A stretch of DNA of 61,522 bases, taken from contig JAQTUW010000019.1 in NCBI GenBank assembly GCA_028707085.1, forward strand, positions 1 through 61,522, in the 5' to 3' direction. The notes beneath the pieces were generated by a model. It made no database searches, was not told the DNA's origin, and saw nothing but the letters and a program-made list of their open reading frames with translations. Origin of the DNA: Methylococcales bacterium (GTDB lineage: Bacteria > Pseudomonadota > Gammaproteobacteria > Methylococcales > Methylomonadaceae). Positions 1 to 61,522 of this stretch are shown here, one piece after another. The translations under genes were made by a program, and so were the position numbers. Position 1 is the stretch's first letter. Each line of letters begins with the position of its first letter.

Positions 1-2
1 GC

Positions 3-101
3 AGTTCGCCTCTATTGTATCTGCGCGATACCATCCAGCGGCGCAGACAGGGGCTTACGATTCCGGATTTACCGCTGATACCCGTGATTGCGGCGGTTTG
101 A
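3..101 (+). CDS. C-terminal end of an unidentified protein (5' end outside window)
   Basis: An open frame enters from the left edge and runs 32 codons to a TGA at 99-101. The residues look like ordinary protein (a charged stretch YLRDTIQRRRQG, then a proline-rich hydrophobic tail ending in IAAV), and the other two forward frames are less protein-like. No domain can be named from so short a piece. It would end about 86 bases before the next gene starts. Confidence is low because only the tail is visible. Confidence 0.3.
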   Translation, partial: SSPLLYLRDTIQRRRQGLTIPDLPLIPVIAAV

Positions 102-187
102 TTTTTTAGGGGTCTGAACGGTTACGATCAATGCTTATCATTTGAGTATAGTGGAAAAACAATCAGCTCAAAACAAGGATTAACACT

Positions 188-934
188 ATGACAATGACTT
201 ATACCAAAGCAAAATTCTGGAAATGCGCCCTGCAAAATTGTCTGCAAATCGTAAAAAGCTGATTGAATCGCGGAGCAATGTATCTGCTATAGAAGATGAA
301 GTGGCTAAGCTGCCTAATGGTTTACGGCTTGAAACAGAAGGCATTCTTGAACAATGGCGGCAAAAATACGCAATTACCAAGAGTAGCGTTGAATTATTGG
401 CAGGCGAATTGAAATCCAATATTTCTAAGGACGAAGAGATACTAGAAAAAACGTTTAAGGAATTACCGACTTGCGAGGGGAAAATTGGAAGAAATTGAGC
501 TGCCCGATTCGATCAGTATTGAGTTGAATACGGCTCACCAGGGCGTTGAAAGTTTCCGTCCCTTAGACAAGCTTTCAACTGGGCAACAATGCACGGCTAT
601 TTTGCATTTGCTGTTGTTGCAAAATCTTGATCCACTATTGATGGATCAACCTGAAGATAATCTTGATAACGCATTTATTGCAGATCGAATTGTTGCCGAG
701 CTGCGGTCTGCAAAAATAGCCCGTCAATTTATTTTTGCTACGCATAACGCTAACATTCCTGTTTTTGGCGATGCAGAATGGATAGGTGTTTTTGATGCTT
801 CCGAAGATCAAGGTTATATGCCATCGGAATCTCAGGGGGCAATTGATGTTCCTTTAGTTCGAGACAAAGCCGCAGAAATTTTAGAAGGTGGCAAAACTGC
901 TTTTAACCAAAGAAAAGCCAAATACGGGTTTTGA
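188..934 (+). pseudogene. Decayed TrlF-like PHP/AAA ATPase gene with internal deletions
   Basis: Three pieces in different frames read like one former large ATPase. The 5' piece begins at ATG 188, with AAGGA eight bases upstream, and gives MTMTYTKAKFWKCALQ. This resembles the start of PHP-domain/TrlF-type ATPases and stops at 260. The middle piece (about 226-490) is a charged helical coiled-coil stretch. The last piece (about 478-934) carries an SMC-like Walker B (LLMDQPEDNLD) and a switch region (FIFATHNANIP). The frame change near 478-485 falls in a GGGGAAAA run. Intact relatives are far longer, so most of the PHP and ATPase body is gone. It stops 6 bases before the AlbA_2 gene, so the two were probably one operon. 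The family name is from memory of the motif pattern. Confidence 0.6.
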
Positions 935-940
935 GGTGTT

Positions 941-2248
941 ATGCTTAAAACAGAGCTTTTAGAAATTATAAGCAACGGTGAAAATTCCGGGGTCGAGTTT
1001 AAACGCGATGATATTCGTCCGGAACAATTGGCGAAAGAAATTGTAGCGTTTGCTAATTTACAAGGCGGCAGAATTCTTCTTGGCGTTGAAGATGACCGAA
1101 CCATAACAGGCGTTCATCGTGAAAATCTCCAAGAATGGGTTTTGAATGTTTTTAGGGATAAGGTACATCCGCAAATTATTCCATTCTATGAAGAAATTAC
1201 CGTTGAACTGAATATTCGCGTAGGTGTGATAACACTGACGCCAGGTATTTCCAAGCCTTATGTAGTACGTCACAACAATCGGGAGGAGACTTACATTCGT
1301 ATGGGTGATCGTTCCGAACTAGCTTCTCGGGAACAGCAACTACGACTGTTTGAAACTGGCGGAATGCTGCATGTCGAGGTGCTACCGGTTCCGGGCACAT
1401 CTTTTACCAGTTTAGACCTTGGCAGACTGAATAATTATTTAACCAATATCATCAGAGACCCTGAAATACCTGATACGGATGAAGAATGGATAGATCGCCT
1501 GCTTGGTTTGGGGCTCATGGCTGAAGATGGCATGGGGACAAAGCTGTGTTCCGTAGCGGGTTTGATTTGTTTTGGCATTTCGCCCAGGCGCTTTCTCCGT
1601 CAAGCAGGGTTGAGAGTGATGGCGTTCGCCGGAAATGACAAGGACTATCAGGCGCTGCTGGACGTAGCGCTTGACGGCCCTTTGGTAGGCCGCTGGCAAA
1701 TGTCCGCTAATGAACAAAAACAATTGGTGGATGACGGTCTGATTGAAAAGTTTTCTGCAATCATTGAGCCTTTCATAACAATTGAAGCGGATAAAATCGA
1801 TGCAAACATGCGTAGAGAGAAAACCTGGCATTATCCTTGGGAAGCCATTAGGGAAGTCATCATCAACGCCTTGGCGCATAGAGACTGGACGCGTACTGTC
1901 GATATTGAGGTGAGCTGTTATGCCGACCGACTTGAGATTATCAGTCCGGGAAGACTACAGAACTCAATGACTGTTGGAAAAATGATTGCCGGACAGCGTT
2001 CACCCAGAAATACCCTAATCATGGAGATTTTGCGCGATTATGGGTATGTTGATTCGCGTGGCATGGAAATCCGTACCAAAGTCATTCCTTTAATGAAAAG
2101 CAGGAATAAAACCGCTCCTGTGTTTGAGGCGACGGAGGATTTTCTTAAAACGGTGCTCTATAAGAAGAATAAAGACGACCACCGGGATATTTTGCAGCAG
2201 GCCGATGGGGCTATGGCGTACAGTACCAGGCGGGCGGCGGCAGATTGA
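941..2248 (+). CDS. AlbA_2 (Schlafen-like) DNA-binding / HATPase_c_4 protein
   Basis: The 435-residue product starts at ATG 941 with GAGGTGTT just upstream. Residues about 8-125 form an AlbA_2 domain: the core GVEFKRDD, then AKEIVAFANLQGGRILLGVEDD. Residues about 290-400 form a C-terminal GHKL-like (HATPase_c_4) domain (EAIREVIINALAHRDW, later SPGRL and GYVDSRGMEI). Such proteins are annotated as putative transcriptional regulators or RecG-like ATP-binding proteins and are often found in restriction or defence neighbourhoods. The gene follows the broken TrlF-like ATPase with a 6-base gap. The last 20 or so residues look less conserved and may be read-through into a junction near 2200. The family call is solid; the role is unknown. 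Confidence 0.8.
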   Translation: MLKTELLEIISNGENSGVEFKRDDIRPEQLAKEIVAFANLQGGRILLGVEDDRTITGVHRENLQEWVLNVFRDKVHPQIIPFYEEITVELNIRVGVITLTPGISKPYVVRHNNREETYIRMGDRSELASREQQLRLFETGGMLHVEVLPVPGTSFTSLDLGRLNNYLTNIIRDPEIPDTDEEWIDRLLGLGLMAEDGMGTKLCSVAGLICFGISPRRFLRQAGLRVMAFAGNDKDYQALLDVALDGPLVGRWQMSANEQKQLVDDGLIEKFSAIIEPFITIEADKIDANMRREKTWHYPWEAIREVIINALAHRDWTRTVDIEVSCYADRLEIISPGRLQNSMTVGKMIAGQRSPRNTLIMEILRDYGYVDSRGMEIRTKVIPLMKSRNKTAPVFEATEDFLKTVLYKKNKDDHRDILQQADGAMAYSTRRAAAD

Positions 2249-2275
2249 AGGTGTTCTCAGGTTCCGTGTCCGGCC

Positions 2276-2410
2276 ATGCAAACAACACAGCAAGAACCGC
2301 ATATTTTGCAAATTCCCCGACACCTTGCCTGGCTGGGTGAAGGCGCTCCGCGCGATGACAAGGTACTGTCTGTCGTTGAAGCAAACACAATGCTGGCCTG
2401 TTTGTTGTGA
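2276..2410 (+). CDS. Possible 44-residue ORF of unknown function
   Basis: ATG 2276 opens 44 codons to TGA 2408-2410. The peptide contains HILQIPRHLAWLGEG and looks more protein-like than the alternative frames. I see no recognisable domain and no strong ribosome-binding site. It could be the debris of a gene lost between the AlbA_2 gene and uvrD. The rest of this gap holds nothing I can name. Confidence 0.2.
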   Translation: MQTTQQEPHILQIPRHLAWLGEGAPRDDKVLSVVEANTMLACLL

Positions 2411-2490
2411 ATGCATGGCGCTTTAATCAAATCGGCCCATACCTGAGCATTAAATTGATTTGATCACTACGATTACCCACATGCAGAACA

Positions 2491-4668
2491 TCAACCAAGC
2501 ATTTCCAGCTTTGCATAAGCCAGCATCAGCCATTTGATTCCGGCGTGGCGGAAATTGATCTGCACGCGTTCCTGATCGCCTTCGCCCTCGGTCTGCAGCA
2601 CCACGCCTTCGCCGAATTTTTCGTGGCCGACGCTTTGCCCCGGACGGTATCTGCCGCCGCCGGACAAGGCGGTCTGCCGGGTCGGCTCCATGCCGGGGGT
2701 GCGGGTGATGCTGGCGCGCATGCGGATTTCCTGTAGGGTGTCCGCCGGGATTTCCCGCAGGAACCGGGAAGGGCGCGGGTAGCTGTCCTTGCCGTACAGG
2801 CGGCGGGATTCGGCGTGGGTTAAAAACAGTTGCTGCATGGCGCGGGTGATGCCGACGTAGCACAGGCGGCGTTCTTCCTGCAAGCGGCCGATGTCGTCCA
2901 GGGATTGCAGCGAGGGAAACAGACCGTCTTCCATGCCGACCATGAACACCAGCTTGAATTCCAGGCCCTTGGCGGAATGCAGCGTCATCAACTGCACGCA
3001 GTCCTGTTCCGGTTCGGCCTGGGATTCACCGGCTTCCAGGGCGGCATGGGTCAGGAATATGTCCAGTTCGCTGACGGTTTCGCCGTCTTCCTGACTGAGG
3101 CTGTCAAAATCGAACAGTCTGGCTGCGTTGACCAGTTCTTCCAGGTTTTCCACCCTGGCTTCGTTTCTGTCCTGTTTTTCGTTTTTATAGAATTCCAGCA
3201 GGCCGCTGGATTCGATGACTTGCTGGATAAGGTCATGCAGCGCCATGTCGGCGCAGTTCTGGCCAAGCCGGACGATCAGATTCAGAAACCCCTGTAAGGC
3301 GCCGGCGGCGCGGGGCGATAACAACCGCTGTTCCAGCATGCCCTGCGCCGTCTGCCATAAAGAGCGTTGCTGCTGGCGGGCCTGACCGCGCATCTCGTCC
3401 AGGGTTTTAGCGCCGATGCCGCGGGTAGGAGTATTGACGATGCGTTCAAACGAGGCGTCGTCGTGCGGGTTGCTGGCCAGACGCAGATAAGCCAGGGCGT
3501 TTTTGATTTCCAGGCGGTCGAAAAACCGCAAGCCGCCGTAGACCCGGTAAGGTACGGCGGTGGTCATCAGTCGTTCTTCAAACTGCCGGGACTGGGCGTT
3601 GGAGCGGTAAAGAATGGCGATATCGCTTCTCAGTCCGCCGTCCTTGATCCACTGGCGGATTTTTTCGACCACGAAATAGGCTTCGTCCTGTTCGTTGAAG
3701 GCGGTGTACAGCGAAATAGGCTCGCCTTCGCCGGCTTCGGTCCACAATTCCTTGCCCATTCGGCTGTCGTTATGGGCGATCAGGGTGTTGGCAGCCTTAA
3801 GGATGTGGCCGGTCGAGCGGTAATTACGTTCCAATCGCACCACTTGATGATCCGGGTAGTGCTGCCGAAAATTGAAGATGTTCTCAATTTTCGCGCCGCG
3901 CCAGCCGTAAATCGACTGGTCGTCGTCGCCGACCACGAACAGATTGTTGTTGCCGTCGGTCAGTAGCCGCAACCAGGCGTACTGGATGCTGTTGGTGTCC
4001 TGGAATTCGTCCACATGCACCTGCCGGAAGCGCTCCCGGTAAAAGTCCAGCAGTTCCCGGTTGTCGCGCAGCAGTTCGTGAGCCCGCAGCAGCAGTTCGG
4101 CAAAATCCACCAGTCCGGAACGTTCGCACAGTTCCTCGTAAGCCTTGTAGACGGCCAGCATCTGGCGCTGGTAGGGGTCGCCATGATCGCTGATGTGGCG
4201 GGCGCGGACGCCTTCTTCCTTCTGGGCATTGATATACCATTGCAACTGTTTGGGCGGCCATTTGCTATCATCGATGTTCATGGTCTTGACCAGTCGTTTG
4301 ACGATGCGCGACTGATCGTCGCTATCCATGACCTGAAAGGTTTCCGGGAGTCGTGCCTGTTTGGCGTGCTGTCTTAATAGCCGGTGCGCCAGGCCGTGAA
4401 ACGTGCCGATCCACATGCTGCGGGTGGATATATTGAGCAAATCCTCGATCCGGCCGCGCATTTCCCGGGCGGCCTTGTTGGTAAAGGTGACGGCCAGGAT
4501 GTTCTGCGGCGGGATATGGTTGATGCGCATCTGCCAGGCGATGCGATGCACCAGCACCCTGGTTTTACCGCTGCCGGCCCCGGCCAGCACCAGTATGGCC
4601 TGTTGCGGAGCGGACACGGCCAGACGCTGGGCATCGTTTAAGGGATTGATTATTGCGGAGACATCCAT
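2491..4668 (-). CDS. uvrD: DNA helicase II (UvrD)
   Basis: This is a 3'-5' superfamily 1 helicase used in nucleotide excision repair and mismatch repair. With the start at 4668 the product has about 725 residues, the normal UvrD size. The Walker A motif GAGSGKT is at residues 30-36, followed by AVTFTNKAAREM (motif Ia), VDEFQDTN (Walker B) and VVGDDDQSIYGWRGA (motif III). The C-terminus has the UvrD-type tail (GHEKFGEGVVLQ, IKWLMLAYAKLE). An in-frame ATG 22 codons upstream exists at 4734, but the start MDVSAI matches the E. coli start. It is transcribed away from the DUF2892 gene, and the two start regions are only about 100 bases apart. Confidence 0.93.
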   Translation of the reverse strand: MDVSAIINPLNDAQRLAVSAPQQAILVLAGAGSGKTRVLVHRIAWQMRINHIPPQNILAVTFTNKAAREMRGRIEDLLNISTRSMWIGTFHGLAHRLLRQHAKQARLPETFQVMDSDDQSRIVKRLVKTMNIDDSKWPPKQLQWYINAQKEEGVRARHISDHGDPYQRQMLAVYKAYEELCERSGLVDFAELLLRAHELLRDNRELLDFYRERFRQVHVDEFQDTNSIQYAWLRLLTDGNNNLFVVGDDDQSIYGWRGAKIENIFNFRQHYPDHQVVRLERNYRSTGHILKAANTLIAHNDSRMGKELWTEAGEGEPISLYTAFNEQDEAYFVVEKIRQWIKDGGLRSDIAILYRSNAQSRQFEERLMTTAVPYRVYGGLRFFDRLEIKNALAYLRLASNPHDDASFERIVNTPTRGIGAKTLDEMRGQARQQQRSLWQTAQGMLEQRLLSPRAAGALQGFLNLIVRLGQNCADMALHDLIQQVIESSGLLEFYKNEKQDRNEARVENLEELVNAARLFDFDSLSQEDGETVSELDIFLTHAALEAGESQAEPEQDCVQLMTLHSAKGLEFKLVFMVGMEDGLFPSLQSLDDIGRLQEERRLCYVGITRAMQQLFLTHAESRRLYGKDSYPRPSRFLREIPADTLQEIRMRASITRTPGMEPTRQTALSGGGRYRPGQSVGHEKFGEGVVLQTEGEGDQERVQINFRHAGIKWLMLAYAKLEMLG

Positions 4669-4771
4669 TTTTTTATTTGCAGATTTTAGTGAGCTGTGTA
4701 TATTTGCAGAGCTTTTTAAGGGAAAGCAATGCATCAGGAAAATAAAAACACATCAACAGAGAGGACAGGAT

Positions 4772-5089
4772 ATGAGTTTCGACTTAAAGAATTTCGATTA
4801 TAAACGTTTGGTCAAGTTTGAACACAACATTGGCGTTAAAGATAAAAAGGTTCGGCTGATTTCAGGAGTGGTGATACTGCTGGTCTCGCTGTTTACGGCC
4901 AGCGTGCTGTTGCTGATCGTCGGCGGCGCACTGGTCGCCACCAGCTTTCTGGGCTGGTGCCCGGCCTATTCGGGATTCGGCCACAGCAGCGTCTGCGCCG
5001 AATCTGCCAAGGCTGCGGCGGAAGGCAAGGCTGAAGCGGAAACGGAAACCCCTGCCGAGTCTGCCGGCGAAGAGGGCGAAACCAAGTAA
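4772..5089 (+). CDS. DUF2892 (YgaP-like) small membrane protein
   Basis: The 105-residue product starts at ATG 4772, a few bases after AGGACAGGA. Residues 1-30 are a charged leader. Residues about 32-65 hold two hydrophobic segments separated by a short turn, ending in FLGWCPAY, which is typical of DUF2892 inner-membrane proteins. The tail is alanine/glutamate-rich and probably disordered. Most DUF2892 proteins stop near residue 70, so this tail is an addition. The function is unknown. In other proteins the domain follows a rhodanese, but none is present here. Confidence 0.75.
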   Translation: MSFDLKNFDYKRLVKFEHNIGVKDKKVRLISGVVILLVSLFTASVLLLIVGGALVATSFLGWCPAYSGFGHSSVCAESAKAAAEGKAEAETETPAESAGEEGETK

Positions 5090-5185
5090 GCGGTCAGACC
5101 GCAGGCGGCTTTCCGGGCCGGAAAGTCGGGTAATACCGGAACCTCGTCATTTCCGCCGTTGTGGGAGTGATGGGGTTTTTGCGTT

Positions 5186-5206
5186 GGCGTTTCAGTACGA
5201 AACGCC
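5186..5206. terminator. Perfect hairpin, possible terminator
   Basis: An 8-base perfect stem (GGCGTTTC/GAAACGCC) encloses a 5-base loop about 100 bases after the DUF2892 stop. There is no long T-run after it, so rho-independent termination is only possible. Confidence 0.3.
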
Positions 5207-5325
5207 TTTCCCGGTCGCGATTGGTTGCGACGACGGGGATGTTTTTTTTACCGCTCCACTTAACTTGCGGATGCGGAATATGATAGAATTCTAATATAAA
5301 CCTTGTACAAAATCAGGACATAAGT

Positions 5326-5643
5326 ATGATTGAGAAAATTCAGGATCAGTTAAACAGAAACGCAATCGTTCTGTATATGAAAGGTACGCCGGATTTTCCG
5401 CAATGCGGGTTTTCCGCCAGGGTTGTTCAGGTGCTTCAGGCTTGCAACGTCAAATACCGGGCGGTCAACATACTGGAAGATTCGGAATTACGGGAAGCGC
5501 TTAAACAGTATTCCAACTGGCCGACCTATCCGCAGCTTTATGTTAATGCCGAACTGGTCGGCGGTTGCGATATCGTGCTGGATCTGTTCAGCAAAGAGGA
5601 ACTGGAACCCATGCTGCAGGCCGCCACTCCAAAACTGGTCTAA
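5326..5643 (+). CDS. grxD: Monothiol glutaredoxin Grx4 family (GrxD)
   Basis: The 105-residue monothiol glutaredoxin has the defining CGFS active site, with the reactive cysteine at residue 27, after KGTP. WPTYPQLY and GGCDI form the glutathione and [2Fe-2S] binding surface. These proteins carry and deliver Fe-S clusters in the cytosol together with BolA-type partners. ATG 5326 has AGGA eight bases upstream, and the length is normal for the family. rnt lies convergently just downstream; grxD and rnt are also neighbours in enterobacteria. Confidence 0.95.
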   Translation: MIEKIQDQLNRNAIVLYMKGTPDFPQCGFSARVVQVLQACNVKYRAVNILEDSELREALKQYSNWPTYPQLYVNAELVGGCDIVLDLFSKEELEPMLQAATPKLV

Positions 5644-5684
5644 CGGCCACCGAGGTTCGGTTTACGCCGGCGGCCGCAAGCCGC

Positions 5685-6347
5685 CTAATCGGCAGTGAGC
5701 GCCACTTCATTTAGGGTGGCCTCGCCGGTTTCCAGCTCGGACAGCTTTTTCCAGCGGTTGATCATCAGGCAGAACAGTTCTGCGGTTTGCTCGGCATCGT
5801 AAAGCGCCGAATGGGCTTTGCCGTTATCCCATTCCAGGCCGGCCGCCTGAGCGATTTTCGCCAGTACGGTCTGTCCATAGATCAGCCCGCCCAGCGTGGC
5901 GGTATCGAAACTGCTGAAGGGATGAAACGGGCTGCGTTTGAGGTTGCTGCGGTCGATGGCGGCATTCAGAAAATTCATGTCGAATGCCGGATTATGGCCG
6001 ACCAGAATGGCGCGTTTGCATGCATTGCGTTTTACGGCCGCCTTGATGGGATTAAACAGCCTGGTCAGGGCTTCCTTTTCATCGATAGCCATCCGAAACG
6101 GGTGGAACGGATCAATGCCGGTAAATTTTAAGGCGGCGGCATCCAACTCAGAGTTTTTGAAAGGAATAATATTATAATGGTGCCTTTCGGTAATATACAG
6201 GCGGCCATTGTCGTCGGATTCAACGATGATGGCGGCGATTTCCAGCAACGGATTTTTTTTGGCGTTGAAGCCGGCTGTTTCAATATCGATAATAACGGGC
6301 AGATAGCCCCTAAAGCGGTTGCCTAGCGGGTTTTGGCTGATTTCCAT
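5685..6347 (-). CDS. rnt: Ribonuclease T (DEDD 3'-5' exoribonuclease)
   Basis: RNase T trims 3' ends of tRNA, 5S and 23S rRNA. The 220-residue product carries the DEDDh exonuclease motifs: Exo I DIETAGF (D21, E23), Exo II GHNPAFDMNF and Exo III HSALYDAEQTA. NPFHPF-like (SPFHPFSSFDTA) and GQTVLAKIAQAAG match the RNase T consensus rather than the DnaQ epsilon subunit. The start MEISQNPLGNRFRGYLP is usual for the family. It is convergent with grxD. Confidence 0.92.
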   Translation of the reverse strand: MEISQNPLGNRFRGYLPVIIDIETAGFNAKKNPLLEIAAIIVESDDNGRLYITERHHYNIIPFKNSELDAAALKFTGIDPFHPFRMAIDEKEALTRLFNPIKAAVKRNACKRAILVGHNPAFDMNFLNAAIDRSNLKRSPFHPFSSFDTATLGGLIYGQTVLAKIAQAAGLEWDNGKAHSALYDAEQTAELFCLMINRWKKLSELETGEATLNEVALTAD

Positions 6348-6438
6348 GACTTTGGGTGGAGTTGAAATCGTGATTGTATGCTATGTTACGCGAGTTTAAG
6401 ACAGGTTCAAACTTTATTCGGATTAGGAAGAAAATAAC

Positions 6439-7236
6439 ATGAATAAAAACAGACAGAAGGCATTAATAACCCTAATCGCAGCAGGTGTTTTAACGATTTT
6501 AAACGGTTGCGCCGGTTCCAAAATTAAAGATCCAACCGACCCCTGGGCTGGCTGGAACAGGGGGGCGCAGGCCTTCAACGACCGTCTTGACAAGTATATA
6601 ATGAAACCGGTGGCGCAAGGCTACCAGGATGTCATGCCCGATTTGGCCCATCACGCGGTCACCAATTTTTTCAGCAATATCGACGACATCGGCGTGTTGA
6701 CCAACGATAGCCTGCAGGGCGAATTTTTGCAATCCGGCCAGGATACCGCGCGTCTTCTGGTCAATACCACGGCAGGCGTCGGCGGCCTGATCGATGTCGG
6801 CTCCATGATCGACCTGCCCAAGCATACTGCGGATTTCGACCAGACCCTGGGTAAATGGGGCGTCGATGCCGGCCCATATCTGGTGCTGCCGTTCTTCGGC
6901 CCCAGCTCGCCGCGCGGCCTTGCCGGTCTGCTGGGCGATCTGGCGCTCAATCCGATCAGCTATACCGGCATTTATTTCAGCAATGACATGGGGATGGCTT
7001 ATGCGGTATCGGGCGGACTGGGCGCACTGAAAGCCATTGACACCCGCTCCAACAATCTGGGGCTGGAAAAGGTTATTAACGAAGCGGCCATGGATCGCTA
7101 CGAATTTATCAAGAACGCCTATATCGCCCGCCGCAAATATCTGGTCAACGGCAGAACCATGCCGGAGGAAGATGATGTGCTGAAATACCTGGATAGCAGC
7201 AAGGAAAACAATATGGCGCCGGTTCCGCATTACTAA
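6439..7236 (+). CDS. mlaA: MlaA (VacJ) outer-membrane lipid-asymmetry lipoprotein
   Basis: MlaA sits in the outer membrane and extracts mislocalised phospholipids from the outer leaflet, passing them to the MlaC/MlaFEDB pathway. The 265-residue product has a lipoprotein signal peptide with the lipobox ILNGC (modified Cys24), then the family core: DPWAGWNRGAQAFND, FFSNIDDIGVLTNDSLQG, LVNTTAGVGGLIDV, DFDQTLGKWGVDAGPYLVLPFFGPSSPRG. It appears to be a single gene with no mla transporter genes beside it. About 230 bases after it, up to the ybiT stop, hold no gene I recognise. Confidence 0.95.
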   Translation: MNKNRQKALITLIAAGVLTILNGCAGSKIKDPTDPWAGWNRGAQAFNDRLDKYIMKPVAQGYQDVMPDLAHHAVTNFFSNIDDIGVLTNDSLQGEFLQSGQDTARLLVNTTAGVGGLIDVGSMIDLPKHTADFDQTLGKWGVDAGPYLVLPFFGPSSPRGLAGLLGDLALNPISYTGIYFSNDMGMAYAVSGGLGALKAIDTRSNNLGLEKVINEAAMDRYEFIKNAYIARRKYLVNGRTMPEEDDVLKYLDSSKENNMAPVPHY

Positions 7237-7467
7237 CGGATCGTCCGGCAGGATGCGCAGGCTCCTGGAATACGGCTTTTTCCTCAGACCTGCCAGGTCA
7301 GGCAAACCTGCACAGAAAAACCACATGGCGTCGGGAACCGGTACTACAGCCGCCGAAGTCGCCGGCTTCGGTCGGTATAGCCCCGGTGCCCGTCACGGTG
7401 TTTAGCGTGCGGGCGCCGCCCAGGTTGTCGTACTGCCGCTATGCAAAACCAGAATCTGCATTTGGCG

Positions 7468-9105
7468 TCACGCCAGGCTGCCCAGGTAATCCTCGTAATT
7501 GCCGTTAAAGTCCACGACGCCTTGTGGTGTCAGTTCGATGATGCGGGTCGCCAGCGAGGAGACGAATTCCCGGTCGTGGCTGACGAAGATCAGCGTACCC
7601 GGATAGTTTTCCAGCGCGGTATTCAGCGATTCGATGGACTCCATGTCCAGATGGTTGGTCGGTTCGTCCATCACCAGAATGTTGTTCTTCTGCAAAATCA
7701 GTTTGCCGAACAGCATCCGCCCCTGTTCGCCGCCGGACAGCACCTTCACTGACTTGTTGATCTCGTCCTGGGAGAACAGCAGTCTGCCCAGCGTGCCGCG
7801 GATGGCCTGATCGTCGTCGGATTCCTTGCGCCATTGCCCCATCCAGTTGATCAGCGACAAGTCCTCGGCAAAGTCTTCGGCGTGATCCTGGGCGAAATAG
7901 CCGACATCGGCATTTTCCGCCCATTTCACTTCGCCGCTATCCGGCTGTAAATCGCCCACCAGGGTTTTTAGCAGCGTGGTTTTGCCGATGCCGTTGGGGC
8001 CGATCACCGCCACCCGGTCGCCGGCGGCCACCATCAGGTTCAGATGCTCGAACAGCGGCTTTTCGCCGTAACCCTTGGCCAGATCCAGCGCCTCAACCGC
8101 CAGCCGGTGCAGTTTCTTGGTCTGGTCGAAACGGATGAATGGGTTGACCCGGCTGGAGGGCTTGACTTCATCCAGCTTGATCTTTTCCAGTTGCCGGGCG
8201 CGGGAAGTGGCCTGCTTGGCTTTGGAGGCGTTGGCGGAGAAGCGGCTGACGAAGGTCTGCAATTCGGCGATCTGCGCCTTTTTCTTGGCGTTGCCGGCCA
8301 GCAGCCTTTCCCTGACTTCGGTGACCGCGATCATGTAATCGTCGTAATTGCCGGGGTACACCCTAAGTTCGCCATAATCCAGATCGGCCATGTGGGTGCA
8401 GACGCTGTTCAGAAAGTGCCGGTCATGGGAGATGATGATCATGGTGCAATTGCGCTCGTTCAGCAGATTTTCCAGCCAGCGGATGGTATTGATGTCCAGA
8501 TTATTGGTCGGCTCGTCCAGCAGCAGGATGTCGGGATTGGCGAACAGCGCCTGCGCCAGCAGCACCCGCAATTTCCAGCCGGGGGCCACCGCGCTCATCG
8601 GCCCGGCGTGCTGCTCCAGCGGAATCTCCAGCCCCAGCAGCAGTTCGCCGGCCCTGGATTCGGCGGTATAACCGTCCATCTCCGCGAATTCCACCTCCAG
8701 ATCGGCTACCCGCATGCCTTCCGCCTCGGACATTTCCGACAGCGCATAAATGCGGTCGCGCTCCTGCTTGATGGCCCAAAGTTCCTTGTGGCCCATGATC
8801 ACGGTATCCAGCACAGTGAAATCTTCGAACGCGAACTGATCCTGGCGCAAATTGCCGATGCGCTCGTTCGGGCCGATGCTGACATTGCCGGCGGTTGGCT
8901 CCAGGTCGCCGCTGAGAATTTTCATCAGCGTGGATTTGCCGCAGCCGTTCGCGCCGATCAGGCCGTAGCGGTTGCCATCGCCGAATTTGACGGAAATGTT
9001 TTCAAACAGGGGCCGAGCCCCGAACTGCATGGTAATGTTGGCTGTAGAGATCAAAATAATGTCCGGAGATGAAAGCTGGATAGCGTTTGCGGGGCGGGCC
9101 GGCAA
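7468..9105 (-). CDS. ybiT: ABC-F ATPase YbiT
   Basis: A ribosome-associated ABC-F protein with two ABC ATPase domains and no membrane part; the family modulates translation by binding the ribosomal E site. Walker A sites are GANGCGKST and GPNGIGKTT, and both halves carry [11 protein letters not shown] / [10 protein letters not shown] Walker B motifs with SHDRHFL / SHDREFV switches. The linker ([16 protein letters not shown]) and the overall sequence closely follow E. coli YbiT. The frame opens at 9105, but E. coli-like residues begin at a TTG codon at 9054 ([12 protein letters not shown]), so the true protein may be 528 residues. No partner genes adjoin it. Confidence 0.92.
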
Positions 9106-9303
9106 AAACCAGTCTGTTGATAAGAAAGCTCCGGTATTTTAGCAGATTTAAAGCGCAAATTTTAGCCATGCTGCGTCAACCGGCCGGACGCAAGGTTCCG
9201 ACCGTTGTTTTTCCGGCAGGCCGACGCCGCAATCCGTGACGATTGGAGCGGATGGCTTAGGCGGCGATCCGGCCGGGGCCGGGCAACAGGCCGCCTGCGG
9301 CGC

Positions 9304-9810
9304 TTAATAATAATTCGGCGGCAGCAGCGGTTCGATGCCTTCGAATTCCGCATTGGGATGATGGCGAATCACAGCCTGATGGATTTCCTCGATCCGTTCT
9401 TTGGCGATATCCACCATGACCAGGAGTTCGCCCTGTTCGATGGCCTGCACATAATTCCTGACCCGGGTGTTGCCGACGTCAAGACCGATCAGGCCGCTCA
9501 TCAGCGCGCCTATGGTGGCGCCGTAAAACAGAATGCCGAGCACCGGGCCGCCGGCAATCGCGAATCCCGCAAAACGCAGGGCGGCCAGTCCCGCCAGCAG
9601 GCCGGTGGCGCCGCCCAGAGCGGCGCCGCGCTCCAGGGCCGGAATAAAATCGGTTTTTTCAAAAATAGACGCTTCCGGCATGTCGCCCAGCGGGGTGTCG
9701 CTTTTCGCCAGAATATGCAAATGCCGGTCTTCTATGCCGATGGCGCGTAATTCATTGACAATCTGATGTGTGGTGTCAAGGTTTGGCACTAAAAAATAGA
9801 TTCTTCTCAC
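9304..9810 (-). CDS. DUF1269-type glycine-rich membrane-associated protein
   Basis: The 168-residue product begins MRRIYFLVPN, with an N-terminal ferredoxin-like fold region (about 1-50). Then comes a glycine/alanine-rich hydrophobic hairpin (about 60-115, GGATGLLAGLAALRFAGFAIAGGP) and a C-terminal half with VDIAKERIEEIHQ. This organisation fits DUF1269 / stress-protein-like families. Whether the hydrophobic part inserts in a membrane cannot be told. No operon partner is visible. Confidence 0.65.
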   Translation of the reverse strand: MRRIYFLVPNLDTTHQIVNELRAIGIEDRHLHILAKSDTPLGDMPEASIFEKTDFIPALERGAALGGATGLLAGLAALRFAGFAIAGGPVLGILFYGATIGALMSGLIGLDVGNTRVRNYVQAIEQGELLVMVDIAKERIEEIHQAVIRHHPNAEFEGIEPLLPPNYY

Positions 9811-10403
9811 GGTCTTCTCCTCAGTCAGTATTCACAGCCTTTGCCGGCGCTTTATGTTGTAAACCGCTCAATGCCCAAAACCGCAAGGCGGGCGCCGATT
9901 TAATGCCGCCTTTAAAGCGGTGCAGACCCGGCCAAGCGACCGGCCCGATTGGCGGAGTTGGACGGTGACTAATATTGAACCACCCTTTGCAATATTGCAA
10001 TTACGGTTTTTATTTTATTCTTTTCCGCCGCCGTGTGAATGGCTGACGCTTTGTTATTCAACATCCAATTAGACAGCCTGCGCCGAAAAAGTGCAGGGAA
10101 AGCAGGAATAAACCCTAGGAGTCTGTTCGAGAATAAAAGCCGTAGCGAGGGAAAGCCATTTTGATTTGGATTTTTTGGGCATTTGAGGCGGAATAGTTGC
10201 GCTATTTAACGAAAATGCGCAGGAAATCCGGCCAAAAGGGCTTTTCCGCAGTAGGTTTTCCATTCTCGGACAGGCTCCTAGTAGTCAGCTAAATGTATAA
10301 TGACGGATAAGAGCTACCATCTGTGGTGTAGACTCCCAACACTACCGTTGTTGCCTATGATTAATGCGTTAATCACGGCTCATCGTGTCCTGAACCGAAC
10401 GAT
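9811..10403. other. 593-base intergenic region without a gene
   Basis: Apart from the inverted-repeat element at 10115-10281, I see no coding sequence, RNA or clear regulatory site here. Short frames in it are not protein-like. Confidence 0.6.
10115..10281. mobile_element. 167-base MITE-like element with terminal inverted repeats
   Basis: The two ends are near-perfect inverted repeats. The left end reads CTAGGAGTCTGTTCGAGAAT; the right end, read on the other strand, differs only by T to C at two positions. The interior has no ORF of its own. A diverged relative of the same ends occurs at 18881-18936. This is the structure of a non-autonomous element moved in trans by a transposase not present here. 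Confidence 0.7.
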
Positions 10404-11807
10404 ATGGATGAAATGCGCGACAGTCTGACTATTTCGGCAGCGGCCAGCCAGAAAAAAAAACGGTTGAAAACGGGGACGCCTTCCCGGCGTTGGCGGGGCG
10501 TAGTCAGTATCGTATTGGTTGTCCTCGTCATCATCATCGCTTTGCTTGCTGCGGCAACACCAGGCTTGCTACCGACGAGTCCTGGAGTCGATGGCAATAT
10601 CCAGAAACTTGCGGCTGCCGTCATCTTTACTGCAAGCTATCTTGCGCTGGCTATTGGCAAGGTGCCGGGACTGAATATTGATCGAGCCGGAATAGCGCTT
10701 GTGGGAGCGGGCCTAATGGTTGCATCTGGTACGCTATCGCTAGAAGAGGCTTACAAGGCGATTGACCTCGACACCATTACATTGCTGCTCGGCATGATGA
10801 TTCTTGTGGCCAGTCTGCGTCTGTCCGGATTCTTCGCGATGTCCACTACCCGGATTATGGAGCAGGCGGGGAACTCTGTGCTGCTGTTATGCGCAATCAC
10901 AGCGACATCAGGGATATTTTCCGCTTTTCTGGTCAATGACGCGATCTGCCTGGTACTGGCGCCGCTGGTGCTGGAACTGACGCTACGGATGGGGCGCAAT
11001 CCCATCCCCTACCTGCTGGCTGTAGCGATGGCGTCGAATGTGGGATCGACGGCCACCATTACCGGCAATCCGCAGAACATCATGATCGGCAGCTTTTCCC
11101 ACATTCCTTATACGACATTCACATTGGCGCTCGCGCCGGTGGCGCTGGTCGGGCTGGTCATCACTGCGGGTTTGGTAAAGCTGCTCCATCGCGAAGAATT
11201 CCAGGGAGCGACGCATCTGGCTACTGTGAAGCCAAAGATACGCGTCAACCATGCCCTTATTTTACGAGCATTATTGGCGACTGCCGTCATGATTACACTA
11301 TTTTTCGCCGGTCAGCCGCCCGCCAAAGTCGCCATTATCATCGGCGGCTGGCTGTTATTGACACGGCGAGTGAAGAGCAAGCGAATTTATGCCGAGATTG
11401 ATTGGTCGCTGCTGCTCATGTTCGCCGGATTGTTTATTATTGTCGCCGGGGCGCAGCGCGCGCTACTGACACCCGAACTGGTCTCCGCTGTCGGGCATCT
11501 GCATCTGGATGAAGCACCCATCCTGAGCGCGGTAACGGCCTTGCTATCAAATCTGGTCAGCAACGTTCCGGCTGTACTGATGCTGAAGCCGTTCGTAGAG
11601 CCTCTAAAGAATCATGACAACGCATGGCTGATCATCGCTATGGCTTCCACCCTGGCGGGTAACTTCACGATATTGGGTTCGATAGCGAACCTGATTGTGG
11701 TGCAGAAGGCTGCCGAACGTGGCGTCAACATAACCTTTTGGGATTACTTTCGGGTCGGTGCGCCGCTAACCGTTATTACGCTGCTAATCGGCGCCTTGTG
11801 GATATGA
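10404..11807 (+). CDS. SLC13/ArsB-NhaD-type anion or sodium transporter
   Basis: The 467-residue integral membrane protein has about eleven hydrophobic segments, after a basic cytoplasmic N-terminus (SQKKKRLKTGTPSRRWRG). The two conserved re-entrant loops carry SAFLVNDAICLVLAPLVLE with SNVGSTATITGNPQN, and TALLSNLVSNVPAVLML with STLAGNFTILGSIANLIV. These are hallmarks of the ion-transporter superfamily that includes ArsB, CitM, NhaD and YbiR. The substrate cannot be told; no arsenic or other operon genes adjoin it. The start at 10404 is the first ATG; the ATG at 10413 is an alternative. It stands alone downstream of the MITE-like element. Confidence 0.8.
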   Translation: MDEMRDSLTISAAASQKKKRLKTGTPSRRWRGVVSIVLVVLVIIIALLAAATPGLLPTSPGVDGNIQKLAAAVIFTASYLALAIGKVPGLNIDRAGIALVGAGLMVASGTLSLEEAYKAIDLDTITLLLGMMILVASLRLSGFFAMSTTRIMEQAGNSVLLLCAITATSGIFSAFLVNDAICLVLAPLVLELTLRMGRNPIPYLLAVAMASNVGSTATITGNPQNIMIGSFSHIPYTTFTLALAPVALVGLVITAGLVKLLHREEFQGATHLATVKPKIRVNHALILRALLATAVMITLFFAGQPPAKVAIIIGGWLLLTRRVKSKRIYAEIDWSLLLMFAGLFIIVAGAQRALLTPELVSAVGHLHLDEAPILSAVTALLSNLVSNVPAVLMLKPFVEPLKNHDNAWLIIAMASTLAGNFTILGSIANLIVVQKAAERGVNITFWDYFRVGAPLTVITLLIGALWI

Positions 11808-11900
11808 GTGGACGCTGATGACCAAACGTTGTCGCTTCCAGCCGTGCTCGCTTGGCGCAGCGGTCATTTAAAATAGCGAGAGCTGAGCGCAACACTTGGG

Positions 11901-12224
11901 CTAATTTCGGGTAGTCGCCGAGTATTCGATATCGTCTAACAGATTTCTGACCAGGGTCATGGCTTCATGCTCGGTTTTGACAACCGAATAAAGATATTTT
12001 TCGCCCAGGGCGGAGACAAATATTTTGTATTCGTGGCGACTGGTTTCGTCACGAGTTTCGATAAAAGAGACCCGCTCAATATCGCGGAAGCGGATATAGG
12101 ATTGTTCCTTGAGTTCGACGCCCGGTAGTTCCCGCAGATCAATCCAGTGTTTGCATTTGCTGCTCAAAATAAAGTCTCCATGTGTACGCATCGTCCTGTT
12201 CGGGCCAAAAATCGTGAATTTCAT
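11901..12224 (-). CDS. Hypothetical protein, 107 residues
   Basis: No family is recognised. The soluble, charged product has several alternating beta-like stretches (DFILSSKCKHWIDLREL, SYIRFRDIERVSFIETRDE, EYKIFVSALGEKYLYSVVK) and a helical end (EAMTLVRNLLDDIE), which might be a PH-like or similar small fold. There is no signal peptide or membrane segment. It lies 21 bases downstream of ypeA on the same strand and may be co-transcribed with it. Confidence 0.6.
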   Translation of the reverse strand: MKFTIFGPNRTMRTHGDFILSSKCKHWIDLRELPGVELKEQSYIRFRDIERVSFIETRDETSRHEYKIFVSALGEKYLYSVVKTEHEAMTLVRNLLDDIEYSATTRN

Positions 12225-12245
12225 GAGTCACTGCGTGAATTATAT

Positions 12246-12668
12246 TTAATCGGGAATCAGCCTTTTTCCAAAACTAATCACCTTATCTTCAGTATAACCC
12301 AATTTACGGTAAAATCCGTTGGCGTCCACATTATCGACGCGAACTTGCAGATTCAATTTGGGGCAGCCCATCGCCAGCAGCAGGCGTTCGGCTTCCTGCA
12401 TCAGCCGCGTGCCGCAGGACTGATGGCGGCAGCCGGGCGAAACGGCAAGATAATTGATCCAGCCGCGATGGCCGTCGAAGCCGGCCATGACAGTGCCGAC
12501 CAGTCGCCCGTCATCCTCCGCCACCAGAAACAGTTCCGGCTGCACCGTCAGTTTGCGGGCGATGTCTTTTTCGGGATCGTTCCACGGCCTGAGCAGGCCG
12601 CAAGCTTCCCATAAAGCGATGACCGCCTGTTTGTCCCGATCCTGGTAACGGCGGACGGTCAGGTTCAC
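12246..12668 (-). CDS. ypeA: GNAT-family acetyltransferase YpeA
   Basis: The 140-residue N-acetyltransferase closely follows E. coli YpeA: WEACGLLRPWNDPEKDI at the N-terminus, LFLVAEDDGRLVGTVMAGFDGHRGW in the middle, a degenerate acetyl-CoA loop (SPGCRHQSCGTRLM, where relatives have RGxGxA/G) and FYRKLGY near the end. The acyl acceptor is unknown. It is encoded 33 bases downstream of ubiB on the same strand, probably the tail of the ubi operon. Confidence 0.9.
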   Translation of the reverse strand: MNLTVRRYQDRDKQAVIALWEACGLLRPWNDPEKDIARKLTVQPELFLVAEDDGRLVGTVMAGFDGHRGWINYLAVSPGCRHQSCGTRLMQEAERLLLAMGCPKLNLQVRVDNVDANGFYRKLGYTEDKVISFGKRLIPD

Positions 12669-12701
12669 GGCGGTGGCTCGGCGACTGGCCGGCGGCTCAT
12701 G

Positions 12702-14273
12702 TCAGCCGCCCAGATGCAAAACCGGTTGCAGCATCAGGCTGGCGGCAATCAGCAGCGAGCCGAATAAAACCGCCAGAAAATGATTCCGGCCGTTGCGTTT
12801 CAACTGTTTGCGCAACAGGCTGATTTCCAGGCTTTGATGCTGCATTTGTTGCTGCATTTGCCCCGTGCTGCGGATGGCGTGCAGCGCCAGGGCCGGAAAT
12901 TCCGGCAACTGTTCGATAATCTCCGGAAATTTGCTTAATAGTTCCTTGATCTTGGCGGTCGGCCCCAGTCGCTGCTTGAACCAGTTCTCCAGAAACGGTT
13001 TGGCGGTCTGCCACAAATCCAGATCAGGATAAAGCTGTCGGCCCAGGCCCTCGATGTTCAGCAGGGTTTTTTGCAGCAGCACCAGTTGCGGCTGCACCAC
13101 CATGTCGAAGCGCCTGGCGGTCTGAAACAGCCGCAACAGCAGCAGGCCAAAGGATATGTCCTTCAGCGGTTTTTCGAAAATCGGCTCGCAAACGCTGCGG
13201 ATGGCGGCCTCGAACTCTTCGACCCGAGTCGTGGCCGGCACCCAGCCCGACTCGATATGCATCTGCGCCACCCGCCGGTAGTCGTGGTTGAAAAAGGCCA
13301 GGAAGTTTTCCGCCAGATAGCGCTGGTCGCTGTCGGACAGGCTGCCGACAATGCCGAAATCCACCGCCAGATATTTGTCCGGCAGTTGCACGAAGATATT
13401 GCCGGGATGCATGTCGGCATGAAAAAAATTGTCGCGGAACACCTGGGTGAAAAAAATTTCCACGCCGCGCTCGGCCAGTTTCTTGAAGTCGGCGTTGCCG
13501 TCGCGCAGGGCCTGAATGTCGCCGACCGGAATGCCGTGTATGCGCTCCATCACCAGCACCTTGCGCCGGGTCAGCGGCCAGTGGACTTCCGGAATATACA
13601 GCATATCCGAATCCTTGAAGTTGCTGCGGATGGCGCTGGCGTTGGCGGCTTCCCGCACCAGATCCAGCTCGTCGAGTATGGTCTTTTCAAATTCGGCGAC
13701 GATTTCCACGGCGCGCAGGCGACGGGCGTCCGGCCAGAATTTTTCCGCCAGCCGGGCCAGTTCGGTCAGCAGCGCCACGTCGGAATGAATCTTGTTTTCG
13801 ATGTTGGGGCGCAGTACCTTGACGATCACCTGTTCGCCGCTGTGCAGCATGGCGGTATGCACTTGGGCGATCGAGGCGGAGGCCAGCGGTTCGGAATCGA
13901 ATTCGGCGAATGCGGCGCTGATGCGCATGCCCAGTTGCTCTTCCACGATCTTGCGGGCGGCTTCCTGCGGAAACGGCGGCACCCGATCCTGCAACTTGAC
14001 CAGTTCCTCGGCAATGTCGTCCGGCAGCAAATCCTTGCGGGTAGACAGGGTTTGCCCGAATTTGACATAGATCGGCCCCAGATCTTCCAGGGTTCTGCGT
14101 ATCCGCACCCCGCGCGGATCGCGGTTGTTGCGTATCCAGTAGCTGGGGGAGAAAAACGCCAGATAGCGGATGGAGCGGAACAAATGGGTTTTCAGGACGA
14201 TTTCATCCAGACCGTGAAAAATCATCACCCAGTTGATATGGATGAGGCGGATGATGGTTTTGGGGCGAATCAC
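12702..14273 (-). CDS. ubiB: Ubiquinone biosynthesis kinase-like protein UbiB
   Basis: UbiB is a membrane-bound atypical (ADCK/ABC1) kinase-like ATPase needed for aerobic ubiquinone synthesis. The 523-residue product has the family KxGQ motif ([15 protein letters not shown], about residues 70-85), an invariant region [21 protein letters not shown] and DFGIVGSLS. Two hydrophobic helices at the C-terminus (about 480-520) anchor it in the inner membrane. Its start overlaps the ubiJ stop by 4 bases (ATGA), so it is translationally coupled to ubiJ. Confidence 0.96.
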
Positions 14274-14935
14274 GGCTGGGATCCTGTCGGCTGTTGAGGC
14301 TCGGAAAATTGGACAAGGGCGGCTTTGAGCCGCTGGAAACGGGCGTTGAGCCGGTCGAAATCGCTACGGCAATCGTCGGTTTCCCGGAACAGCCGTTCGG
14401 CTTCCGGTTTTGCGGGCAGATCGCGGGTTTCTTCCTGTAAATACTCTTCCAGATTGAGGCGAAAATTCTCGGCGCTGTGTTTGAGCCAGTCGCCGCCGCC
14501 CTGGACAAACCCGGTCAGATGGCGGGCGAACTGCTCGCCGGTATGCCGTGCCAGCCGGTTTTCGATATTAATATCCAGCTTGGCGAACAGCCGTTGCAGT
14601 TTGCCGGCGGCGACCGTATCGCCCTCGATTTGCACCTGGCCGTTGAACAGGGCGCGCATCGGCGTGGCGCTGAGTCCCATCAAACCCAGCGCGGACAGGG
14701 TGCCGGACAGCGTGGCGTCGGTATTCCCCTGAAAGTTTTCCAGAATCTGGATGCTGTGCGTGGTCGGACAGAGATAAAGCGTCTCGCCGTAAGGCATGAC
14801 GCGGACGGCGATCACTTTGCCGGCCAGCGGCAGCAGCAGTTGCTCTACATGCTCGTCCATGCTCAGGTAGCGGTTGAGCGCGGTTTCGAGGCTACCGAAT
14901 AACAGAGGTTTGATATGTCTTAATCCGCCCGGCAT
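14270..14935 (-). CDS. ubiJ: Ubiquinone biosynthesis accessory protein UbiJ (SCP2 domain)
   Basis: UbiJ helps organise the soluble Ubi complex and binds lipid intermediates through an SCP2-like domain. The 221-residue product has the SCP2 region at about 20-120 ([60 protein letters not shown]) and a helical C-terminal part with [11 protein letters not shown] and an EYLQEE-type coiled coil. It lies between ubiE and ubiB, as in E. coli. About 135 bases separate it from ubiE. Confidence 0.92.
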
Positions 14936-15070
14936 TAAATCACCCGTGTTTTAAACTGTTGCAAATAATCCGCCCTGTCCGCGGTGGACGGGGAGGAATT
15001 TGAAGTGCGTCGTGCGTGGTTCGGTTCTAAACTGGCCGACGGAGAGCCTGTTCCCGCATCCGCCAAAAAA

Positions 15071-15823
15071 CTAAAATTTATAACCCCGATGCACGGCGAC
15101 GATGCCCTGGGTCATATTGAAATATTCGCAACGCTCCAGGCCGGCGTTTTCCATCATCTGCTTCAGATCCTGCTGTTTGGGATGCATGCGGATGGATTCG
15201 GCCAGATAACGGTAGCTGTCTTCGTCCTTGGCGACCACTGCGCCGATTTTCGGCAGCAGATTAAACGAATAAAAGTCGTAAATTTTTTCGGTCACAGGAT
15301 CGATGGGGTGGGAAAACTCCAGCACGATCACCCGCCCGCCGGGTTTTAACACCCGATACATGGAACGCAACGCCGCGTCCTTGTCGGTGACGTTGCGCAG
15401 CCCGAAGCCGATGCAGACGCAATCGAAAGTGTTGTCGGCGAACGGCAGGCATTCGGCATTGACCTGGGCGTAATTCAGATTGGCGCTCAGGCCCTTGTTG
15501 ATCAGCCGGTCACGGCCGGTGCGCAGCATTTCCGAATTGATGTCGGCCAGCACCACGCCGCCGGTCTGGCCGACCCGTTTTTCGAACAGCATGCTCAGAT
15601 CGCCGGTGCCGCCGGCCAAATCCAGCACCCGGTCGCCTTCCCGCACATTGGCGAGCTGCACGGCCACCCGTTTCCAGACGCGGTGTATGCCGAACGACAT
15701 CAGATCGTTCATGACGTCGTACTGACTGGCGACCGAATCGAAAACGCCGCGCACCAGCGCGACCTTTTCCTGTTTTGGAACCTGTCTGAAACCGAAATGG
15801 GTGGTGTTTTCGTTTGTTGTCAT
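15071..15823 (-). CDS. ubiE: Ubiquinone/menaquinone C-methyltransferase UbiE
   Basis: UbiE is a SAM-dependent methyltransferase of the benzoquinol ring in ubiquinone (and menaquinone) synthesis. The 250-residue product shows [14 protein letters not shown] at the N-terminus, SAM motif [13 protein letters not shown], then [26 protein letters not shown] and [17 protein letters not shown], all UbiE signatures. It is the normal length. It follows the DUF971 gene by 6 bases and heads the ubiE-ubiJ-ubiB set. Confidence 0.97.
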
Positions 15824-15829
15824 CTGTGC

Positions 15830-16219
15830 TTAATTATGTAGGGAGGATTTGCGGCTGATGCCGGCCGCCTGGAGTTCGTTGAGGTAATTAGACCAGAGCA
15901 ACGGAAATTCGGCGCCTAATTTATACAGCAAATCCCAGGAATAGATGCCGCTGTCGTGACCGTCGCTGAAGGTGAGGGCAATGGCGTAATTGCCGACCGG
16001 GCGGATGTCGGTGATGGTCACCTGTTCCTTGCCGGTCTGTAGGGTGTCCTGGCCGGGGCCGTGGCCGACAGCCTCGGCGGACTGGGTGTAAACCCTGAGA
16101 TATTCGGCGGGCAGTTCGAAAATGCCGCCGTCGTCGAAATGCACTTCCAGTATAGCCGAAATTTGATGCAATTTGATTTCGGTCGGCAGGCTATGGCAAG
16201 GGGTAATATCGATACGCAT
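15830..16219 (-). CDS. DUF971 (gamma-butyrobetaine hydroxylase-like N-terminal domain) protein
   Basis: The 129-residue product has the DUF971 fold: LEVHFDDGGIFELPAEYLRVYTQSAE, then GNYAIALTFSDGHDSGIYSWDLLYKLG. The family is a small zinc-binding domain of uncertain role and recurs between hslU and ubiE in gammaproteobacteria. Here it keeps that place, 98 bases after hslU and 6 bases before ubiE. No catalytic residues can be assigned. Confidence 0.85.
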   Translation of the reverse strand: MRIDITPCHSLPTEIKLHQISAILEVHFDDGGIFELPAEYLRVYTQSAEAVGHGPGQDTLQTGKEQVTITDIRPVGNYAIALTFSDGHDSGIYSWDLLYKLGAEFPLLWSNYLNELQAAGISRKSSLHN

Positions 16220-16317
16220 TAGTTATCAACCATGGGCAAGGTGGCGTAAAAAACCGGGAACGGGGTCAAGGGCCGGCGGTCGGCATAAGACCTATTATCC
16301 ATAATAAAAGCCTATTT

Positions 16318-17637
16318 TTACAAAATATACCGGCTCAAATCCTCATCGTCCGCCAATTCCAGCAGATGAGCGTCCACATAGGCGGCGTCGATGCTGACCT
16401 GTTTGTCCGTCATGTCGCAGGCGCTGAACGAAATGTCCTCCAGCAGCTTTTCCAGGATGGTATGCAGGCGGCGGGCGCCGATGTTCTCGGTTTTTTCGTT
16501 CACCTGCCAGCCCAGTTCGGCGATGCGGCGGATGCCGTCGTCGGTAAAGTCCACCGTCAGGCCCTCGGTCGCCAGCAAAGCCTGGTACTGTTCGGTTAGC
16601 GAGGCTCTGGGTTCTGTGAGGATGCGCACAAAATCTTCGGCGCTGAGGGCGCTAAGCTCGACCCGGATCGGGAAACGGCCTTGCAATTCCGGAATCAGGT
16701 CGGACGGTTTGGTCAGATGAAACGCCCCGGACGCGATAAACAGGATATGATCGGTCTTGATCATGCCGTATTTGGTGCTGACCGTGCTGCCTTCCACCAG
16801 CGGCAGCAGGTCGCGCTGCACGCCCTCGCGGGATACTTCGCCGCCGCCGGTCTCCGAGCGTTTGCAAATTTTGTCGATTTCATCCAGAAACACGATGCCG
16901 TGCTGTTCCACCGCCTGTAGGGCGGTCTGTTTGATTTCTTCCTCGTTGATCAGTTTGCCGGCTTCCTCTTCCTGCAACAGCTTTAGCGCATCCCGGATTT
17001 TAAGCTTGCGCGATTTGGTGCGGCCGCCGCCCAGATTCTGAAACATGCCCTGCAACTGGCTGGTCATTTCCTCCATGCCCGGCGGAGCCATGATTTCCAC
17101 GCCCACGGCCTGCGCGGCGATATCGATCTGGATTTCCTTGTCGTCCAGGTCGCCCTCCCTGAGTTTTTTGCGCATTTTCTGCCGGGTGGCGGATTCGGTT
17201 TCGGACAGCGTGCCGCCTTCGGCGCCAGGCAGCAGTATGTCCAGCACTTTTTCCTCGGCGGCGTCGGCCGCCCGGTGCTGAACTTTTTCCATGGCGGACA
17301 TGCGGCTCATTTTCACCGCGCTATCGGCCAGATCGCGGATAATCGACTCCACATCCCGGCCGACGTAACCGACTTCGGTAAATTTCGTGGCCTCTATCTT
17401 GATGAAGGGCGCATTGGCCAGCTTGGCCAGACGGCGGGCGATTTCGGTCTTGCCCACCCCGGTGGGGCCTATCATCAAAATGTTTTTAGGGGTAATTTCG
17501 TCGCGCAGTTCGGCTGGCGTCTGGCTGCGACGCCAGCGGTTGCGCAGGGCTATGGCCACCGAACGCTTGGCCGACGCCTGGCCAATGATATGTTTATCAA
17601 GTTCGCTGACAATTTCTCTAGGGGTCATTTGACTCAT
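16318..17637 (-). CDS. hslU: HslU, ATPase subunit of the HslUV protease
   Basis: HslU is an AAA+ unfoldase that feeds substrates into the HslV peptidase. The 439-residue product has the Walker [10 protein letters not shown] at residues 57-64, the pore loop GYVGRDVES, a large I domain (about 110-240), Walker [13 protein letters not shown] and sensor 2 NIGARRLHT. The C-terminus (SRYIL) ends with the hydrophobic tail that docks into HslV. It starts 3 bases after the hslV stop, so the two are translated from one message. Confidence 0.97.
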
Positions 17638-17640
17638 GGA

Positions 17641-18195
17641 TCACTCTTTCGGCTCGGTATCAAGTTCTTCGATACGGAGATTGTGGTTGGTGTAAATGCA
17701 AATATCGGCGGCGATGGTCAGCGCTTTTTCGACGATCTGCCGTGCGCTCAAATCGGTATTTTCCAGCAGGGCGCGGGCCGCGCTCTGGGCGAATGCGCCG
17801 CCGGAGCCTATCGCCATGAAATCGTATTCCGGCTCGATCACGTCGCCGTTGCCGGAAATGATCAGCGAGGTTTTGGCGTCGGCGATGATCAGCAGGGCTT
17901 CCAGTTTACGCAAGGCCCGGTCGGTGCGCCAGTCCTTGGCCATCTCCACCGCCGCGCGGGTCAGGTTGCCACGGTGTTTTTCGAGCTTGCCTTCAAAATG
18001 TTCGAATAGCGTGAAGGCGTCGGCCGTCGCCCCGGCGAAACCGGCTATGACTTTGTCGTGATACAGTCGTCTGACTTTGCGGGCGTTGCCTTTCATCACG
18101 GTGTTGCCCAGCGTCACCTGCCCGTCGCCGCCGATGACGACCTTGTCGCCCCGGCGCACCGACAGGATGGTCGTGCCTCTTAGTTCTATGCTCAT
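17641..18195 (-). CDS. hslV: HslV, peptidase subunit of the HslUV protease
   Basis: HslV is a proteasome-like N-terminal threonine peptidase forming a double hexamer capped by HslU. The 184-residue product matches E. coli HslV closely ([42 protein letters not shown]). The catalytic threonine of E. coli follows the initiator Met, but here seven residues (MSIELRG) precede the TTILSVRR start, so a short propeptide must be removed. No other start codon brings the threonine to position 2. It is the first gene of the hslVU-DUF971-ubiEJB run. Confidence 0.96.
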
Positions 18196-18383
18196 TTGCT
18201 ACGAATGCGAAAAGGAAAGGCGGAGATTTTACCTTCCTGCGCGGTTATGGGCTACAAGTTTAATCAACCCTACCTGTGCAACGGCTATTGAGCTATGCTA
18301 TTTTTGCGTTGAATTGTCTGGCAAAACTGATTAAAGTTCGATCCGCCAGTTCCAAAATTAAAATAATAATCGAGAGGCCCGCC

Positions 18384-18818
18384 ATGAAATCACGCAAAAC
18401 CTGGAAAAGCATACTGCTTGTCACCGCCATCGCATTCGCCGGCACCGCCCATGCCGTCAAGCCGGGCGAGGAAGAGGAAAAGGAATGTAAAAAGCCCAAG
18501 TTCAGGGAATTTGTTCCCGCACACAAGGCCGAAGTGCCGCCGGAATCCGCCATATCCTTCCACATCAGCCGAGGCGCGGAACCGGCCAGCGTCACCGCCG
18601 AGGCCAAAGGCGAACATCTGCATGTCGCCGTCACGGATAAAATCAGCTTTTTGGTCGCCACCGCCAAACTGCCCCCCACCTTGCGGGAAGGCTTCGCACG
18701 GATTCATATCACCGCCAAAGCGGCGGATGGCGGCTGCATGGGCCAGGACGGCTGGCTGATCAAAATCGGGGAAGCGGGAGGAAACGACAAACCTGCCGAG
18801 AATCAGCAAGCGAAATAA
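18384..18818 (+). CDS. Exported hypothetical protein, 144 residues
   Basis: The protein starts at ATG 18384 with GAGAGGCC upstream. Residues 1-24 are a clear Sec signal peptide (basic MKSRKTWK, hydrophobic core, cleavage near GTAHA/VKPG). The mature part has an acidic stretch (GEEEEKECKKP), a beta-rich body and two cysteines (EKECKKP and GGCMGQDG) that could form a disulfide. No domain is recognised. It is divergent from hslV and stands alone. Confidence 0.65.
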   Translation: MKSRKTWKSILLVTAIAFAGTAHAVKPGEEEEKECKKPKFREFVPAHKAEVPPESAISFHISRGAEPASVTAEAKGEHLHVAVTDKISFLVATAKLPPTLREGFARIHITAKAADGGCMGQDGWLIKIGEAGGNDKPAENQQAK

Positions 18819-18880
18819 AGCGAGGGCGGAACAAGTGTGGGCGCAAAACCGCGCCCATGCAGGGTTGCCGGGAGGATAAC

Positions 18881-18936
18881 CGAGAATGGAAACCGGCTTT
18901 TCCGCCGTATATTCTCTATTATCGACAGACTCCTAG
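18881..18936. mobile_element. Diverged or truncated relative of the 10115-10281 inverted-repeat element
   Basis: The right end reads, on the minus strand, CTAGGAGTCTGTCGATAAT, and the left side has CGAGAATGGAAA. These are the two ends of the element at 10115-10281 brought close together. The CTAG end forms the stop codon of the small gene at 18933-19037. Confidence 0.5.
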
Positions 18937-19037
18937 TCGTTTGCCTCTTTTTTGGCTTTCTTGGCGGCTTTTTTTTCCTTGGGACTCAGGGCAGGCTGTT
19001 TCTTGGATTCTTTGTTGCTCTTCTTTTCTTTACTCAT
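18933..19037 (-). CDS. Lysine-rich small protein, 34 residues
   Basis: ATG at 19037 (minus) has GGAG six bases upstream. The product begins MSKEKKSNKESKKQPALSP and continues as KEKKAAKKAKKEAND, almost half lysine. Short proteins of this MSKEKK...KEKKAAKKAKK type recur in many bacteria without a known role; they could bind nucleic acid or ribosomes. The stop TAG is supplied by the end of the inverted-repeat element at 18881-18936, so the original C-terminus may be altered by that insertion. Confidence 0.65.
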   Translation of the reverse strand: MSKEKKSNKESKKQPALSPKEKKAAKKAKKEAND

Positions 19038-19529
19038 GGCGCGCTCCAATTCATTGATGGGGGATGAGACGCCGATACCCCGGCCGACAGCTTATACCGT
19101 CAAAACAAGAGCACCCGCAGCCTACTTATACACCTTTACAGCGATGTGGATTGCAGTTCTTTTGTTTGGGCGGATGAATGGCGGACAAGCCCTGTTTATT
19201 GTGGTCGCGGTACCGTATCCAATGTAGTCTGGATACAAGGCAATGGAATCCGGGAATCGAAGCCGGTGCGCCGCCGGCAGCCAACGCCTTTTATGGCCGG
19301 CTACCCGTTTTCGACGCCGGACAGGTATGTGATCCTGTCTGCCGCCCTGCGCAGGGGGTGTTGACTGCCTGTTAAGCCGCCCGCGTATTCCGCGTTGCTG
19401 CATACGGGCTACGTTTGGACGTTTTTTTTCTCTCTTCTTCCTGCTGGATGGGCATTGCACATCAGCCAGCAGCCCTGTATCTTGTAACACTATTTTTCGC
19501 CGACAGTCTCTGAACCAAAACACCCTACT
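19038..19529. other. 492-base region without a convincing gene
   Basis: No ORF here looks like a real protein. It contains a repeat of the type GTAGTCTGGATACAAGGC followed by GGAATCCGGG at about 19218-19252. A related form occurs at 61219-61240. Such GTAGYCTGGAT...AATCCGGG sequences are scattered repeats in proteobacterial intergenic DNA. Confidence 0.45.
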
Positions 19530-20330
19530 ATGGCCATGAATTATTTCGTCTGGAACGCCAATCCGGTTCTGCTTGAACTGGGTTTTCTGAAAATCCGCTG
19601 GTACGGGGTGATGTTCGCCCTGGCTTTCGTGTTTTCCTACAACATGATGCAATGGATATACCGAAAAGAGGGCAAAAACGTCGAGGATCTGGATAGATTG
19701 CTATGGTATTTGGTGATCGGCATTATCGTCGGCGCCCGGCTGGGGCATACCCTGCTTTACGATCCCGGCTTTTATCTGTCCCATCCGCTTAAAATCCTGG
19801 CAATCTGGGAAGGCGGGCTGGCCAGCCACGGCGGCATTCTGGGCATCCTGCTGGCCGTGTATCTGTATACCCGCCGCAGCGGGGATTCCTATTTGTGGCT
19901 GCTGGACAGGCTGTCCTTTCCCTGCACCATGAGCGGCAGCTTCATTCGCATCGGCAATTTCTTCAATTCGGAAATTCTGGGTACAGAAACGACCGAACCG
20001 TGGGGCGTGATCTTCGCCCGGGTAGACGATCTGCCCCGGCATCCGGTACAGCTTTACGAGGCGTTCTGCTATGCGCTGATCTTTTTCGTGCTGCTGGGCG
20101 TTTACCGTAAAACCTGGGACAAACCCATCAAAGGCTTGCTGTTCGGTCTGGTGATTTCCCTGGTGTTTCTGGTGCGCATCGTCCTGGAATTCTTCAAAAC
20201 CGAGCAGGCCATGTATGACAACGGCCTGCCGCTAACCACCGGTCAGATGTTGAGCATTCCGTTTCTGCTGGTGGGCCTTGGCTTTGTTTTTTGGTCTTTA
20301 AAAAACTACCGGGCCAGGGCAGGGGCTTAA
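19530..20330 (+). CDS. lgt: Prolipoprotein diacylglyceryl transferase
   Basis: Lgt moves diacylglycerol from phosphatidylglycerol to the lipobox cysteine of prelipoproteins in the inner membrane. The 266-residue product has seven hydrophobic segments, the YGVMFALAF N-terminal region, GARLGHTLLYDPGFYLSHP, GGLASHGG and the Lgt signature RIGNFFNSEILG. The frame opens with ATGGCCATG; the second ATG (19536, MNYFVWNANP) is an equally good start. It precedes prfB by 63 bases. It serves the lipoproteins in this window (MlaA and the one at 61330). Confidence 0.96.
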   Translation: MAMNYFVWNANPVLLELGFLKIRWYGVMFALAFVFSYNMMQWIYRKEGKNVEDLDRLLWYLVIGIIVGARLGHTLLYDPGFYLSHPLKILAIWEGGLASHGGILGILLAVYLYTRRSGDSYLWLLDRLSFPCTMSGSFIRIGNFFNSEILGTETTEPWGVIFARVDDLPRHPVQLYEAFCYALIFFVLLGVYRKTWDKPIKGLLFGLVISLVFLVRIVLEFFKTEQAMYDNGLPLTTGQMLSIPFLLVGLGFVFWSLKNYRARAGA

Positions 20331-20393
20331 TCGTTTATAATTGCAAACTTTTGATTGCCGGAAACTGTCCGGTTTTGTGCTTGGTAAAGGTTC

Positions 20394-21491
20394 ATGCAAG
20401 AGATTAACCCGATAAAATACAAAATAGCCGATTTGCGCGAACGCGGCGCAGGGCTGAAAACCTATCTGGATTTCGAGACTAAAAGCGAAAGACTGGTGGA
20501 AGTGCTACGCGAACTGGAAGACCCTGCCATCTGGAACAAACCGGAACAGGCACAGGCCCTGGGCAAGGAACGCAGCATGCTGGAAGGCATCGTCCACACC
20601 ATACTCGATCTGGAACAGGGGTTGGCCGACGCCGAGGAGCTGCTGCTGATGGCGGTGGAGGAAAACGACGAAGAAACCGTCGATACCGTCGCCGCCGATC
20701 TTGAACAGTTCGAGAAACGGGTGGCCGGCCTGGAGTTTCAGCGAATGTTCGCCGGCGAGATGGACGCCAACAACGCCTTTCTGGACATCCAGTCCGGTTC
20801 GGGCGGCACCGAGGCCCAGGACTGGGCGTCGATGATCGAACGCATGTATTTGCGCTGGGGTGAAAGCAAGGGCTTTAAAACCGAACTGATAGAGGAATCG
20901 CCCGGCGACGTGGCGGGCATCAAAAGCGCCACCATCAAGTTCGAAGGCCCATACGCCTTCGGCTGGCTGCGCACAGAAACCGGCGTGCACAGACTGGTCA
21001 GAAAATCGCCGTTCGATTCTGGCAACCGCCGACATACCTCGTTTGCTTCGGTGTTCGTGTCGCCGGAAATCGACGACGACATCGAAATCGACATCAATCC
21101 GGCGGATTTGCGCATCGACGTCTACCGCGCCAGCGGCGCCGGCGGCCAGCACGTCAACCGTACCGAATCGGCGGTGAGGATTACCCATAATCCCAGCGGC
21201 ATCGTGGTGCAGTGCCAGAGCGACCGTTCGCAGCATAAAAACAAGGACACCGCCATGAAGCAGTTGAAAGCCAAGCTTTATGAGCAGGCTATTTTACAGC
21301 GCAACGCCTCGCAACAAGCGGTGGAAGACTCCAAGTCCGACATCGGCTGGGGTAGCCAAATCCGCTCCTATGTGCTGGATCAGTCCCGCATCAAGGATTT
21401 GCGCACCAGCGTCGAAACCGGCAATACTCAAGCCGTGCTGGACGGGGCGCTGGATCAGTTTATCGAGGCCAGTCTGAAGAGCGGGTTGTAA
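20394..21491 (+). CDS. prfB: Peptide chain release factor 2 (RF2)
   Basis: RF2 releases peptides at UAA and UGA. The 365-residue product aligns along its whole length with E. coli RF2: [14 protein letters not shown], the stop-codon recognition SPF motif in [14 protein letters not shown], and the GGQ loop in [19 protein letters not shown]. In E. coli and many bacteria, codon 26 is an in-frame UGA read by a programmed +1 frameshift. Here the equivalent place reads TAT CTG GAT TTC, so one continuous frame makes the protein and that autoregulation is absent. lysS normally follows directly, but is displaced 2.7 kb downstream. Confidence 0.97.
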
Positions 21492-21530
21492 AGAGCGGCT
21501 GTAGAGTGAAAAATGCTGTTTGACCTGAAT

Positions 21531-21564
21531 CCTTCGGCTTTGCTCAGGAGAGCCTTGTCGAAGG
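21531..21564. repeat. Short inverted-repeat intergenic element
   Basis: CCTTCGGCTTTGCTCAGG followed by AGAGCCTTGTCGAAGG has complementary ends (CCTTCG/CGAAGG). This type of sequence is a common dispersed repeat in proteobacterial intergenic DNA. The rest of 21492-21828 holds no gene; a second imperfect inverted repeat (GGTTGGG...CCAAGCCAAC) lies at about 21747-21780. Confidence 0.45.
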
Positions 21565-21828
21565 ATCAGCGGTATTCGCACGCAACTTTTTTAATGTCCT
21601 GGAGGGATAGGATATGCCTGCTAATCAGTCCATAAATTAGGTGGTGCCTGCAATTGAGGCCAAAACATTATGACAATTGAAAGCGCATTGGGTTAATCTA
21701 CGCAGAAGCCATCAGTCAGTCAGATTTTGAAACAACAAAGCATGTAGGTTGGGTTTGCGGTAGTCCAAGCCAACATTTAAAATCAACAAGATTCTAAAGT
21801 CTGTTATTTTTTAGTTAATGAGAAAATC

Positions 21829-21984
21829 ATGAAAATTCAATTTGAAAACCTGGGCTGTATCGAGCAAGGCAGCGTTGAATTAAATGACTTAACCATTTTT
21901 TGCGGAAAAAACAATACCGGCAAGACTTATGTGATGTACACACTTTATGGATTTCTGGCAAGAAAATTTCCACTTAATTTTCCA
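21829..21984 (+). pseudogene. N-terminal stub of an AAA ATPase (AAA_15-like)
   Basis: ATG 21829 opens a reading frame giving MKIQFENLGCIEQGSVELND and then TIFCGKNNTGKTYVMYTLYGFL, a Walker A in the style of OLD-like or RecF-like AAA ATPases of defence systems. After about 52 codons the sequence changes abruptly into a truncated IS200-type transposase read in another frame. Everything downstream of the Walker A is gone, so this is a non-functional stub. The junction lies at about 21975-21985. Confidence 0.65.
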
Positions 21985-22316
21985 TGCGAGTCAGGGAGTT
22001 GGTCAGACAGACATGCGAATCGTTCGAGATTCGGATAATCAAAGGAGTTGTGAGTAAAGACCATGTGCATATTTTGGTCAGCGCGCCGCCAAGTTTGGCG
22101 CCGAGTGAAATCATGAGGCGAATCAAGGGAAGGACAGCGAGTTACGCGTTTGAAGAATTTCCGCATTTGAAGAAGAGGTATTGGGGCCAGCATTTCTGGG
22201 CGCGAGGGTATTTTTGCGCCACGGTTGATCAGATGACGGAAGAAATGATAAAGCAATATTTGGATCATCATTTTGAACCTAATCCGAATGATAATTTTCA
22301 GATGGAGCCAGAATAG
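21984..22316 (+). pseudogene. tnpA: IS200/IS605-type TnpA transposase, 5'-truncated
   Basis: The 110-residue frame reads like the last three quarters of a Y1 (HUH) transposase. RVRELVRQTC begins mid-protein; SKDHVHILVSAPP holds the HUH metal-binding histidines, and EEMIKQYLDHHFEPNP holds the catalytic tyrosine. Intact relatives are about 140-150 residues, so roughly 35 N-terminal residues are missing. The left end of the element is not visible. The sequence joins directly to the ATPase stub. The right-end hairpins follow at 22317-22386. Confidence 0.75.
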
Positions 22317-22386
22317 ACGCGTCGTTCAGTCGACGCGTATCCGGACTTTCAGTCCGTAACCCGAACCCACCGGCTTAAGCCGGTGG
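22317..22386 (+). repeat. Right-end hairpins of the IS200-type element
   Basis: Three hairpins follow the transposase stop. 22317-22338 is an 8-base perfect stem ACGCGTCG/CGACGCGT with a 6-base loop. 22342-22354 pairs GGAC/GTCC. 22367-22386 is a perfect 20-base palindrome (CCACCGGCTTAAGCCGGTGG). TnpA of this family recognises a hairpin near each end, so the last one is the likely right-end recognition hairpin. Confidence 0.6.
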
Positions 22387-22444
22387 TTGTTTAGTTAACC
22401 ATGTCAGAACAACAATACGAAGCAACGACTGGAGAAGCCGAAGC

Positions 22445-22891
22445 ATGTTGTATTTGAATGTCGATCATTTGCGGCGCTGCATGCAAACCCTGGATTCTTC
22501 CCTTCTGCTTTATCGAAAAGCAGAGCCGGACAGTATCGATCAGGAAGTCTTCCGCAACGCCATTATAAAAAGTTATGAATTGACCCAGGAAACCGCCTTC
22601 AAGCTTCTGAAGAAAGCCCTGAAAGTCTACGGTCATGGCGGCAAAAAACTGGATGCCACCCCTGTTAAAGATATACTCCGCTTGGCGGCGGTACATGATT
22701 TAATGACACTGGCGGAAGTTGAACGCTGGTTCCGCTATCGGGATAATCGAAATAATACGGCACACGATTACGGCGAAAAGTTTGCCGATGAAACCGTGGT
22801 GCTAATTCCGGATTTTCTGCAAGACATCGCCACATTGGCCAATGTCCTGGAACACAAACTGGGCAAGAGGACAGAACTTGACGGCAACTGA
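22445..22891 (+). CDS. hepT: HepT-like HEPN toxin (HI0074 family)
   Basis: The 148-residue all-helical HEPN protein belongs to the nucleotidyltransferase substrate-binding (HI0074) family. The RX4HXY motif is intact in NRNNTAHDYGEK, giving R, H and the tyrosine. In studied pairs this motif is the RNase active site, and its tyrosine is AMPylated by the partner MntA to neutralise the toxin. The frame runs into mntA with a 14-base overlap. The start at 22445 lacks a strong ribosome-binding site. It lies just after the IS200-type remnant. Confidence 0.85.
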   Translation: MLYLNVDHLRRCMQTLDSSLLLYRKAEPDSIDQEVFRNAIIKSYELTQETAFKLLKKALKVYGHGGKKLDATPVKDILRLAAVHDLMTLAEVERWFRYRDNRNNTAHDYGEKFADETVVLIPDFLQDIATLANVLEHKLGKRTELDGN

Positions 22892-23264
22892 ATTGTCTGG
22901 CCTGCACCTGCCAGATAGTTATCTGCATATGGTGCAGGATATCCTGCGCACCCATTTACCGGAGGCCGAGGTATGGGCCTATGGCAGCCGGGTCAACGGC
23001 GATTATTACGACACCAGCGATCTTGATCTGGTGGTGCGGCAACCGGGCAATTTACGTTGCAGACAAAGCCGTCTGGACGATGCTGTAGAAGCCTTTTCCG
23101 AAAGCAACCTGCCCATTATTGTGCAACTGGTGGACTGGGCGACTATTCCGGCCGCGTTTCATGATGAAATATTGGTCAATTATGTGGTGATTAAGGCTGC
23201 TACTGATCCCGTTGATGCTGGAAAAGCAGAAAGGGATTCAGCGAATGACGGATTCCGTCCGTAA
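22878..23264 (+). CDS. mntA: MntA-like minimal nucleotidyltransferase antitoxin
   Basis: This minimal nucleotidyltransferase has a perfect GSX10DXD active site (GSRVNGDYYDTSDLDL) preceded by WAY. In known HepT/MntA pairs it adds AMP to a tyrosine of the HEPN toxin. The open frame reaches back to ATG 22842. I prefer TTG 22878 (LTATELSGLHLP) because AGAGGA lies just upstream and the overlap with hepT is only 14 bases; this gives 128 residues. The C-terminal 25 residues are weakly conserved. Confidence 0.83.
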   Translation: MTATELSGLHLPDSYLHMVQDILRTHLPEAEVWAYGSRVNGDYYDTSDLDLVVRQPGNLRCRQSRLDDAVEAFSESNLPIIVQLVDWATIPAAFHDEILVNYVVIKAATDPVDAGKAERDSANDGFRP

Positions 23265-23406
23265 AAATTTTCGCCCATCCATGGGACGAAAATCAGGACG
23301 CCAATGATATGCCTTTACCGGCGTCCCGGTTTCTTTGGAAGACCGCGACACCCGTTCCGTATGCTGCGATCTATGATGCTGGCCAACGAGGAAATTTTCT
23401 CTTGTA

Positions 23407-23432
23407 AAATGTTGTCATATATGACAACATTT
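23407..23432. promoter_or_regulatory. Perfect 26-base palindrome, candidate toxin-antitoxin operator
   Basis: The 26 bases are a perfect palindrome centred between 23419 and 23420; its half-site contains ATGTTGTCATAT. It lies just upstream of the decayed HigB-like toxin and would be a natural binding site for the HTH antitoxin encoded at 23794. The AT-rich centre (ATATAT) may overlap a promoter. Confidence 0.5.
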
Positions 23433-23443
23433 GCAAAATCAAG

Positions 23444-23797
23444 ATGGACAGCTAGTAGCATCGACAAGACCAATTTCAAGGATTAAGGCGCACGAAAGGA
23501 CTTTGAAGCATTCCCTGTACCGGGGATAAATAACATCCATGCCCTTACTGTTGCTGCGTAAGGTCACATGGCGGATCCTGTTAAACCGTTAAAGGGATTT
23601 GATAGCGGTGCTATGGAAATTGTTTTGCGTCACCGAAGTGATGCCTTTCTCCCTCGTTATTTATGCCATCCAGCTTGGGGAGAAATTGTGGGTTTTCACG
23701 CCTTTCAGAAAAATCGACACAGGACATTAAAACACCAAGGCATGAAATAGACCATGTGCATGGGCGTATAAAACGATTGAAGGAGTTCTTGCGATGA
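23444..23797 (+). pseudogene. HigB/Gp49-type toxin gene, broken by stops and frameshifts
   Basis: Segments of a RelE-superfamily (phage Gp49/HigB-like) toxin appear in successive frames. From about 23487 one frame reads ARKDFEAFPVPGINN and HALTVAA, then a TAA, then GHMADPVKPLKGF and MEIVLRHRSDAF. The next frame gives VIYAIQLGEKLWVF, another HAFQK, and a third EKSTQDIKTPRHEIDHVHG to the TGA at 23795-23797. That TGA overlaps the antitoxin ATG at 23794, the usual toxin-antitoxin coupling. At least three small indels and one nonsense codon kill the gene. The real start is uncertain; 23444 is the nearest ATG after the palindrome. Confidence 0.72.
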
Positions 23798-24114
23798 ATG
23801 ACGAACCTTTTGAAATTGTTCGTGGTAATGCTTTTGCCGATTTCGACCATCCCAACACTGCAATTGAGCAACTGAAAGCGTTACTGGCCGCAGAAATTAT
23901 CGGTATCCTGGATGAACGTGCCTATACTGTGCGCAAATCCGAAGAGATAACAGGCATCGCCGCAGCCGACTTTTCCCGCATCCGAAAGGTAAAACTTGAC
24001 CGTTTTACGATTGACCGGCTTATGACGATACTTAAACGCCTTGATCAAGATGTCGATGTGCATGTGACAGTCCGGCCAAACCAAAATAGCGAGGTTATGC
24101 CGCTTCGCCGCTAG
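23794..24114 (+). CDS. HigA-like HTH antitoxin (orphaned)
   Basis: The 106-residue helix-turn-helix protein has its DNA-binding part at about 45-90 ([42 protein letters not shown]), like the HTH antitoxins that pair with Gp49-type toxins. ATG 23794 has GGAG in the tail of the toxin gene. The toxin is a pseudogene, so this antitoxin is an orphan; it may still repress at the palindrome 23407-23432. It ends 62 bases before lysS, whose promoter might sit in that gap. Confidence 0.75.
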
Positions 24115-24176
24115 CGTACGATTTCGTACCACTGGATTGCAAACCACTTAAATTATTAATACCCCCATACAAAAAC

Positions 24177-25673
24177 ATGTCAGAACTCGAACACGACGAA
24201 CAGGAACAAATCAGACAACGCCGCGAAAAACTCCATAGCTTGCGCGAAGAGGGCGTCGCATTTCCCACCGACTTCCGTCGCAATGTGGTGGCGGCCGAAC
24301 TGCTGGCCAAATACGCCGACACCAGCGAGGAAGAACTGCTGGCGGCGCCGGTCAGGGTCAGCATCGGCGGGCGAATGATGACCCGGCGGATCATGGGCAA
24401 AGCCAGTTTTTGCCATTTGCAGGACATGTCCGGGCAGATTCAGGTCTATGTCAGCCGCGACAATCTGCCGGAAGGCGTCTACAACGACCAGTTCAAGAAG
24501 TGGGATATCGGCGACATTCTCGGTGCGGAAGGCGTACTGTTCAAAACCAAGGTCGGCGAACTCAGCGTACGGCTGGACGACATCCGGCTGCTGACCAAGG
24601 CATTGCGGCCTTTGCCGGAAAAATTTCACGGCATCGCCGATCAGGAGATCAAGTACCGCCAGCGTTATCTGGACTTGATCATGAGCGAGGAGACCCGCAA
24701 AACCTTTCTGCTGCGCTCCAGGATTGTAGCCTATATCCGCGAGTTTCTAATCGCCCGCCAGTTTCTGGAAGTGGAAACGCCGATGATGCAGGTCATCCCC
24801 GGCGGCGCGACGGCCCGGCCGTTCACCACCTACCACAACGCGCTGGATATGGAGCTGTATCTGCGCATCGCCCCGGAACTGTATTTGAAACGGCTGGTGG
24901 TCGGCGGTTTCGAGCGGGTGTTTGAAATCAACCGCAACTTTCGCAACGAAGGCTTGTCAACCCGCCATAATCCTGAATTCACCATGCTGGAGTTTTATCA
25001 GGCTTATGCGGAATACGGCGACCTGATGGATCTGACCGAAGCCATGCTCAAAGGCATCGCCGAGGACATTATCGGTCAGACCGTGATCGAATATCAGGGC
25101 GACCGTTACGATTTCGGCCAGCCGTTTGCGCGGATGACCGTTCTGGAATCCATTCTGCATTTCAATCCGGAATTGGGATTGGCCGATCTGCAAAGCCGCG
25201 AAGCGGCGGCGAACGTGGCCGCAAAGCTGGGAATACCGGTAAAGGATGGTTACGGGCTGGGCAAGATACAGATCGAAATCTTCGAAAAAACCGTCGAACA
25301 CCGGCTGATGAACCCGACCTTCATCACGGCCTATCCGGTGGAAGTTTCCCCGCTGGCCAGACGCAATGATGACGATCCGCACGTTACCGACCGCTTCGAG
25401 TTTTTCGTCGGCGGCCGGGAAATCGCCAACGGCTTCACCGAGCTGAACGACGCCGAAGATCAGGCGGAACGTTTCCGCAAGCAGGTCGAGGAAAAGGAAT
25501 CCGGCGATAATGAAGCAATGCATTTCGATGCCGATTATATTACCGCGCTGGAGCACGGCATGCCGCCGACCGCTGGCGAAGGTATCGGCATCGACCGGCT
25601 GGTCATGCTGTTTACCGATTCCCCCAGCATCCGCGACGTACTGCTGTTCCCGCACATGCGGCCTAAAAACTAA
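24177..25673 (+). CDS. lysS: Lysyl-tRNA synthetase, class II
   Basis: LysS charges tRNA-Lys. The 498-residue product has an N-terminal OB-fold (about 60-145: [23 protein letters not shown]) and the class II core with motif 1 ([20 protein letters not shown]), motif 2 ([24 protein letters not shown]) and motif 3 ([24 protein letters not shown]). The length is normal. In E. coli it follows prfB directly; here accessory DNA lies between. It is followed 11 bases later by a flavin reductase gene. Confidence 0.97.
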
Positions 25674-25684
25674 CGGAGATTCAG

Positions 25685-26161
25685 ATGAATGTCGATGCAA
25701 CCCAGTTCAAAAACGCCCTCAAATTATGGGCCAGCGGCGTCACGGTAGTCACCGCTCACGGAGCCGATGGCCCGAAAGGCATGACGGCCACCTCCTTTAG
25801 CAGCGTGTCGATGGTGCCGCCGCAAATTCTGGTGTGCTTGAACCAGTCCACCGAAACCGGCGCGGTGGTGCTGGAACAGCAGCATTTTGCGGTCAACATC
25901 CTCACCGACCAGCAGCAGGAGATTTCCAACCAGTTCGCCGGCGCGGCCAGTCAGGAACAGCGGTTCGCCAACATTGCCTGGCGCGAAGGCCAAAACGGCG
26001 CGCCGTTGTTTGACGAGGCGCTGGTCACGCTGGAATGCCGGGTAGTGCAGCAGATCATGGCCGGCACCCACTGGGTAGTGATAGGCGAAGTCCAGCATGC
26101 GGTCTGCCGCAACGGCGAGCCGCTGCTGTATTACAACGCTGGGTACAGACTGTTGAAATAA
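25685..26161 (+). CDS. Flavin reductase-like FMN-binding protein
   Basis: The 158-residue product belongs to the flavin reductase domain family (split-barrel FMN binding): FKNALKLWASGVTVVTA, GMTATSFSSVSMVPPQILVCLNQ, FAVNILTDQQQEISNQFAG and THWVVIGEVQHA. Members reduce FMN/FAD with NAD(P)H, usually to supply a flavin-dependent monooxygenase. No monooxygenase is nearby, so the partner is unknown. ATG 25685 has GGAG six bases ahead, and the gene is 11 bases after lysS, so the two may share a transcript. Confidence 0.87.
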   Translation: MNVDATQFKNALKLWASGVTVVTAHGADGPKGMTATSFSSVSMVPPQILVCLNQSTETGAVVLEQQHFAVNILTDQQQEISNQFAGAASQEQRFANIAWREGQNGAPLFDEALVTLECRVVQQIMAGTHWVVIGEVQHAVCRNGEPLLYYNAGYRLLK

Positions 26162-26188
26162 TTCGAGACTCGCCGTCGTTTATGGCGT

Positions 26189-28465
26189 TTAAAGCGATGC
26201 GCCTGCCGACCTCAAAGTCTTTGCGGCTGTTATCATATGGGCTAATGAAGTTCTGACATCCTGCCATTGCCGCGTTTTTAAGCCGCAATCAGGATTGACC
26301 CATAGCTTGCCGGGATCGATCCGTTCGGCGGCGCGTTTCAGCAACGCCACCATGTCCTGAGTCGTCGGCACATTGGGGCTGTGTATATCGTATACGCCAG
26401 GCCCGATTTGGTTCGGATACTCAAAATTGATGAACGCGTCCAATAATTCCATATTGGAACGGGATGTTTCGATGGTTATTACATCGGCGTCCATATCGGC
26501 GATGGCGGCAATGATGTCGTTGAACTCGGAATAGCACATGTGGGTGTGAATTTGAGTGCTGTCTTTCGCGCCGCTTGAGCATATCCGGAAGGCTCGCACC
26601 GCCCAATCCAGATAATCGCCCCAGCCCAACTGGCGCAGCGGCAGTCCTTCCCTGAAAGCGGCCTCATCGATTTGAATAATGGGGATGCCGGCGGCTTCCA
26701 GGTCGGCCACTTCCTCGCGCAACGCCAAGGCCAATTGGTAAGCCGTGACCGAACGCGGCTGATCGTCGCGGACGAATGACCAGTTGAGTATGGTTACCGG
26801 CCCGGTCAGCATGCCTTTCATCGGTTTGGCCGTCAGGGATTGGGCGTACTCGATCCAGCTTACCGTCATCGGCTTGGGCCTGCTCACGTCTCCAAAGATA
26901 ATCGGCGGCTTGACGCAACGGGAACCGTAAGATTGCACCCAGCCATGGCTGGTAAACAAAAAGCCTTCCAGTTGCTCGCCGAAATACTCCACCATATCGT
27001 TGCGTTCCGCCTCGCCATGCACCAGCACATCCAGCCCCAGAGCTTCCTGCTCGCGGACGCAAAACGCAATGGTTTGCTTCATCTGTCCAACATACTCGGC
27101 GTCGCTGAGCAGGCCCCGCTTATGGTCGGCGCGGGTTTGGCGAATTTCGGCCGTTTGCGGAAACGAGCCGATGGTAGTGGTCGGATAGCTGGGCAGATTC
27201 AGTCTGGCCTGCTGCTGCTCCCGGCGGACAGGGAATGGATTTTGGCGTTGCGTCAGCGCCGCATCGATCTTCGAGAGTCTCGCCTGAACAAGCGGATTAT
27301 GAACCAGGCCCGACTCCCGTCGCGAGCGAATGGCGTTTGCCGAAATGCTTAATTCCGGCTCCGCTGACGCCGGCTCTTCAATTGCCAGTCGCAAGACTTC
27401 CAGCTCAGTCAGTTTTTGCCGGGCGAAGGCCAGCCAGGATTTAAGCGTCGGCTCTAAAGCGGTTTCGCGTTCCAGATCAATGGGCACATGCAGCAAGGAA
27501 CAGGAAGGCGCCAGCCAAAGCTGGCCTGCGAAGCGTTCGCGCACCGTGGCGATGGTCGCTATCGCGGCGTCCAAATCGCTACGCCAGATATTGCGGCCAT
27601 CGACCAGACCCAGCGACAACACTTTTGAATTGCTGAAGTTGTCCAAAACTGTCGCCAATTGTTCCGGCGCGCGCACCAGATCGATATGCAATCCGGCGAC
27701 CGCCAATTCGCAGGTCAGAGCGGCATTTTCGCCCAGCGCCCCGAAGTAAGTGGCAAGCAGGATTTTGACCGGGCATTTTTGCAGGCGATCATAGACTTGC
27801 GCAAACGCATTTCGCCAGGCTTCGGGCAAATCCAATACCAGAATCGGTTCATCGATTTGCACCCAGTCCACGCCCTGATAAGCCAAACGCTGCAGGATAT
27901 TCTCGTAAACCGGCAACAAGCGCTCCAGTAAGTCCAGTTTATTAAAGTCGCTGTTGGTTTTCGCCAGCCATAACCAGGTCAAAGGCCCGATCAAAACCGG
28001 TTTCGGCTGATAGCCGAGAAGTTGTAATTCGCGGGTTTCATCGAACAATTTACTGCTGGAAAGGGCAAATTGCTGATTTGCGTCCACTTCAGGCGTCAGA
28101 TAGTGATAATTGGTATCAAACCATTTGGTCATTTCGCAGGCCCTGAAGGGCAGGTCATCGTTCGCCCGGCCGCGCGCCATTCTGAAATAGGTATCAAGGT
28201 CGATTGACGATCCGAAGCGTTCCGGAACCACGCCCAGCATGATGCTGGTATCCAGAACCTGATCGTAATAAGAAAAATCGCCGACCGGAATCAAATCCAG
28301 TCCGCAATTGGCTTGCAGACGCCAATGCTGTTGCCGAATCTCGACTGCGGTCGCATGTAATGTCGAGTAATCGATTTCGCCGCGCCAATAGCGTTCCAGG
28401 GTGAACTTTAGCTTGCGGTTTTCACCGATGCGCGGAAATCCCAAGTTATGAATTTTAATCATCAA
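26189..28465 (-). CDS. metE: Cobalamin-independent methionine synthase
   Basis: MetE transfers the methyl group of 5-methyltetrahydropteroyl-triglutamate to homocysteine without B12. The 758-residue product has the two-barrel MetE layout: the N-terminal half starts [20 protein letters not shown], and the C-terminal catalytic half has [13 protein letters not shown], the zinc ligands in [11 protein letters not shown] and the last cysteine in [11 protein letters not shown]. The length is that of a complete enzyme. It is divergent from metR with about 100 bases between starts, and it shares a neighbourhood with riboswitch-controlled nrdAB. Confidence 0.97.
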
Positions 28466-28530
28466 TACTGCTCCAAAATGTCATTTCAAACAAAAACAGC
28501 ATTCTAGGGCTTGTGTAATTTTAAAAATAT

Positions 28531-28564
28531 TGATAGTTTTTCACGTTTACATGAGAAAAATTCA
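28531..28564. promoter_or_regulatory. Two candidate MetR boxes between metE and metR
   Basis: Two 13-base sites fit TGAANNNNNTTCA with one mismatch each: TGATAGTTTTTCA at 28531-28543 and TGAGAAAAATTCA at 28552-28564. They are 21 bases apart, two helical turns, so a pair of dimers would bind the same face. A third, weaker candidate (TGAATTTTAATCA) lies at 28449-28461 inside the start of metE. Confidence 0.5.
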
Positions 28565-28569
28565 TAGCT

Positions 28570-29451
28570 ATGGAATTGATCCATTTTCGTATTCTGCTGG
28601 CGCTTAAACGTCTCGGCACTTTAAACGCCGCCGCAGAGTCGCTGCATTTAACGCAGTCGGCCTTATCGCATCAGATGAAAAATCTGGAGCAACGCCTGGG
28701 CATTGTTCTTTGGCGCAAACAGGGCCGCACCCTGGTGCTGACCCAGGCGGGAAAATATCTGTCCGAGGTAGGCGAATCCGTGATCGCCACTGTGGATTCC
28801 GCCGCGCAACATCTGGCGCTACTGGCCGTCGGCAAGACCGGCAAGCTGACTATAGGCATAGACTGTCATGCCTGTTACGAATGGTTTCGCAACATCCTGC
28901 AACCTTATCTTAGAGCCTGGCCGGACTTGGCCATCGAAGTCACCTCGAGATACCGTTTCAATTCCTTCGAAGCCATTCAGCAGTATAAGCTGGATACCGT
29001 GCTGACCTCCGATCCGGTTGACAACGGTATACTCAACTATCAGGCTTTATTCGATTTCGAACTGGTATTGATAGTCGCCGGACAGCATCCCCTGGCTGGT
29101 CTGGGCTTTATCGACCCGGGCGATTTGCGCCAGGAGACCGTGCTGACCTATCCGGTGGAGCGTGAGCGGCTGGACATGTTCAGAAAAGTCCTGCAACCTG
29201 CCGGCATCGAGCCGCAAGCGCACATTAGCGTCGAGGAAACCGACATCATGCTGCAATTGGCCGCCGCCGGTCGTGGCGTCTGTCTGCTCCCGGAATGGCT
29301 ACTGGCGGACAAAACCCGTAAATTCGGCCTCACCAGCCTGCGATTCAGGGAATTGCCGCTAACGAAAACCATGTATCTGGCTACCCGACACGAAGATGCC
29401 GATCTGGAATACATACAATGGCTGATTCAGCATGCCCGAACAGGCTTATAA
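28570..29451 (+). CDS. metR: LysR-family regulator MetR
   Basis: MetR activates metE and other methionine genes with homocysteine as co-inducer. The 293-residue product has the LysR winged HTH (residues 1-60, ILLALKRLGTLNAAAESLHLTQSALSHQMKNLEQRLG) and an effector domain (about 92-290). Divergence from metE and the MetR-like boxes between them support the assignment beyond the LysR family level. It ends about 60 bases before the nrdA promoter. Confidence 0.9.
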   Translation: MELIHFRILLALKRLGTLNAAAESLHLTQSALSHQMKNLEQRLGIVLWRKQGRTLVLTQAGKYLSEVGESVIATVDSAAQHLALLAVGKTGKLTIGIDCHACYEWFRNILQPYLRAWPDLAIEVTSRYRFNSFEAIQQYKLDTVLTSDPVDNGILNYQALFDFELVLIVAGQHPLAGLGFIDPGDLRQETVLTYPVERERLDMFRKVLQPAGIEPQAHISVEETDIMLQLAAAGRGVCLLPEWLLADKTRKFGLTSLRFRELPLTKTMYLATRHEDADLEYIQWLIQHARTGL

Positions 29452-29459
29452 GTATTTAT

Positions 29460-29475
29460 AGACTACATATAGTGT
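29460..29475. promoter_or_regulatory. Candidate NrdR box upstream of nrdA
   Basis: AGACTACATATAGTGT matches the NrdR consensus acaCwAtATaTwgtgt at about 14 of 16 positions. A weaker second site, centred 32 bases downstream (29492-29507, core ATATAG), fits the usual paired spacing. NrdR represses ribonucleotide reductase genes in response to nucleotide pools. The boxes lie just upstream of the -35 element. Confidence 0.4.
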
Positions 29476-29513
29476 CTATATTGGCTTTATAGTGGCGCAT
29501 ATAGATTTTTGGC

Positions 29514-29542
29514 TTGACAAGCCATCGCTCTCCGCCTAGACT
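29514..29542 (+). promoter_or_regulatory. Sigma-70 type promoter of nrdAB
   Basis: A perfect -35 TTGACA (29514-29519) is followed by 17 bases and a -10 TAGACT (29537-29542). Transcription would start near 29549, so the transcript would begin immediately before the cobalamin riboswitch. Confidence 0.65.
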
Positions 29543-29551
29543 GCCTGCCGA

Positions 29552-29740
29552 GATGGTTCCCCCCAAAAGGGATTAAAAGGGAATCCGGTCTTCAATTCAG
29601 GACGCTATTTGCTCCGGATTGACGGTAGCCGGAGCTGCCCCCGCAACTGTACTCGGCGAGTTTTTAGCCACACATGCCACTGGATATTTATCCGGGAAGG
29701 CGGACTAAAGACAGCGACCCGAAAGCCAGGAGACCTGCCC
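29552..29740 (+). ncRNA. Cobalamin (AdoCbl) riboswitch upstream of nrdAB
   Basis: All the conserved blocks of the cobalamin riboswitch are present in order: GGTTCCCC...AAAAGGGAATCCGGT (29555-29589), GCCGGAGCTGCCCCCGCAACTGTA (29628-29651), the B12-box GCCACTGG (29676-29683), CGGGAAGGC (29693-29701) and GACCCGAAAGCCAGGAGACCTGCC (29716-29739). It faces nrdA, 148 bases before its start codon. Downstream, CGCTCCGG (29802-29809) can pair with CCGGAGCG at 29758-29765, and GCTCCGGC (29803-29810) can pair with GCCGGAGC at 29628-29635 in the core. A 5-base hairpin (29862-29880) covers the nrdA ribosome-binding site. Control is therefore probably translational, with nrdAB off when B12 is plentiful. Confidence 0.95.
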
Positions 29741-29888
29741 TCGCAATTTTTGTCAATCCGGAGCGGGGCGCTTCCGAAGACGATGATAAGCTCACGATCC
29801 TCGCTCCGGCTGCTACCGAACCAGAGCGCGCTCGTATCGGCTGCGCGTCTTTCGCTACTCGCCACGCCCAAACTTCGTGGAGAATAGC

Positions 29889-32723
29889 ATGCAACCAGCA
29901 GCAACCCGTTCATTGCGGCAACAACTTGCCGGCGATGCGCTTTTGAATGGCCAGTCGCCTGAAAGCTTCGGCCTTGACCCGGAACGCTATAGCGGTTTGG
30001 AGGTCATTCGCCGTGACAAGGCTATGACGCCGTTTCGGGCCGAAAAAATCAGCATAGCCATTAGCAAGGCGTTTTTGGCCGTCGAAGGCCAGCATAGCCG
30101 GACTTCCGCCCGGATCCGCGAGCTTGTGACGCAATTGACCGCAACCGTTGTCGAGGCGCTGAGCCGCCGTCTGCCTGGCGGCGGCGCCGTGCATATCGAG
30201 GACATTCAGGATCAGGTGGAACTGGCGTTGATGCGCTCCGGCGAACACGATGTCGCCCGCGCCTATGTGTTGTACCGGGACAAACGCGCCGCTCAACGCC
30301 ATGCCGATGCGGGCATGCTGTCGCCGGAAAACGCCTCCACCTTGCACATTCTGGATGGCGAACAGCGTAAACCACTGGATACCGCAGGTTTGTCCGGCCT
30401 ATGCCGGGAAGCTTGCGACGGGCTGGCCGATGTCGATGCCGAACAGGTGCTGGCGCAAACCCTGCAAAATCTGTACGACGGCATTCCAATGCCCGCCGTC
30501 CGTCAGGCATTGGTGCTGGCGGCTCGCACCCTGATCGAACGCGAGCCGAATTACAGCAAAGTCGCAGCGCGTCTGCTGCTGGGCAATCTGCGCCTGGAAG
30601 TGTTGGGCGAAAGCGTTACGCAGGTCGCCATGGCCCAACGTTACGCCGAAACCTTTAGCGAATTTATCGCCACCGGCACTGCCGCCGAGTTGCTGGATCC
30701 ACGCATGCAGGCATACGATCTGCCGCGTTTGAGTCGGGAATTGATTGCCGAACGCGACCTGCAATTCGATTATTTGGGGCTGCAAACCCTCTACGACCGG
30801 TATTTTTTGCATGTCGAAGGCCGCCGTATTGAATTGCCGCAGAGCTTCTTCATGCGAGTGGCCATGGGCCTGGCCGTCAACGAAATTGATCGGGAAGCCA
30901 AAGCCATCGAATTTTATCAATTGCTGTCCAGTTTCGACTTTATGTGTTCGACGCCTACGCTCTTCAACAGCGGCTCCCGCCATCCACAACTTTCCTCTTG
31001 CTATCTGACCACAGTCGGCGACGATCTGGACGCTATTTATCAGTCGATCAAGGAAAACGCCTTACTGCAAAAATACGCGGGCGGACTGGGTAACGACTGG
31101 ACGCCGGTAAGAGGATTGGGTAGCCTGATCAAAGGCACCAACGGCCATAGCCAGGGCGTGATTCCATTTCTGAAAGTAGTCAACGACACGGCCGTCGCCG
31201 TTAATCAGGGCGGCAAACGCAAAGGCGCGGTATGCGCCTATCTGGAAAACTGGCATCTGGATTTCGAAGAATTCCTGGAACTGCGAAAAAACACCGGCGA
31301 CGAGCGCCGCCGCACGCACGACATGAACACCGCCGCCTGGGTTTCCGACCTGTTTATGCAGCGCGTCAGTGAAAACGGCGGCTGGACTCTGTTTTCACCG
31401 GTCGATACCCCGGACTTGCACGAAAAATTCGGCCCAGCCTTTAATGCCGCATATCAGGAATATGAGAATCAGGCCGAGCGCGGCGCAATCAAATTGTTTA
31501 AGCGGGTCAGCGCCGTACAATTGTGGCGGAAAATGCTGACCATGCTGTTCGAAACCGGCCACCCCTGGATCACCTTCAAGGACGCCTGTAATCTGCGTTC
31601 GCCGCAACAGCATGTCGGCGTGGTTCACAGCTCCAATCTGTGCACCGAAATCACCCTTAACACTTCCGCCAGCGAAACCGCCGTCTGCAATCTGGGTTCG
31701 GTGAATCTGCCGGCGCATTTGACTAGACAGCAAGGCGAATGGCGGCTCGATACCGACAAGCTGCAACGCACCCTGCGCACAGCCATGCGCATGCTGGACA
31801 ATGTTATCGACATCAACCTTTATGCAACCCCCAAAGCCCGCAACGCCAACGTCAGGCATCGTCCGGTTGGACTGGGGATAATGGGTTTTGCCGATTGTCT
31901 ACAGCGCATGAGTTTGCCATTTGCCTGCGCCGAGGCGATGGATTTTGCTGATCGTTCCATGGAACAAATCTGCTATTACGCCTATTTGACTTCGACTGAA
32001 CTGGCCGAGGAGCGTGGCCGCTATTCCAGTTTTTCCGGCAGTTTGTGGGATCAGGGCGTACTGCCTCTCGACTCCCTTGACCTGCTGGCGGAAGCGCGAG
32101 GCGGCTTGCTGGAAGTCGATCGCCAGGCGCAACTGGACTGGGACAATCTCAGGGCGCGTATCGCCGGAGTCGGGATGCGTAATTCCAATTGCGTGGCGAT
32201 TGCGCCGACCGCGACCATTGCCAACATCGTGGGCGTGTCGGCCTCTATAGAACCCATCTTCCAGAACCTTTATGTAAAATCGAATTTGTCCGGTGAATTC
32301 ACCGTAGTCAACGCCGCGCTGGTTCACGAACTGAAAGCATTGGATTTATGGGACGAAGTGATGGTCGCCGACCTGAAATACTTTGACGGTTCACTGACCG
32401 CCATTGATCGTATTCCCACGGCAATCAAAACCCGATACGCCACGGCATTCGAAATCGAACCGGCATGGCTAATTGAAGCCGCCGCCCGGCGTCAAAAATG
32501 GATAGACCAGTCGCAATCGCTCAATCTATATATGGCGGCGGCGTCCGGCGCAAAACTGGATCAGCTCTATCGACTCGCCTGGCGACGCGGCTTAAAAACG
32601 ACTTATTATTTACGCACATTAGGCGCAACAGCAATGGAAAAAACCGCCGGCCAGGACGAGACCATCAATCAGGCAGGCAAATCCTGTTCAATTCTTGATC
32701 CAGAATGCGAGGCTTGTCAATGA
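29889..32723 (+). CDS. nrdA: Class Ia ribonucleoside-diphosphate reductase, alpha subunit
   Basis: NrdA holds the active site that reduces ribonucleotides to deoxyribonucleotides, using the radical made by NrdB and no B12. The product is 944 residues. An ATP-cone occupies about 35-130 (VIRRDKAMTPFRAEKISIAI). The redox and catalytic cysteines are in SSCYLTTVGDD, HSSNLCTEI and ETAVCNLGSVN, and the C-terminal tail ends CEACQ, a CxxC redox pair. ATG 29889 has GTGGAG seven bases upstream. The frame could be extended four codons to a GTG at 29877, but the ribosome-binding site favours the ATG. The stop overlaps nrdB (ATGA). Confidence 0.96.
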   Translation: MQPAATRSLRQQLAGDALLNGQSPESFGLDPERYSGLEVIRRDKAMTPFRAEKISIAISKAFLAVEGQHSRTSARIRELVTQLTATVVEALSRRLPGGGAVHIEDIQDQVELALMRSGEHDVARAYVLYRDKRAAQRHADAGMLSPENASTLHILDGEQRKPLDTAGLSGLCREACDGLADVDAEQVLAQTLQNLYDGIPMPAVRQALVLAARTLIEREPNYSKVAARLLLGNLRLEVLGESVTQVAMAQRYAETFSEFIATGTAAELLDPRMQAYDLPRLSRELIAERDLQFDYLGLQTLYDRYFLHVEGRRIELPQSFFMRVAMGLAVNEIDREAKAIEFYQLLSSFDFMCSTPTLFNSGSRHPQLSSCYLTTVGDDLDAIYQSIKENALLQKYAGGLGNDWTPVRGLGSLIKGTNGHSQGVIPFLKVVNDTAVAVNQGGKRKGAVCAYLENWHLDFEEFLELRKNTGDERRRTHDMNTAAWVSDLFMQRVSENGGWTLFSPVDTPDLHEKFGPAFNAAYQEYENQAERGAIKLFKRVSAVQLWRKMLTMLFETGHPWITFKDACNLRSPQQHVGVVHSSNLCTEITLNTSASETAVCNLGSVNLPAHLTRQQGEWRLDTDKLQRTLRTAMRMLDNVIDINLYATPKARNANVRHRPVGLGIMGFADCLQRMSLPFACAEAMDFADRSMEQICYYAYLTSTELAEERGRYSSFSGSLWDQGVLPLDSLDLLAEARGGLLEVDRQAQLDWDNLRARIAGVGMRNSNCVAIAPTATIANIVGVSASIEPIFQNLYVKSNLSGEFTVVNAALVHELKALDLWDEVMVADLKYFDGSLTAIDRIPTAIKTRYATAFEIEPAWLIEAAARRQKWIDQSQSLNLYMAAASGAKLDQLYRLAWRRGLKTTYYLRTLGATAMEKTAGQDETINQAGKSCSILDPECEACQ

Positions 32724-33859
32724 ACAAAGCATCCGCTTTCGATGATTGGGATAATGCGCCGCTTATTGCCTCGATTGACACTAAAGAACGGCATTCAGCG
32801 ACTGGCGGGGCGGGTGCGCGACAAAACTCGGCGCTCGAAAAGCTGCAAACCAAACAGCTTGCGGTATATCCCGACCAGAAGCGGGTGGTAAACGGACGCG
32901 CCGACATCAATCAGTTGGCGCCATTCAAATATCCGTGGGCATGGGACTTCTTTCTAAATGCCAACCGCAATCACTGGACGCCGCTGGAAATTCCGATGGC
33001 GCAGGATGTGCATGATTACCAGCACAAACTAAATCCGGCCGAACGCCACGTTTTCGAAAATGTACTGGCTTATCTGACCACTTCGGACATTCTGGCCATG
33101 CGCAATATAGGCCTGGCGGTGATGGAAAAAATGAGCGCACCTGAATTGCAAATTTATCAGGCGCGACAGGTGTATGAAGAAGCGCTGCATACCTGGACTT
33201 ATCAGCACTGTATCGAAACATTGGGCCTGAATCAGCAGGAAATCTACAATCGTTATCGGGTTGTGCCGGAAATTAACGCTAAAATCGCCATGGCCAACCG
33301 CCGCTTGAACGGCGTACTGCAAGCCGGCAGGCTGCTGAGCAACCGCGAGGCGCTGCACGACTTTGCCCTGGCTTATCTGTTTTTTGCCGCCGTGTTCGAG
33401 GGTTGCTGGTTTTACAACGGATTTAGCCCGATCTTTGCATTGCAACGCCGGGGTCTAATGAAGGGGGCGGCAGAGCAGTTGCAATACATCATGCGCGACG
33501 AAGTATTGCATTGCGCGTTCGGCATACGGGTCATACGCCAGTTGTTGCAGGAAGAAAATCTGCAACTGGATCCCCAGGCGCTCAAAATCATGTGGGAAGA
33601 AGCCGAGGCTGTTGAAGCGGCATATGCCGGTTACATTCTGCAGGAATCCATTTTAGGCTATAACGCAGCGTTGCATAGTGCCCAGTTTCGTTTCATCGCC
33701 AATCGCCGGGCTCGGCAACTAGGGTTGAATGAACCGTTTCCCGGAGCCGAAAACGTATTGCCCTGGCTGGACGAGCAAGCCAATTTGCGTAAGGAAAAAA
33801 ACTTTTTTGAAACCAGGGTGACCGAATATCAAACCGGGGGCGGGCTCGCCTGGGAATGA
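32720..33859 (+). CDS. nrdB: Class Ia ribonucleoside-diphosphate reductase, beta subunit
   Basis: NrdB carries the di-iron centre and stable tyrosyl radical that activate NrdA. The 379-residue product keeps the metal ligands and radical tyrosine in EEALHTWTYQH (E, H and Tyr spaced as in class Ia E. coli NrdB), plus the later FEGCWFYNGF and MRDEVLHCAFG (E and H ligands). This is the tyrosyl-radical type, not the Mn/Fe tyrosine-less type. ATG 32720 overlaps the nrdA stop by 4 bases. nrdA and nrdB form one operon downstream of the riboswitch. Confidence 0.95.
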   Translation: MNKASAFDDWDNAPLIASIDTKERHSATGGAGARQNSALEKLQTKQLAVYPDQKRVVNGRADINQLAPFKYPWAWDFFLNANRNHWTPLEIPMAQDVHDYQHKLNPAERHVFENVLAYLTTSDILAMRNIGLAVMEKMSAPELQIYQARQVYEEALHTWTYQHCIETLGLNQQEIYNRYRVVPEINAKIAMANRRLNGVLQAGRLLSNREALHDFALAYLFFAAVFEGCWFYNGFSPIFALQRRGLMKGAAEQLQYIMRDEVLHCAFGIRVIRQLLQEENLQLDPQALKIMWEEAEAVEAAYAGYILQESILGYNAALHSAQFRFIANRRARQLGLNEPFPGAENVLPWLDEQANLRKEKNFFETRVTEYQTGGGLAWE

Positions 33860-33999
33860 GGTGGGGCTTAGGTTTCCAATTAAACCCTATCCGGAAGGGT
33901 TGCAGTCATGTTTGCTTGCGGATCGATGTCCAATACCAACCCGCCTATCCAAACCGGCAAACGCGGTTACCAACACCGCAACCCACGATCCATAGCTGT

Positions 34000-34395
34000 T
34001 TAAACAGGGGCCAGCAGGGCTTTTAACACATCAATCCGGCTGATCATGCCGACCAGTTCACCGTTTTGAAAAACCGGGAAGCTTCTGGTCGGGGTTTCCT
34101 GAAACTGTACGGCGACATCCACCAGACTGGTGCCGGCGTCAATAATAGTGGGTTCCAGGGTCATGAACTCGTTAACCTTGCCGGTCAGGCCCTGGTTATA
34201 GCTGGACGCCACCACTACCCGCATGCCGTCCTTTTCGGAAAAAACCCCGAGCAGTTTGTCGTTTTCATCGACGACCGGCATGCTGGTGATTTTGTGGTCG
34301 AGCAAGGTCTGGATGGCCTGGGAAACTTCCGTGTCGGGCCCGACTTTAACCAGATTGGTGGTCATGTAGTCTGCTGCTGTCATTTTGGTCAACAT
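34000..34395 (-). CDS. Two-CBS-domain protein
   Basis: The 131-residue product is a tandem CBS pair (Bateman module): the first CBS covers about 5-60 (MTTNLVKVGPDTEVSQAIQTLLDHKITSMPVVDENDKLLGVFSEKD), the second about 70-128 (MTLEPTIIDAGTSLVDVAVQFQETPTRSFPVFQNGELVGMISRID). CBS pairs bind adenosine nucleotides and sense energy state. There is no attached enzyme or channel domain, so it probably acts on another protein. It is encoded upstream of nuoN's end on the same strand, about 140 bases past it. Confidence 0.85.
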   Translation of the reverse strand: MLTKMTAADYMTTNLVKVGPDTEVSQAIQTLLDHKITSMPVVDENDKLLGVFSEKDGMRVVVASSYNQGLTGKVNEFMTLEPTIIDAGTSLVDVAVQFQETPTRSFPVFQNGELVGMISRIDVLKALLAPV

Positions 34396-34429
34396 AGTGC
34401 TACCTCGCTTGTTTATTGTTTTTTTGATG

Positions 34430-34454
34430 CCGGAAAGCCCCAGGGCTTTTCCGG
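34430..34454. terminator. Strong hairpin between nuoN end and the CBS gene
   Basis: CCGGAAAGCCC and GGGCTTTTCCGG form an 11-12 base stem with a 2-base loop and one bulge. It lies about 80 bases past the nuoN stop in the direction away from nuoN's 5' end. There is no clear T-run on either strand, so its role (terminator or 5' region of the CBS gene) is unsure. Confidence 0.3.
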
Positions 34455-34534
34455 ACGCGGACTGCTACGGTAATGATAGTATAGAAAACCCTGCGCGGTT
34501 TCCAGTTTTATCATTACCGGCCGGTCACCGCCTA

Positions 34535-35956
34535 TCATCCCTGTAGCAAAGCCATTAAATAATCGGGATAAATACCCAGCCAGACGGTCAGAATGGTCAA
34601 TATCGCCAGCGCAGCATGGGAAAGCCGTTTGCCGGCCGGCCGGCAAACGGGGGGTGCGATGTTTTCCGCGTCCAGGAACATGACCACGATAATGCGCAAA
34701 TAATAATACAGCCCCAGGCCGCTGCCTATAATCAGCGTCAGCAGCAGACCCCATAATTTTGCGTCGGAGCCGGCGACAAAAACGTAAAATTTGCCGATAA
34801 AGCCGGCTGTCGGCGGGATGCCAGCCAGCGACAGCAGCATGACGCTAAAGGCGGCCGCCAGCCAGGGCCGCCGCCAGAACAGGCCCTGATAAATCGCCGG
34901 TTCCGCCGCTTCGGTTTGCGCGGTGGAAAGGATGGCGACCACGCCGAAAGCGCCCAGCGTCGAAATAAAATAGGCGGTCAGATAAAAGCCGGCCGCTTCC
35001 GCCGCCATATTGCCGCCGGCTATGAAAATGATCGTCAGATAGCCGAGATGGGCGATGGACGAATAGGCCAGGATGCGTTTGATATTTTGCTGCTGCAAGG
35101 CCAGCAGATTGCCGGCCAGGATGGTCAGCACCGCGATGGTGGAAAAAACGTTCAGCAACTGGCTATGACCGTAACTGCCGGTGGAAAGGAAATAGCGTAG
35201 TAGTAAAATAAAAACTGCGCCTTTGGAAACCGTGGCGATGAAGGCGGTGACCGGGGCCGGCGCGCCTTGGTAAACATCGGCGGCCCACATGTGGAACGGA
35301 ACCAGCGACAGCTTGAAAGCCATGCCGGCGACGACGAGCATGACGCCGCCCAGAACCATGATATCCGAGTGTTGGCGGCCGGCGATGTAATGGCCGACGC
35401 CTGGAAAATCCAGCACCCCGCAACGGGCGTAGATAAAGGCCATGCCCATCAGTAGAAAGGCTGAAGAGACGCCGGAGAGGATCAGGTATTTGATGGCGGC
35501 TTCCAGGGATTTGTCTTGATCGGATGAATAGGCGATCAGCACGAACAGGGAGATGCTGAGGGTTTCCAGGCCGATAAAAAACGCCGCCAGATGATTGCTG
35601 GCCACCAGCACCAATCCGCCCAGCAAGGCTGTGAGCAGCAACAGCGGCAGTTCTTCGTTTTCGCCGTCGCGCTGTTTGAAATAGTCGTGGCTGAAAGCCA
35701 GGGCCGCCAGGCCGGTGGCGGCCAGCAACGCCATGTAAAACCGGCCGTAGCCGTCCATGACGATCAGCGGCGTCACCTGCACGGCAGCATCGCGCAGGCC
35801 GGTCGCCGCCGTCGCCAGCGCCGCCGCCATGCCCAGGCCGGCAAGCAGGCAGCTCAGGGTAAAATCGCGCCTGACGGTGATGGCCAGCATGGTCAGCAGC
35901 ACGGTCGCGGCGATGATGGCGATAGGCGGCATGGCCGCCAGTTGCTGAAAATCCAT
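34535..35956 (-). CDS. nuoN: NADH-quinone oxidoreductase subunit N
   Basis: NuoN is one of the three antiporter-like proton-pumping subunits of complex I in the inner membrane. The 473-residue product has about 14 hydrophobic segments and the conserved core FKLSLVPFHMWAADVYQGAPAPVTAFIATVSKGAVF with lysines in the helices that form the proton path. It is the last gene of the nuo operon, 3 bases after nuoM, which is the standard order. Confidence 0.95.
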   Translation of the reverse strand: MDFQQLAAMPPIAIIAATVLLTMLAITVRRDFTLSCLLAGLGMAAALATAATGLRDAAVQVTPLIVMDGYGRFYMALLAATGLAALAFSHDYFKQRDGENEELPLLLLTALLGGLVLVASNHLAAFFIGLETLSISLFVLIAYSSDQDKSLEAAIKYLILSGVSSAFLLMGMAFIYARCGVLDFPGVGHYIAGRQHSDIMVLGGVMLVVAGMAFKLSLVPFHMWAADVYQGAPAPVTAFIATVSKGAVFILLLRYFLSTGSYGHSQLLNVFSTIAVLTILAGNLLALQQQNIKRILAYSSIAHLGYLTIIFIAGGNMAAEAAGFYLTAYFISTLGAFGVVAILSTAQTEAAEPAIYQGLFWRRPWLAAAFSVMLLSLAGIPPTAGFIGKFYVFVAGSDAKLWGLLLTLIIGSGLGLYYYLRIIVVMFLDAENIAPPVCRPAGKRLSHAALAILTILTVWLGIYPDYLMALLQG

Positions 35957-35959
35957 GGC

Positions 35960-37429
35960 TTATGTCTCCGGCGGCATGGCTTGCAGGATCCGCAGCAGGG
36001 AGGGCTGGGCCAAGTCCAGCACCGGCTGGGGATGTAGCCCCAGACACAACGTGGCCAGCATCAGTATCGCCAGGGCCAGCAGTTGCCGGCTGCCGAAATC
36101 GGCGCATTGCCGCGCCTCGGATAACGGGCCGTGCAGGGTTTTGCGGACGATGAGCAGCGCATAGGCCGGGGCCAGAATCAGCACCAGGGCCGTTAAAGCC
36201 GTCAAGCCGGCATTGACCTTGAAAGTGCCCAGCAACACCAGGAATTCGCCGATAAAATTGCCCAGTCCGGGCAGGCCGAGCGAGGCGATGGCGAAGAACA
36301 GGGTGATGGCCGACAGCCGTGGCGCCAGCGGCCACAGGCCGCCCATTTTGCCCATTTCCCGGGTATGCAGGCGTTCCTGCAAGGCCCCGGCTATCATGAA
36401 CAACGCCGCGGCGCTGAAGCCATGCGCCAGCATGGTGACGACCGAACCCTGCAAGGCGGCGAGATTCAGCGAAAATATCCCCAGCAGCATGAAACCCATG
36501 TGGCTGATGCTGGTGTAGGCAATCAGCCGCTTCAGATCGGACTGAGCGTAAGCCATCACCGCCCCGTACAGTACGCTGATCGCGCCCAGGGTCATGGCGA
36601 CCGGCGCAAACTGCTGCGCCGCGTCCGGAAACAGCGGCACGGTAAACCGCAGCAGACCGTAAGCGCCGGTTTTGAGCATGACGCCGGCCAGGATCACGCT
36701 GCCGGCGGTGGGGGCCTGGGTATGCGCGTCCGGCAGCCAGGCGTGAAATGGAATGGCCGGCAGCTTGACGCTGAAGGCGACGAAAAAGCCCAGCATCAGC
36801 AGGAAGGCGGTATGCGGGTCAGGCGTGGCGTGCAGCAGATCGAAATAGTCGAAGCTGTAACGGCCGGTATCGGCGTGGTAAATCAGCGCCAGCGCCACGA
36901 TGGCCAGCAGCATCAGCAAGCCGCCGACCTGGGTGAAAATGAAAAATTTGATGGCGGCGCGGATGCTGTCTTCATGCCCCCAGATGCCGATCAGAAAATA
37001 CATCGGCGCCAGCATCAGTTCCCAGCAGAAAAAAAACAAAAATAAATCCATGGCCAAAAACACGCCGACCGCGCCGGCCAGACAGAACAGCAGATTAAAG
37101 TAAAAAAAGCCCTGCCGATGGCGGATTTCGGTTCGGGCGCAGCCGACCGCCACGCAGCCCAGCAACACGGCCAGCGTCACCAGCAAAAGGCTGACGCCGT
37201 CCATCGCCAGATGAAAGCCGATGCCGAAACGCGGTATCCATTGCCATTTCAGATCGGCAATCCACGCAGAGTTGTCGGCGGCCAGCGGATAGAGCATGAA
37301 GAGCAAGACCGCGTCGAAAGCCAGCGCAGTGAGTGCGACCCGGGCGGGCGCGGCCGGATGCAGGCGTTCGCAAAACCAGGCCGCCAGGCCGCCTGCAAAT
37401 AAAATTCCGATCAGCATCGCCAGCATCAT
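35960..37429 (-). CDS. nuoM: NADH-quinone oxidoreductase subunit M
   Basis: NuoM is an antiporter-like membrane subunit of complex I. The 489-residue product has about 14 hydrophobic segments. The core KLPAIPFHAWLPDAHTQAPTAGSVILAGVMLKTGAYGLLRF has the conserved His and Lys, and the discontinuous helix carries AIPFHAW. The stop of nuoL and the start of nuoM overlap by 4 bases, and nuoN follows by 3 bases. Confidence 0.95.
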   Translation of the reverse strand: MMLAMLIGILFAGGLAAWFCERLHPAAPARVALTALAFDAVLLFMLYPLAADNSAWIADLKWQWIPRFGIGFHLAMDGVSLLLVTLAVLLGCVAVGCARTEIRHRQGFFYFNLLFCLAGAVGVFLAMDLFLFFFCWELMLAPMYFLIGIWGHEDSIRAAIKFFIFTQVGGLLMLLAIVALALIYHADTGRYSFDYFDLLHATPDPHTAFLLMLGFFVAFSVKLPAIPFHAWLPDAHTQAPTAGSVILAGVMLKTGAYGLLRFTVPLFPDAAQQFAPVAMTLGAISVLYGAVMAYAQSDLKRLIAYTSISHMGFMLLGIFSLNLAALQGSVVTMLAHGFSAAALFMIAGALQERLHTREMGKMGGLWPLAPRLSAITLFFAIASLGLPGLGNFIGEFLVLLGTFKVNAGLTALTALVLILAPAYALLIVRKTLHGPLSEARQCADFGSRQLLALAILMLATLCLGLHPQPVLDLAQPSLLRILQAMPPET

Positions 37430-39261
37430 GACAGCAAGCCTATGGCGATGATGGCGGCGGCGCCGAAGCCCATGACTGCCGCATAGCGGCGCACCTTGCC
37501 GGTCTGCGACGCGCCAAGCATGGCGTGCAGCCGCATGCAGAGCCGGGCTATCGCCGCATATTCCCTGTCAATGACATCATTTTTATTGATTTCGGCAATG
37601 AACTGGAAGGGCCGCAGCCACAGACGGTCATAAAGCCGGTCGAAGCCCCAGCCGTCTAACCAGAATTGCCGCAAACCCTTGAACCACGGCTTTGCGGCAA
37701 GGGCTTGCGCCGCCTGAGCCGCGCCCAGGTAACGCCATGCCGCCAGCAGCACGCCGGCAAATGGCGCAAGCAGGCTGACAAGGTTCAGCGGATCGAAAAC
37801 CCCCGGTTCCGGTTTGGCGGGCAGAAGCGGAAAGACCGAAGCCAGCGGAATCCGCAACAGCGCGCCGCCCAGCGCCAGCAGACATAATAGCAGCAGGGGC
37901 GTACGCATGCGCCAGTCCATGCCGGTTACGGTTTCCCGGTTTTCGGGGCCGAAAAAGGCCACGAACAGCAAACGGAAGCTGTAAAAGCCGGTCAGCGCCG
38001 CGCCGAAACAGGCCGCCGCCCACAGGACGGGGGAAACGGCGAACACGGCCAGCAGAATTTGGTGTTTGCTATAGAAGCCGGCGGTAAACGGCAGTCCGGC
38101 CAGCGCCGCGCAGCCGACCACGAAACTCCAGAAGGCGACCGGCAGCTTGCGACGCAAGCCGCCCATCCTGAAAATGTCGTGCTCGTGGTGGAAACAGAAT
38201 ATCACCGCCCCCGCCGCCAGAAATAGCAGCGCCTTGAAAAAGGCGTGAGTCAGCAAATGAAAAATCGCCGCCGACCATGCGCCGACGCCCAGGGCCAGAA
38301 ACATGTAGCCGATCTGGCTGATGGTGGAATACGCCAGAATGCGCTTGATGTCGGTCTGCGCCAGCGCCGAAAAACCGGCCAGCAGCAGGGTGGTCGCGCC
38401 GATCAGGGCCACGGCGAACTGCACTTGCGGGGCGAGCACGAACAGGCCGTGCATTCTGGCGATCAGGTAGATGCCGGCTGTGACCATGGTGGCGGCGTGA
38501 ATCAGCGCGCTGACCGGGGTGGGGCCGGCCATGGCGTCCGGCAGCCAGCTCTGCAAAGGCAGTTGCGCGGATTTGCCCACCGCCCCGCCGAGCAGCAGCG
38601 CCGAGGCGGCGACCGGCAATAGCGAGCCTGGCCGCCAGTGTTCCGCGGCCAGGGCTTGCAGCGCCGGGATGTCCAGGGTATGCAGGCGGGTAAACAGCAG
38701 AAGCAGCCCCAGCAGCAGGGCGGTATCGCCCACCCTGGTCATGACGAAAGCCTTGCGCGCGGCATGGCCGTTGTCCGGGTTCTGGTACCAGAAGCCGATC
38801 AGCAGATAACTGCTCAGGCCGACGCCTTCCCAGCCCATGTACAGCAGGGCCAGATTATCCGCCAGCACCAGCAGCAGCATGGCGGACACAAACAAATTCA
38901 TATAGGCGAAAAACCGGGCGTAATCGGCGTCGTCCGCCATGAATCCGGACGAATATAGATGAATCAGCCAGCCCACGCCGGTCACCACCAGCAGCATGGT
39001 CAGCGACAGGGCGTCCAGATAAAAACCGAACGGCAATGATAAATCGTCCACCGCCAGCCACGAGCCGGCGGCCACCCGGCAGGGTTCCATGCCGCCGCGC
39101 AGATAGGCCGCGCCGATTAGCGCCGACAACAGGGCGCAAACGCCTACGCTGCCGCAACCCGTCCAGGCGATGACCGGTCTGGCGAGACGGCCGCCGGCCA
39201 GAGCCAGGAACAAAAAGCCGAGTAATGGAAACAGGGGTAGCAAATAAAGCTGCTCAATCAT
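37426..39261 (-). CDS. nuoL: NADH-quinone oxidoreductase subunit L
   Basis: NuoL is the most distal antiporter-like subunit of complex I and carries the long lateral helix HL at its C-terminus. The 611-residue product has GKSAQLPLQSWLPDAMAGPTPVSALIHAATMVTAGIYL with key Lys and His residues, plus ILAYSTISQIGYMFLALG. The length is normal and the C-terminal helix and anchor are present. It is between nuoK (8 bases away) and nuoM (overlapping). Confidence 0.95.
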   Translation of the reverse strand: MIEQLYLLPLFPLLGFLFLALAGGRLARPVIAWTGCGSVGVCALLSALIGAAYLRGGMEPCRVAAGSWLAVDDLSLPFGFYLDALSLTMLLVVTGVGWLIHLYSSGFMADDADYARFFAYMNLFVSAMLLLVLADNLALLYMGWEGVGLSSYLLIGFWYQNPDNGHAARKAFVMTRVGDTALLLGLLLLFTRLHTLDIPALQALAAEHWRPGSLLPVAASALLLGGAVGKSAQLPLQSWLPDAMAGPTPVSALIHAATMVTAGIYLIARMHGLFVLAPQVQFAVALIGATTLLLAGFSALAQTDIKRILAYSTISQIGYMFLALGVGAWSAAIFHLLTHAFFKALLFLAAGAVIFCFHHEHDIFRMGGLRRKLPVAFWSFVVGCAALAGLPFTAGFYSKHQILLAVFAVSPVLWAAACFGAALTGFYSFRLLFVAFFGPENRETVTGMDWRMRTPLLLLCLLALGGALLRIPLASVFPLLPAKPEPGVFDPLNLVSLLAPFAGVLLAAWRYLGAAQAAQALAAKPWFKGLRQFWLDGWGFDRLYDRLWLRPFQFIAEINKNDVIDREYAAIARLCMRLHAMLGASQTGKVRRYAAVMGFGAAAIIAIGLLS

Positions 39262-39269
39262 CCGTCCGC

Positions 39270-39578
39270 CTAGTCTTTCATGTCGCTCACCGCATCCGCA
39301 TCCAGCGTGCGCCAGCGGCGAAAGATCAGTAATGTCAAACTCAGGCCGACGCCCACTTCCGCGGCGGCCAGAGTCAGTATCAGCAGAAACATGATTTGCC
39401 CGTCAGCCTGTCCCCAGCGGGAACCGGCGACGATAAAGGCCAGTCCGGCGGCGTTGAGCATGATTTCCAGCGACATCAACATGAAAATCAGATTGCGCCG
39501 CACCAGTACGCCGGTCAGGCCCAGCACGAACAGCACGGCGGACAGCAGCAGGCCGTATTCCATCGGAATCGGGTTCAT
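39270..39578 (-). CDS. nuoK: NADH-quinone oxidoreductase subunit K
   Basis: NuoK is a small three-helix subunit of the complex I membrane arm with glutamates used in proton transfer. The 102-residue product begins [18 protein letters not shown] and has [14 protein letters not shown], and [28 protein letters not shown], the expected conserved glutamates. The longer open frame upstream is an artefact inside nuoJ; the ATG at 39578 overlaps the nuoJ stop by 4 bases. Confidence 0.95.
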
Positions 39579-40090
39579 GGTTGTCTCCGTTGCCGATTTC
39601 TGTCCAGCATGGGTTTGCCCAGATGGTAAGCGCCGACCAGACCGGCCAGCAATAACATGGAAGCCAGTTCCACGGCCAGCAGATAAGGGCCGAACAAGGC
39701 CACGCCCACCTGCCTGGAATCCACCGTCTGGCCGGCCGGCGCATGACCGCCGGCTATCATCACCAGCACTTCGGCCAGCAGTATCAGCGCCAGCAGGGCC
39801 GGGCCGAGCCACATGCCGGGCGTAAGCCAGCGGTTTTCCTGTTCGATGGTCTTTTGGCCCTGATTCATCAGCATCAGCGCAAACACGAAAATCACCATGA
39901 TGGCTCCGGCGTAGATGATCACTTCCAGCACCGCCGCAAAGTGCGCGCCCAGCAGGAAGAACAGCACGCTCGCCGCCAGCAGCGACAGAATCAGATACAG
40001 CAGGCTGTGCACCACATTGCGGCCGACGATGGTCATCAGCGTGGCGAACACCGCGACAGCCGAGGCGATTGTGAACAGTATCATTTCCAT
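39575..40090 (-). CDS. nuoJ: NADH-quinone oxidoreductase subunit J
   Basis: NuoJ is a membrane subunit of complex I with five predicted helices. The 171-residue product has the pi-bulge helix region [25 protein letters not shown], typical for the family. It follows nuoI by 12 bases and overlaps nuoK by 4 bases. Confidence 0.94.
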
Positions 40091-40102
40091 ACGGGCTCCC
40101 GG

Positions 40103-40618
40103 TCAGGGCAATAGCGTTTTTACATCCACAGGCGGCGCTTCGTTTTCGGCCTGCCCCTTATCTTTACCGGCTATGCTCATGCCGGCCACCCGGTAAAAAT
40201 TGTAATCGTGGTGCTTGCCGGTACCGTCAATCAGCAGGTGTTCCTTTTCGTAGACCATGTTCTGTCGGTCATATTCGCACATCTCAAAATCCGGCGTCAG
40301 TTGAATGGCGTAGGTCGGACAGGCTTCCTCGCAAAACCCGCACATAATGCAGCGCGAAAAATTGATGCGAAAGAAGGCGGGATACCAGCGGCCGCTTTCG
40401 TCCTCGGCTTTCTGCAGGGCGATACAGTCTACCGGGCAGGCCGCCGCGCACAGATTGCAGGCCACGCAGCGTTCCTCGCCGTCCGGATCGCGGGTCAGCA
40501 CGATGCGGCCCCGGTAACGCGGCGACAGCGCCGGTTTTTGCTCGGGGTACTGCACGGTGTCCGCCTTGACCAGGGTATGTTTGCATACTTCCCATAGGGT
40601 TCTTAACAGACTCAGCAT
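40103..40618 (-). CDS. nuoI: NADH-quinone oxidoreductase subunit I
   Basis: NuoI carries clusters N6a and N6b, two [4Fe-4S] centres linking the peripheral arm to NuoB. The 171-residue product has two ferredoxin motifs: [15 protein letters not shown] and [15 protein letters not shown]. The C-terminal 20 residues are variable. It lies between nuoH (9 bases) and nuoJ (12 bases). Confidence 0.96.
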
Positions 40619-40627
40619 GATTCGGCC

Positions 40628-41590
40628 TCAAATTCGGGCGACTGTCAGCGCTATCGCGCCGGTGGCCAGCAGGTTGAACAGCGCCGCCGGCAGCAGGATC
40701 TTCCAGCCGAAAGCCATCAATTGATCGTAACGCGGGCGCGGCAGCGAACCACGCACTAAAATAAAGAACGCGATGCAGATTCCGGTCTTCAGGCAGAACC
40801 ACAGCAGCGGCGGCAGCCAGGGGCCTAGCCAGCCGCCGAAAAACAGGGTGACGATCAGCGCCGAACTCAGCGTGACGCCCAGATATTCGCCGACGAAAAA
40901 CATGCCGAATTTCATGCCCGAATATTCGGTATGAAAACCGGCCACCAGTTCCTGTTCGGCCTCCGGAAGATCCAGCGGCGCGCGGCGGCTTTCGGCTATG
41001 GCGGCCACCAGAAACACGCAAAAGCCTAAAAATTGCGGCGCGATAAACCAGCCATCGCGTTGAGCCTCGACGATCTGCCGCAAGTTGAAACTGCCGGACA
41101 GCATCACCACGCCCATGACGGAAATACCCATGAACACTTCGTAACTGATGGTTTGCGCCGCCGCCCGCAGCCCGCCCAGAATCGCATATTTGTTGTTGGA
41201 GGCATAACCGGCCAGGATCATGCTGTAGACCGATAGCGAGCTCAGCGCCAGAAAATACAGCAGGCCGAAATTCAAATCGACGACGCCGACATCCGGCGCG
41301 AACGGGATGACGGCAAACCCGCTGAGCATGGTGGCGAAGACGATGACCGGGGCCAGCACGAACACCGGCTTGTCGGCGAAAGGCGGTATCCAGTCTTCCT
41401 TGAAAAACATTTTGATCATGTCCGCCGCCACCTGCAACAACCCGAAAGGGCCGACCCGGTTGGGGCCGATCCGATCCTGCCAGACGGCCAGCAGTTTGCG
41501 CTCCACCCAGATCAGCAGCGCGGAAACGGTAATCGCGGACAGCAGAATGCCGAATATGGCCGCCGGACTGCCGATGCCGGTGTCGATCAT
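40628..41590 (-). CDS. nuoH: NADH-quinone oxidoreductase subunit H
   Basis: NuoH is the membrane subunit at the quinone-binding junction of complex I. With the start at ATG 41590 the product has 320 residues and eight hydrophobic segments. Conserved parts include [54 protein letters not shown] and [13 protein letters not shown]. The ATG overlaps the nuoG stop (ATGA), so the open frame's further 13 codons are not used. Confidence 0.96.
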
Positions 41591-44274
41591 GGCCGATCTC
41601 CTTTTTGCAGGGTCACCGGCCCGGCCCATGCCAGCGCAATGCAGTCCGGCAGGCCGGCGGCGACCAGCAAGCCGCAGGCCAGCGTCGGTTCGATTTTAAC
41701 CGGCAAGCATCGCGACAGCGCACCGTCCGCTGAGGCGATGACCAGCCATTCGCCGGAGGCCACCGCCAGGGTCTCGGCATCCGCCGGATTCAGCAAAACG
41801 CCGGGCGGCGGCGCTCGCTCGGCCAGGGCCGGGGCATGCAGGCTCAGCTCCTCGCCGCCGAATATATGCAGCGGCGGCGGCAGCACCCGCCATAGCCCGG
41901 GCTCGGGTCGGAAAGCGTCAGGAATCTGTGTGAACCACGCCCCCTCGCCAGCGGCTTCGAACAGCCTGATCCCGCCGTCTCCGCCGGATAAATGGCCGCC
42001 TATTTCAGCCTGAAAGCGGTTGACGGCCTGGGCGGAATTCCAGCCCGGCGTCCAGAATACCGGTTGCAGCGCGGCCGGTATGCCGACGGACGCGCCTTCC
42101 ATGGAAAAGGCGAGAGCGGTTTCGGCATCCTGCGCCTGACGCGGTTCGCTGACCTTCAGATCGGCAAGCATTGCGGTGCGGCCGCTGTAACGCGGCGGCT
42201 GGCGGGGAATTTTCATGGCGTCTACTCTGAACGCAGCATCCGGCGCGGCGGCGACGATGCCGGCAAGCGCCGGAAAAGCCTGGGCGCAGGCGGCGGTGAG
42301 ATCGTCGAAATGCCGACAGTCACTGTTATCCATGGCCGCCAGTAGCCATTGCCATGCGCCGCGCACCGGCTCCGGCGGCGGATACACCGGAAAATAACGC
42401 TGGGCCCGGCCTTCGTTATTCACCAGCGTGCCGGCGGATTCGGCATAAGTCGCGGCAGGCAGCAACAGACCCGCCCGCGCCGCGGTTTGATGCGGCAGAC
42501 AGTCGATGACCACCACTTGCGCCGCCTGTTGCAAAAAGGCGTCTACGGCTTGCGCCGGCGCACGGCGGTAAAGATCGTTCTCGACGATGATCACGCAGCC
42601 TGCCGTATGCTCGGCCACCCGTCGGAAAGCCTGCTGCAAGGGCTTGCCGGCCATCATCGTCAGCCCCAGGCTATTACTTTCCGGCACGCTAAAAACCAGT
42701 TGTCCGCCGTTCGGTCGCAAGGCCCGGGCGACATTATAGGCCGCCTGTATCGCCGCCAGCTCGCCGCAGCCGGTTCCGGAGACGATCAGCGGCCGGGCCG
42801 CCTGTCGCAAGGCGGCGGCAATTTCCGCCGCCAGCGCCTGTTGCGCCGCATCCAGACCGGCAGGCGAGGGGGCCTGGCCGTCCAGGCAGTGGGCGACGGC
42901 GAACCCGAGCCTGGCAATGTCTTGCGGACTGGCCCGATAGCAGCGGCCGGCAACATCGTCCAGCCGGGTAGGGCAGATGCTGGCGATGAATAGCGGACTG
43001 CGATGCTGTTTTTCCAGCTCGCGGACGGCGGCGTCCCGCCAGGGCGGCAAACCCAGCTCTCCGGCCCGGCGGAATGCGGCGTTGCGCACGGTCTGGCGTA
43101 ACGCCAGCCCCAGCCTGGGCGCGGTATTCACCGGGTCTTCGCCCAGGATCAGCACCGCGTCGGCCTGTTCGACTTCCCGTAGGGACGGGGTGTGAACGCC
43201 GCCGTCGGCGAGCAGATCGCGGATGGTTTCCAGCATGGCCTGTTCGCCGCCATCCAGGCCGGCATAGAAGTTTTCCGCGCCGACCAGACTGCGCAAGGCA
43301 AAATTGGTTTCCAGGGAGGCGCGGGGCGAGCCAATGCCGATGGCCGGCAGATGGCCGTTGAGCATTGCCCGGAAGCGTTGTTGTGCCGCGTCGGCGGCGA
43401 TTTCGGCATGGTTATCCAGGCGGGGGGTTCTGATCCGCTCCGGGCTGTTGACGAAATCGTAACCGAATCGCCCGCGATCGCAGAGAAAATAGCCGTTGAT
43501 GTCGCCATGATAGCGGTTGACCACCCGCCGCAACCGGCCATAACGTTCGCCGGGCGAGATATTGCAGCCCAGCCCGCAGTGGACGCAAACCGATGGCGCG
43601 GTCTGCAAGTCCCATTTGCGGGCGTAATGGGCGCTGAAGGTTTTATCGGTAAACACCCCGGTGGGGCAGACTTCGGCCAGATTGCCGCTGAATTCGTTTT
43701 CCAGCGCCCCGTCCTCGAAACGGCCGAAATAAACGTTGTGATGCATGCCCAGCACCTGCAAATCGCTGCCGCCGGCGTAATCGGCGTAAAATCTGACGCA
43801 GCGATAGCAGGCGATGCAGCGGTTCATTTCATGATTGAGGAACGGGCCAAGATACTGGTTTTTATGGGTGCGCTTCAGGCCGCGATAACGGCGGCGGGTA
43901 TGGCCGGACAGCAGGGTCATGTCCTGTAGATGGCATTCGCCGCCTTCCTCGCACACCGGGCAGTCGTGAGGGTGATTGGTCATCAGCAGTTCGATGTTGA
44001 CGCCGCGAAAGCGTTGCGCCTGTTCGGCGGCGATGGACACCCGCATGCCGTCCGTCACCGGCGTCATGCAGGCCATGGTCAGCCGGCCCAGGCTGTCCGC
44101 GGCGTCGCGGTACTGAATGACGGCGCACTGCCGGCATGCGCCCACCGAACCCAAAGCCGGATGCCAGCAAAAATACGGCAGATCCAGCCCTAGCGTCTGG
44201 CAGGCCGTCAACAGGCTGACGCCGGATTTGACCCGGTATGCCAGGCCATCGATATCGATGTCAATAGTATTCAT
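41587..44274 (-). CDS. nuoG: NADH-quinone oxidoreductase subunit G
   Basis: NuoG is the largest peripheral subunit of complex I, carrying a [2Fe-2S] and several [4Fe-4S] clusters. The 895-residue product has the 2Fe-2S domain ([26 protein letters not shown]), [17 protein letters not shown], a histidine-ligated motif and [13 protein letters not shown] for N4/N5-type clusters, and a molybdopterin oxidoreductase-like C-terminal half. I start it at ATG 44274 (MNTIDIDI), overlapping the end of nuoF by 14 bases; the frame extends 15 codons further upstream inside nuoF. Confidence 0.95.
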
Positions 44275-45562
44275 CGGCTTGCTCCAGCGGCGGTGTTTTG
44301 CCGGTAATATACGCTTCAAAATCCGCCCGGAAGAACTTCAGCGCGCTCTGCAACGGCTCCATGGCCCCCGGCGCCAGGGCGCAAAAGGTATTGCCGGGCG
44401 CCATCATCCGCACAAGATCGGTCAGCGTGTCCAGGTCTTCGCTACGACCCTGGCCGCCGATAATGGCCTGCAACAGCACCACGACCCAGGGCAGGCCGTC
44501 GCGGCAGGGGGTGCACCAGCCGCAGGACTCGCCGGCAAAGAACTGTTGCAGATTCAGCACCATTCGCACCGGACAGGTTTTGTCGTCCAGCACGATCATC
44601 GTGCCGGTGCCCAGTCGGCTGCCGGCTTTGGACACGGCGTCGTAATCCATGACCACATCCAGATGCTCGGGCAGCAGAAAATCGGTCGATGCGCCGCCGG
44701 GCAAAAAACCGCGCAAGGCATAGCCTGGAATCATGCCGCCGGCGTGATCCTCTAAAATTTCTCTGACCGGCGTGCCCATCGGCAGTTCCCAGACCCCGGG
44801 CCGTCTGACCCGGCCGCTGGCGCCGAACAGTTTGGTGCCTTTGTCGGCACCGCGCCCCAGGCTTTGATACCATGCGCTGCCGTAATGCAGAATGTGCGGG
44901 ATGTTGCACAGGGTTTCGACATTATTGACCACCGTGGGCTTGCCCCACAGGCCGCTGACCTGCGGAAAGGGCGGTTTTGCGCGGGGATTGGCGCGTTTGC
45001 CCTCCAGCGCGTTGATCAATGCCGTTTCCTCGCCGCAGATATAGCGGCCCGCGCCGGCATGCAGATGAATGTCCAGACTGAAGTTCGATCCCAGAATATG
45101 CCGGCCAAGATAGCCGCCGGCGCGGGCTTCGAGCAGGGCTTGATTCAGTCGCCGGGCGGCGAGATGGTATTCGCCGCGCAAAAAGATATAAGCCTGCGTG
45201 GCCTGGATGGCGTAGCCGGCGATGATCAGGCCCTCAAGCAACTGGTGCGGGTCTTTTTCCATCAGCAGCCTGTCCTTGAAGGTTCCGGGTTCCATTTCGT
45301 CGGCGTTGGCGATCATAAAGCGGATTTTCGGCGCATCCTCGCCGGTCGGCACGAAGCTCCACTTCAGGCCGGTGGCGAAGCCCGCGCCGCCGCGGCCCCT
45401 GAGCCCGGCGTCACTGACCTGTTGCTGCACGGCTTGCGGCGACAATTCCGAAACCGCGCGGCGCAAGCCCTGGTAGCCGCCGCTGCGCTCATAATCGGCG
45501 AGCGTGGCGTAATCCCGGTCGGGGAGGATGTTCCGGGTCAGTGGTTTAGCGGCCGCGTCCAT
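44261..45562 (-). CDS. nuoF: NADH-quinone oxidoreductase subunit F
   Basis: NuoF binds NADH, FMN and the N3 [4Fe-4S] cluster. The 433-residue product has the NADH/FMN motif GLRGRGGAGFATGLKWSF, the ICGEETALINALEG region, and the cluster motif ESCGWCTPCRDG near residue 350. It is normal in length. Its ATG overlaps the nuoE stop by one base (TGATG). Confidence 0.96.
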   Translation of the reverse strand: MDAAAKPLTRNILPDRDYATLADYERSGGYQGLRRAVSELSPQAVQQQVSDAGLRGRGGAGFATGLKWSFVPTGEDAPKIRFMIANADEMEPGTFKDRLLMEKDPHQLLEGLIIAGYAIQATQAYIFLRGEYHLAARRLNQALLEARAGGYLGRHILGSNFSLDIHLHAGAGRYICGEETALINALEGKRANPRAKPPFPQVSGLWGKPTVVNNVETLCNIPHILHYGSAWYQSLGRGADKGTKLFGASGRVRRPGVWELPMGTPVREILEDHAGGMIPGYALRGFLPGGASTDFLLPEHLDVVMDYDAVSKAGSRLGTGTMIVLDDKTCPVRMVLNLQQFFAGESCGWCTPCRDGLPWVVVLLQAIIGGQGRSEDLDTLTDLVRMMAPGNTFCALAPGAMEPLQSALKFFRADFEAYITGKTPPLEQADEYY

Positions 45563-46056
45563 CAGCTTTGCTCCCCCAGTATCTCGGTCACGGCCGTTTC
45601 AGCGCCGACGCCGGTGACCAGCCGCTCGCCGACCATCAGCGCCGGGGCCTGGTCGCAAGCGCCCAGGCAGGCTATGGGCAGCAGGGTGTAGCGGCCGTCC
45701 GGGCTGATCTGGCCGGGCCGGGCGTTTAGGTGTCGGCACAGGCGTTCGCGCAGATCATCCGCGCCCAGCATCCAGCAGGTGACGCTGCTGCAATAGTGGA
45801 TCACGGTTTCGCCCACCGGTTGCCGGTATATCAGGTTATAAAAAGTCGCCACCGCCTCCAGTTGCGCGGTCGAGACGTCCAGCAGGCTGGCCACGGCGGT
45901 CAGGGCCGCGTCGGACACCCAGCCCTGGCGGCGCTGCACGATTTTAAGGGCTTCCACGGCGGCGGCGGCCTTATCCGGGTAATGCGCCATTTCCGCCTTG
46001 ATGTCGCGGATGTCGTCGGCGTTTAGCATGCTGGCGGTTTGGGCGTCGATACTCAT
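45562..46056 (-). CDS. nuoE: NADH-quinone oxidoreductase subunit E
   Basis: NuoE carries the [2Fe-2S] cluster N1a. The 164-residue product has the four ligands in CSSVTCWMLG and CLGACDQAP, and the family helix-rich N-terminus. The ATG at 46056 comes one base after the nuoCD stop; five extra codons upstream in the same frame lie inside nuoCD. Product length is typical for the family. Confidence 0.94.
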   Translation of the reverse strand: MSIDAQTASMLNADDIRDIKAEMAHYPDKAAAAVEALKIVQRRQGWVSDAALTAVASLLDVSTAQLEAVATFYNLIYRQPVGETVIHYCSSVTCWMLGADDLRERLCRHLNARPGQISPDGRYTLLPIACLGACDQAPALMVGERLVTGVGAETAVTEILGEQS

Positions 46057-46057
46057 G

Positions 46058-47836
46058 TCAGCGATCCACATCGGCCATCACAAAATCGATGCTGGCCAGT
46101 ATCGCGATCAGATCGGCGATCATCATCCCCCGGCACATGGCGGGTATCATCTGCAAATGTGCGAAGGAGGGGGTGCGGATGCGGGTGCGGTAGGACATCA
46201 CCCCGCCGTCGCTGGTCAGGTAATAGGCGTTAAGGCCCTTGGCGGCTTCTATGGTCACGCTGGCTTCGCCGGCCGGAATCACCGGCCCCCAACTGCTGTT
46301 CAGAAAATGCTGGATCAGGGTTTCGATATCATGCAGGGCTGCGGTTTTCGGCGGCGGCGTGCCTAGCGGGTGGTCTGTTTTGTACGGCCCGGCCGGCATC
46401 TGTTGCAGACATTGTTTGATGATGCGCAGGCTCTGGCGCATTTCCTCCACCCGCACCGCGCAACGGTCGTAACAGTCGCCGCGTTTGCCGACGGGAATAT
46501 CGAACGCGTAGTTTTCGTAACCGGAATAGGGGCGGGCCTTGCGGTAATCCCAGCCAAAGCCGGTGGCCCTTAGCCCCGCGCCGGTCACCCCCCAGTCCAC
46601 GGCTTCGGCGCGGCTGTATGCGCCTATGCCTTGGGTGCGGCGTTTGATCAGGCTGTTTTTCATCACCATTTTATGGTACTGATCCAGCCGGCGCGGCAAA
46701 TATTCGATAAATTCCGCAACCCTTTTCTCCCAGCCGTGCGGCAAGTCCAGCGCCACGCCGCCGATGCGGAAATAACTGGCATGCATCCGCGCCCCGCTAA
46801 TCGACTCCAGGATGTCGAACACCTTCTCGCGGTCGATGAACATGTAAAAAATCGGCGACATTTGTCCGACATCCTGAGCGAACGTGCCGTAAAACAGCAA
46901 ATGGCTGGCGAGCCGGTAGAACTCCGCAATCATTACCCTGATCGCCTGCGCCCGTTCCGGAACCCGGATGCCGGCCAGCTTTTCCACGGCCAGTACATAG
47001 GGCAGGTTGTTCATGGAGCCGCCCAGATAATCTATCCGGTCGGTATAGGGGATATAGGTATGCCAAGACTGGCGCTCGGCCATTTTTTCCGCGCCGCGAT
47101 GGTGGTAGCCGATGTCGGGCACGGCGTCGATTATTTCCTCGCCGTCCAGTTGCAGCGCGATGCGGAACACGCCATGCACGCTGGGATGGTTGGGGCCCAG
47201 GTTCAAAAACAGAAACTCGCTGTCGTCGTTGTGCCGGCGCATGCCCCATTCTTCCGGCACGAAGCGGAGTTGCTCCTGCTCGAATGCCTGATCCTGCTCG
47301 GACAGGCTGAAGACCTCCATTTCCGTGGCGCGGGCGGGATGCTCCTTGCGCAGCGGATGGCCCTGCCAGCCCGGCGGCATGATGATGCGCCTGAGATTGG
47401 GATGCCCCTGAAAGACGATGCCGAACATGTCCCACACCTCGCGTTCGTACCAGTTGGCCGCCGGCCAGATATCGCAGATCGAAGGCAGCGCCAGCGCATT
47501 GGCGGATAAGGCTACCTTGAGGCGGATATCGTCATTGCGGTCGAAGGAAAGCAGATGGTAGACCACGGTAAAGTCGCTATCCGGCAGGCCGTGCCGGTGG
47601 CTGCGCATCCGCTCGTCGATGGCGGTCAGATCGAACAGCAGCTTATAGCCGGCTATCAGGGTGTTTTTTAAAAAGCCGAGCAGGCGGCGGATATCGCCGG
47701 CGGACACCCAGAGGGTGGGGATGCCGTCGGCCACTGGTTGCAGGCTAAAGCTGTCCTGACCGAACAACGCCGCCAGTTCCGATATCACAGGCGGCGGCCC
47801 GTCGGCCGTATCGACGCTTACCGGCAGAGCGTCCAT
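46058..47836 (-). CDS. nuoCD: NADH-quinone oxidoreductase subunit C/D fusion
   Basis: The 592-residue product is a natural fusion of NuoC (about 1-190) and NuoD (about 205-592), the gammaproteobacterial form. The C part has [22 protein letters not shown], the D part [27 protein letters not shown] and the quinone-site region. Its start is directly preceded and overlapped (19 bases) by nuoA', and the usual nuoB is not upstream but lies 4.7 kb away. The promoter for this whole half operon is probably the duplicated one at 48095-48123. Confidence 0.95.
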
Positions 47837-48039
47837 CGCCTTATCCGCTTGAAAATCACAATAAAGCTGGCCAGCAGGTAAAAGCGGACAGGCATGTCGC
47901 GGGTGGCGACGATGCCCGACTTGAAGGTTTCCTCGGCGGCTTTGGCGGTATGCCGCCGGCCCAGAAAACAGGCCCCGCCCGGCGCAGGATAGACGATGAG
48001 CGGTAAAAGATCGGCGGCGGCTAGCGCTTCGGCATTCAT
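47818..48039 (-). pseudogene. nuoA': truncated duplicate of nuoA in front of nuoCD
   Basis: From ATG 48039 this 73-residue frame reads [20 protein letters not shown], then [26 protein letters not shown] and [12 protein letters not shown]. It is clearly nuoA (53207-53620) with an internal in-frame deletion of about ten residues near residue 20. Identity with nuoA stops near 47851, after FIVIF, and the frame then runs through unrelated codons to a TAA 19 bases inside nuoCD. The rest of nuoA and all of nuoB are missing from this copy. It cannot make a full NuoA but may be translated as a leader coupled to nuoCD. Confidence 0.85.
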
Positions 48040-48094
48040 CAGGTCTACCCTCATCAAAAACGGAAAACAGGATTCTTGTTCTTTGCGCGCTTTT

Positions 48095-48123
48095 ACGCTA
48101 CCCGCTAAGTCCGATGGTGTCAA
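48095..48123 (-). promoter_or_regulatory. Second copy of the nuo promoter
   Basis: On the minus strand, TTGACA (48118-48123), 17 bases, TAGCGT (48095-48100). Both hexamers, the spacing and much of the surrounding sequence match the promoter ahead of nuoA at 53806-53834. It lies about 55 bases upstream of nuoA'. Confidence 0.6.
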
Positions 48124-48316
48124 CTTTTTTCAGGCCCAATTTTTTCTGGGCGATTGCCTGGCTGGTGGAGATGGCGGCTTCACTAACACAAACAATCATC
48201 CTTTTGAGGATGATCGGAAAAGACTTTTTTGACTAAACGGATAATTAATGCCAGAAGCGCTTTTTTATCCATGTAAGGCTGCCCCAAAGCTGCGTGGAAT
48301 GATCAGGGCATGGAAA

Positions 48317-48658
48317 TTATTCAGAACATAAATTTTGCGCCCTTTCATTAACCGGCAATGGATCCTCTGTGGAGTTGTTGGGTACAAGCCAGCGGTAACG
48401 CATTTCTGCGCCTTTACTGACCATAAACACCCGTTCCACCCAAAAGCCTTCGTCCACGGCAAAAACCCGCCAACCCAAATCACGATGGGTATGACTTAGC
48501 ATTTGATCAAAAAACTGGTCAACTGTTAGACCGGCGGTGCATGGTTGAGTTTTTACGAGCTTTTCGGCAATTGAATGGCCATCTTCGGCAATTACAGGCA
48601 ACGAAAAAAGCGTACTGAAAAGCGCAAATAATGACAGCCCAATGGTGTTTCGAAACAT
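48317..48658 (-). CDS. Exported hypothetical protein, 113 residues
   Basis: I choose ATG 48658, with GAGGGG six bases upstream, over the open frame's 48808. Residues 1-24 (MFRNTIGLSLFALFSTLFSLPVIA) are a Sec signal peptide. The mature part is small and soluble with three cysteines (QPCTAG, NLCSE) and a WRVFAVDEGFWVERVFMV stretch. I recognise no family. It lies between nuoA' and amtB, on the nuo strand. Confidence 0.6.
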   Translation of the reverse strand: MFRNTIGLSLFALFSTLFSLPVIAEDGHSIAEKLVKTQPCTAGLTVDQFFDQMLSHTHRDLGWRVFAVDEGFWVERVFMVSKGAEMRYRWLVPNNSTEDPLPVNERAQNLCSE

Positions 48659-49244
48659 AGTCGGCCCCTCGTCGATAGTGGATGACGGCCGCTGGGTGAG
48701 TTCGGAATCTGACGCCTGATTAGGTTGGCGTGCTCGGTGAAACAAGCGGCAGTAACGTTGCCCAAACCGGAAAATGAATTCCGTAACTTCAGAAACGCAA
48801 AAATCCAAGATTGCGTATGACCGCTAAAGGCCGAGCAACTCTACAATAAAAATAATAGCGAATCAATACTTTTTATTAAAATCTTGGATGCTTTTAACGG
48901 TGACAACCAAATAGAAAGCGGGAGGCAATTATCGGCCATCGACGGTACAGTGATTACGCTCGGCGGCCCTTGATGAGATCAATGCTATGGCTTGATAAAA
49001 CCACAAACGTAGCAGAACGCCAGAAATGGATGCAGTACAAGATTTATCCGTACCTGTTGCGAGGCGTTGACAGCATCCGCCCCAATCTACCGACAGCACC
49101 TATATCCGGCTGCCGTGTGGCTTGCCGATCTGGCGGCAACCCCTAAAGTAGAGTCGATTCGATATTTGTTTGTCTATTGGTTTATTTTAATGCATAATAA
49201 AAAAACGCTCCATTGTGGGGCATTTATTAAGCGGGAAGATTACC
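48659..49244. other. 586-base region without a convincing gene
   Basis: AT-richer than the flanking nuo DNA. A 57-codon open frame (48973-49146, plus strand, LDKTTNVAERQKWMQYKIYP) and a short protein-like run ending at about 48974 (NQIESGRQLSAIDGTVITLGGP) may be debris of a lost mobile gene; neither has a good start. The amtB promoter should lie in the last 100 bases. I could not find a clear sigma-54 site of the TGGCAC-N5-TTGC type there. Confidence 0.35.
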
Positions 49245-50540
49245 ATGAAAAAATTTCTCGACACAGCCATTTTTTCGCTTGTTGCGACCGGATTTTGGCC
49301 AACACTTGCCTATGCCGATCAATTCAATGCCGCAGATACTGCCTGGATATTGACTGCTTCAGGTCTGGTTTTATTCATGACTGTTCCTGGACTGGCGCTG
49401 TTTTATGGCGGCTTGGTACGCACTAAAAACGTACTATCCATCATGATGAAATGTTTTGCCATTACCTCGGTGGTATCTGTTTTGTGGCTACTCGGCGGTT
49501 ATAGTCTCGCGCTTAGCGACGGCGGTTCCTGGCAGGCATTACTGGGCGGTTTTTCCAAACTGACGCTGGCAACTGTTAATGCCCATACAGTTAAAGATAA
49601 TTTGCCTGAAACCGTGTTTTGTATGTATCACCTAACTTTTGCTATTTTTGCGCCCGCCCTGATCATAGGCGGAGTTGCAGAACGCATGAAGTTTTCCGCT
49701 TTATTGTGGTTTGTAGCCTTGTGGGAAATTTTAATCTACGTCCCTGTTTGTCATTGGATTTGGGGCGGCGGCTGGTTGTCCCAATTAGGCGTTATGGACT
49801 TTGCCGGAGGTATCGTAGTCCATACAACCGGCGGAGTAGCCGCAATGATTGGCGCTATTATGGTTGGCGCCCGGCATGGTTTTCCTCGCGTACCCATGCC
49901 GCCACATAATCTGACAATGACTGCCACAGGGGCCGGGGTTTTATGGGTCGGCTGGCACGGGTTTAGCGCAGGCAGCGCCTTAATGGCTAATGGCTCAGCA
50001 GGTATTGCCATGCTATCGACTCACATGAGCGCCGCTGCCGGCTCCTTGGCATGGATGACCATAGAATGGTTCCGTTTCGGCAAACCGAGCGTACTGGGAT
50101 TATTGACCGGCCTAGTTGCCGGCTTAGGCATGATAGCCCCTTCTGCGGGCTTTGTGTCCCCATTAAGCGGATTGGTTATCGGTTTAATTGCTGGTTGCGT
50201 TTGTTTCTTTTCTTTACACGCAATTAAACGACGTTTGGCCTTTGATGACACGCTTGATGTTTTCGCGATTCACGGGGTTGGCGGAATAATAGGTTCACTT
50301 TTAACCGCAATTTTTGCCAGTGAAGCGCTCGGTGGCATTGGACAGTTAGCGGATGATGGCATTTCCGGGCAATTATTGGCGCAGGCGATTGCTGTGCTAT
50401 CTGTCTTGGTTTGGAGCGGACTAATGAGTTACGCCATTCTCAAGCTGGTTGATAAAACAATCGGTTTGCGCGTTGGGGCCAGCGACGAATCATTAGGCTT
50501 AGATATTTCCCTGCATAACGAGCAGGGCTACAACTATTAA
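49245..50540 (+). CDS. amtB: Ammonium transporter AmtB
   Basis: AmtB is a trimeric inner-membrane channel that imports ammonium. The 431-residue product has a signal peptide (about 1-24, cleaved near AYA/DQF), then eleven hydrophobic segments, with MVPG-like FYGGLVRTKNVLSIMM, DFAGGIVVHTTGGVAAMIGA and AIHGVGGIIGSLLT, which hold the twin histidines of the pore. The start is ATG 49245 (GGGAAG upstream). It is transcribed opposite to the surrounding nuo genes and is followed by glnK after 50 bases. Confidence 0.95.
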   Translation: MKKFLDTAIFSLVATGFWPTLAYADQFNAADTAWILTASGLVLFMTVPGLALFYGGLVRTKNVLSIMMKCFAITSVVSVLWLLGGYSLALSDGGSWQALLGGFSKLTLATVNAHTVKDNLPETVFCMYHLTFAIFAPALIIGGVAERMKFSALLWFVALWEILIYVPVCHWIWGGGWLSQLGVMDFAGGIVVHTTGGVAAMIGAIMVGARHGFPRVPMPPHNLTMTATGAGVLWVGWHGFSAGSALMANGSAGIAMLSTHMSAAAGSLAWMTIEWFRFGKPSVLGLLTGLVAGLGMIAPSAGFVSPLSGLVIGLIAGCVCFFSLHAIKRRLAFDDTLDVFAIHGVGGIIGSLLTAIFASEALGGIGQLADDGISGQLLAQAIAVLSVLVWSGLMSYAILKLVDKTIGLRVGASDESLGLDISLHNEQGYNY

Positions 50541-50572
50541 CTAAATGCCTGTAAATAATCTGTATTGCCTAG

Positions 50573-50932
<360 letters not shown>

Positions 50933-51165
50933 AAATGAATCCGGAAGGCCGTGTGCAGCAAACCGTTTACGATGGCAACGTAACGTTTTTTCTTTCGAAT
51001 CCAACTCGTCAAATACGTCTCATCCTTGTTTTTGTTTTTAGCCGCTTATGAAGCTTAGGCTCACTAATCGTTGTAACGGCAAAACCGTTCCCCCCGCTGG
51101 CGTTCAATTCATTTTTTGATGTTGGGGGATGCCTTCTTTGGAACTTACTTTATGTTGGCGGAACT

Positions 51166-51792
51166 TCAGTCACGCAATGTAGACGCCTTGTTTGAACAGC
51201 ATGGAGCGCGCAAAGGTTCGACCGATTCAAGCAAGGCGTAATAAGGACGCAAAGCGACCATCGCTGCCTGAAAAATAGTAAAGGCATCGGTCGGATCTTT
51301 CTGTTTAAGCTCGGCGACCTCGTTCAGAAAACGATGCAGCATTTTTAACAGATTTTCGATCGACATCGCCAGCCAGGCGTCGTTGGTAATCCATTTGTCG
51401 ATAAATTCATCCAAACGCGCGAAGGTTCGTTTCATCAGGGGATAAGCGGTTTGCGTTTCCTTGTGTTCCCGGAGGGCCATATATTCGAGGTAAGCCTGTT
51501 CGGATATGACCCGCGGACGATTGGTGGCTATAAGGTAAGTGGCTTTGTAGTCGGCATGGATGGAGTCGAATTTATCGCAAAATTCGGTTTCGGTCGTCAT
51601 GTCAAGCCACGGCTGAAGACTGGCCGCCGTTACGCCATAGCACTCGCCGATTACGCCTGTCATTTTGTCGAATTGCTCGACAAAGGCTGGCTTCCTGAGT
51701 TCGCCTTTAATCAGATTTTCAATCGCGGCCAGCTCGCTGGCAGTGACGCAAACCGTGGCCAATTCCCTAACAATATTGAGTTCGACTCCCAT
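51166..51792 (-). CDS. Hypothetical helical protein, 208 residues
   Basis: A soluble, mostly alpha-helical protein with no signal peptide or membrane segment. Features visible: a helical N-terminus (LAAIENLIKGELRKPAFVEQFDKMTG), YKATYLIATNRPRVISEQAYLEYMALREHK, and a cysteine pair near the end (APCCSNK). I recognise no family. It lies on the minus strand between glnK and the YegP-like gene, which is 66 bases upstream. Confidence 0.55.
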   Translation of the reverse strand: MGVELNIVRELATVCVTASELAAIENLIKGELRKPAFVEQFDKMTGVIGECYGVTAASLQPWLDMTTETEFCDKFDSIHADYKATYLIATNRPRVISEQAYLEYMALREHKETQTAYPLMKRTFARLDEFIDKWITNDAWLAMSIENLLKMLHRFLNEVAELKQKDPTDAFTIFQAAMVALRPYYALLESVEPLRAPCCSNKASTLRD

Positions 51793-51857
51793 ATCGCCGA
51801 CACCTACCTATTTCCGTTATCTGGAGAAAAAATTTATGAACCGTCCCGATTTTTAGT

Positions 51858-52193
51858 TTACTCGGTCAAATCGACAATTTCGGCAACGCAGGCATTGTCT
51901 TTAACAATGTGCAGCGCATTGTCGAACACCATGTTCGAGTTATATAAAACGCTTTTTACAATGATGGCGCCGGTCGAATCTTTGATGACAAAAAAAGTGT
52001 CGCCCTCAGGAATTTTGCTGGCGGCGATTTGGTTGCTCATTAATGAACCGGCTCTCACTTCTTTAATGGCCTGCATGGCTTCTTCCTTGTTGCCGTAATC
52101 GCCGCTCATCAGAATGAGTTCGCCCTTACTGTTGAGGAAATTAAAAAAATACTGATTTTCGTCGTTGGTTTTAAGTTCAAAAGTGGCTGGCAT
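51858..52193 (-). CDS. YegP-like DUF1508 protein (two repeats)
   Basis: The 111-residue product has two DUF1508 (YegP) repeats: residues about 10-50 (NQYFFNFLNSKGELILMSGDYGNKEEAMQAI) and about 62-105 (DTFFVIKDSTGAIIVKSVLYNSNMVF). This beta-beta-beta-alpha fold occurs widely and has no known activity. ATG 52193 has a plausible ribosome-binding site (CCGGAACAG) upstream. It probably belongs with the adjacent helical gene. Confidence 0.8.
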   Translation of the reverse strand: MPATFELKTNDENQYFFNFLNSKGELILMSGDYGNKEEAMQAIKEVRAGSLMSNQIAASKIPEGDTFFVIKDSTGAIIVKSVLYNSNMVFDNALHIVKDNACVAEIVDLTE

Positions 52194-52295
52194 GTTCTGT
52201 TCCGGAAGTTATCGGTTGGAGTAGGGTTAGCGCCGATCAAATTTTAGCCGCCTGATTCCTCACTAATTACAGGAAAATCCCTACAGAAGAGAAAC

Positions 52296-52415
52296 CTAAG
52301 TGCGACCGGCAGAGGCTATAAAGCCAAATGCAAGCAGCATGCCAATAAAAAATACTTTATAATCAGCGCAGAGCGTGTCTTCACTTGTCCAATTGTCAGT
52401 TTTGACACACGACAT
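52296..52415 (-). CDS. Possible 39-residue membrane peptide
   Basis: ATG 52415 opens 39 codons to TAG 52296-52298: a polar start (MSCVKTDNWTSEDTLC) followed by a single hydrophobic segment (VFFIGMLLAFGFIASAG). The same frame is open further upstream to about 52512 with protein-like residues but no start codon. It could be a real single-pass peptide or the tail of a broken gene. It lies downstream of nuoB on the same strand. Confidence 0.3.
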   Translation of the reverse strand: MSCVKTDNWTSEDTLCADYKVFFIGMLLAFGFIASAGRT

Positions 52416-52500
52416 TGACGGCGATCCGATAGCCGTTAAAACGTCCTCATCAAGCAGTGGTGCGTAACCGTTAGGCGTAAAAGCGAATGCCTCGATATCA

Positions 52501-52520
52501 GATGGGTAGCCCTACCCATC
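52501..52520. terminator. Hairpin 45 bases past the nuoB stop
   Basis: GATGGGTAG and CTACCCATC form a perfect 9-base stem with a 2-base loop. It could end nuoAB transcription, though no T-run follows on the minus strand. Confidence 0.35.
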
Positions 52521-52564
52521 TTATAAGCTTAGTAAAACCAACACAAAATTCAAAAAATCGCGGC

Positions 52565-53203
52565 TTAAACATGATCGGGATCGTCAAGCTCGGTGACCCG
52601 CATCCTGGCCGGCGTCAGGATATCCCGCTGGCTGGGCTTGTCGGCTTTAACCACCGTCTGTTCGCCGACCACCCAGCTTAACGGCCGTCTTTCCTGGCCG
52701 ATTGCCTGCTGTAGCAGCATCAGGCCCTGCAACAGGGCTTCCGGACGCGGCGGACAGCCCGGCACATAAACATCCACCGGCAGGAATTTGTCCACCCCCT
52801 GCACCACGCTGTAAATATCGTACATGCCGCCGGAGTTGGCGCAGGAGCCCATGGAAATCACCCAGCGCGGCTCCAGCATCTGATCGTATAGCCGTTTGAC
52901 CACCGGAGCCATCTTGCGGAAAACCGTGCCGGATATGACGATCAGATCGGCCTGTCTGGGGGTGCTGCGAATAACTTCCGAACCGAAGCGGGCTATGTCG
53001 TGCCGACTGGTGAATGCGGTCGCCATTTCCACATAGCAGCAGGACAGGCCGAAGTTGAACGGCCACACGGAATTGGATTGCCCCCAGGCCACCATGTCTT
53101 CCAGTCGGGCCAATAGAAAATTGCGGCGCAACGCTTCCTCGTAGCTTTGCTGGCCGGGCCTGGGCGCGGCATCGGTTTCCGGACGGGAGAGACTCCAGCG
53201 CAT
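52565..53203 (-). CDS. nuoB: NADH-quinone oxidoreductase subunit B
   Basis: NuoB carries cluster N2, the last Fe-S centre before quinone. The 212-residue product has the ligands in [23 protein letters not shown] and [12 protein letters not shown]. The C-terminus (about 30 residues, after the last motif) is longer than usual. It follows nuoA by 3 bases. In a normal nuo operon nuoCD would come next; here a hairpin and unrelated genes follow. Confidence 0.96.
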
Positions 53204-53206
53204 TGC

Positions 53207-53620
53207 TTAATCCCCAAGGCCGGATTCGACGGCGCGCTGGCGGCGGGTGCGCCAGTCCAGCGCGCCGCATGACCATAGGTACAGCAGCGACAGCAGCAAT
53301 ACCGCGATGAACAGCAGGGCGGCAAGATAACCCGGCCAGCCCGATTGGTAAAATGCCACCGACCAGCCGAACAGATATACCGACTCCATGTCGAAAATCA
53401 CAAAAAAGATGGCCAACAGATAAAAGCGGATGGAAAAACGGATATGCACGTCGCCGGTGGCGACGATGCCGGACTCGAAGGTTTCGTCGGCGGCTTTGGC
53501 GGTATGCCGCTGGCCGAGAAAATAGGCCCCGCCCAGCATGATGGCGGCCACGGCCAGCACCGCCGCAAGATAAATGATGAGCGGTAAAAGATTGGCGGCG
53601 GCTAGCGCTTCGGTTTTCAT
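53207..53620 (-). CDS. nuoA: NADH-quinone oxidoreductase subunit A
   Basis: NuoA is a three-helix membrane subunit of complex I near the quinone site. The 137-residue product has PLIIYLAAVLAVAAIMLG, the loop ESGIVATGD with SIRFYLLAIFFVIFDMESVYLF, and two more helices. I start it at ATG 53620, with GAGGG nine bases upstream. The frame also has a TTG start at 53638. The first 90 codons and its promoter region are duplicated at 47818-48123. Confidence 0.94.
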   Translation of the reverse strand: MKTEALAAANLLPLIIYLAAVLAVAAIMLGGAYFLGQRHTAKAADETFESGIVATGDVHIRFSIRFYLLAIFFVIFDMESVYLFGWSVAFYQSGWPGYLAALLFIAVLLLSLLYLWSCGALDWRTRRQRAVESGLGD

Positions 53621-53805
53621 CGGGTCTACCCTCGTCAAAAACGGAAAACAGGGCTATTCAGCGTATTTTCAGGCTATTACAAACGCGATAGCGTAGGATG
53701 CGCCGATGGCTTGATTGTCGCACCACGGCTCAATGGATACTGAATGGTTACTTTTTTATGTCTTCGCCGGCGGAACGCCGGCCTTTCTGTTCTTTGCGCG
53801 CTTTT

Positions 53806-53834
53806 ACGCTACCCGCTAAGCCTGGCGGTGTCAA
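53806..53834 (-). promoter_or_regulatory. nuo promoter (copy ahead of nuoA)
   Basis: On the minus strand, TTGACA (53829-53834), 17 bases, TAGCGT (53806-53811). It lies about 185 bases upstream of nuoA. The second copy at 48095-48123 is identical in both hexamers and spacing. A stretch of about 130 bases (53653-53784) between it and nuoA has no match in the second copy and contains a dispersed-repeat-like sequence. Confidence 0.6.
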
Positions 53835-53892
53835 CTTTTTTCAAGACTGATGTTTCTTCCCGCCAATCGCCCGGCTGGCGGGAATGGCCGCT

Positions 53893-54624
53893 TCAGCGGC
53901 CTGGAAGCAGGGCTTTCAGGCCGGGCAGCCAGTCGGCAAAATCCGCCAGATAGTTATAGCCGCAGACCGTCTTCAGCGCCTGGTCGCTGACGATGTCGAA
54001 TATGCGTTGGGCCTGTTGCAGTGTTGCCGCGCCGGGGCCGTAGGGATTGAACTGCATGCCGGAATCGGTCAGAAACACATAGTCGCAGATGAACAGCACG
54101 TCCTGGTAGATGTAAAAGGTAAAGCCCGGGGTATGCCCGCCGACATGATAGGCCTGTATGCCGTAGGCGGAAAAGTCATCGCGGAAGCGGTGGTCGATGT
54201 CGAACGCCGTAGCCAGTCTGTGCCCGGCATCCTGTTCGTGCAACCAGATCTGGGCGTTCCATAGCTTGCGGTACTGGTTGGATGCGCCCAGGAAATGGTG
54301 ATGGGTGAACAGAATGGCGTCCACGGCCGGCAAGGTTCGGTTAAAAGCCGAGGGCGAATCGATCCATACCGCGCCGGATTCGGTTTCGACGCGATAGGCG
54401 GCGTGCTCCAGCCCCAGTCTGGGTACTGAAAGCAGTTGGCTGACCGCTGCGTTGACCGGACGACTGGTCACCTGATAGGTTTTTTCGGCCTCGTCCCAGG
54501 CCATGAACCGGTCGTGCCTGGCCCCGCAAAACGGGCAAATATCCGGCATCTCGCCTATCATGTTATAGCCGCATTGCAGGCAGACCCACTGCTGCATGTG
54601 GTTCGGAAATTCAGGTGTATTCAT
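53893..54624 (-). CDS. Zinc-ribbon / metallo-beta-lactamase-fold protein
   Basis: The 243-residue product begins with a rubredoxin-like zinc ribbon (WVCLQCGYNMIGEMPDICPFCG, residues 13-34, two CxxC pairs), then a metallo-beta-lactamase fold. The first metal motif reads THHHFLGASN instead of THxHxDH: the Asp-His pair is replaced by Leu-Gly. GGHTPGFTFYI and ICDYVF supply the later His and Asp ligands. So the site may bind only one metal, or the protein may work differently from hydrolases. It is the gene upstream of nuoA on the same strand. The biological role is unknown. Confidence 0.75.
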   Translation of the reverse strand: MNTPEFPNHMQQWVCLQCGYNMIGEMPDICPFCGARHDRFMAWDEAEKTYQVTSRPVNAAVSQLLSVPRLGLEHAAYRVETESGAVWIDSPSAFNRTLPAVDAILFTHHHFLGASNQYRKLWNAQIWLHEQDAGHRLATAFDIDHRFRDDFSAYGIQAYHVGGHTPGFTFYIYQDVLFICDYVFLTDSGMQFNPYGPGAATLQQAQRIFDIVSDQALKTVCGYNYLADFADWLPGLKALLPGR

Positions 54625-54682
54625 GATTCATGCTCCTGTGATTGGGCTGGGACAATTCACCGGCCGGAGTTTGGTGCATCGG

Positions 54683-54889
54683 CTATTCGAGGGCGATTTT
54701 GCCGTCGATATAATGACAAATGCCAACCCCCGGCACTTCCAGCGTCATTTTGATATCCAGCGTTTCCGTTCCCTTGAGTTTGCCCGATTCGACTGCTTTA
54801 TACACCGCTTGTTCAATTTCTCTTTGCGAAGCGATGCCCACCGTTTTCAGATATTTTCTGATTTCCATGTTAAACGTATCTTCGTTCAT
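54683..54889 (-). CDS. DUF6494 family protein
   Basis: From ATG 54889 (GGAG eight bases upstream) the 68-residue product reads MNEDTFNMEIRKYLKTVGI, SQREIEQAVYKAVESGKLKGTETLDIKMTLEVPG and ICHYIDGKIALE, the DUF6494 pattern. The same frame is open upstream to 55012, adding 41 residues that look like a lipoprotein signal (basic start, 20 hydrophobic residues, FFTGC). Either the short cytosolic form or a lipoprotein form may be real. Function is unknown. Confidence 0.65.
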   Translation of the reverse strand: MNEDTFNMEIRKYLKTVGIASQREIEQAVYKAVESGKLKGTETLDIKMTLEVPGVGICHYIDGKIALE

Positions 54890-55020
54890 CTCAGCGTCTC
54901 CGGTTGATGTTGGATTTGACGCGAGTATACCTGTTGAAGCGTCGCATCCGGTAAAAAACGCCACCGCAAATAGCATGGCGACAAGAAAAAACCATACGCG
55001 GCGCCACCGCATCGGCGGAC

Positions 55021-55464
55021 AGTTTATCCTTTAAACCGGCTGTTAGTTACACTGCCGGCAAGTTTCCGTTGATCGGTTTCGCAGATATCAATCACGACGG
55101 TAAGTTTGATATTATTTCCGACAACAAGCAGAGCAATAAAATGTGCCTACTGCTTGGATGCGCCAACGGTACATTTAATGCCAAAATGGACTCGGCTACC
55201 GGCAATACGCCCGGCTATCCGTTTGTCTTTGATGTGAACGATGACGGTAAACTGGATTTGTTGGTCGCCAACGGCAATAGCAATAATGTCAGCATCCTGT
55301 TAGGCAATGGCGACGGCGCCTTTAAGCCTAAGATCGATTTTAATACCGGCCCCGGTTCGATTCTGGTGGCCGATGTCAACTACGACGGCAAGCGCGACAT
55401 ACGGGTCGAAGACAGGGGCGGAAAAACCATAAGCGTCCTGCTGAATAACGGCAGAGCAAACTAA
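55021..55464 (+). pseudogene. FG-GAP/VCBS repeat protein remnant (5' part lost)
   Basis: The open frame reads FKPAVSYTAGKFPLIGFADINHDGKFDII, then two more repeats with DVNDDGKLDLLVANGNSNN, LLGNGDGAFKPKIDFNTGPGS and DVNYDGKRDI. These are calcium-binding FG-GAP/VCBS beta-propeller blades, which are usually secreted. The first readable blade starts in the middle of a repeat, right where the DUF6494 frame begins. There is no ATG or signal peptide; the first usable start (TTG 55069) is inside a blade. It is the 3' end of a longer gene. Confidence 0.6.
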
Positions 55465-55508
55465 ACAGCCGCTGGCTGGCTTAGGTTGGCTTGGTAGGGA
55501 GAATAAGT

Positions 55509-56630
55509 TCAAATTGGGATAAATCGCTTAGTTGTCTCGGTTGTCGCCCGGGCTGAAGTTTGCAGCACCTGTACATAAGCGCCTTCTGTCATGTGGGCTT
55601 TGTCGGCCTTTTCATATTCCTCAGTGGAAAGCACAAGCTTGGCGCGTACGCTTTCTCCTTCCTGAAGGAGCAGGTTGAGTATCACTTCGCCGGTACGCCG
55701 ACCACTTTCGCCCATTTCGCCGGCGAGACGCTCAACCGTACCGACAAAGGTATCCTTCGCGTGACCTTCAAAAGCCCGTAATTCGCGCCGCACTTCCTCA
55801 ATTCGTCCAAAATAATCTTGCTGGAAGCGGAGGGGCCTCTTCAAAAAATCCTTGTCTGCAACAGGTTCAGACACCGACCAATTAAAATCTACATCTAACG
55901 AATTACCTAACGTTTCATCATAAAATTGAGTCAGAGCTTCGCATAGATTGGACGATAGCAACGGAGCAGGCTGATTTTTTAATGATTTTACAAGCCCGTC
56001 AAGCGTATCGCCCTCAATAGCTTCAATCAGTTGCTCCATGCCGCGTTTTAGGGAAAGGGTTACGCGCCGCACAAACGGAAGATCGGTTTCATCGTCCAGC
56101 GGAAGCGACCCTTGGACATCAAGAGCATGGATCGAACATGAAACCCGTAGCACGAAACTTCCTGGTTCGGTGTGGCCGAAACGCGACTTCTCGATAAGCT
56201 GCTGAGCTTCCGTCAACGACAGGCGCGGATGGTGGATGCGAGGACGCATGACGGTGCATGCCGATGATTTCAGCAATTGCTGGACACCGGAAACTAGTGT
56301 AGTTGCAAATCCAAGTGGCCATGAAAGCTCGCCGCTTTGGCCGGAAAAAATGCGGAAACGCAAAGTATCGTCCCGCACGTTTAAAGCGCGCACCATTAAT
56401 ATCTGCGGCGGCTCGCCAAGCATTTCGCCTAGCTTCTCAAGCAACCGAGCGGTTGATTCTGCATAATCCGGAGCAGTCATGTCCATGGGAAATGCTAATT
56501 GCCGCCTGGGAAATTTCTGGTTCTTCAATACAAACAGACGGTCGGGAAGACCTTCCTGTAGCAATTCCCAGTCCAGCGACTTGACAAAGTCGCGCAGGTC
56601 GATAGGAGGAATCAATGGTTCCTGATTCAT
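55509..56630 (-). CDS. Unrecognised 373-residue protein paired with DUF4365
   Basis: No family is recognised. The soluble protein starts MNQEPLIPPIDLRDFVKSL. Its first third is mixed (LQEGLPDRLFVLKNQKFPR, ESTARLLEKLGEMLGEPPQIL), the middle has HTEPGSFVLRVSCSIHAL and LSLKRGMEQLIEAIEG, and the C-terminal third is beta-rich (AKLVLSTEEYEKADKAHMTEGAYVQVLQ). The ATG at 56630 overlaps the stop of the broken DUF4365 gene by 4 bases, so they were a coupled pair. DUF4365 proteins have been linked to nuclease-like defence roles, so this may be the effector or partner of such a system; that is inference. Confidence 0.6.
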   Translation of the reverse strand: MNQEPLIPPIDLRDFVKSLDWELLQEGLPDRLFVLKNQKFPRRQLAFPMDMTAPDYAESTARLLEKLGEMLGEPPQILMVRALNVRDDTLRFRIFSGQSGELSWPLGFATTLVSGVQQLLKSSACTVMRPRIHHPRLSLTEAQQLIEKSRFGHTEPGSFVLRVSCSIHALDVQGSLPLDDETDLPFVRRVTLSLKRGMEQLIEAIEGDTLDGLVKSLKNQPAPLLSSNLCEALTQFYDETLGNSLDVDFNWSVSEPVADKDFLKRPLRFQQDYFGRIEEVRRELRAFEGHAKDTFVGTVERLAGEMGESGRRTGEVILNLLLQEGESVRAKLVLSTEEYEKADKAHMTEGAYVQVLQTSARATTETTKRFIPI

Positions 56631-57172
56631 TCAGCCGCCTCACTATATATAGGGATTTGATTATGTGAAAGTTGATTCATCAACTTTAGTAAGCCGTCGG
56701 AATCAAAACGTTGAATTTTGGGCAGATAAACCGTTTATGCAGGGATATTGGTTGATGGCCTGGCGCCTCTAAGACTCACCCAATATGCGCATTTGCGTAA
56801 AACGAGCGCGTCATCGTCCAGGTTCAGCCAATCCGAGGGGGATTTAGGTAGAAATAAGACTACCAAAATTCGGGGTATGGACAGGGTTTCGTTTCGCAAA
56901 TCGTCATAGCGAGAAATTCATGCCAAGGAATAAGACCAATATTGTTCTTCATGTTCCAATAGCGGTTTCGCAGTGGCTTTAAGTTGCACCTTGATGTCAA
57001 TTTCCTGCCGATAGCCGGAAAAAGGCCCCCAGCCGGTCAGCTCAGCATCAATTCCCGGGTTATCGTCATGCCGAGAACCCAGTTTGCAACCGACACCCGC
57101 CTTCGAAGCCACGGCATGGAGATAAGCGTAGCTTAATTCAGACTCGATGTCGTTATTTGAAAGTGGTTTCAC
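56627..57172 (-). pseudogene. DUF4365 protein gene with two nonsense codons
   Basis: ATG 57172 opens with MKPLSNNDIESELSYAYLHAV and continues as DNPGIDAELTGWG, EIDIKVQLKATAKPL and QYWSYSLA to TGA at 56918-56920. The same frame then resumes without shift: RYDDLRNETLSIPRILVVLF, KSPSDWLNLDDDAL, RKCAYWVSLRGARPS, then TAA at 56735-56737, then TVYLPKIQRFDSDGLLKLMN to a TGA at 56627-56629. All this is DUF4365 (181 codons in all). Two single-base changes (GGA to TGA, CAA to TAA type) explain it, so the loss looks recent. Its partner gene is intact. Confidence 0.82.
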
Positions 57173-57329
57173 GTTTTAAACCTTGCGGTATATTGCAAAT
57201 CATAAAGTGCAATTATATGAAAGAATGGAAAGTAGCGCCAAAAATTGCCTATATTCCGCTCTGGTGTAAAATCAACATGCACCGAGCATTACCTGCATGA
57301 TGGTCAAATCCGCAAAACAGGTGAATGAC

Positions 57330-60300
57330 ATGACTGAAGCTAACCGTTTAACCGAGCTGCGGGGGCAGATCAACGCGGCGTTTATCCGTCCGGAGCAGGC
57401 GGTTGTTTCCGAACTGCAAGCCAGTCTCGGCGATTACGACCATGCCTGGATCAGCGGCCTTGCCAGCCGGCTGATTGGCGGCATACGCGGCCGGTCTGCT
57501 CGGCAATCGCCGTTCGGAGCTTTCCTGCGGGAGTACGGCCTGAACAGCGAGGAGGGGATTGTGCTGATGGGCATTGCCGAGACCTTGCTGCGCATACCCG
57601 ACACCGGCACGCAACAGCGTTTTTTGCAGGAAAAGCTGGCCGATGCCGACTGGCATAGCCATTTGTCGCATAGCGATTCGCGGCTGGTCAATTTGGCCAG
57701 CGGGGCTTTGCTGCTGGGCGGCAGAATGGAGGATCGGATCCGCCATCGGCAGGCCGATCGCAAACAGTTACTCGACGCGGTGCTGGTTCGGCTGGGCCAG
57801 CCGCTGGCGCTGAAGGCGATCAGGCAGGCCATGCAGCATCTGGCGCAGCATTTTGTGCTGGCGGAGAACATGCCTGCCGCGCTGGCGCAGGCGGCTTGCG
57901 AGCCGGGCTGGCGTTATTCGTTCGACATGCTGGGCGAGTCGGCTTTGACGGCAGAGGACGCCGAGGCTTACCACCACGCCTATGTGCAGGCCATCGAAGC
58001 GCTTGCCGCCCATGCCGGGGATAATTTATGGGCTAATCCGGGCATATCCGTCAAGCTGTCGGCGCTGTATCCGCGTTACGAGGTTTTTCAGCAGGATTTC
58101 GCCATCGAGGCGATAGGCGGCAAACTGCTGGCGCTGGCCCGCCTGGCCCGCGCCGCGAATGTCGGCATTACGCTGGATGCCGAGGAATCTGAAAGACTGG
58201 ACATGTCGCTGGCGATTTTCGCCACAGTGGCCGCCGATCCGGCGCTGCAAGGCTGGCCCGGCCTGGGACTGGCCGTGCAAGCCTATCAGAAACGCGCCTT
58301 GCCGGTGATCCGCTGGCTGTTGGCGCTGGCCGAGGATCAGCGGCGCATCATCCCCATCCGTCTGGTGAAAGGCGCTTACTGGGACAGCGAAATCAAACGC
58401 GCTCAGGAAAACGGCTGGTCGGATTATCCGGTGTTTACCCGCAAGGCGGTCACGGATGCGTCCTATCTGGCTTGCGCCCGGCTGATTCTGTCTCATCCCC
58501 GGGCTTTTTATCCGCAATTCGCCACCCACAACGCCTATAGCGTCGCCGCTATTTGCCGCTTCGGGGAGCTGCATCCGGGTTTTGAGTTTCAGCGCCTGCA
58601 CGGCATGGGAGCTGCGCTGTATCAGGAATTGCCGTTACAGGGCAGGGCGATACCCTGCCGGGTGTATGCGCCGGTCGGCAGTTATCGGGATTTGCTGCCG
58701 TATCTGGTCAGACGGTTGCTGGAAAACGTCGCCAATACCTCCTTTATACATCAGCTTGAAAATCCGGCGGTCAGCATCGCCAGCCTGACCGGCGATCCGC
58801 TTCAGGCGCTAAAACAGCACGACCTGCGGCCGATGATGACGCCGCCCGGCCTGTTCGGGCCGCAGCGCGTGAATTCTCACGGCCAGAATTTATGCGATCC
58901 TCGGGTGATCCGGCTGTTGCGGCAGGAACTGACGCTGTACGCCGACCGCCGCTGGCAGGCTGCGCCGCTGGTGTCCGGCAAAGGCATGATCGGGGTTTCG
59001 CAGCCGATTTCAACGCCTTTCGATCGGCGACAGTTGCTGGGCCAAGTGACGATAAGCCAGCCGGCGGCCATCCGGCAGGCATTGCAGGCGGCCGGGCTGG
59101 CCTTTGGCCGGTGGCGGTTATGCCCGGTCGAAAACCGTGCCGCCTGTCTGTACAAGGCCGCCGATTTGCTGGAACGGCATCGTGCCGAACTGGTGGGGCT
59201 GTGCATCCGCGAGGCTGGCCGCACCCTGCGGGATGCGCTGGCGGAAATCCGCGAGGCCGTCGATTTTTGCCGCTATTACGCGGCCGAAGCAATCCGGCTG
59301 TTCGCCACGCCGGCACAGTTGCCGGGGCCGACCGGCGAGGATAACCGTTTGTATTATTATGGGCGCGGGGTTTTTGTCTGTATCAGTCCGTGGAATTTTC
59401 CGATTTCGATTTTCGTGGGCCAGATCGCGGCGGCGCTGGCCGCCGGCAATACCGTGATCGCCAAGCCGGCTCTGCAAGCCTCGCTGACGGCGATGCTGTG
59501 CGTGCGCCTGCTGCATCAGGCCGGCATTCCGGAAGATGTATTGCATTTTTTGCCGGGCGAAGGCGCCGAAATCGGTGGGCCGTTATTGAGCGATGAGCGG
59601 GTCGCCGGGGTGGCGTTCACCGGCTCCGTCCGCACTGCGCAGTCTATCAGCCGGCAGTTGGCGGCCCGCCCGGCGGCCATCGCCACGCTGATTGCCGAGA
59701 CCGGCGGCCAGAACGTGATGATAGCCGACAGTACGGCGCACGAGGAACAGTTGATCGGCGATGTCTTGCAGTCGGCTTTCAATAGCGCCGGTCAGCGTTG
59801 TTCGGCGCTACGGGTGCTGTTTTTGCCGGAACAGACTGCCGAGCGCATCATAGGCCGCTTAATCGCCGCCATGCAACTGCTGCGGGTGGGTTCCCCGCTT
59901 GATTTTGCGACCGACATCGGCCCGGTGATCGACGAACGGGCGGCGGCGGCGCTTCAGGCGCATGTGGACTATTTGCAGGTTCATGGCAAAATTCTGTATC
60001 GCCTGCCGCTGGCGGCCGCGCTTTCCTGCGGCTGTTTCTTTGCGCCCACGCTGGCGGAAATTCCGGCGTTGCCGGTTTTGCGGCAGGAGGTGTTCGGCCC
60101 GATTCTGCATATCGTCCGTTATGCCGGCAACGATCTTGCGCGGGTGGTGGATGCGGTAAACGCCACCGGCTACGGCTTGACGCTAGGCGTGCACAGCCGT
60201 ATCAACGCCAGCATGGATTATGTCCGCCAGCATGCGCGGGTCGGCAATATCTATATCAACCGCAATATGATAGGCGCGGTGGTCGGCGCGCAGCCGTTCG

Positions 60301-60440
60301 GCGGCATGGGGCTGTCGGGTACCGGGCCCAAGGCCGGCGGCCCGGGCTATCTGTTGCGTTTTTGCGCGGAGCAGACCGTGACGACCAACCTTGCGGCCAT
60401 GGGCGGCAATCCCTGGCTGTTGCGGGAACAGCCGGAATAG
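57330..60440 (+). CDS. putA: Bifunctional proline dehydrogenase / P5C dehydrogenase (PutA)
   Basis: PutA oxidises proline to glutamate in two steps. The product from ATG 57330 has 1036 residues, matching the short PutA type without the DNA-binding N-terminal domain. The FAD-binding proline dehydrogenase barrel covers about 80-460 (VKLSALYPRYE, IRLVKGAYWDSEIKRAQ, FATHNAYSVAAI). The aldehyde dehydrogenase covers about 530-1010, with SPWNFPISIFVGQIAAALAAGN, the Glu loop ETGGQNVMI and the catalytic Cys in NSAGQRCSALRVL. An ATG 11 codons earlier (57297) is possible. It stands alone, so self-regulation as in E. coli is not expected. Confidence 0.95.
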   Translation: MTEANRLTELRGQINAAFIRPEQAVVSELQASLGDYDHAWISGLASRLIGGIRGRSARQSPFGAFLREYGLNSEEGIVLMGIAETLLRIPDTGTQQRFLQEKLADADWHSHLSHSDSRLVNLASGALLLGGRMEDRIRHRQADRKQLLDAVLVRLGQPLALKAIRQAMQHLAQHFVLAENMPAALAQAACEPGWRYSFDMLGESALTAEDAEAYHHAYVQAIEALAAHAGDNLWANPGISVKLSALYPRYEVFQQDFAIEAIGGKLLALARLARAANVGITLDAEESERLDMSLAIFATVAADPALQGWPGLGLAVQAYQKRALPVIRWLLALAEDQRRIIPIRLVKGAYWDSEIKRAQENGWSDYPVFTRKAVTDASYLACARLILSHPRAFYPQFATHNAYSVAAICRFGELHPGFEFQRLHGMGAALYQELPLQGRAIPCRVYAPVGSYRDLLPYLVRRLLENVANTSFIHQLENPAVSIASLTGDPLQALKQHDLRPMMTPPGLFGPQRVNSHGQNLCDPRVIRLLRQELTLYADRRWQAAPLVSGKGMIGVSQPISTPFDRRQLLGQVTISQPAAIRQALQAAGLAFGRWRLCPVENRAACLYKAADLLERHRAELVGLCIREAGRTLRDALAEIREAVDFCRYYAAEAIRLFATPAQLPGPTGEDNRLYYYGRGVFVCISPWNFPISIFVGQIAAALAAGNTVIAKPALQASLTAMLCVRLLHQAGIPEDVLHFLPGEGAEIGGPLLSDERVAGVAFTGSVRTAQSISRQLAARPAAIATLIAETGGQNVMIADSTAHEEQLIGDVLQSAFNSAGQRCSALRVLFLPEQTAERIIGRLIAAMQLLRVGSPLDFATDIGPVIDERAAAALQAHVDYLQVHGKILYRLPLAAALSCGCFFAPTLAEIPALPVLRQEVFGPILHIVRYAGNDLARVVDAVNATGYGLTLGVHSRINASMDYVRQHARVGNIYINRNMIGAVVGAQPFGGMGLSGTGPKAGGPGYLLRFCAEQTVTTNLAAMGGNPWLLREQPE

Positions 60441-60536
60441 AGGCTGCCGCCGGCAGGACGGCAAGCGCGTTAAATCGGCCAAACGCCAACCCGGCCTTTG
60501 TGACACAATAGCCTGGACTATGGAATAAATGAAATT

Positions 60537-61178
60537 ATGCTGAACTGGAACGAATATCTACAGTTGTCCGCCGGACTGGTTGCGGTGGTCAAACCCCTTG
60601 GCGCCATCCCGATCTTTATCGCCCTGACCGCCGCCCGTACCCGGGATGAAAGAAAACACACGGCCGTGCTGTGCGCCATTGCGGTCTTTCTGGTTTTACT
60701 GGCAGCGTTGCTGGCCGGGGAACCCATTTTAGATTTTTTCGGCATCGGTTTGCCGGCTTTCCGGGTTGCCGGCGGGATACTGGTGTTGCTGATGGGGCTT
60801 TCCATGCTGCATGTCAGCCCAGACCGCTCCCGGCACACACCGGAGGAGACGGCGGAATCCTGCGACAAGGAGTCGGTCGCCATCGTGCCGCTGGCTATTC
60901 CGCTGCTCAGCGGCCCGGGGGCGATCAGCACCACCATCGTCTACGGACACATGGGGCATTCCTGGACGCATTATTTGCTGGTGGGCGGGGTGATTTTTTC
61001 GGTGGCGCTGCTCATTTTGCTGGCCTTGATGACCGCGCCGAAGATTTCCGAAGTCATGGGCAACACCGGCATGAACGTGGTCACCCGGTTGATGGGGCTG
61101 GTGCTGGCATCCATTGCGGTGGAGTTTATCGCCAAGGGCTTGTCGGCCTTATTTCCGGTACTGGCCGGCACGGTTTGA
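60537..61178 (+). CDS. MarC-family inner-membrane protein
   Basis: The 213-residue product has six hydrophobic segments, with KPLGAIPIFIALTA, the central IVPLAIPLLSGPGAISTTIVYGH and TRLMGLVLASIAVEFIAKGLSAL. This is the MarC/YhgN/YchE family, whose function remains unclear despite the name. It is 96 bases after putA, same strand, and may or may not be co-transcribed. Confidence 0.85.
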   Translation: MLNWNEYLQLSAGLVAVVKPLGAIPIFIALTAARTRDERKHTAVLCAIAVFLVLLAALLAGEPILDFFGIGLPAFRVAGGILVLLMGLSMLHVSPDRSRHTPEETAESCDKESVAIVPLAIPLLSGPGAISTTIVYGHMGHSWTHYLLVGGVIFSVALLILLALMTAPKISEVMGNTGMNVVTRLMGLVLASIAVEFIAKGLSALFPVLAGTV

Positions 61179-61218
61179 TTGACGGCTACGCCGGTTTCGA
61201 TTTAGCATTCAAAAAAAC

Positions 61219-61240
61219 GTAGCCTGGATAAAATCCGGGT
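61219..61240. repeat. Dispersed intergenic repeat
   Basis: GTAGCCTGGATAAAATCCGGG matches the type seen at about 19218-19252. Both lie in gene-free DNA. Confidence 0.35.
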
Positions 61241-61329
61241 ATCGAGCCGATATGTGTCCGGGCGGCGATTATTTTGCTGCTTTGCTAGACTGCCTGGAAA
61301 ATCGGCTATGGCATTGAAGGAGAGTGTAG

Positions 61330-61522
61330 ATGAAAAAAATAGTTATCATTATGGCGGCCATTCTTTCCGGTTGCGCGAGTCTGGATAGAGGCGGCTACCA
61401 GGAGTTGCAGATTCAGACCCGGAACAATATGGATATCGCCAGAACTACCTGTACCCTTGCCAACGATAACGGCCAGTGGAAAGTCAAGCCGGTTCAGCTT
61501 CAAGGCGACAGTCTGGGTGAAA
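61330..61522 (+). CDS. Lipoprotein, N-terminal part (continues past window)
   Basis: ATG 61330 has AGGAGAG ten bases upstream. The frame gives a short lipoprotein signal with the lipobox ILSGC (modified Cys15), then GYQELQIQTRNNMDIARTTC and LANDNGQWKV. The second cysteine is at about residue 40. The rest lies beyond the right edge. The beta-like mature start does not identify a family. Confidence 0.7.
   Translation, partial: MKKIVIIMAAILSGCASLDRGGYQELQIQTRNNMDIARTTCTLANDNGQWKVKPVQLQGDSLGE

Follow-up and report, generated by a model that had tools for sequence, protein, structure and literature searches.

The complex I gene block and the DNA between its pieces

In the window, the whole 61,522-nt stretch of DNA from a methane-oxidising bacterium that was analysed here, the complex I gene block lies in two pieces, both on the minus strand. 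One piece consists of nuoA (53207-53620; Oxidored_q4, E 3.8e-28) and nuoB (52565-53203; Oxidored_q6). The other starts with nuoCD (46058-47836; identified by Pfam), encoding a fused 30 kDa/49 kDa subunit of 592 aa, and continues into the nuoE-N block (34535-46071), where Pfam matches in open frames identified nuoE (45562-46071), nuoF (44261-45562), nuoG (41587-44319), nuoH (40628-41629), nuoI (40103-40618), nuoJ (39575-40090), nuoK (within 39270-39812), nuoL (37426-39261), nuoM (35960-37429), and nuoN (34535-35956). With subunits A, B, CD, and E-N all present and open, these genes make up a bacterial complex I (NDH-1) operon. The subunits encoded outside the split region occur in one open copy each, in the nuoE-N operon, whose gene order is common to the four genomes with which frames were compared (G030, G049, G048, and G157), and nuoCD is the single match to PF00346 (the 49-kDa gene) in the whole genome. 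From the end of nuoB to the start of nuoCD there are 4729 nt that hold other genes, including two on the plus strand; nuoA-nuoB and nuoCD-N of this single complex I are non-adjacent. The positions are as in the first-pass annotation, which had placed nuoA-nuoB 4.7 kb from nuoCD-N on the same strand. Upstream of nuoA lies a gene with an N-terminal rubredoxin-like domain (53893-54624, minus strand; Pfam), a 69% homolog of which sits downstream of nuoN in the congener G030. Scans of the window for tRNAs and Rfam families returned nothing bearing on the split.

Reading from nuoCD towards nuoB, the gap contains orf48317 (48317-48808, minus strand), an open frame for a hypothetical protein without Pfam match, amtB for an ammonium transporter (49215-50540, plus strand; Pfam), glnK for a P-II protein (50585-50932, plus strand; Pfam), and a two-gene module encoding a hypothetical protein (51166-51792, minus strand; congener homology) and a DUF1508 protein (51858-52193, minus strand; Pfam and congener homology). 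A dispersed palindromic repeat (52485-52536; no strand assigned) marks the breakpoint between this module and nuoB. As judged from its homologs, the hypothetical-DUF1508 pair is native to the genus: it is found in 21 of 36 congeners, the module shows 76-86% DNA identity in 14 congeners, and its DNA homology to them extends as far as 52460. We considered the pair as a mobile cassette, as suggested by DNA homology ending near the same two edges in 11 congeners, and dropped this reading when closer alignment, inspected by eye, showed several congeners to share sequence past one edge.

The amtB type is present in 10 of 36 congeners at 72-81%, plus one partial match. Homologs of orf48317 (40-45%) adjoin amtB in six of the seven congeners examined, downstream and on the same strand as amtB, and a paralog with 74% DNA identity is found on contig C37. 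GC3 amounts to 0.49 for amtB, 0.36 for glnK, and 0.46 for orf48317, and the GC content of amtB is 0.49, compared with 0.51-0.58 in four congeners. Of 34 further frames measured, which belong neither to nuo nor to the insert, 24 have a GC3 of at least 0.60 and 10 a lower one, down to 0.33. On base composition, import of amtB, glnK, and orf48317 is possible. The description of the intervening genes as foreign in the first-pass annotation is thus half right at best: the hypothetical-DUF1508 pair is native, and amtB-glnK has a patchier distribution and is rich in AT, a composition also seen in 10 of the 34 other frames.

The duplicated operon start

A second copy of the operon start lies directly in front of nuoCD. 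The downstream duplicate (47851-48182, minus strand) comprises upstream region, leader, and the 5' part of nuoA, and the upstream duplicate (53393-53895, minus strand) comprises upstream region, a longer leader, and nuoA codons 1-76. On alignment the two segments match significantly, far above chance (blastn E 2.4e-60 and 4.6e-25), and they are the only matches to nuoA in a search of the bacterium's own genome at E ≤ 0.001. The upstream edge of the repeat coincides with the stop codon of the gene preceding intact nuoA. The nuoA remnant, recognized by alignment to intact nuoA, is an open frame of 73 aa (47818-48039, minus strand) that corresponds to nuoA codons 1 to ~76 minus 27 and 12 nt; it remains open across both in-frame deletions and terminates inside nuoCD, the start of which it overlaps by 19 nt. 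Everything in nuoA after codon ~76 is missing, and 14 nt of other sequence separate the nuoA part from the nuoCD start, and the junction seems to fall within the former nuoB-nuoCD spacer. The alignment bears out the first-pass annotation, which had seen a second nuo promoter and a truncated nuoA in front of nuoCD and had the 3' part of nuoA and nuoB deleted from this copy. The leader between promoter and ATG is longer by 130 nt in the intact copy; a search for this extra sequence as a dispersed repeat gave a single other match in the genome, 24 nt long.

Over 189 shared columns the two copies have an identity of 88.4%. Using 8 of the 26 relatives described below as outgroups we polarised 22 differing sites, 15 of which changed in the remnant and 6 in the intact copy, with 1 unresolved. 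The remnant changes are distributed 6:6:3 over the codon positions, and 15 of the 19 differing codons, both branches taken together, are non-synonymous, random expectation being 71% of changes. This is the pattern of a decaying copy without protein constraint and, judged by its substitutions, the remnant is under no purifying selection on its protein, a predicted pseudogene left as a leader.

Each copy carries a putative promoter of the form TTGACA-N17-TAGCGT (48095-48123 and 53806-53834, both minus strand), recognized by aligning the copies to each other; as had been claimed, the hexamers are identical, and four spacer bases differ. Relative to the sigma-70 consensus the -35 element matches at 6/6 positions, the spacing is 17, and the -10 element matches at 3/6, and a consensus promoter scan requiring 4/6 in the -10 element listed neither copy. 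Inspection of the relatives' nuoA upstream regions by eye revealed no obvious counterpart. The copies show 7 differences over the 90 sites of promoter and leader and 21 over the 189 of the decaying coding part, a non-significant contrast (p 0.52), and selection on the second promoter is therefore not demonstrated. The 48 nt upstream are more diverged (14/48), the segment limits having been chosen after viewing the alignment. From their sequence, both putative promoter copies likely work, the region upstream of the remnant is the likeliest transcription start for nuoCD-N, and the second copy probably keeps the larger operon piece switched on; we infer that such a copy was needed. Just upstream of it a scan placed a terminator-like hairpin after orf48317 (48193-48216, minus strand), and terminator-like sites in the region number 10, not above shuffled sequences (mean 9.2).

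The operon in relatives and in other bacteria

In 26 of the 28 other family genomes with nuoCD, nuoA-nuoB-nuoCD are contiguous, and in the other two (G070 and G071) they are broken by contig ends. G070, with nuoA and nuoCD on different contigs, was considered as a second split operon and rejected since the nuoB-nuoCD spacer is where each of the two contigs ends. Likewise, the three genes are contiguous at 78 of 80 named loci, these being the 80 most similar of at least 577, and the remaining two (L023 and L050) are cut by contig ends. The closest of the 26 relatives is 78.3% identical to the intact copy, so the two copies are nearer each other than to any relative, indicating that the duplication is specific to the source lineage; each of the 26 is closer to the intact copy than to the remnant. 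Sequence comparison thus shows that at least the upstream region and the 5' part of nuoA were duplicated in this lineage.

The nuoB-nuoCD spacers of the 26 relatives, including the long ones of genus g11, contain no nuoA-like remnant: the best matches are exact runs of 12-13 nt, in five relatives, and the same test recovers the remnant of the window. The distance from the nuoB stop to the nuoCD match ranges from 4 to 493 nt. Of the two states looked for among related genomes, the unsplit operon is found and an intermediate is absent from the 26 family relatives, none of which is near enough to reveal one. The view that a split of this form is unusual holds for the 26 family genomes and for 78 of the best 80 of at least 577 named loci, which show no other split, but split nuo clusters have been published for other bacteria.

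In myxobacteria the complex I genes form separate nuoEFJKLMN and nuoIHGDBA clusters (PMC2330069, in an excerpt), and an excerpt of a survey states that the majority of clades show a mix of split and single complex I clusters (PMC12361115). The locus resembles the myxobacterial arrangement, as far as the same excerpt describes it, in that one complex I has its subunit genes in two separate clusters (PMC2330069), but here the halves share a strand at a distance of 4.7 kb, and the split has left a still visible scar, namely the duplicated start and its decaying nuoA. Among related methanotrophs, four Methylobacter loci (L003-L005 and L007) share the operon start nuoA-nuoB-nuoCD with the fusion, their nuoCD being 74-78% identical, but they lack the duplication and have nuoA-nuoB directly before nuoCD with a spacer of at most ~0.5 kb. 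Break-up of operons via gene insertion and a new internal promoter belongs to the general theory of operon evolution. As in that theory, the operon would become two transcription units, but the second promoter is apparently a copy of the operon's own rather than newly evolved. Among the matches listed in a literature search no title describes a split nuo operon with duplicated start, which is not a claim that none is in print. Split complex I clusters being already known, the locus is a well-resolved variant, a rather ordinary snapshot of operon break-up that leaves knowledge of complex I itself unchanged. The route by which the operon of a multi-subunit enzyme can be broken up while avoiding a costly intermediate is mostly deduced from end points. 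At this locus the scar can still be read: the start region survives in two copies, the unsplit state is seen in relatives, and the direction of decay is evident at single-base level. The locus offers a concrete and testable example in which duplication of the promoter would be the step allowing an operon to tolerate a split.

Origin of the split and descent of the operon

We consider it probable that the start of nuo was duplicated, that other DNA came to separate the copies, and that the decayed downstream copy is now a leader for nuoCD-N, with two transcripts. A segment with the nuo upstream region, nuoA and, we infer, nuoB would have been duplicated in the source lineage, with other chromosomal DNA, namely the native hypothetical-DUF1508 module and the amtB-glnK unit, coming to lie between the copies. 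The copy distant from nuoCD would have retained intact nuoA-nuoB, and the copy beside nuoCD would have lost the 3' part of nuoA and nuoB, leaving promoter, leader, and a decaying 5' piece, presumably in this order of events. The remnant would serve as promoter-bearing leader for nuoCD-N, so that complex I would be made from two transcripts. More tentatively, neither half may ever have been silenced, the duplication having come first, the genes between the copies later, and the leftover of nuoA having been selected as a promoter-bearing translated leader; if true, operon break-up by a "duplicate first, split later" route would have been caught midway.

Instead of a tandem duplication opened by insertion, a dispersed copy of promoter-nuoA-nuoB or a chromosomal rearrangement may have parted the halves, which we regard as possible, if doubtful. 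The genus shows a fluid gene order around the intervening modules, and deletions at a later time could have left the halves 4.7 kb apart: in the six congeners having both modules these are separated by long distances (G013, 53 kb; G017, 157 kb; G014, ~2 Mb) or lie on different contigs (G002, G011, and G031). The palindromic repeat sits exactly between native module and nuoB, and the genome measures 3.0 Mb versus 4.4-5.7 Mb in 24 of 36 congeners, the other 12 having 2.0-4.0 Mb. The common strand and original order of both halves are, however, a direct prediction of tandem duplication. Single-crossover integration of a circular DNA with a nuo fragment and amtB-glnK would account for both the duplication and the insertion by a single event, and its product is exactly a stretch of inserted DNA with a repeat on either side. 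The low GC3 of amtB, glnK, and orf48317 beside the 24 of 34 frames at 0.60 or above and the GC content of amtB under the range of the four congeners agree with such an origin, but as 10 of the 34 frames also fall below 0.60 the composition of the insert is not decisive for import; moreover, some of the DNA between the halves is native to the genus and Pfam detected no integrase, transposase or plasmid gene in the five frames of the insert, making this integration quite unlikely.

The 73 contigs of the genome leave room for an assembly error or a strain chimera in which two versions of the operon were joined, which we nevertheless regard as highly improbable. Of 189 coding sites 21 differ between the copies, three indels (130, 27, and 12 nt) set them further apart, and their longest common exact run is not above 33 nt, so that they could hardly be confused as one repeat. 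In addition, the genome contains one complete nuoA only, and its completeness is 99.89% at a contamination of 0.31%.

Given the duplication and split that we favour, the remnant might be retained as a translated leader coupling ribosome flow into nuoCD, its open frame therefore being selected. The deletions of 27 and 12 nt are in frame, and the remnant has acquired no stop; its stop codon starts 13 nt past the nuoCD start codon, and GAGGG is still present ahead of the nuoA start. Under random change the frame would be open by chance with a probability of ~0.08-0.09, but a figure of 0.08 is weak, nuoCD has its own Shine-Dalgarno-like AAGG, as in G049, and the protein sequence of the remnant is unconstrained. 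Moreover, the 4 to 493 nt between nuoB stop and nuoCD match in the 26 relatives indicate that tight coupling is not general, and we hold this role to be rather unlikely.

We also considered the nuo operon, rather than the intervening DNA, as the newcomer. The nuo frames have a GC3 of 0.63-0.82, like many other frames of the window, and thus bear no compositional sign of recent import. Within the genus, nuoCD is found in 2 of 37 genomes at E ≤ 1e-50, the source and G030, and these do not group in a tree of NuoB and NuoCD: the window stands beside G048/G049 and the g10/g18 clade, and G030 falls into a clade (support 100) with g11, g13, g5, g12, g15, g16, and G050, its nearest node having a support of 40. 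This separation suggests that at least one of the two nuo operons was probably acquired separately.

The two halves of the nuo operon and the duplicated start region

The split nuo operon lies in a genome of 3.0 Mb in 73 contigs, most likely that of a gammaproteobacterial methanotroph, in which the window makes up all of contig C73; all parts of the operon are read from the minus strand. A gene for a rubredoxin-like-domain protein (53893-54624) comes first in order, followed by the upstream copy of a putative promoter, intact nuoA (53207-53620) and nuoB (52565-53203). After a gap of 4729 nt that contains other genes, a promoter copy precedes a nuoA remnant (47818-48039), the fused nuoCD (46058-47836) and nuoE to nuoN, which end at 34535. 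In the congener G030 a 69% homolog of the rubredoxin-like-domain gene is also found near nuo (L181:15980-16666), there on the opposite strand and downstream of nuoN rather than upstream of nuoA.

Alignment of the two copies by blastn (E 2.4e-60 and 4.6e-25) confirmed the duplication of the nuo start region proposed in the first-pass annotation. The repeat starts at the stop codon of the rubredoxin-like-domain gene and ends 14 nt ahead of nuoCD. The motif TTGACA-N17-TAGCGT is indeed present in both copies, with a perfect -35 and a poor -10 element (3 of 6), and a promoter scan requiring 4 of 6 in the -10 listed neither copy. The leader from -10 to ATG is 55 nt in the remnant copy vs 185 nt in the intact copy. 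Promoter plus leader differ at 7/90 sites between the copies and the pseudogene part at 21/189 (p 0.52), whereas the 48 nt upstream differ at 14/48 (p 0.002 vs promoter plus leader), with segment limits chosen after the alignment was seen. Thus, the conservation pattern is compatible with selection acting on the second promoter as well as with its absence.

Decay of the nuoA remnant

Compared to intact nuoA the remnant has two in-frame deletions, of 27 nt and 12 nt, and lacks all nuoA sequence past codon 76. Read by eye, the 27-nt deletion cuts into the first hydrophobic stretch, while the truncation accounts for the loss of everything beyond ...VIFDMES. The 14 nt following the nuoA part, AAGCGGATAAGGCG, are similar to the nuoCD-proximal end of the spacer between nuoB and nuoCD in the compared genome G049 (CGG-N2-AAGGC-N-ATGGA being common to both; G048 is less alike), suggesting that the junction with nuoCD probably lies within the former nuoB-nuoCD spacer.

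The two nuoA copies are 88.4% identical across 189 shared columns, the best of 26 relatives reaching 78.3% with the intact copy. In 26/26 comparisons the relative is closer to the intact copy than to the remnant. Using 8 of the 26 as outgroups we polarised the 22 differing sites, assigning 15 changes to the remnant and 6 to the intact copy, with 1 unresolved; the pairwise alignment, which sets its gaps differently, gives 21/189, and a small number of sites next to the deletions remain ambiguous. Non-synonymous differences affect 15 of the 19 differing codons, compared to a random expectation of 71% of changes, indicating that, at the protein level, the remnant is a pseudogene. Its frame is still open, with a stop codon starting 13 nt past the nuoCD start codon; the chance of this after two deletions and 15 substitutions is about 0.08-0.09, which is insufficient support for a coding role.

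Intervening DNA and expression of the two halves

The DNA between the halves had been described as foreign genes, which does not hold for the hypothetical plus DUF1508 pair. This pair was found in 21/36 congeners. Among the 14 congeners with compared locus sequence, identity at the DNA level is 76-86% over a stretch from 51226 that reaches at most to 52460, indicating that the pair is native to the genus. The 1.2-kb module (51226-52460) comprises both genes and ~250 nt upstream, which, read by eye, may hold a small membrane-protein frame; its DNA is strongly conserved among congeners, yet its neighbours often differ. For amtB-glnK the description might still apply: GC3 is low in amtB (0.49), glnK (0.36) and orf48317 (0.46), a hypothetical frame, but also below 0.60 in 10 of the 34 further frames measured outside nuo and insert (lowest 0.33; at least 0.60 in 24), so that import is only possible. 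An amtB of this type (72-81%) occurs in 10/36 congeners, plus one partial. Six congeners carry both units, well separated in each of them (by 53 kb, 157 kb or about 2 Mb, or on different contigs). The 105 nt separating the native DNA from nuoB contain a dispersed palindromic repeat, GATGGGTAGGGCTACCCATC (52485-52536), with two 84-85% copies elsewhere in the genome (contigs C44 and C49) and a third, looser palindrome.

Judged from this layout, expression as two transcripts is most likely: the upstream promoter would give rise to a nuoA-nuoB transcript, and the copied promoter to a second one running via the remnant into nuoCD-N. Read-through from nuoB or orf48317 would be made less likely by amtB-glnK on the opposite strand and by a terminator-like hairpin just ahead of the second promoter copy, a kind of hairpin not enriched in the region relative to shuffled sequence. 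A study has reportedly found nuo gene order not to be essential for assembly in E. coli.

Relatives and other split clusters

At E <= 1e-150, nuoCD of this type was found in 29/237 family genomes. An unsplit operon, one of the two states sought among relatives, is present in 26 of the 28 other genomes, where nuoA-nuoB-nuoCD is contiguous, contig ends interrupting it in G070 and G071. It is likewise contiguous in 78/80 named loci, which were the top-ranking ones among at least 577 relatives and come partly from the same genomes; contig ends interrupt it in the other two, L023 and L050. Named Methylobacter records are among the relatives of the window's nuoCD. The other state, an intermediate, did not emerge, as the nuoB-nuoCD spacers of the 26 relatives lack a nuoA-like piece (at best exact 12-13 nt matches in five), the same test on the window retrieving four pieces (best E 5.7e-29). 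Among the genomes that allowed a judgement, the split, rightly termed unusual, thus occurs in this one only.

Split complex I clusters as such are already in print: in myxobacteria, nuoEFJKLMN and nuoIHGDBA form two distinct clusters (PMC2330069). The window case differs from these in that the scar of the split is still visible. As nuoCD is fused here, a published clade-4 remark may not carry over.

Within the window's genus nuoCD is present in just 2/37 genomes, which do not group in a NuoB+NuoCD tree, pointing to at least one probable separate acquisition of complex I. In genus g11 (loci L121, L122, L124-L126, L128, L137) nuoB and the nuoCD match are 140-493 nt apart in 6/8 genomes, and some spacers contain hairpin-like repeats; the corresponding spacer of G071 is ~60 nt, and the G070 assembly breaks there. 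Elsewhere in the window, a cobalamin riboswitch (29537-29756, 107.7 bits) lies directly ahead of ribonucleotide reductase genes at 29877 and 32705, and a cobalamin-independent methionine synthase is encoded at 26189-28465.
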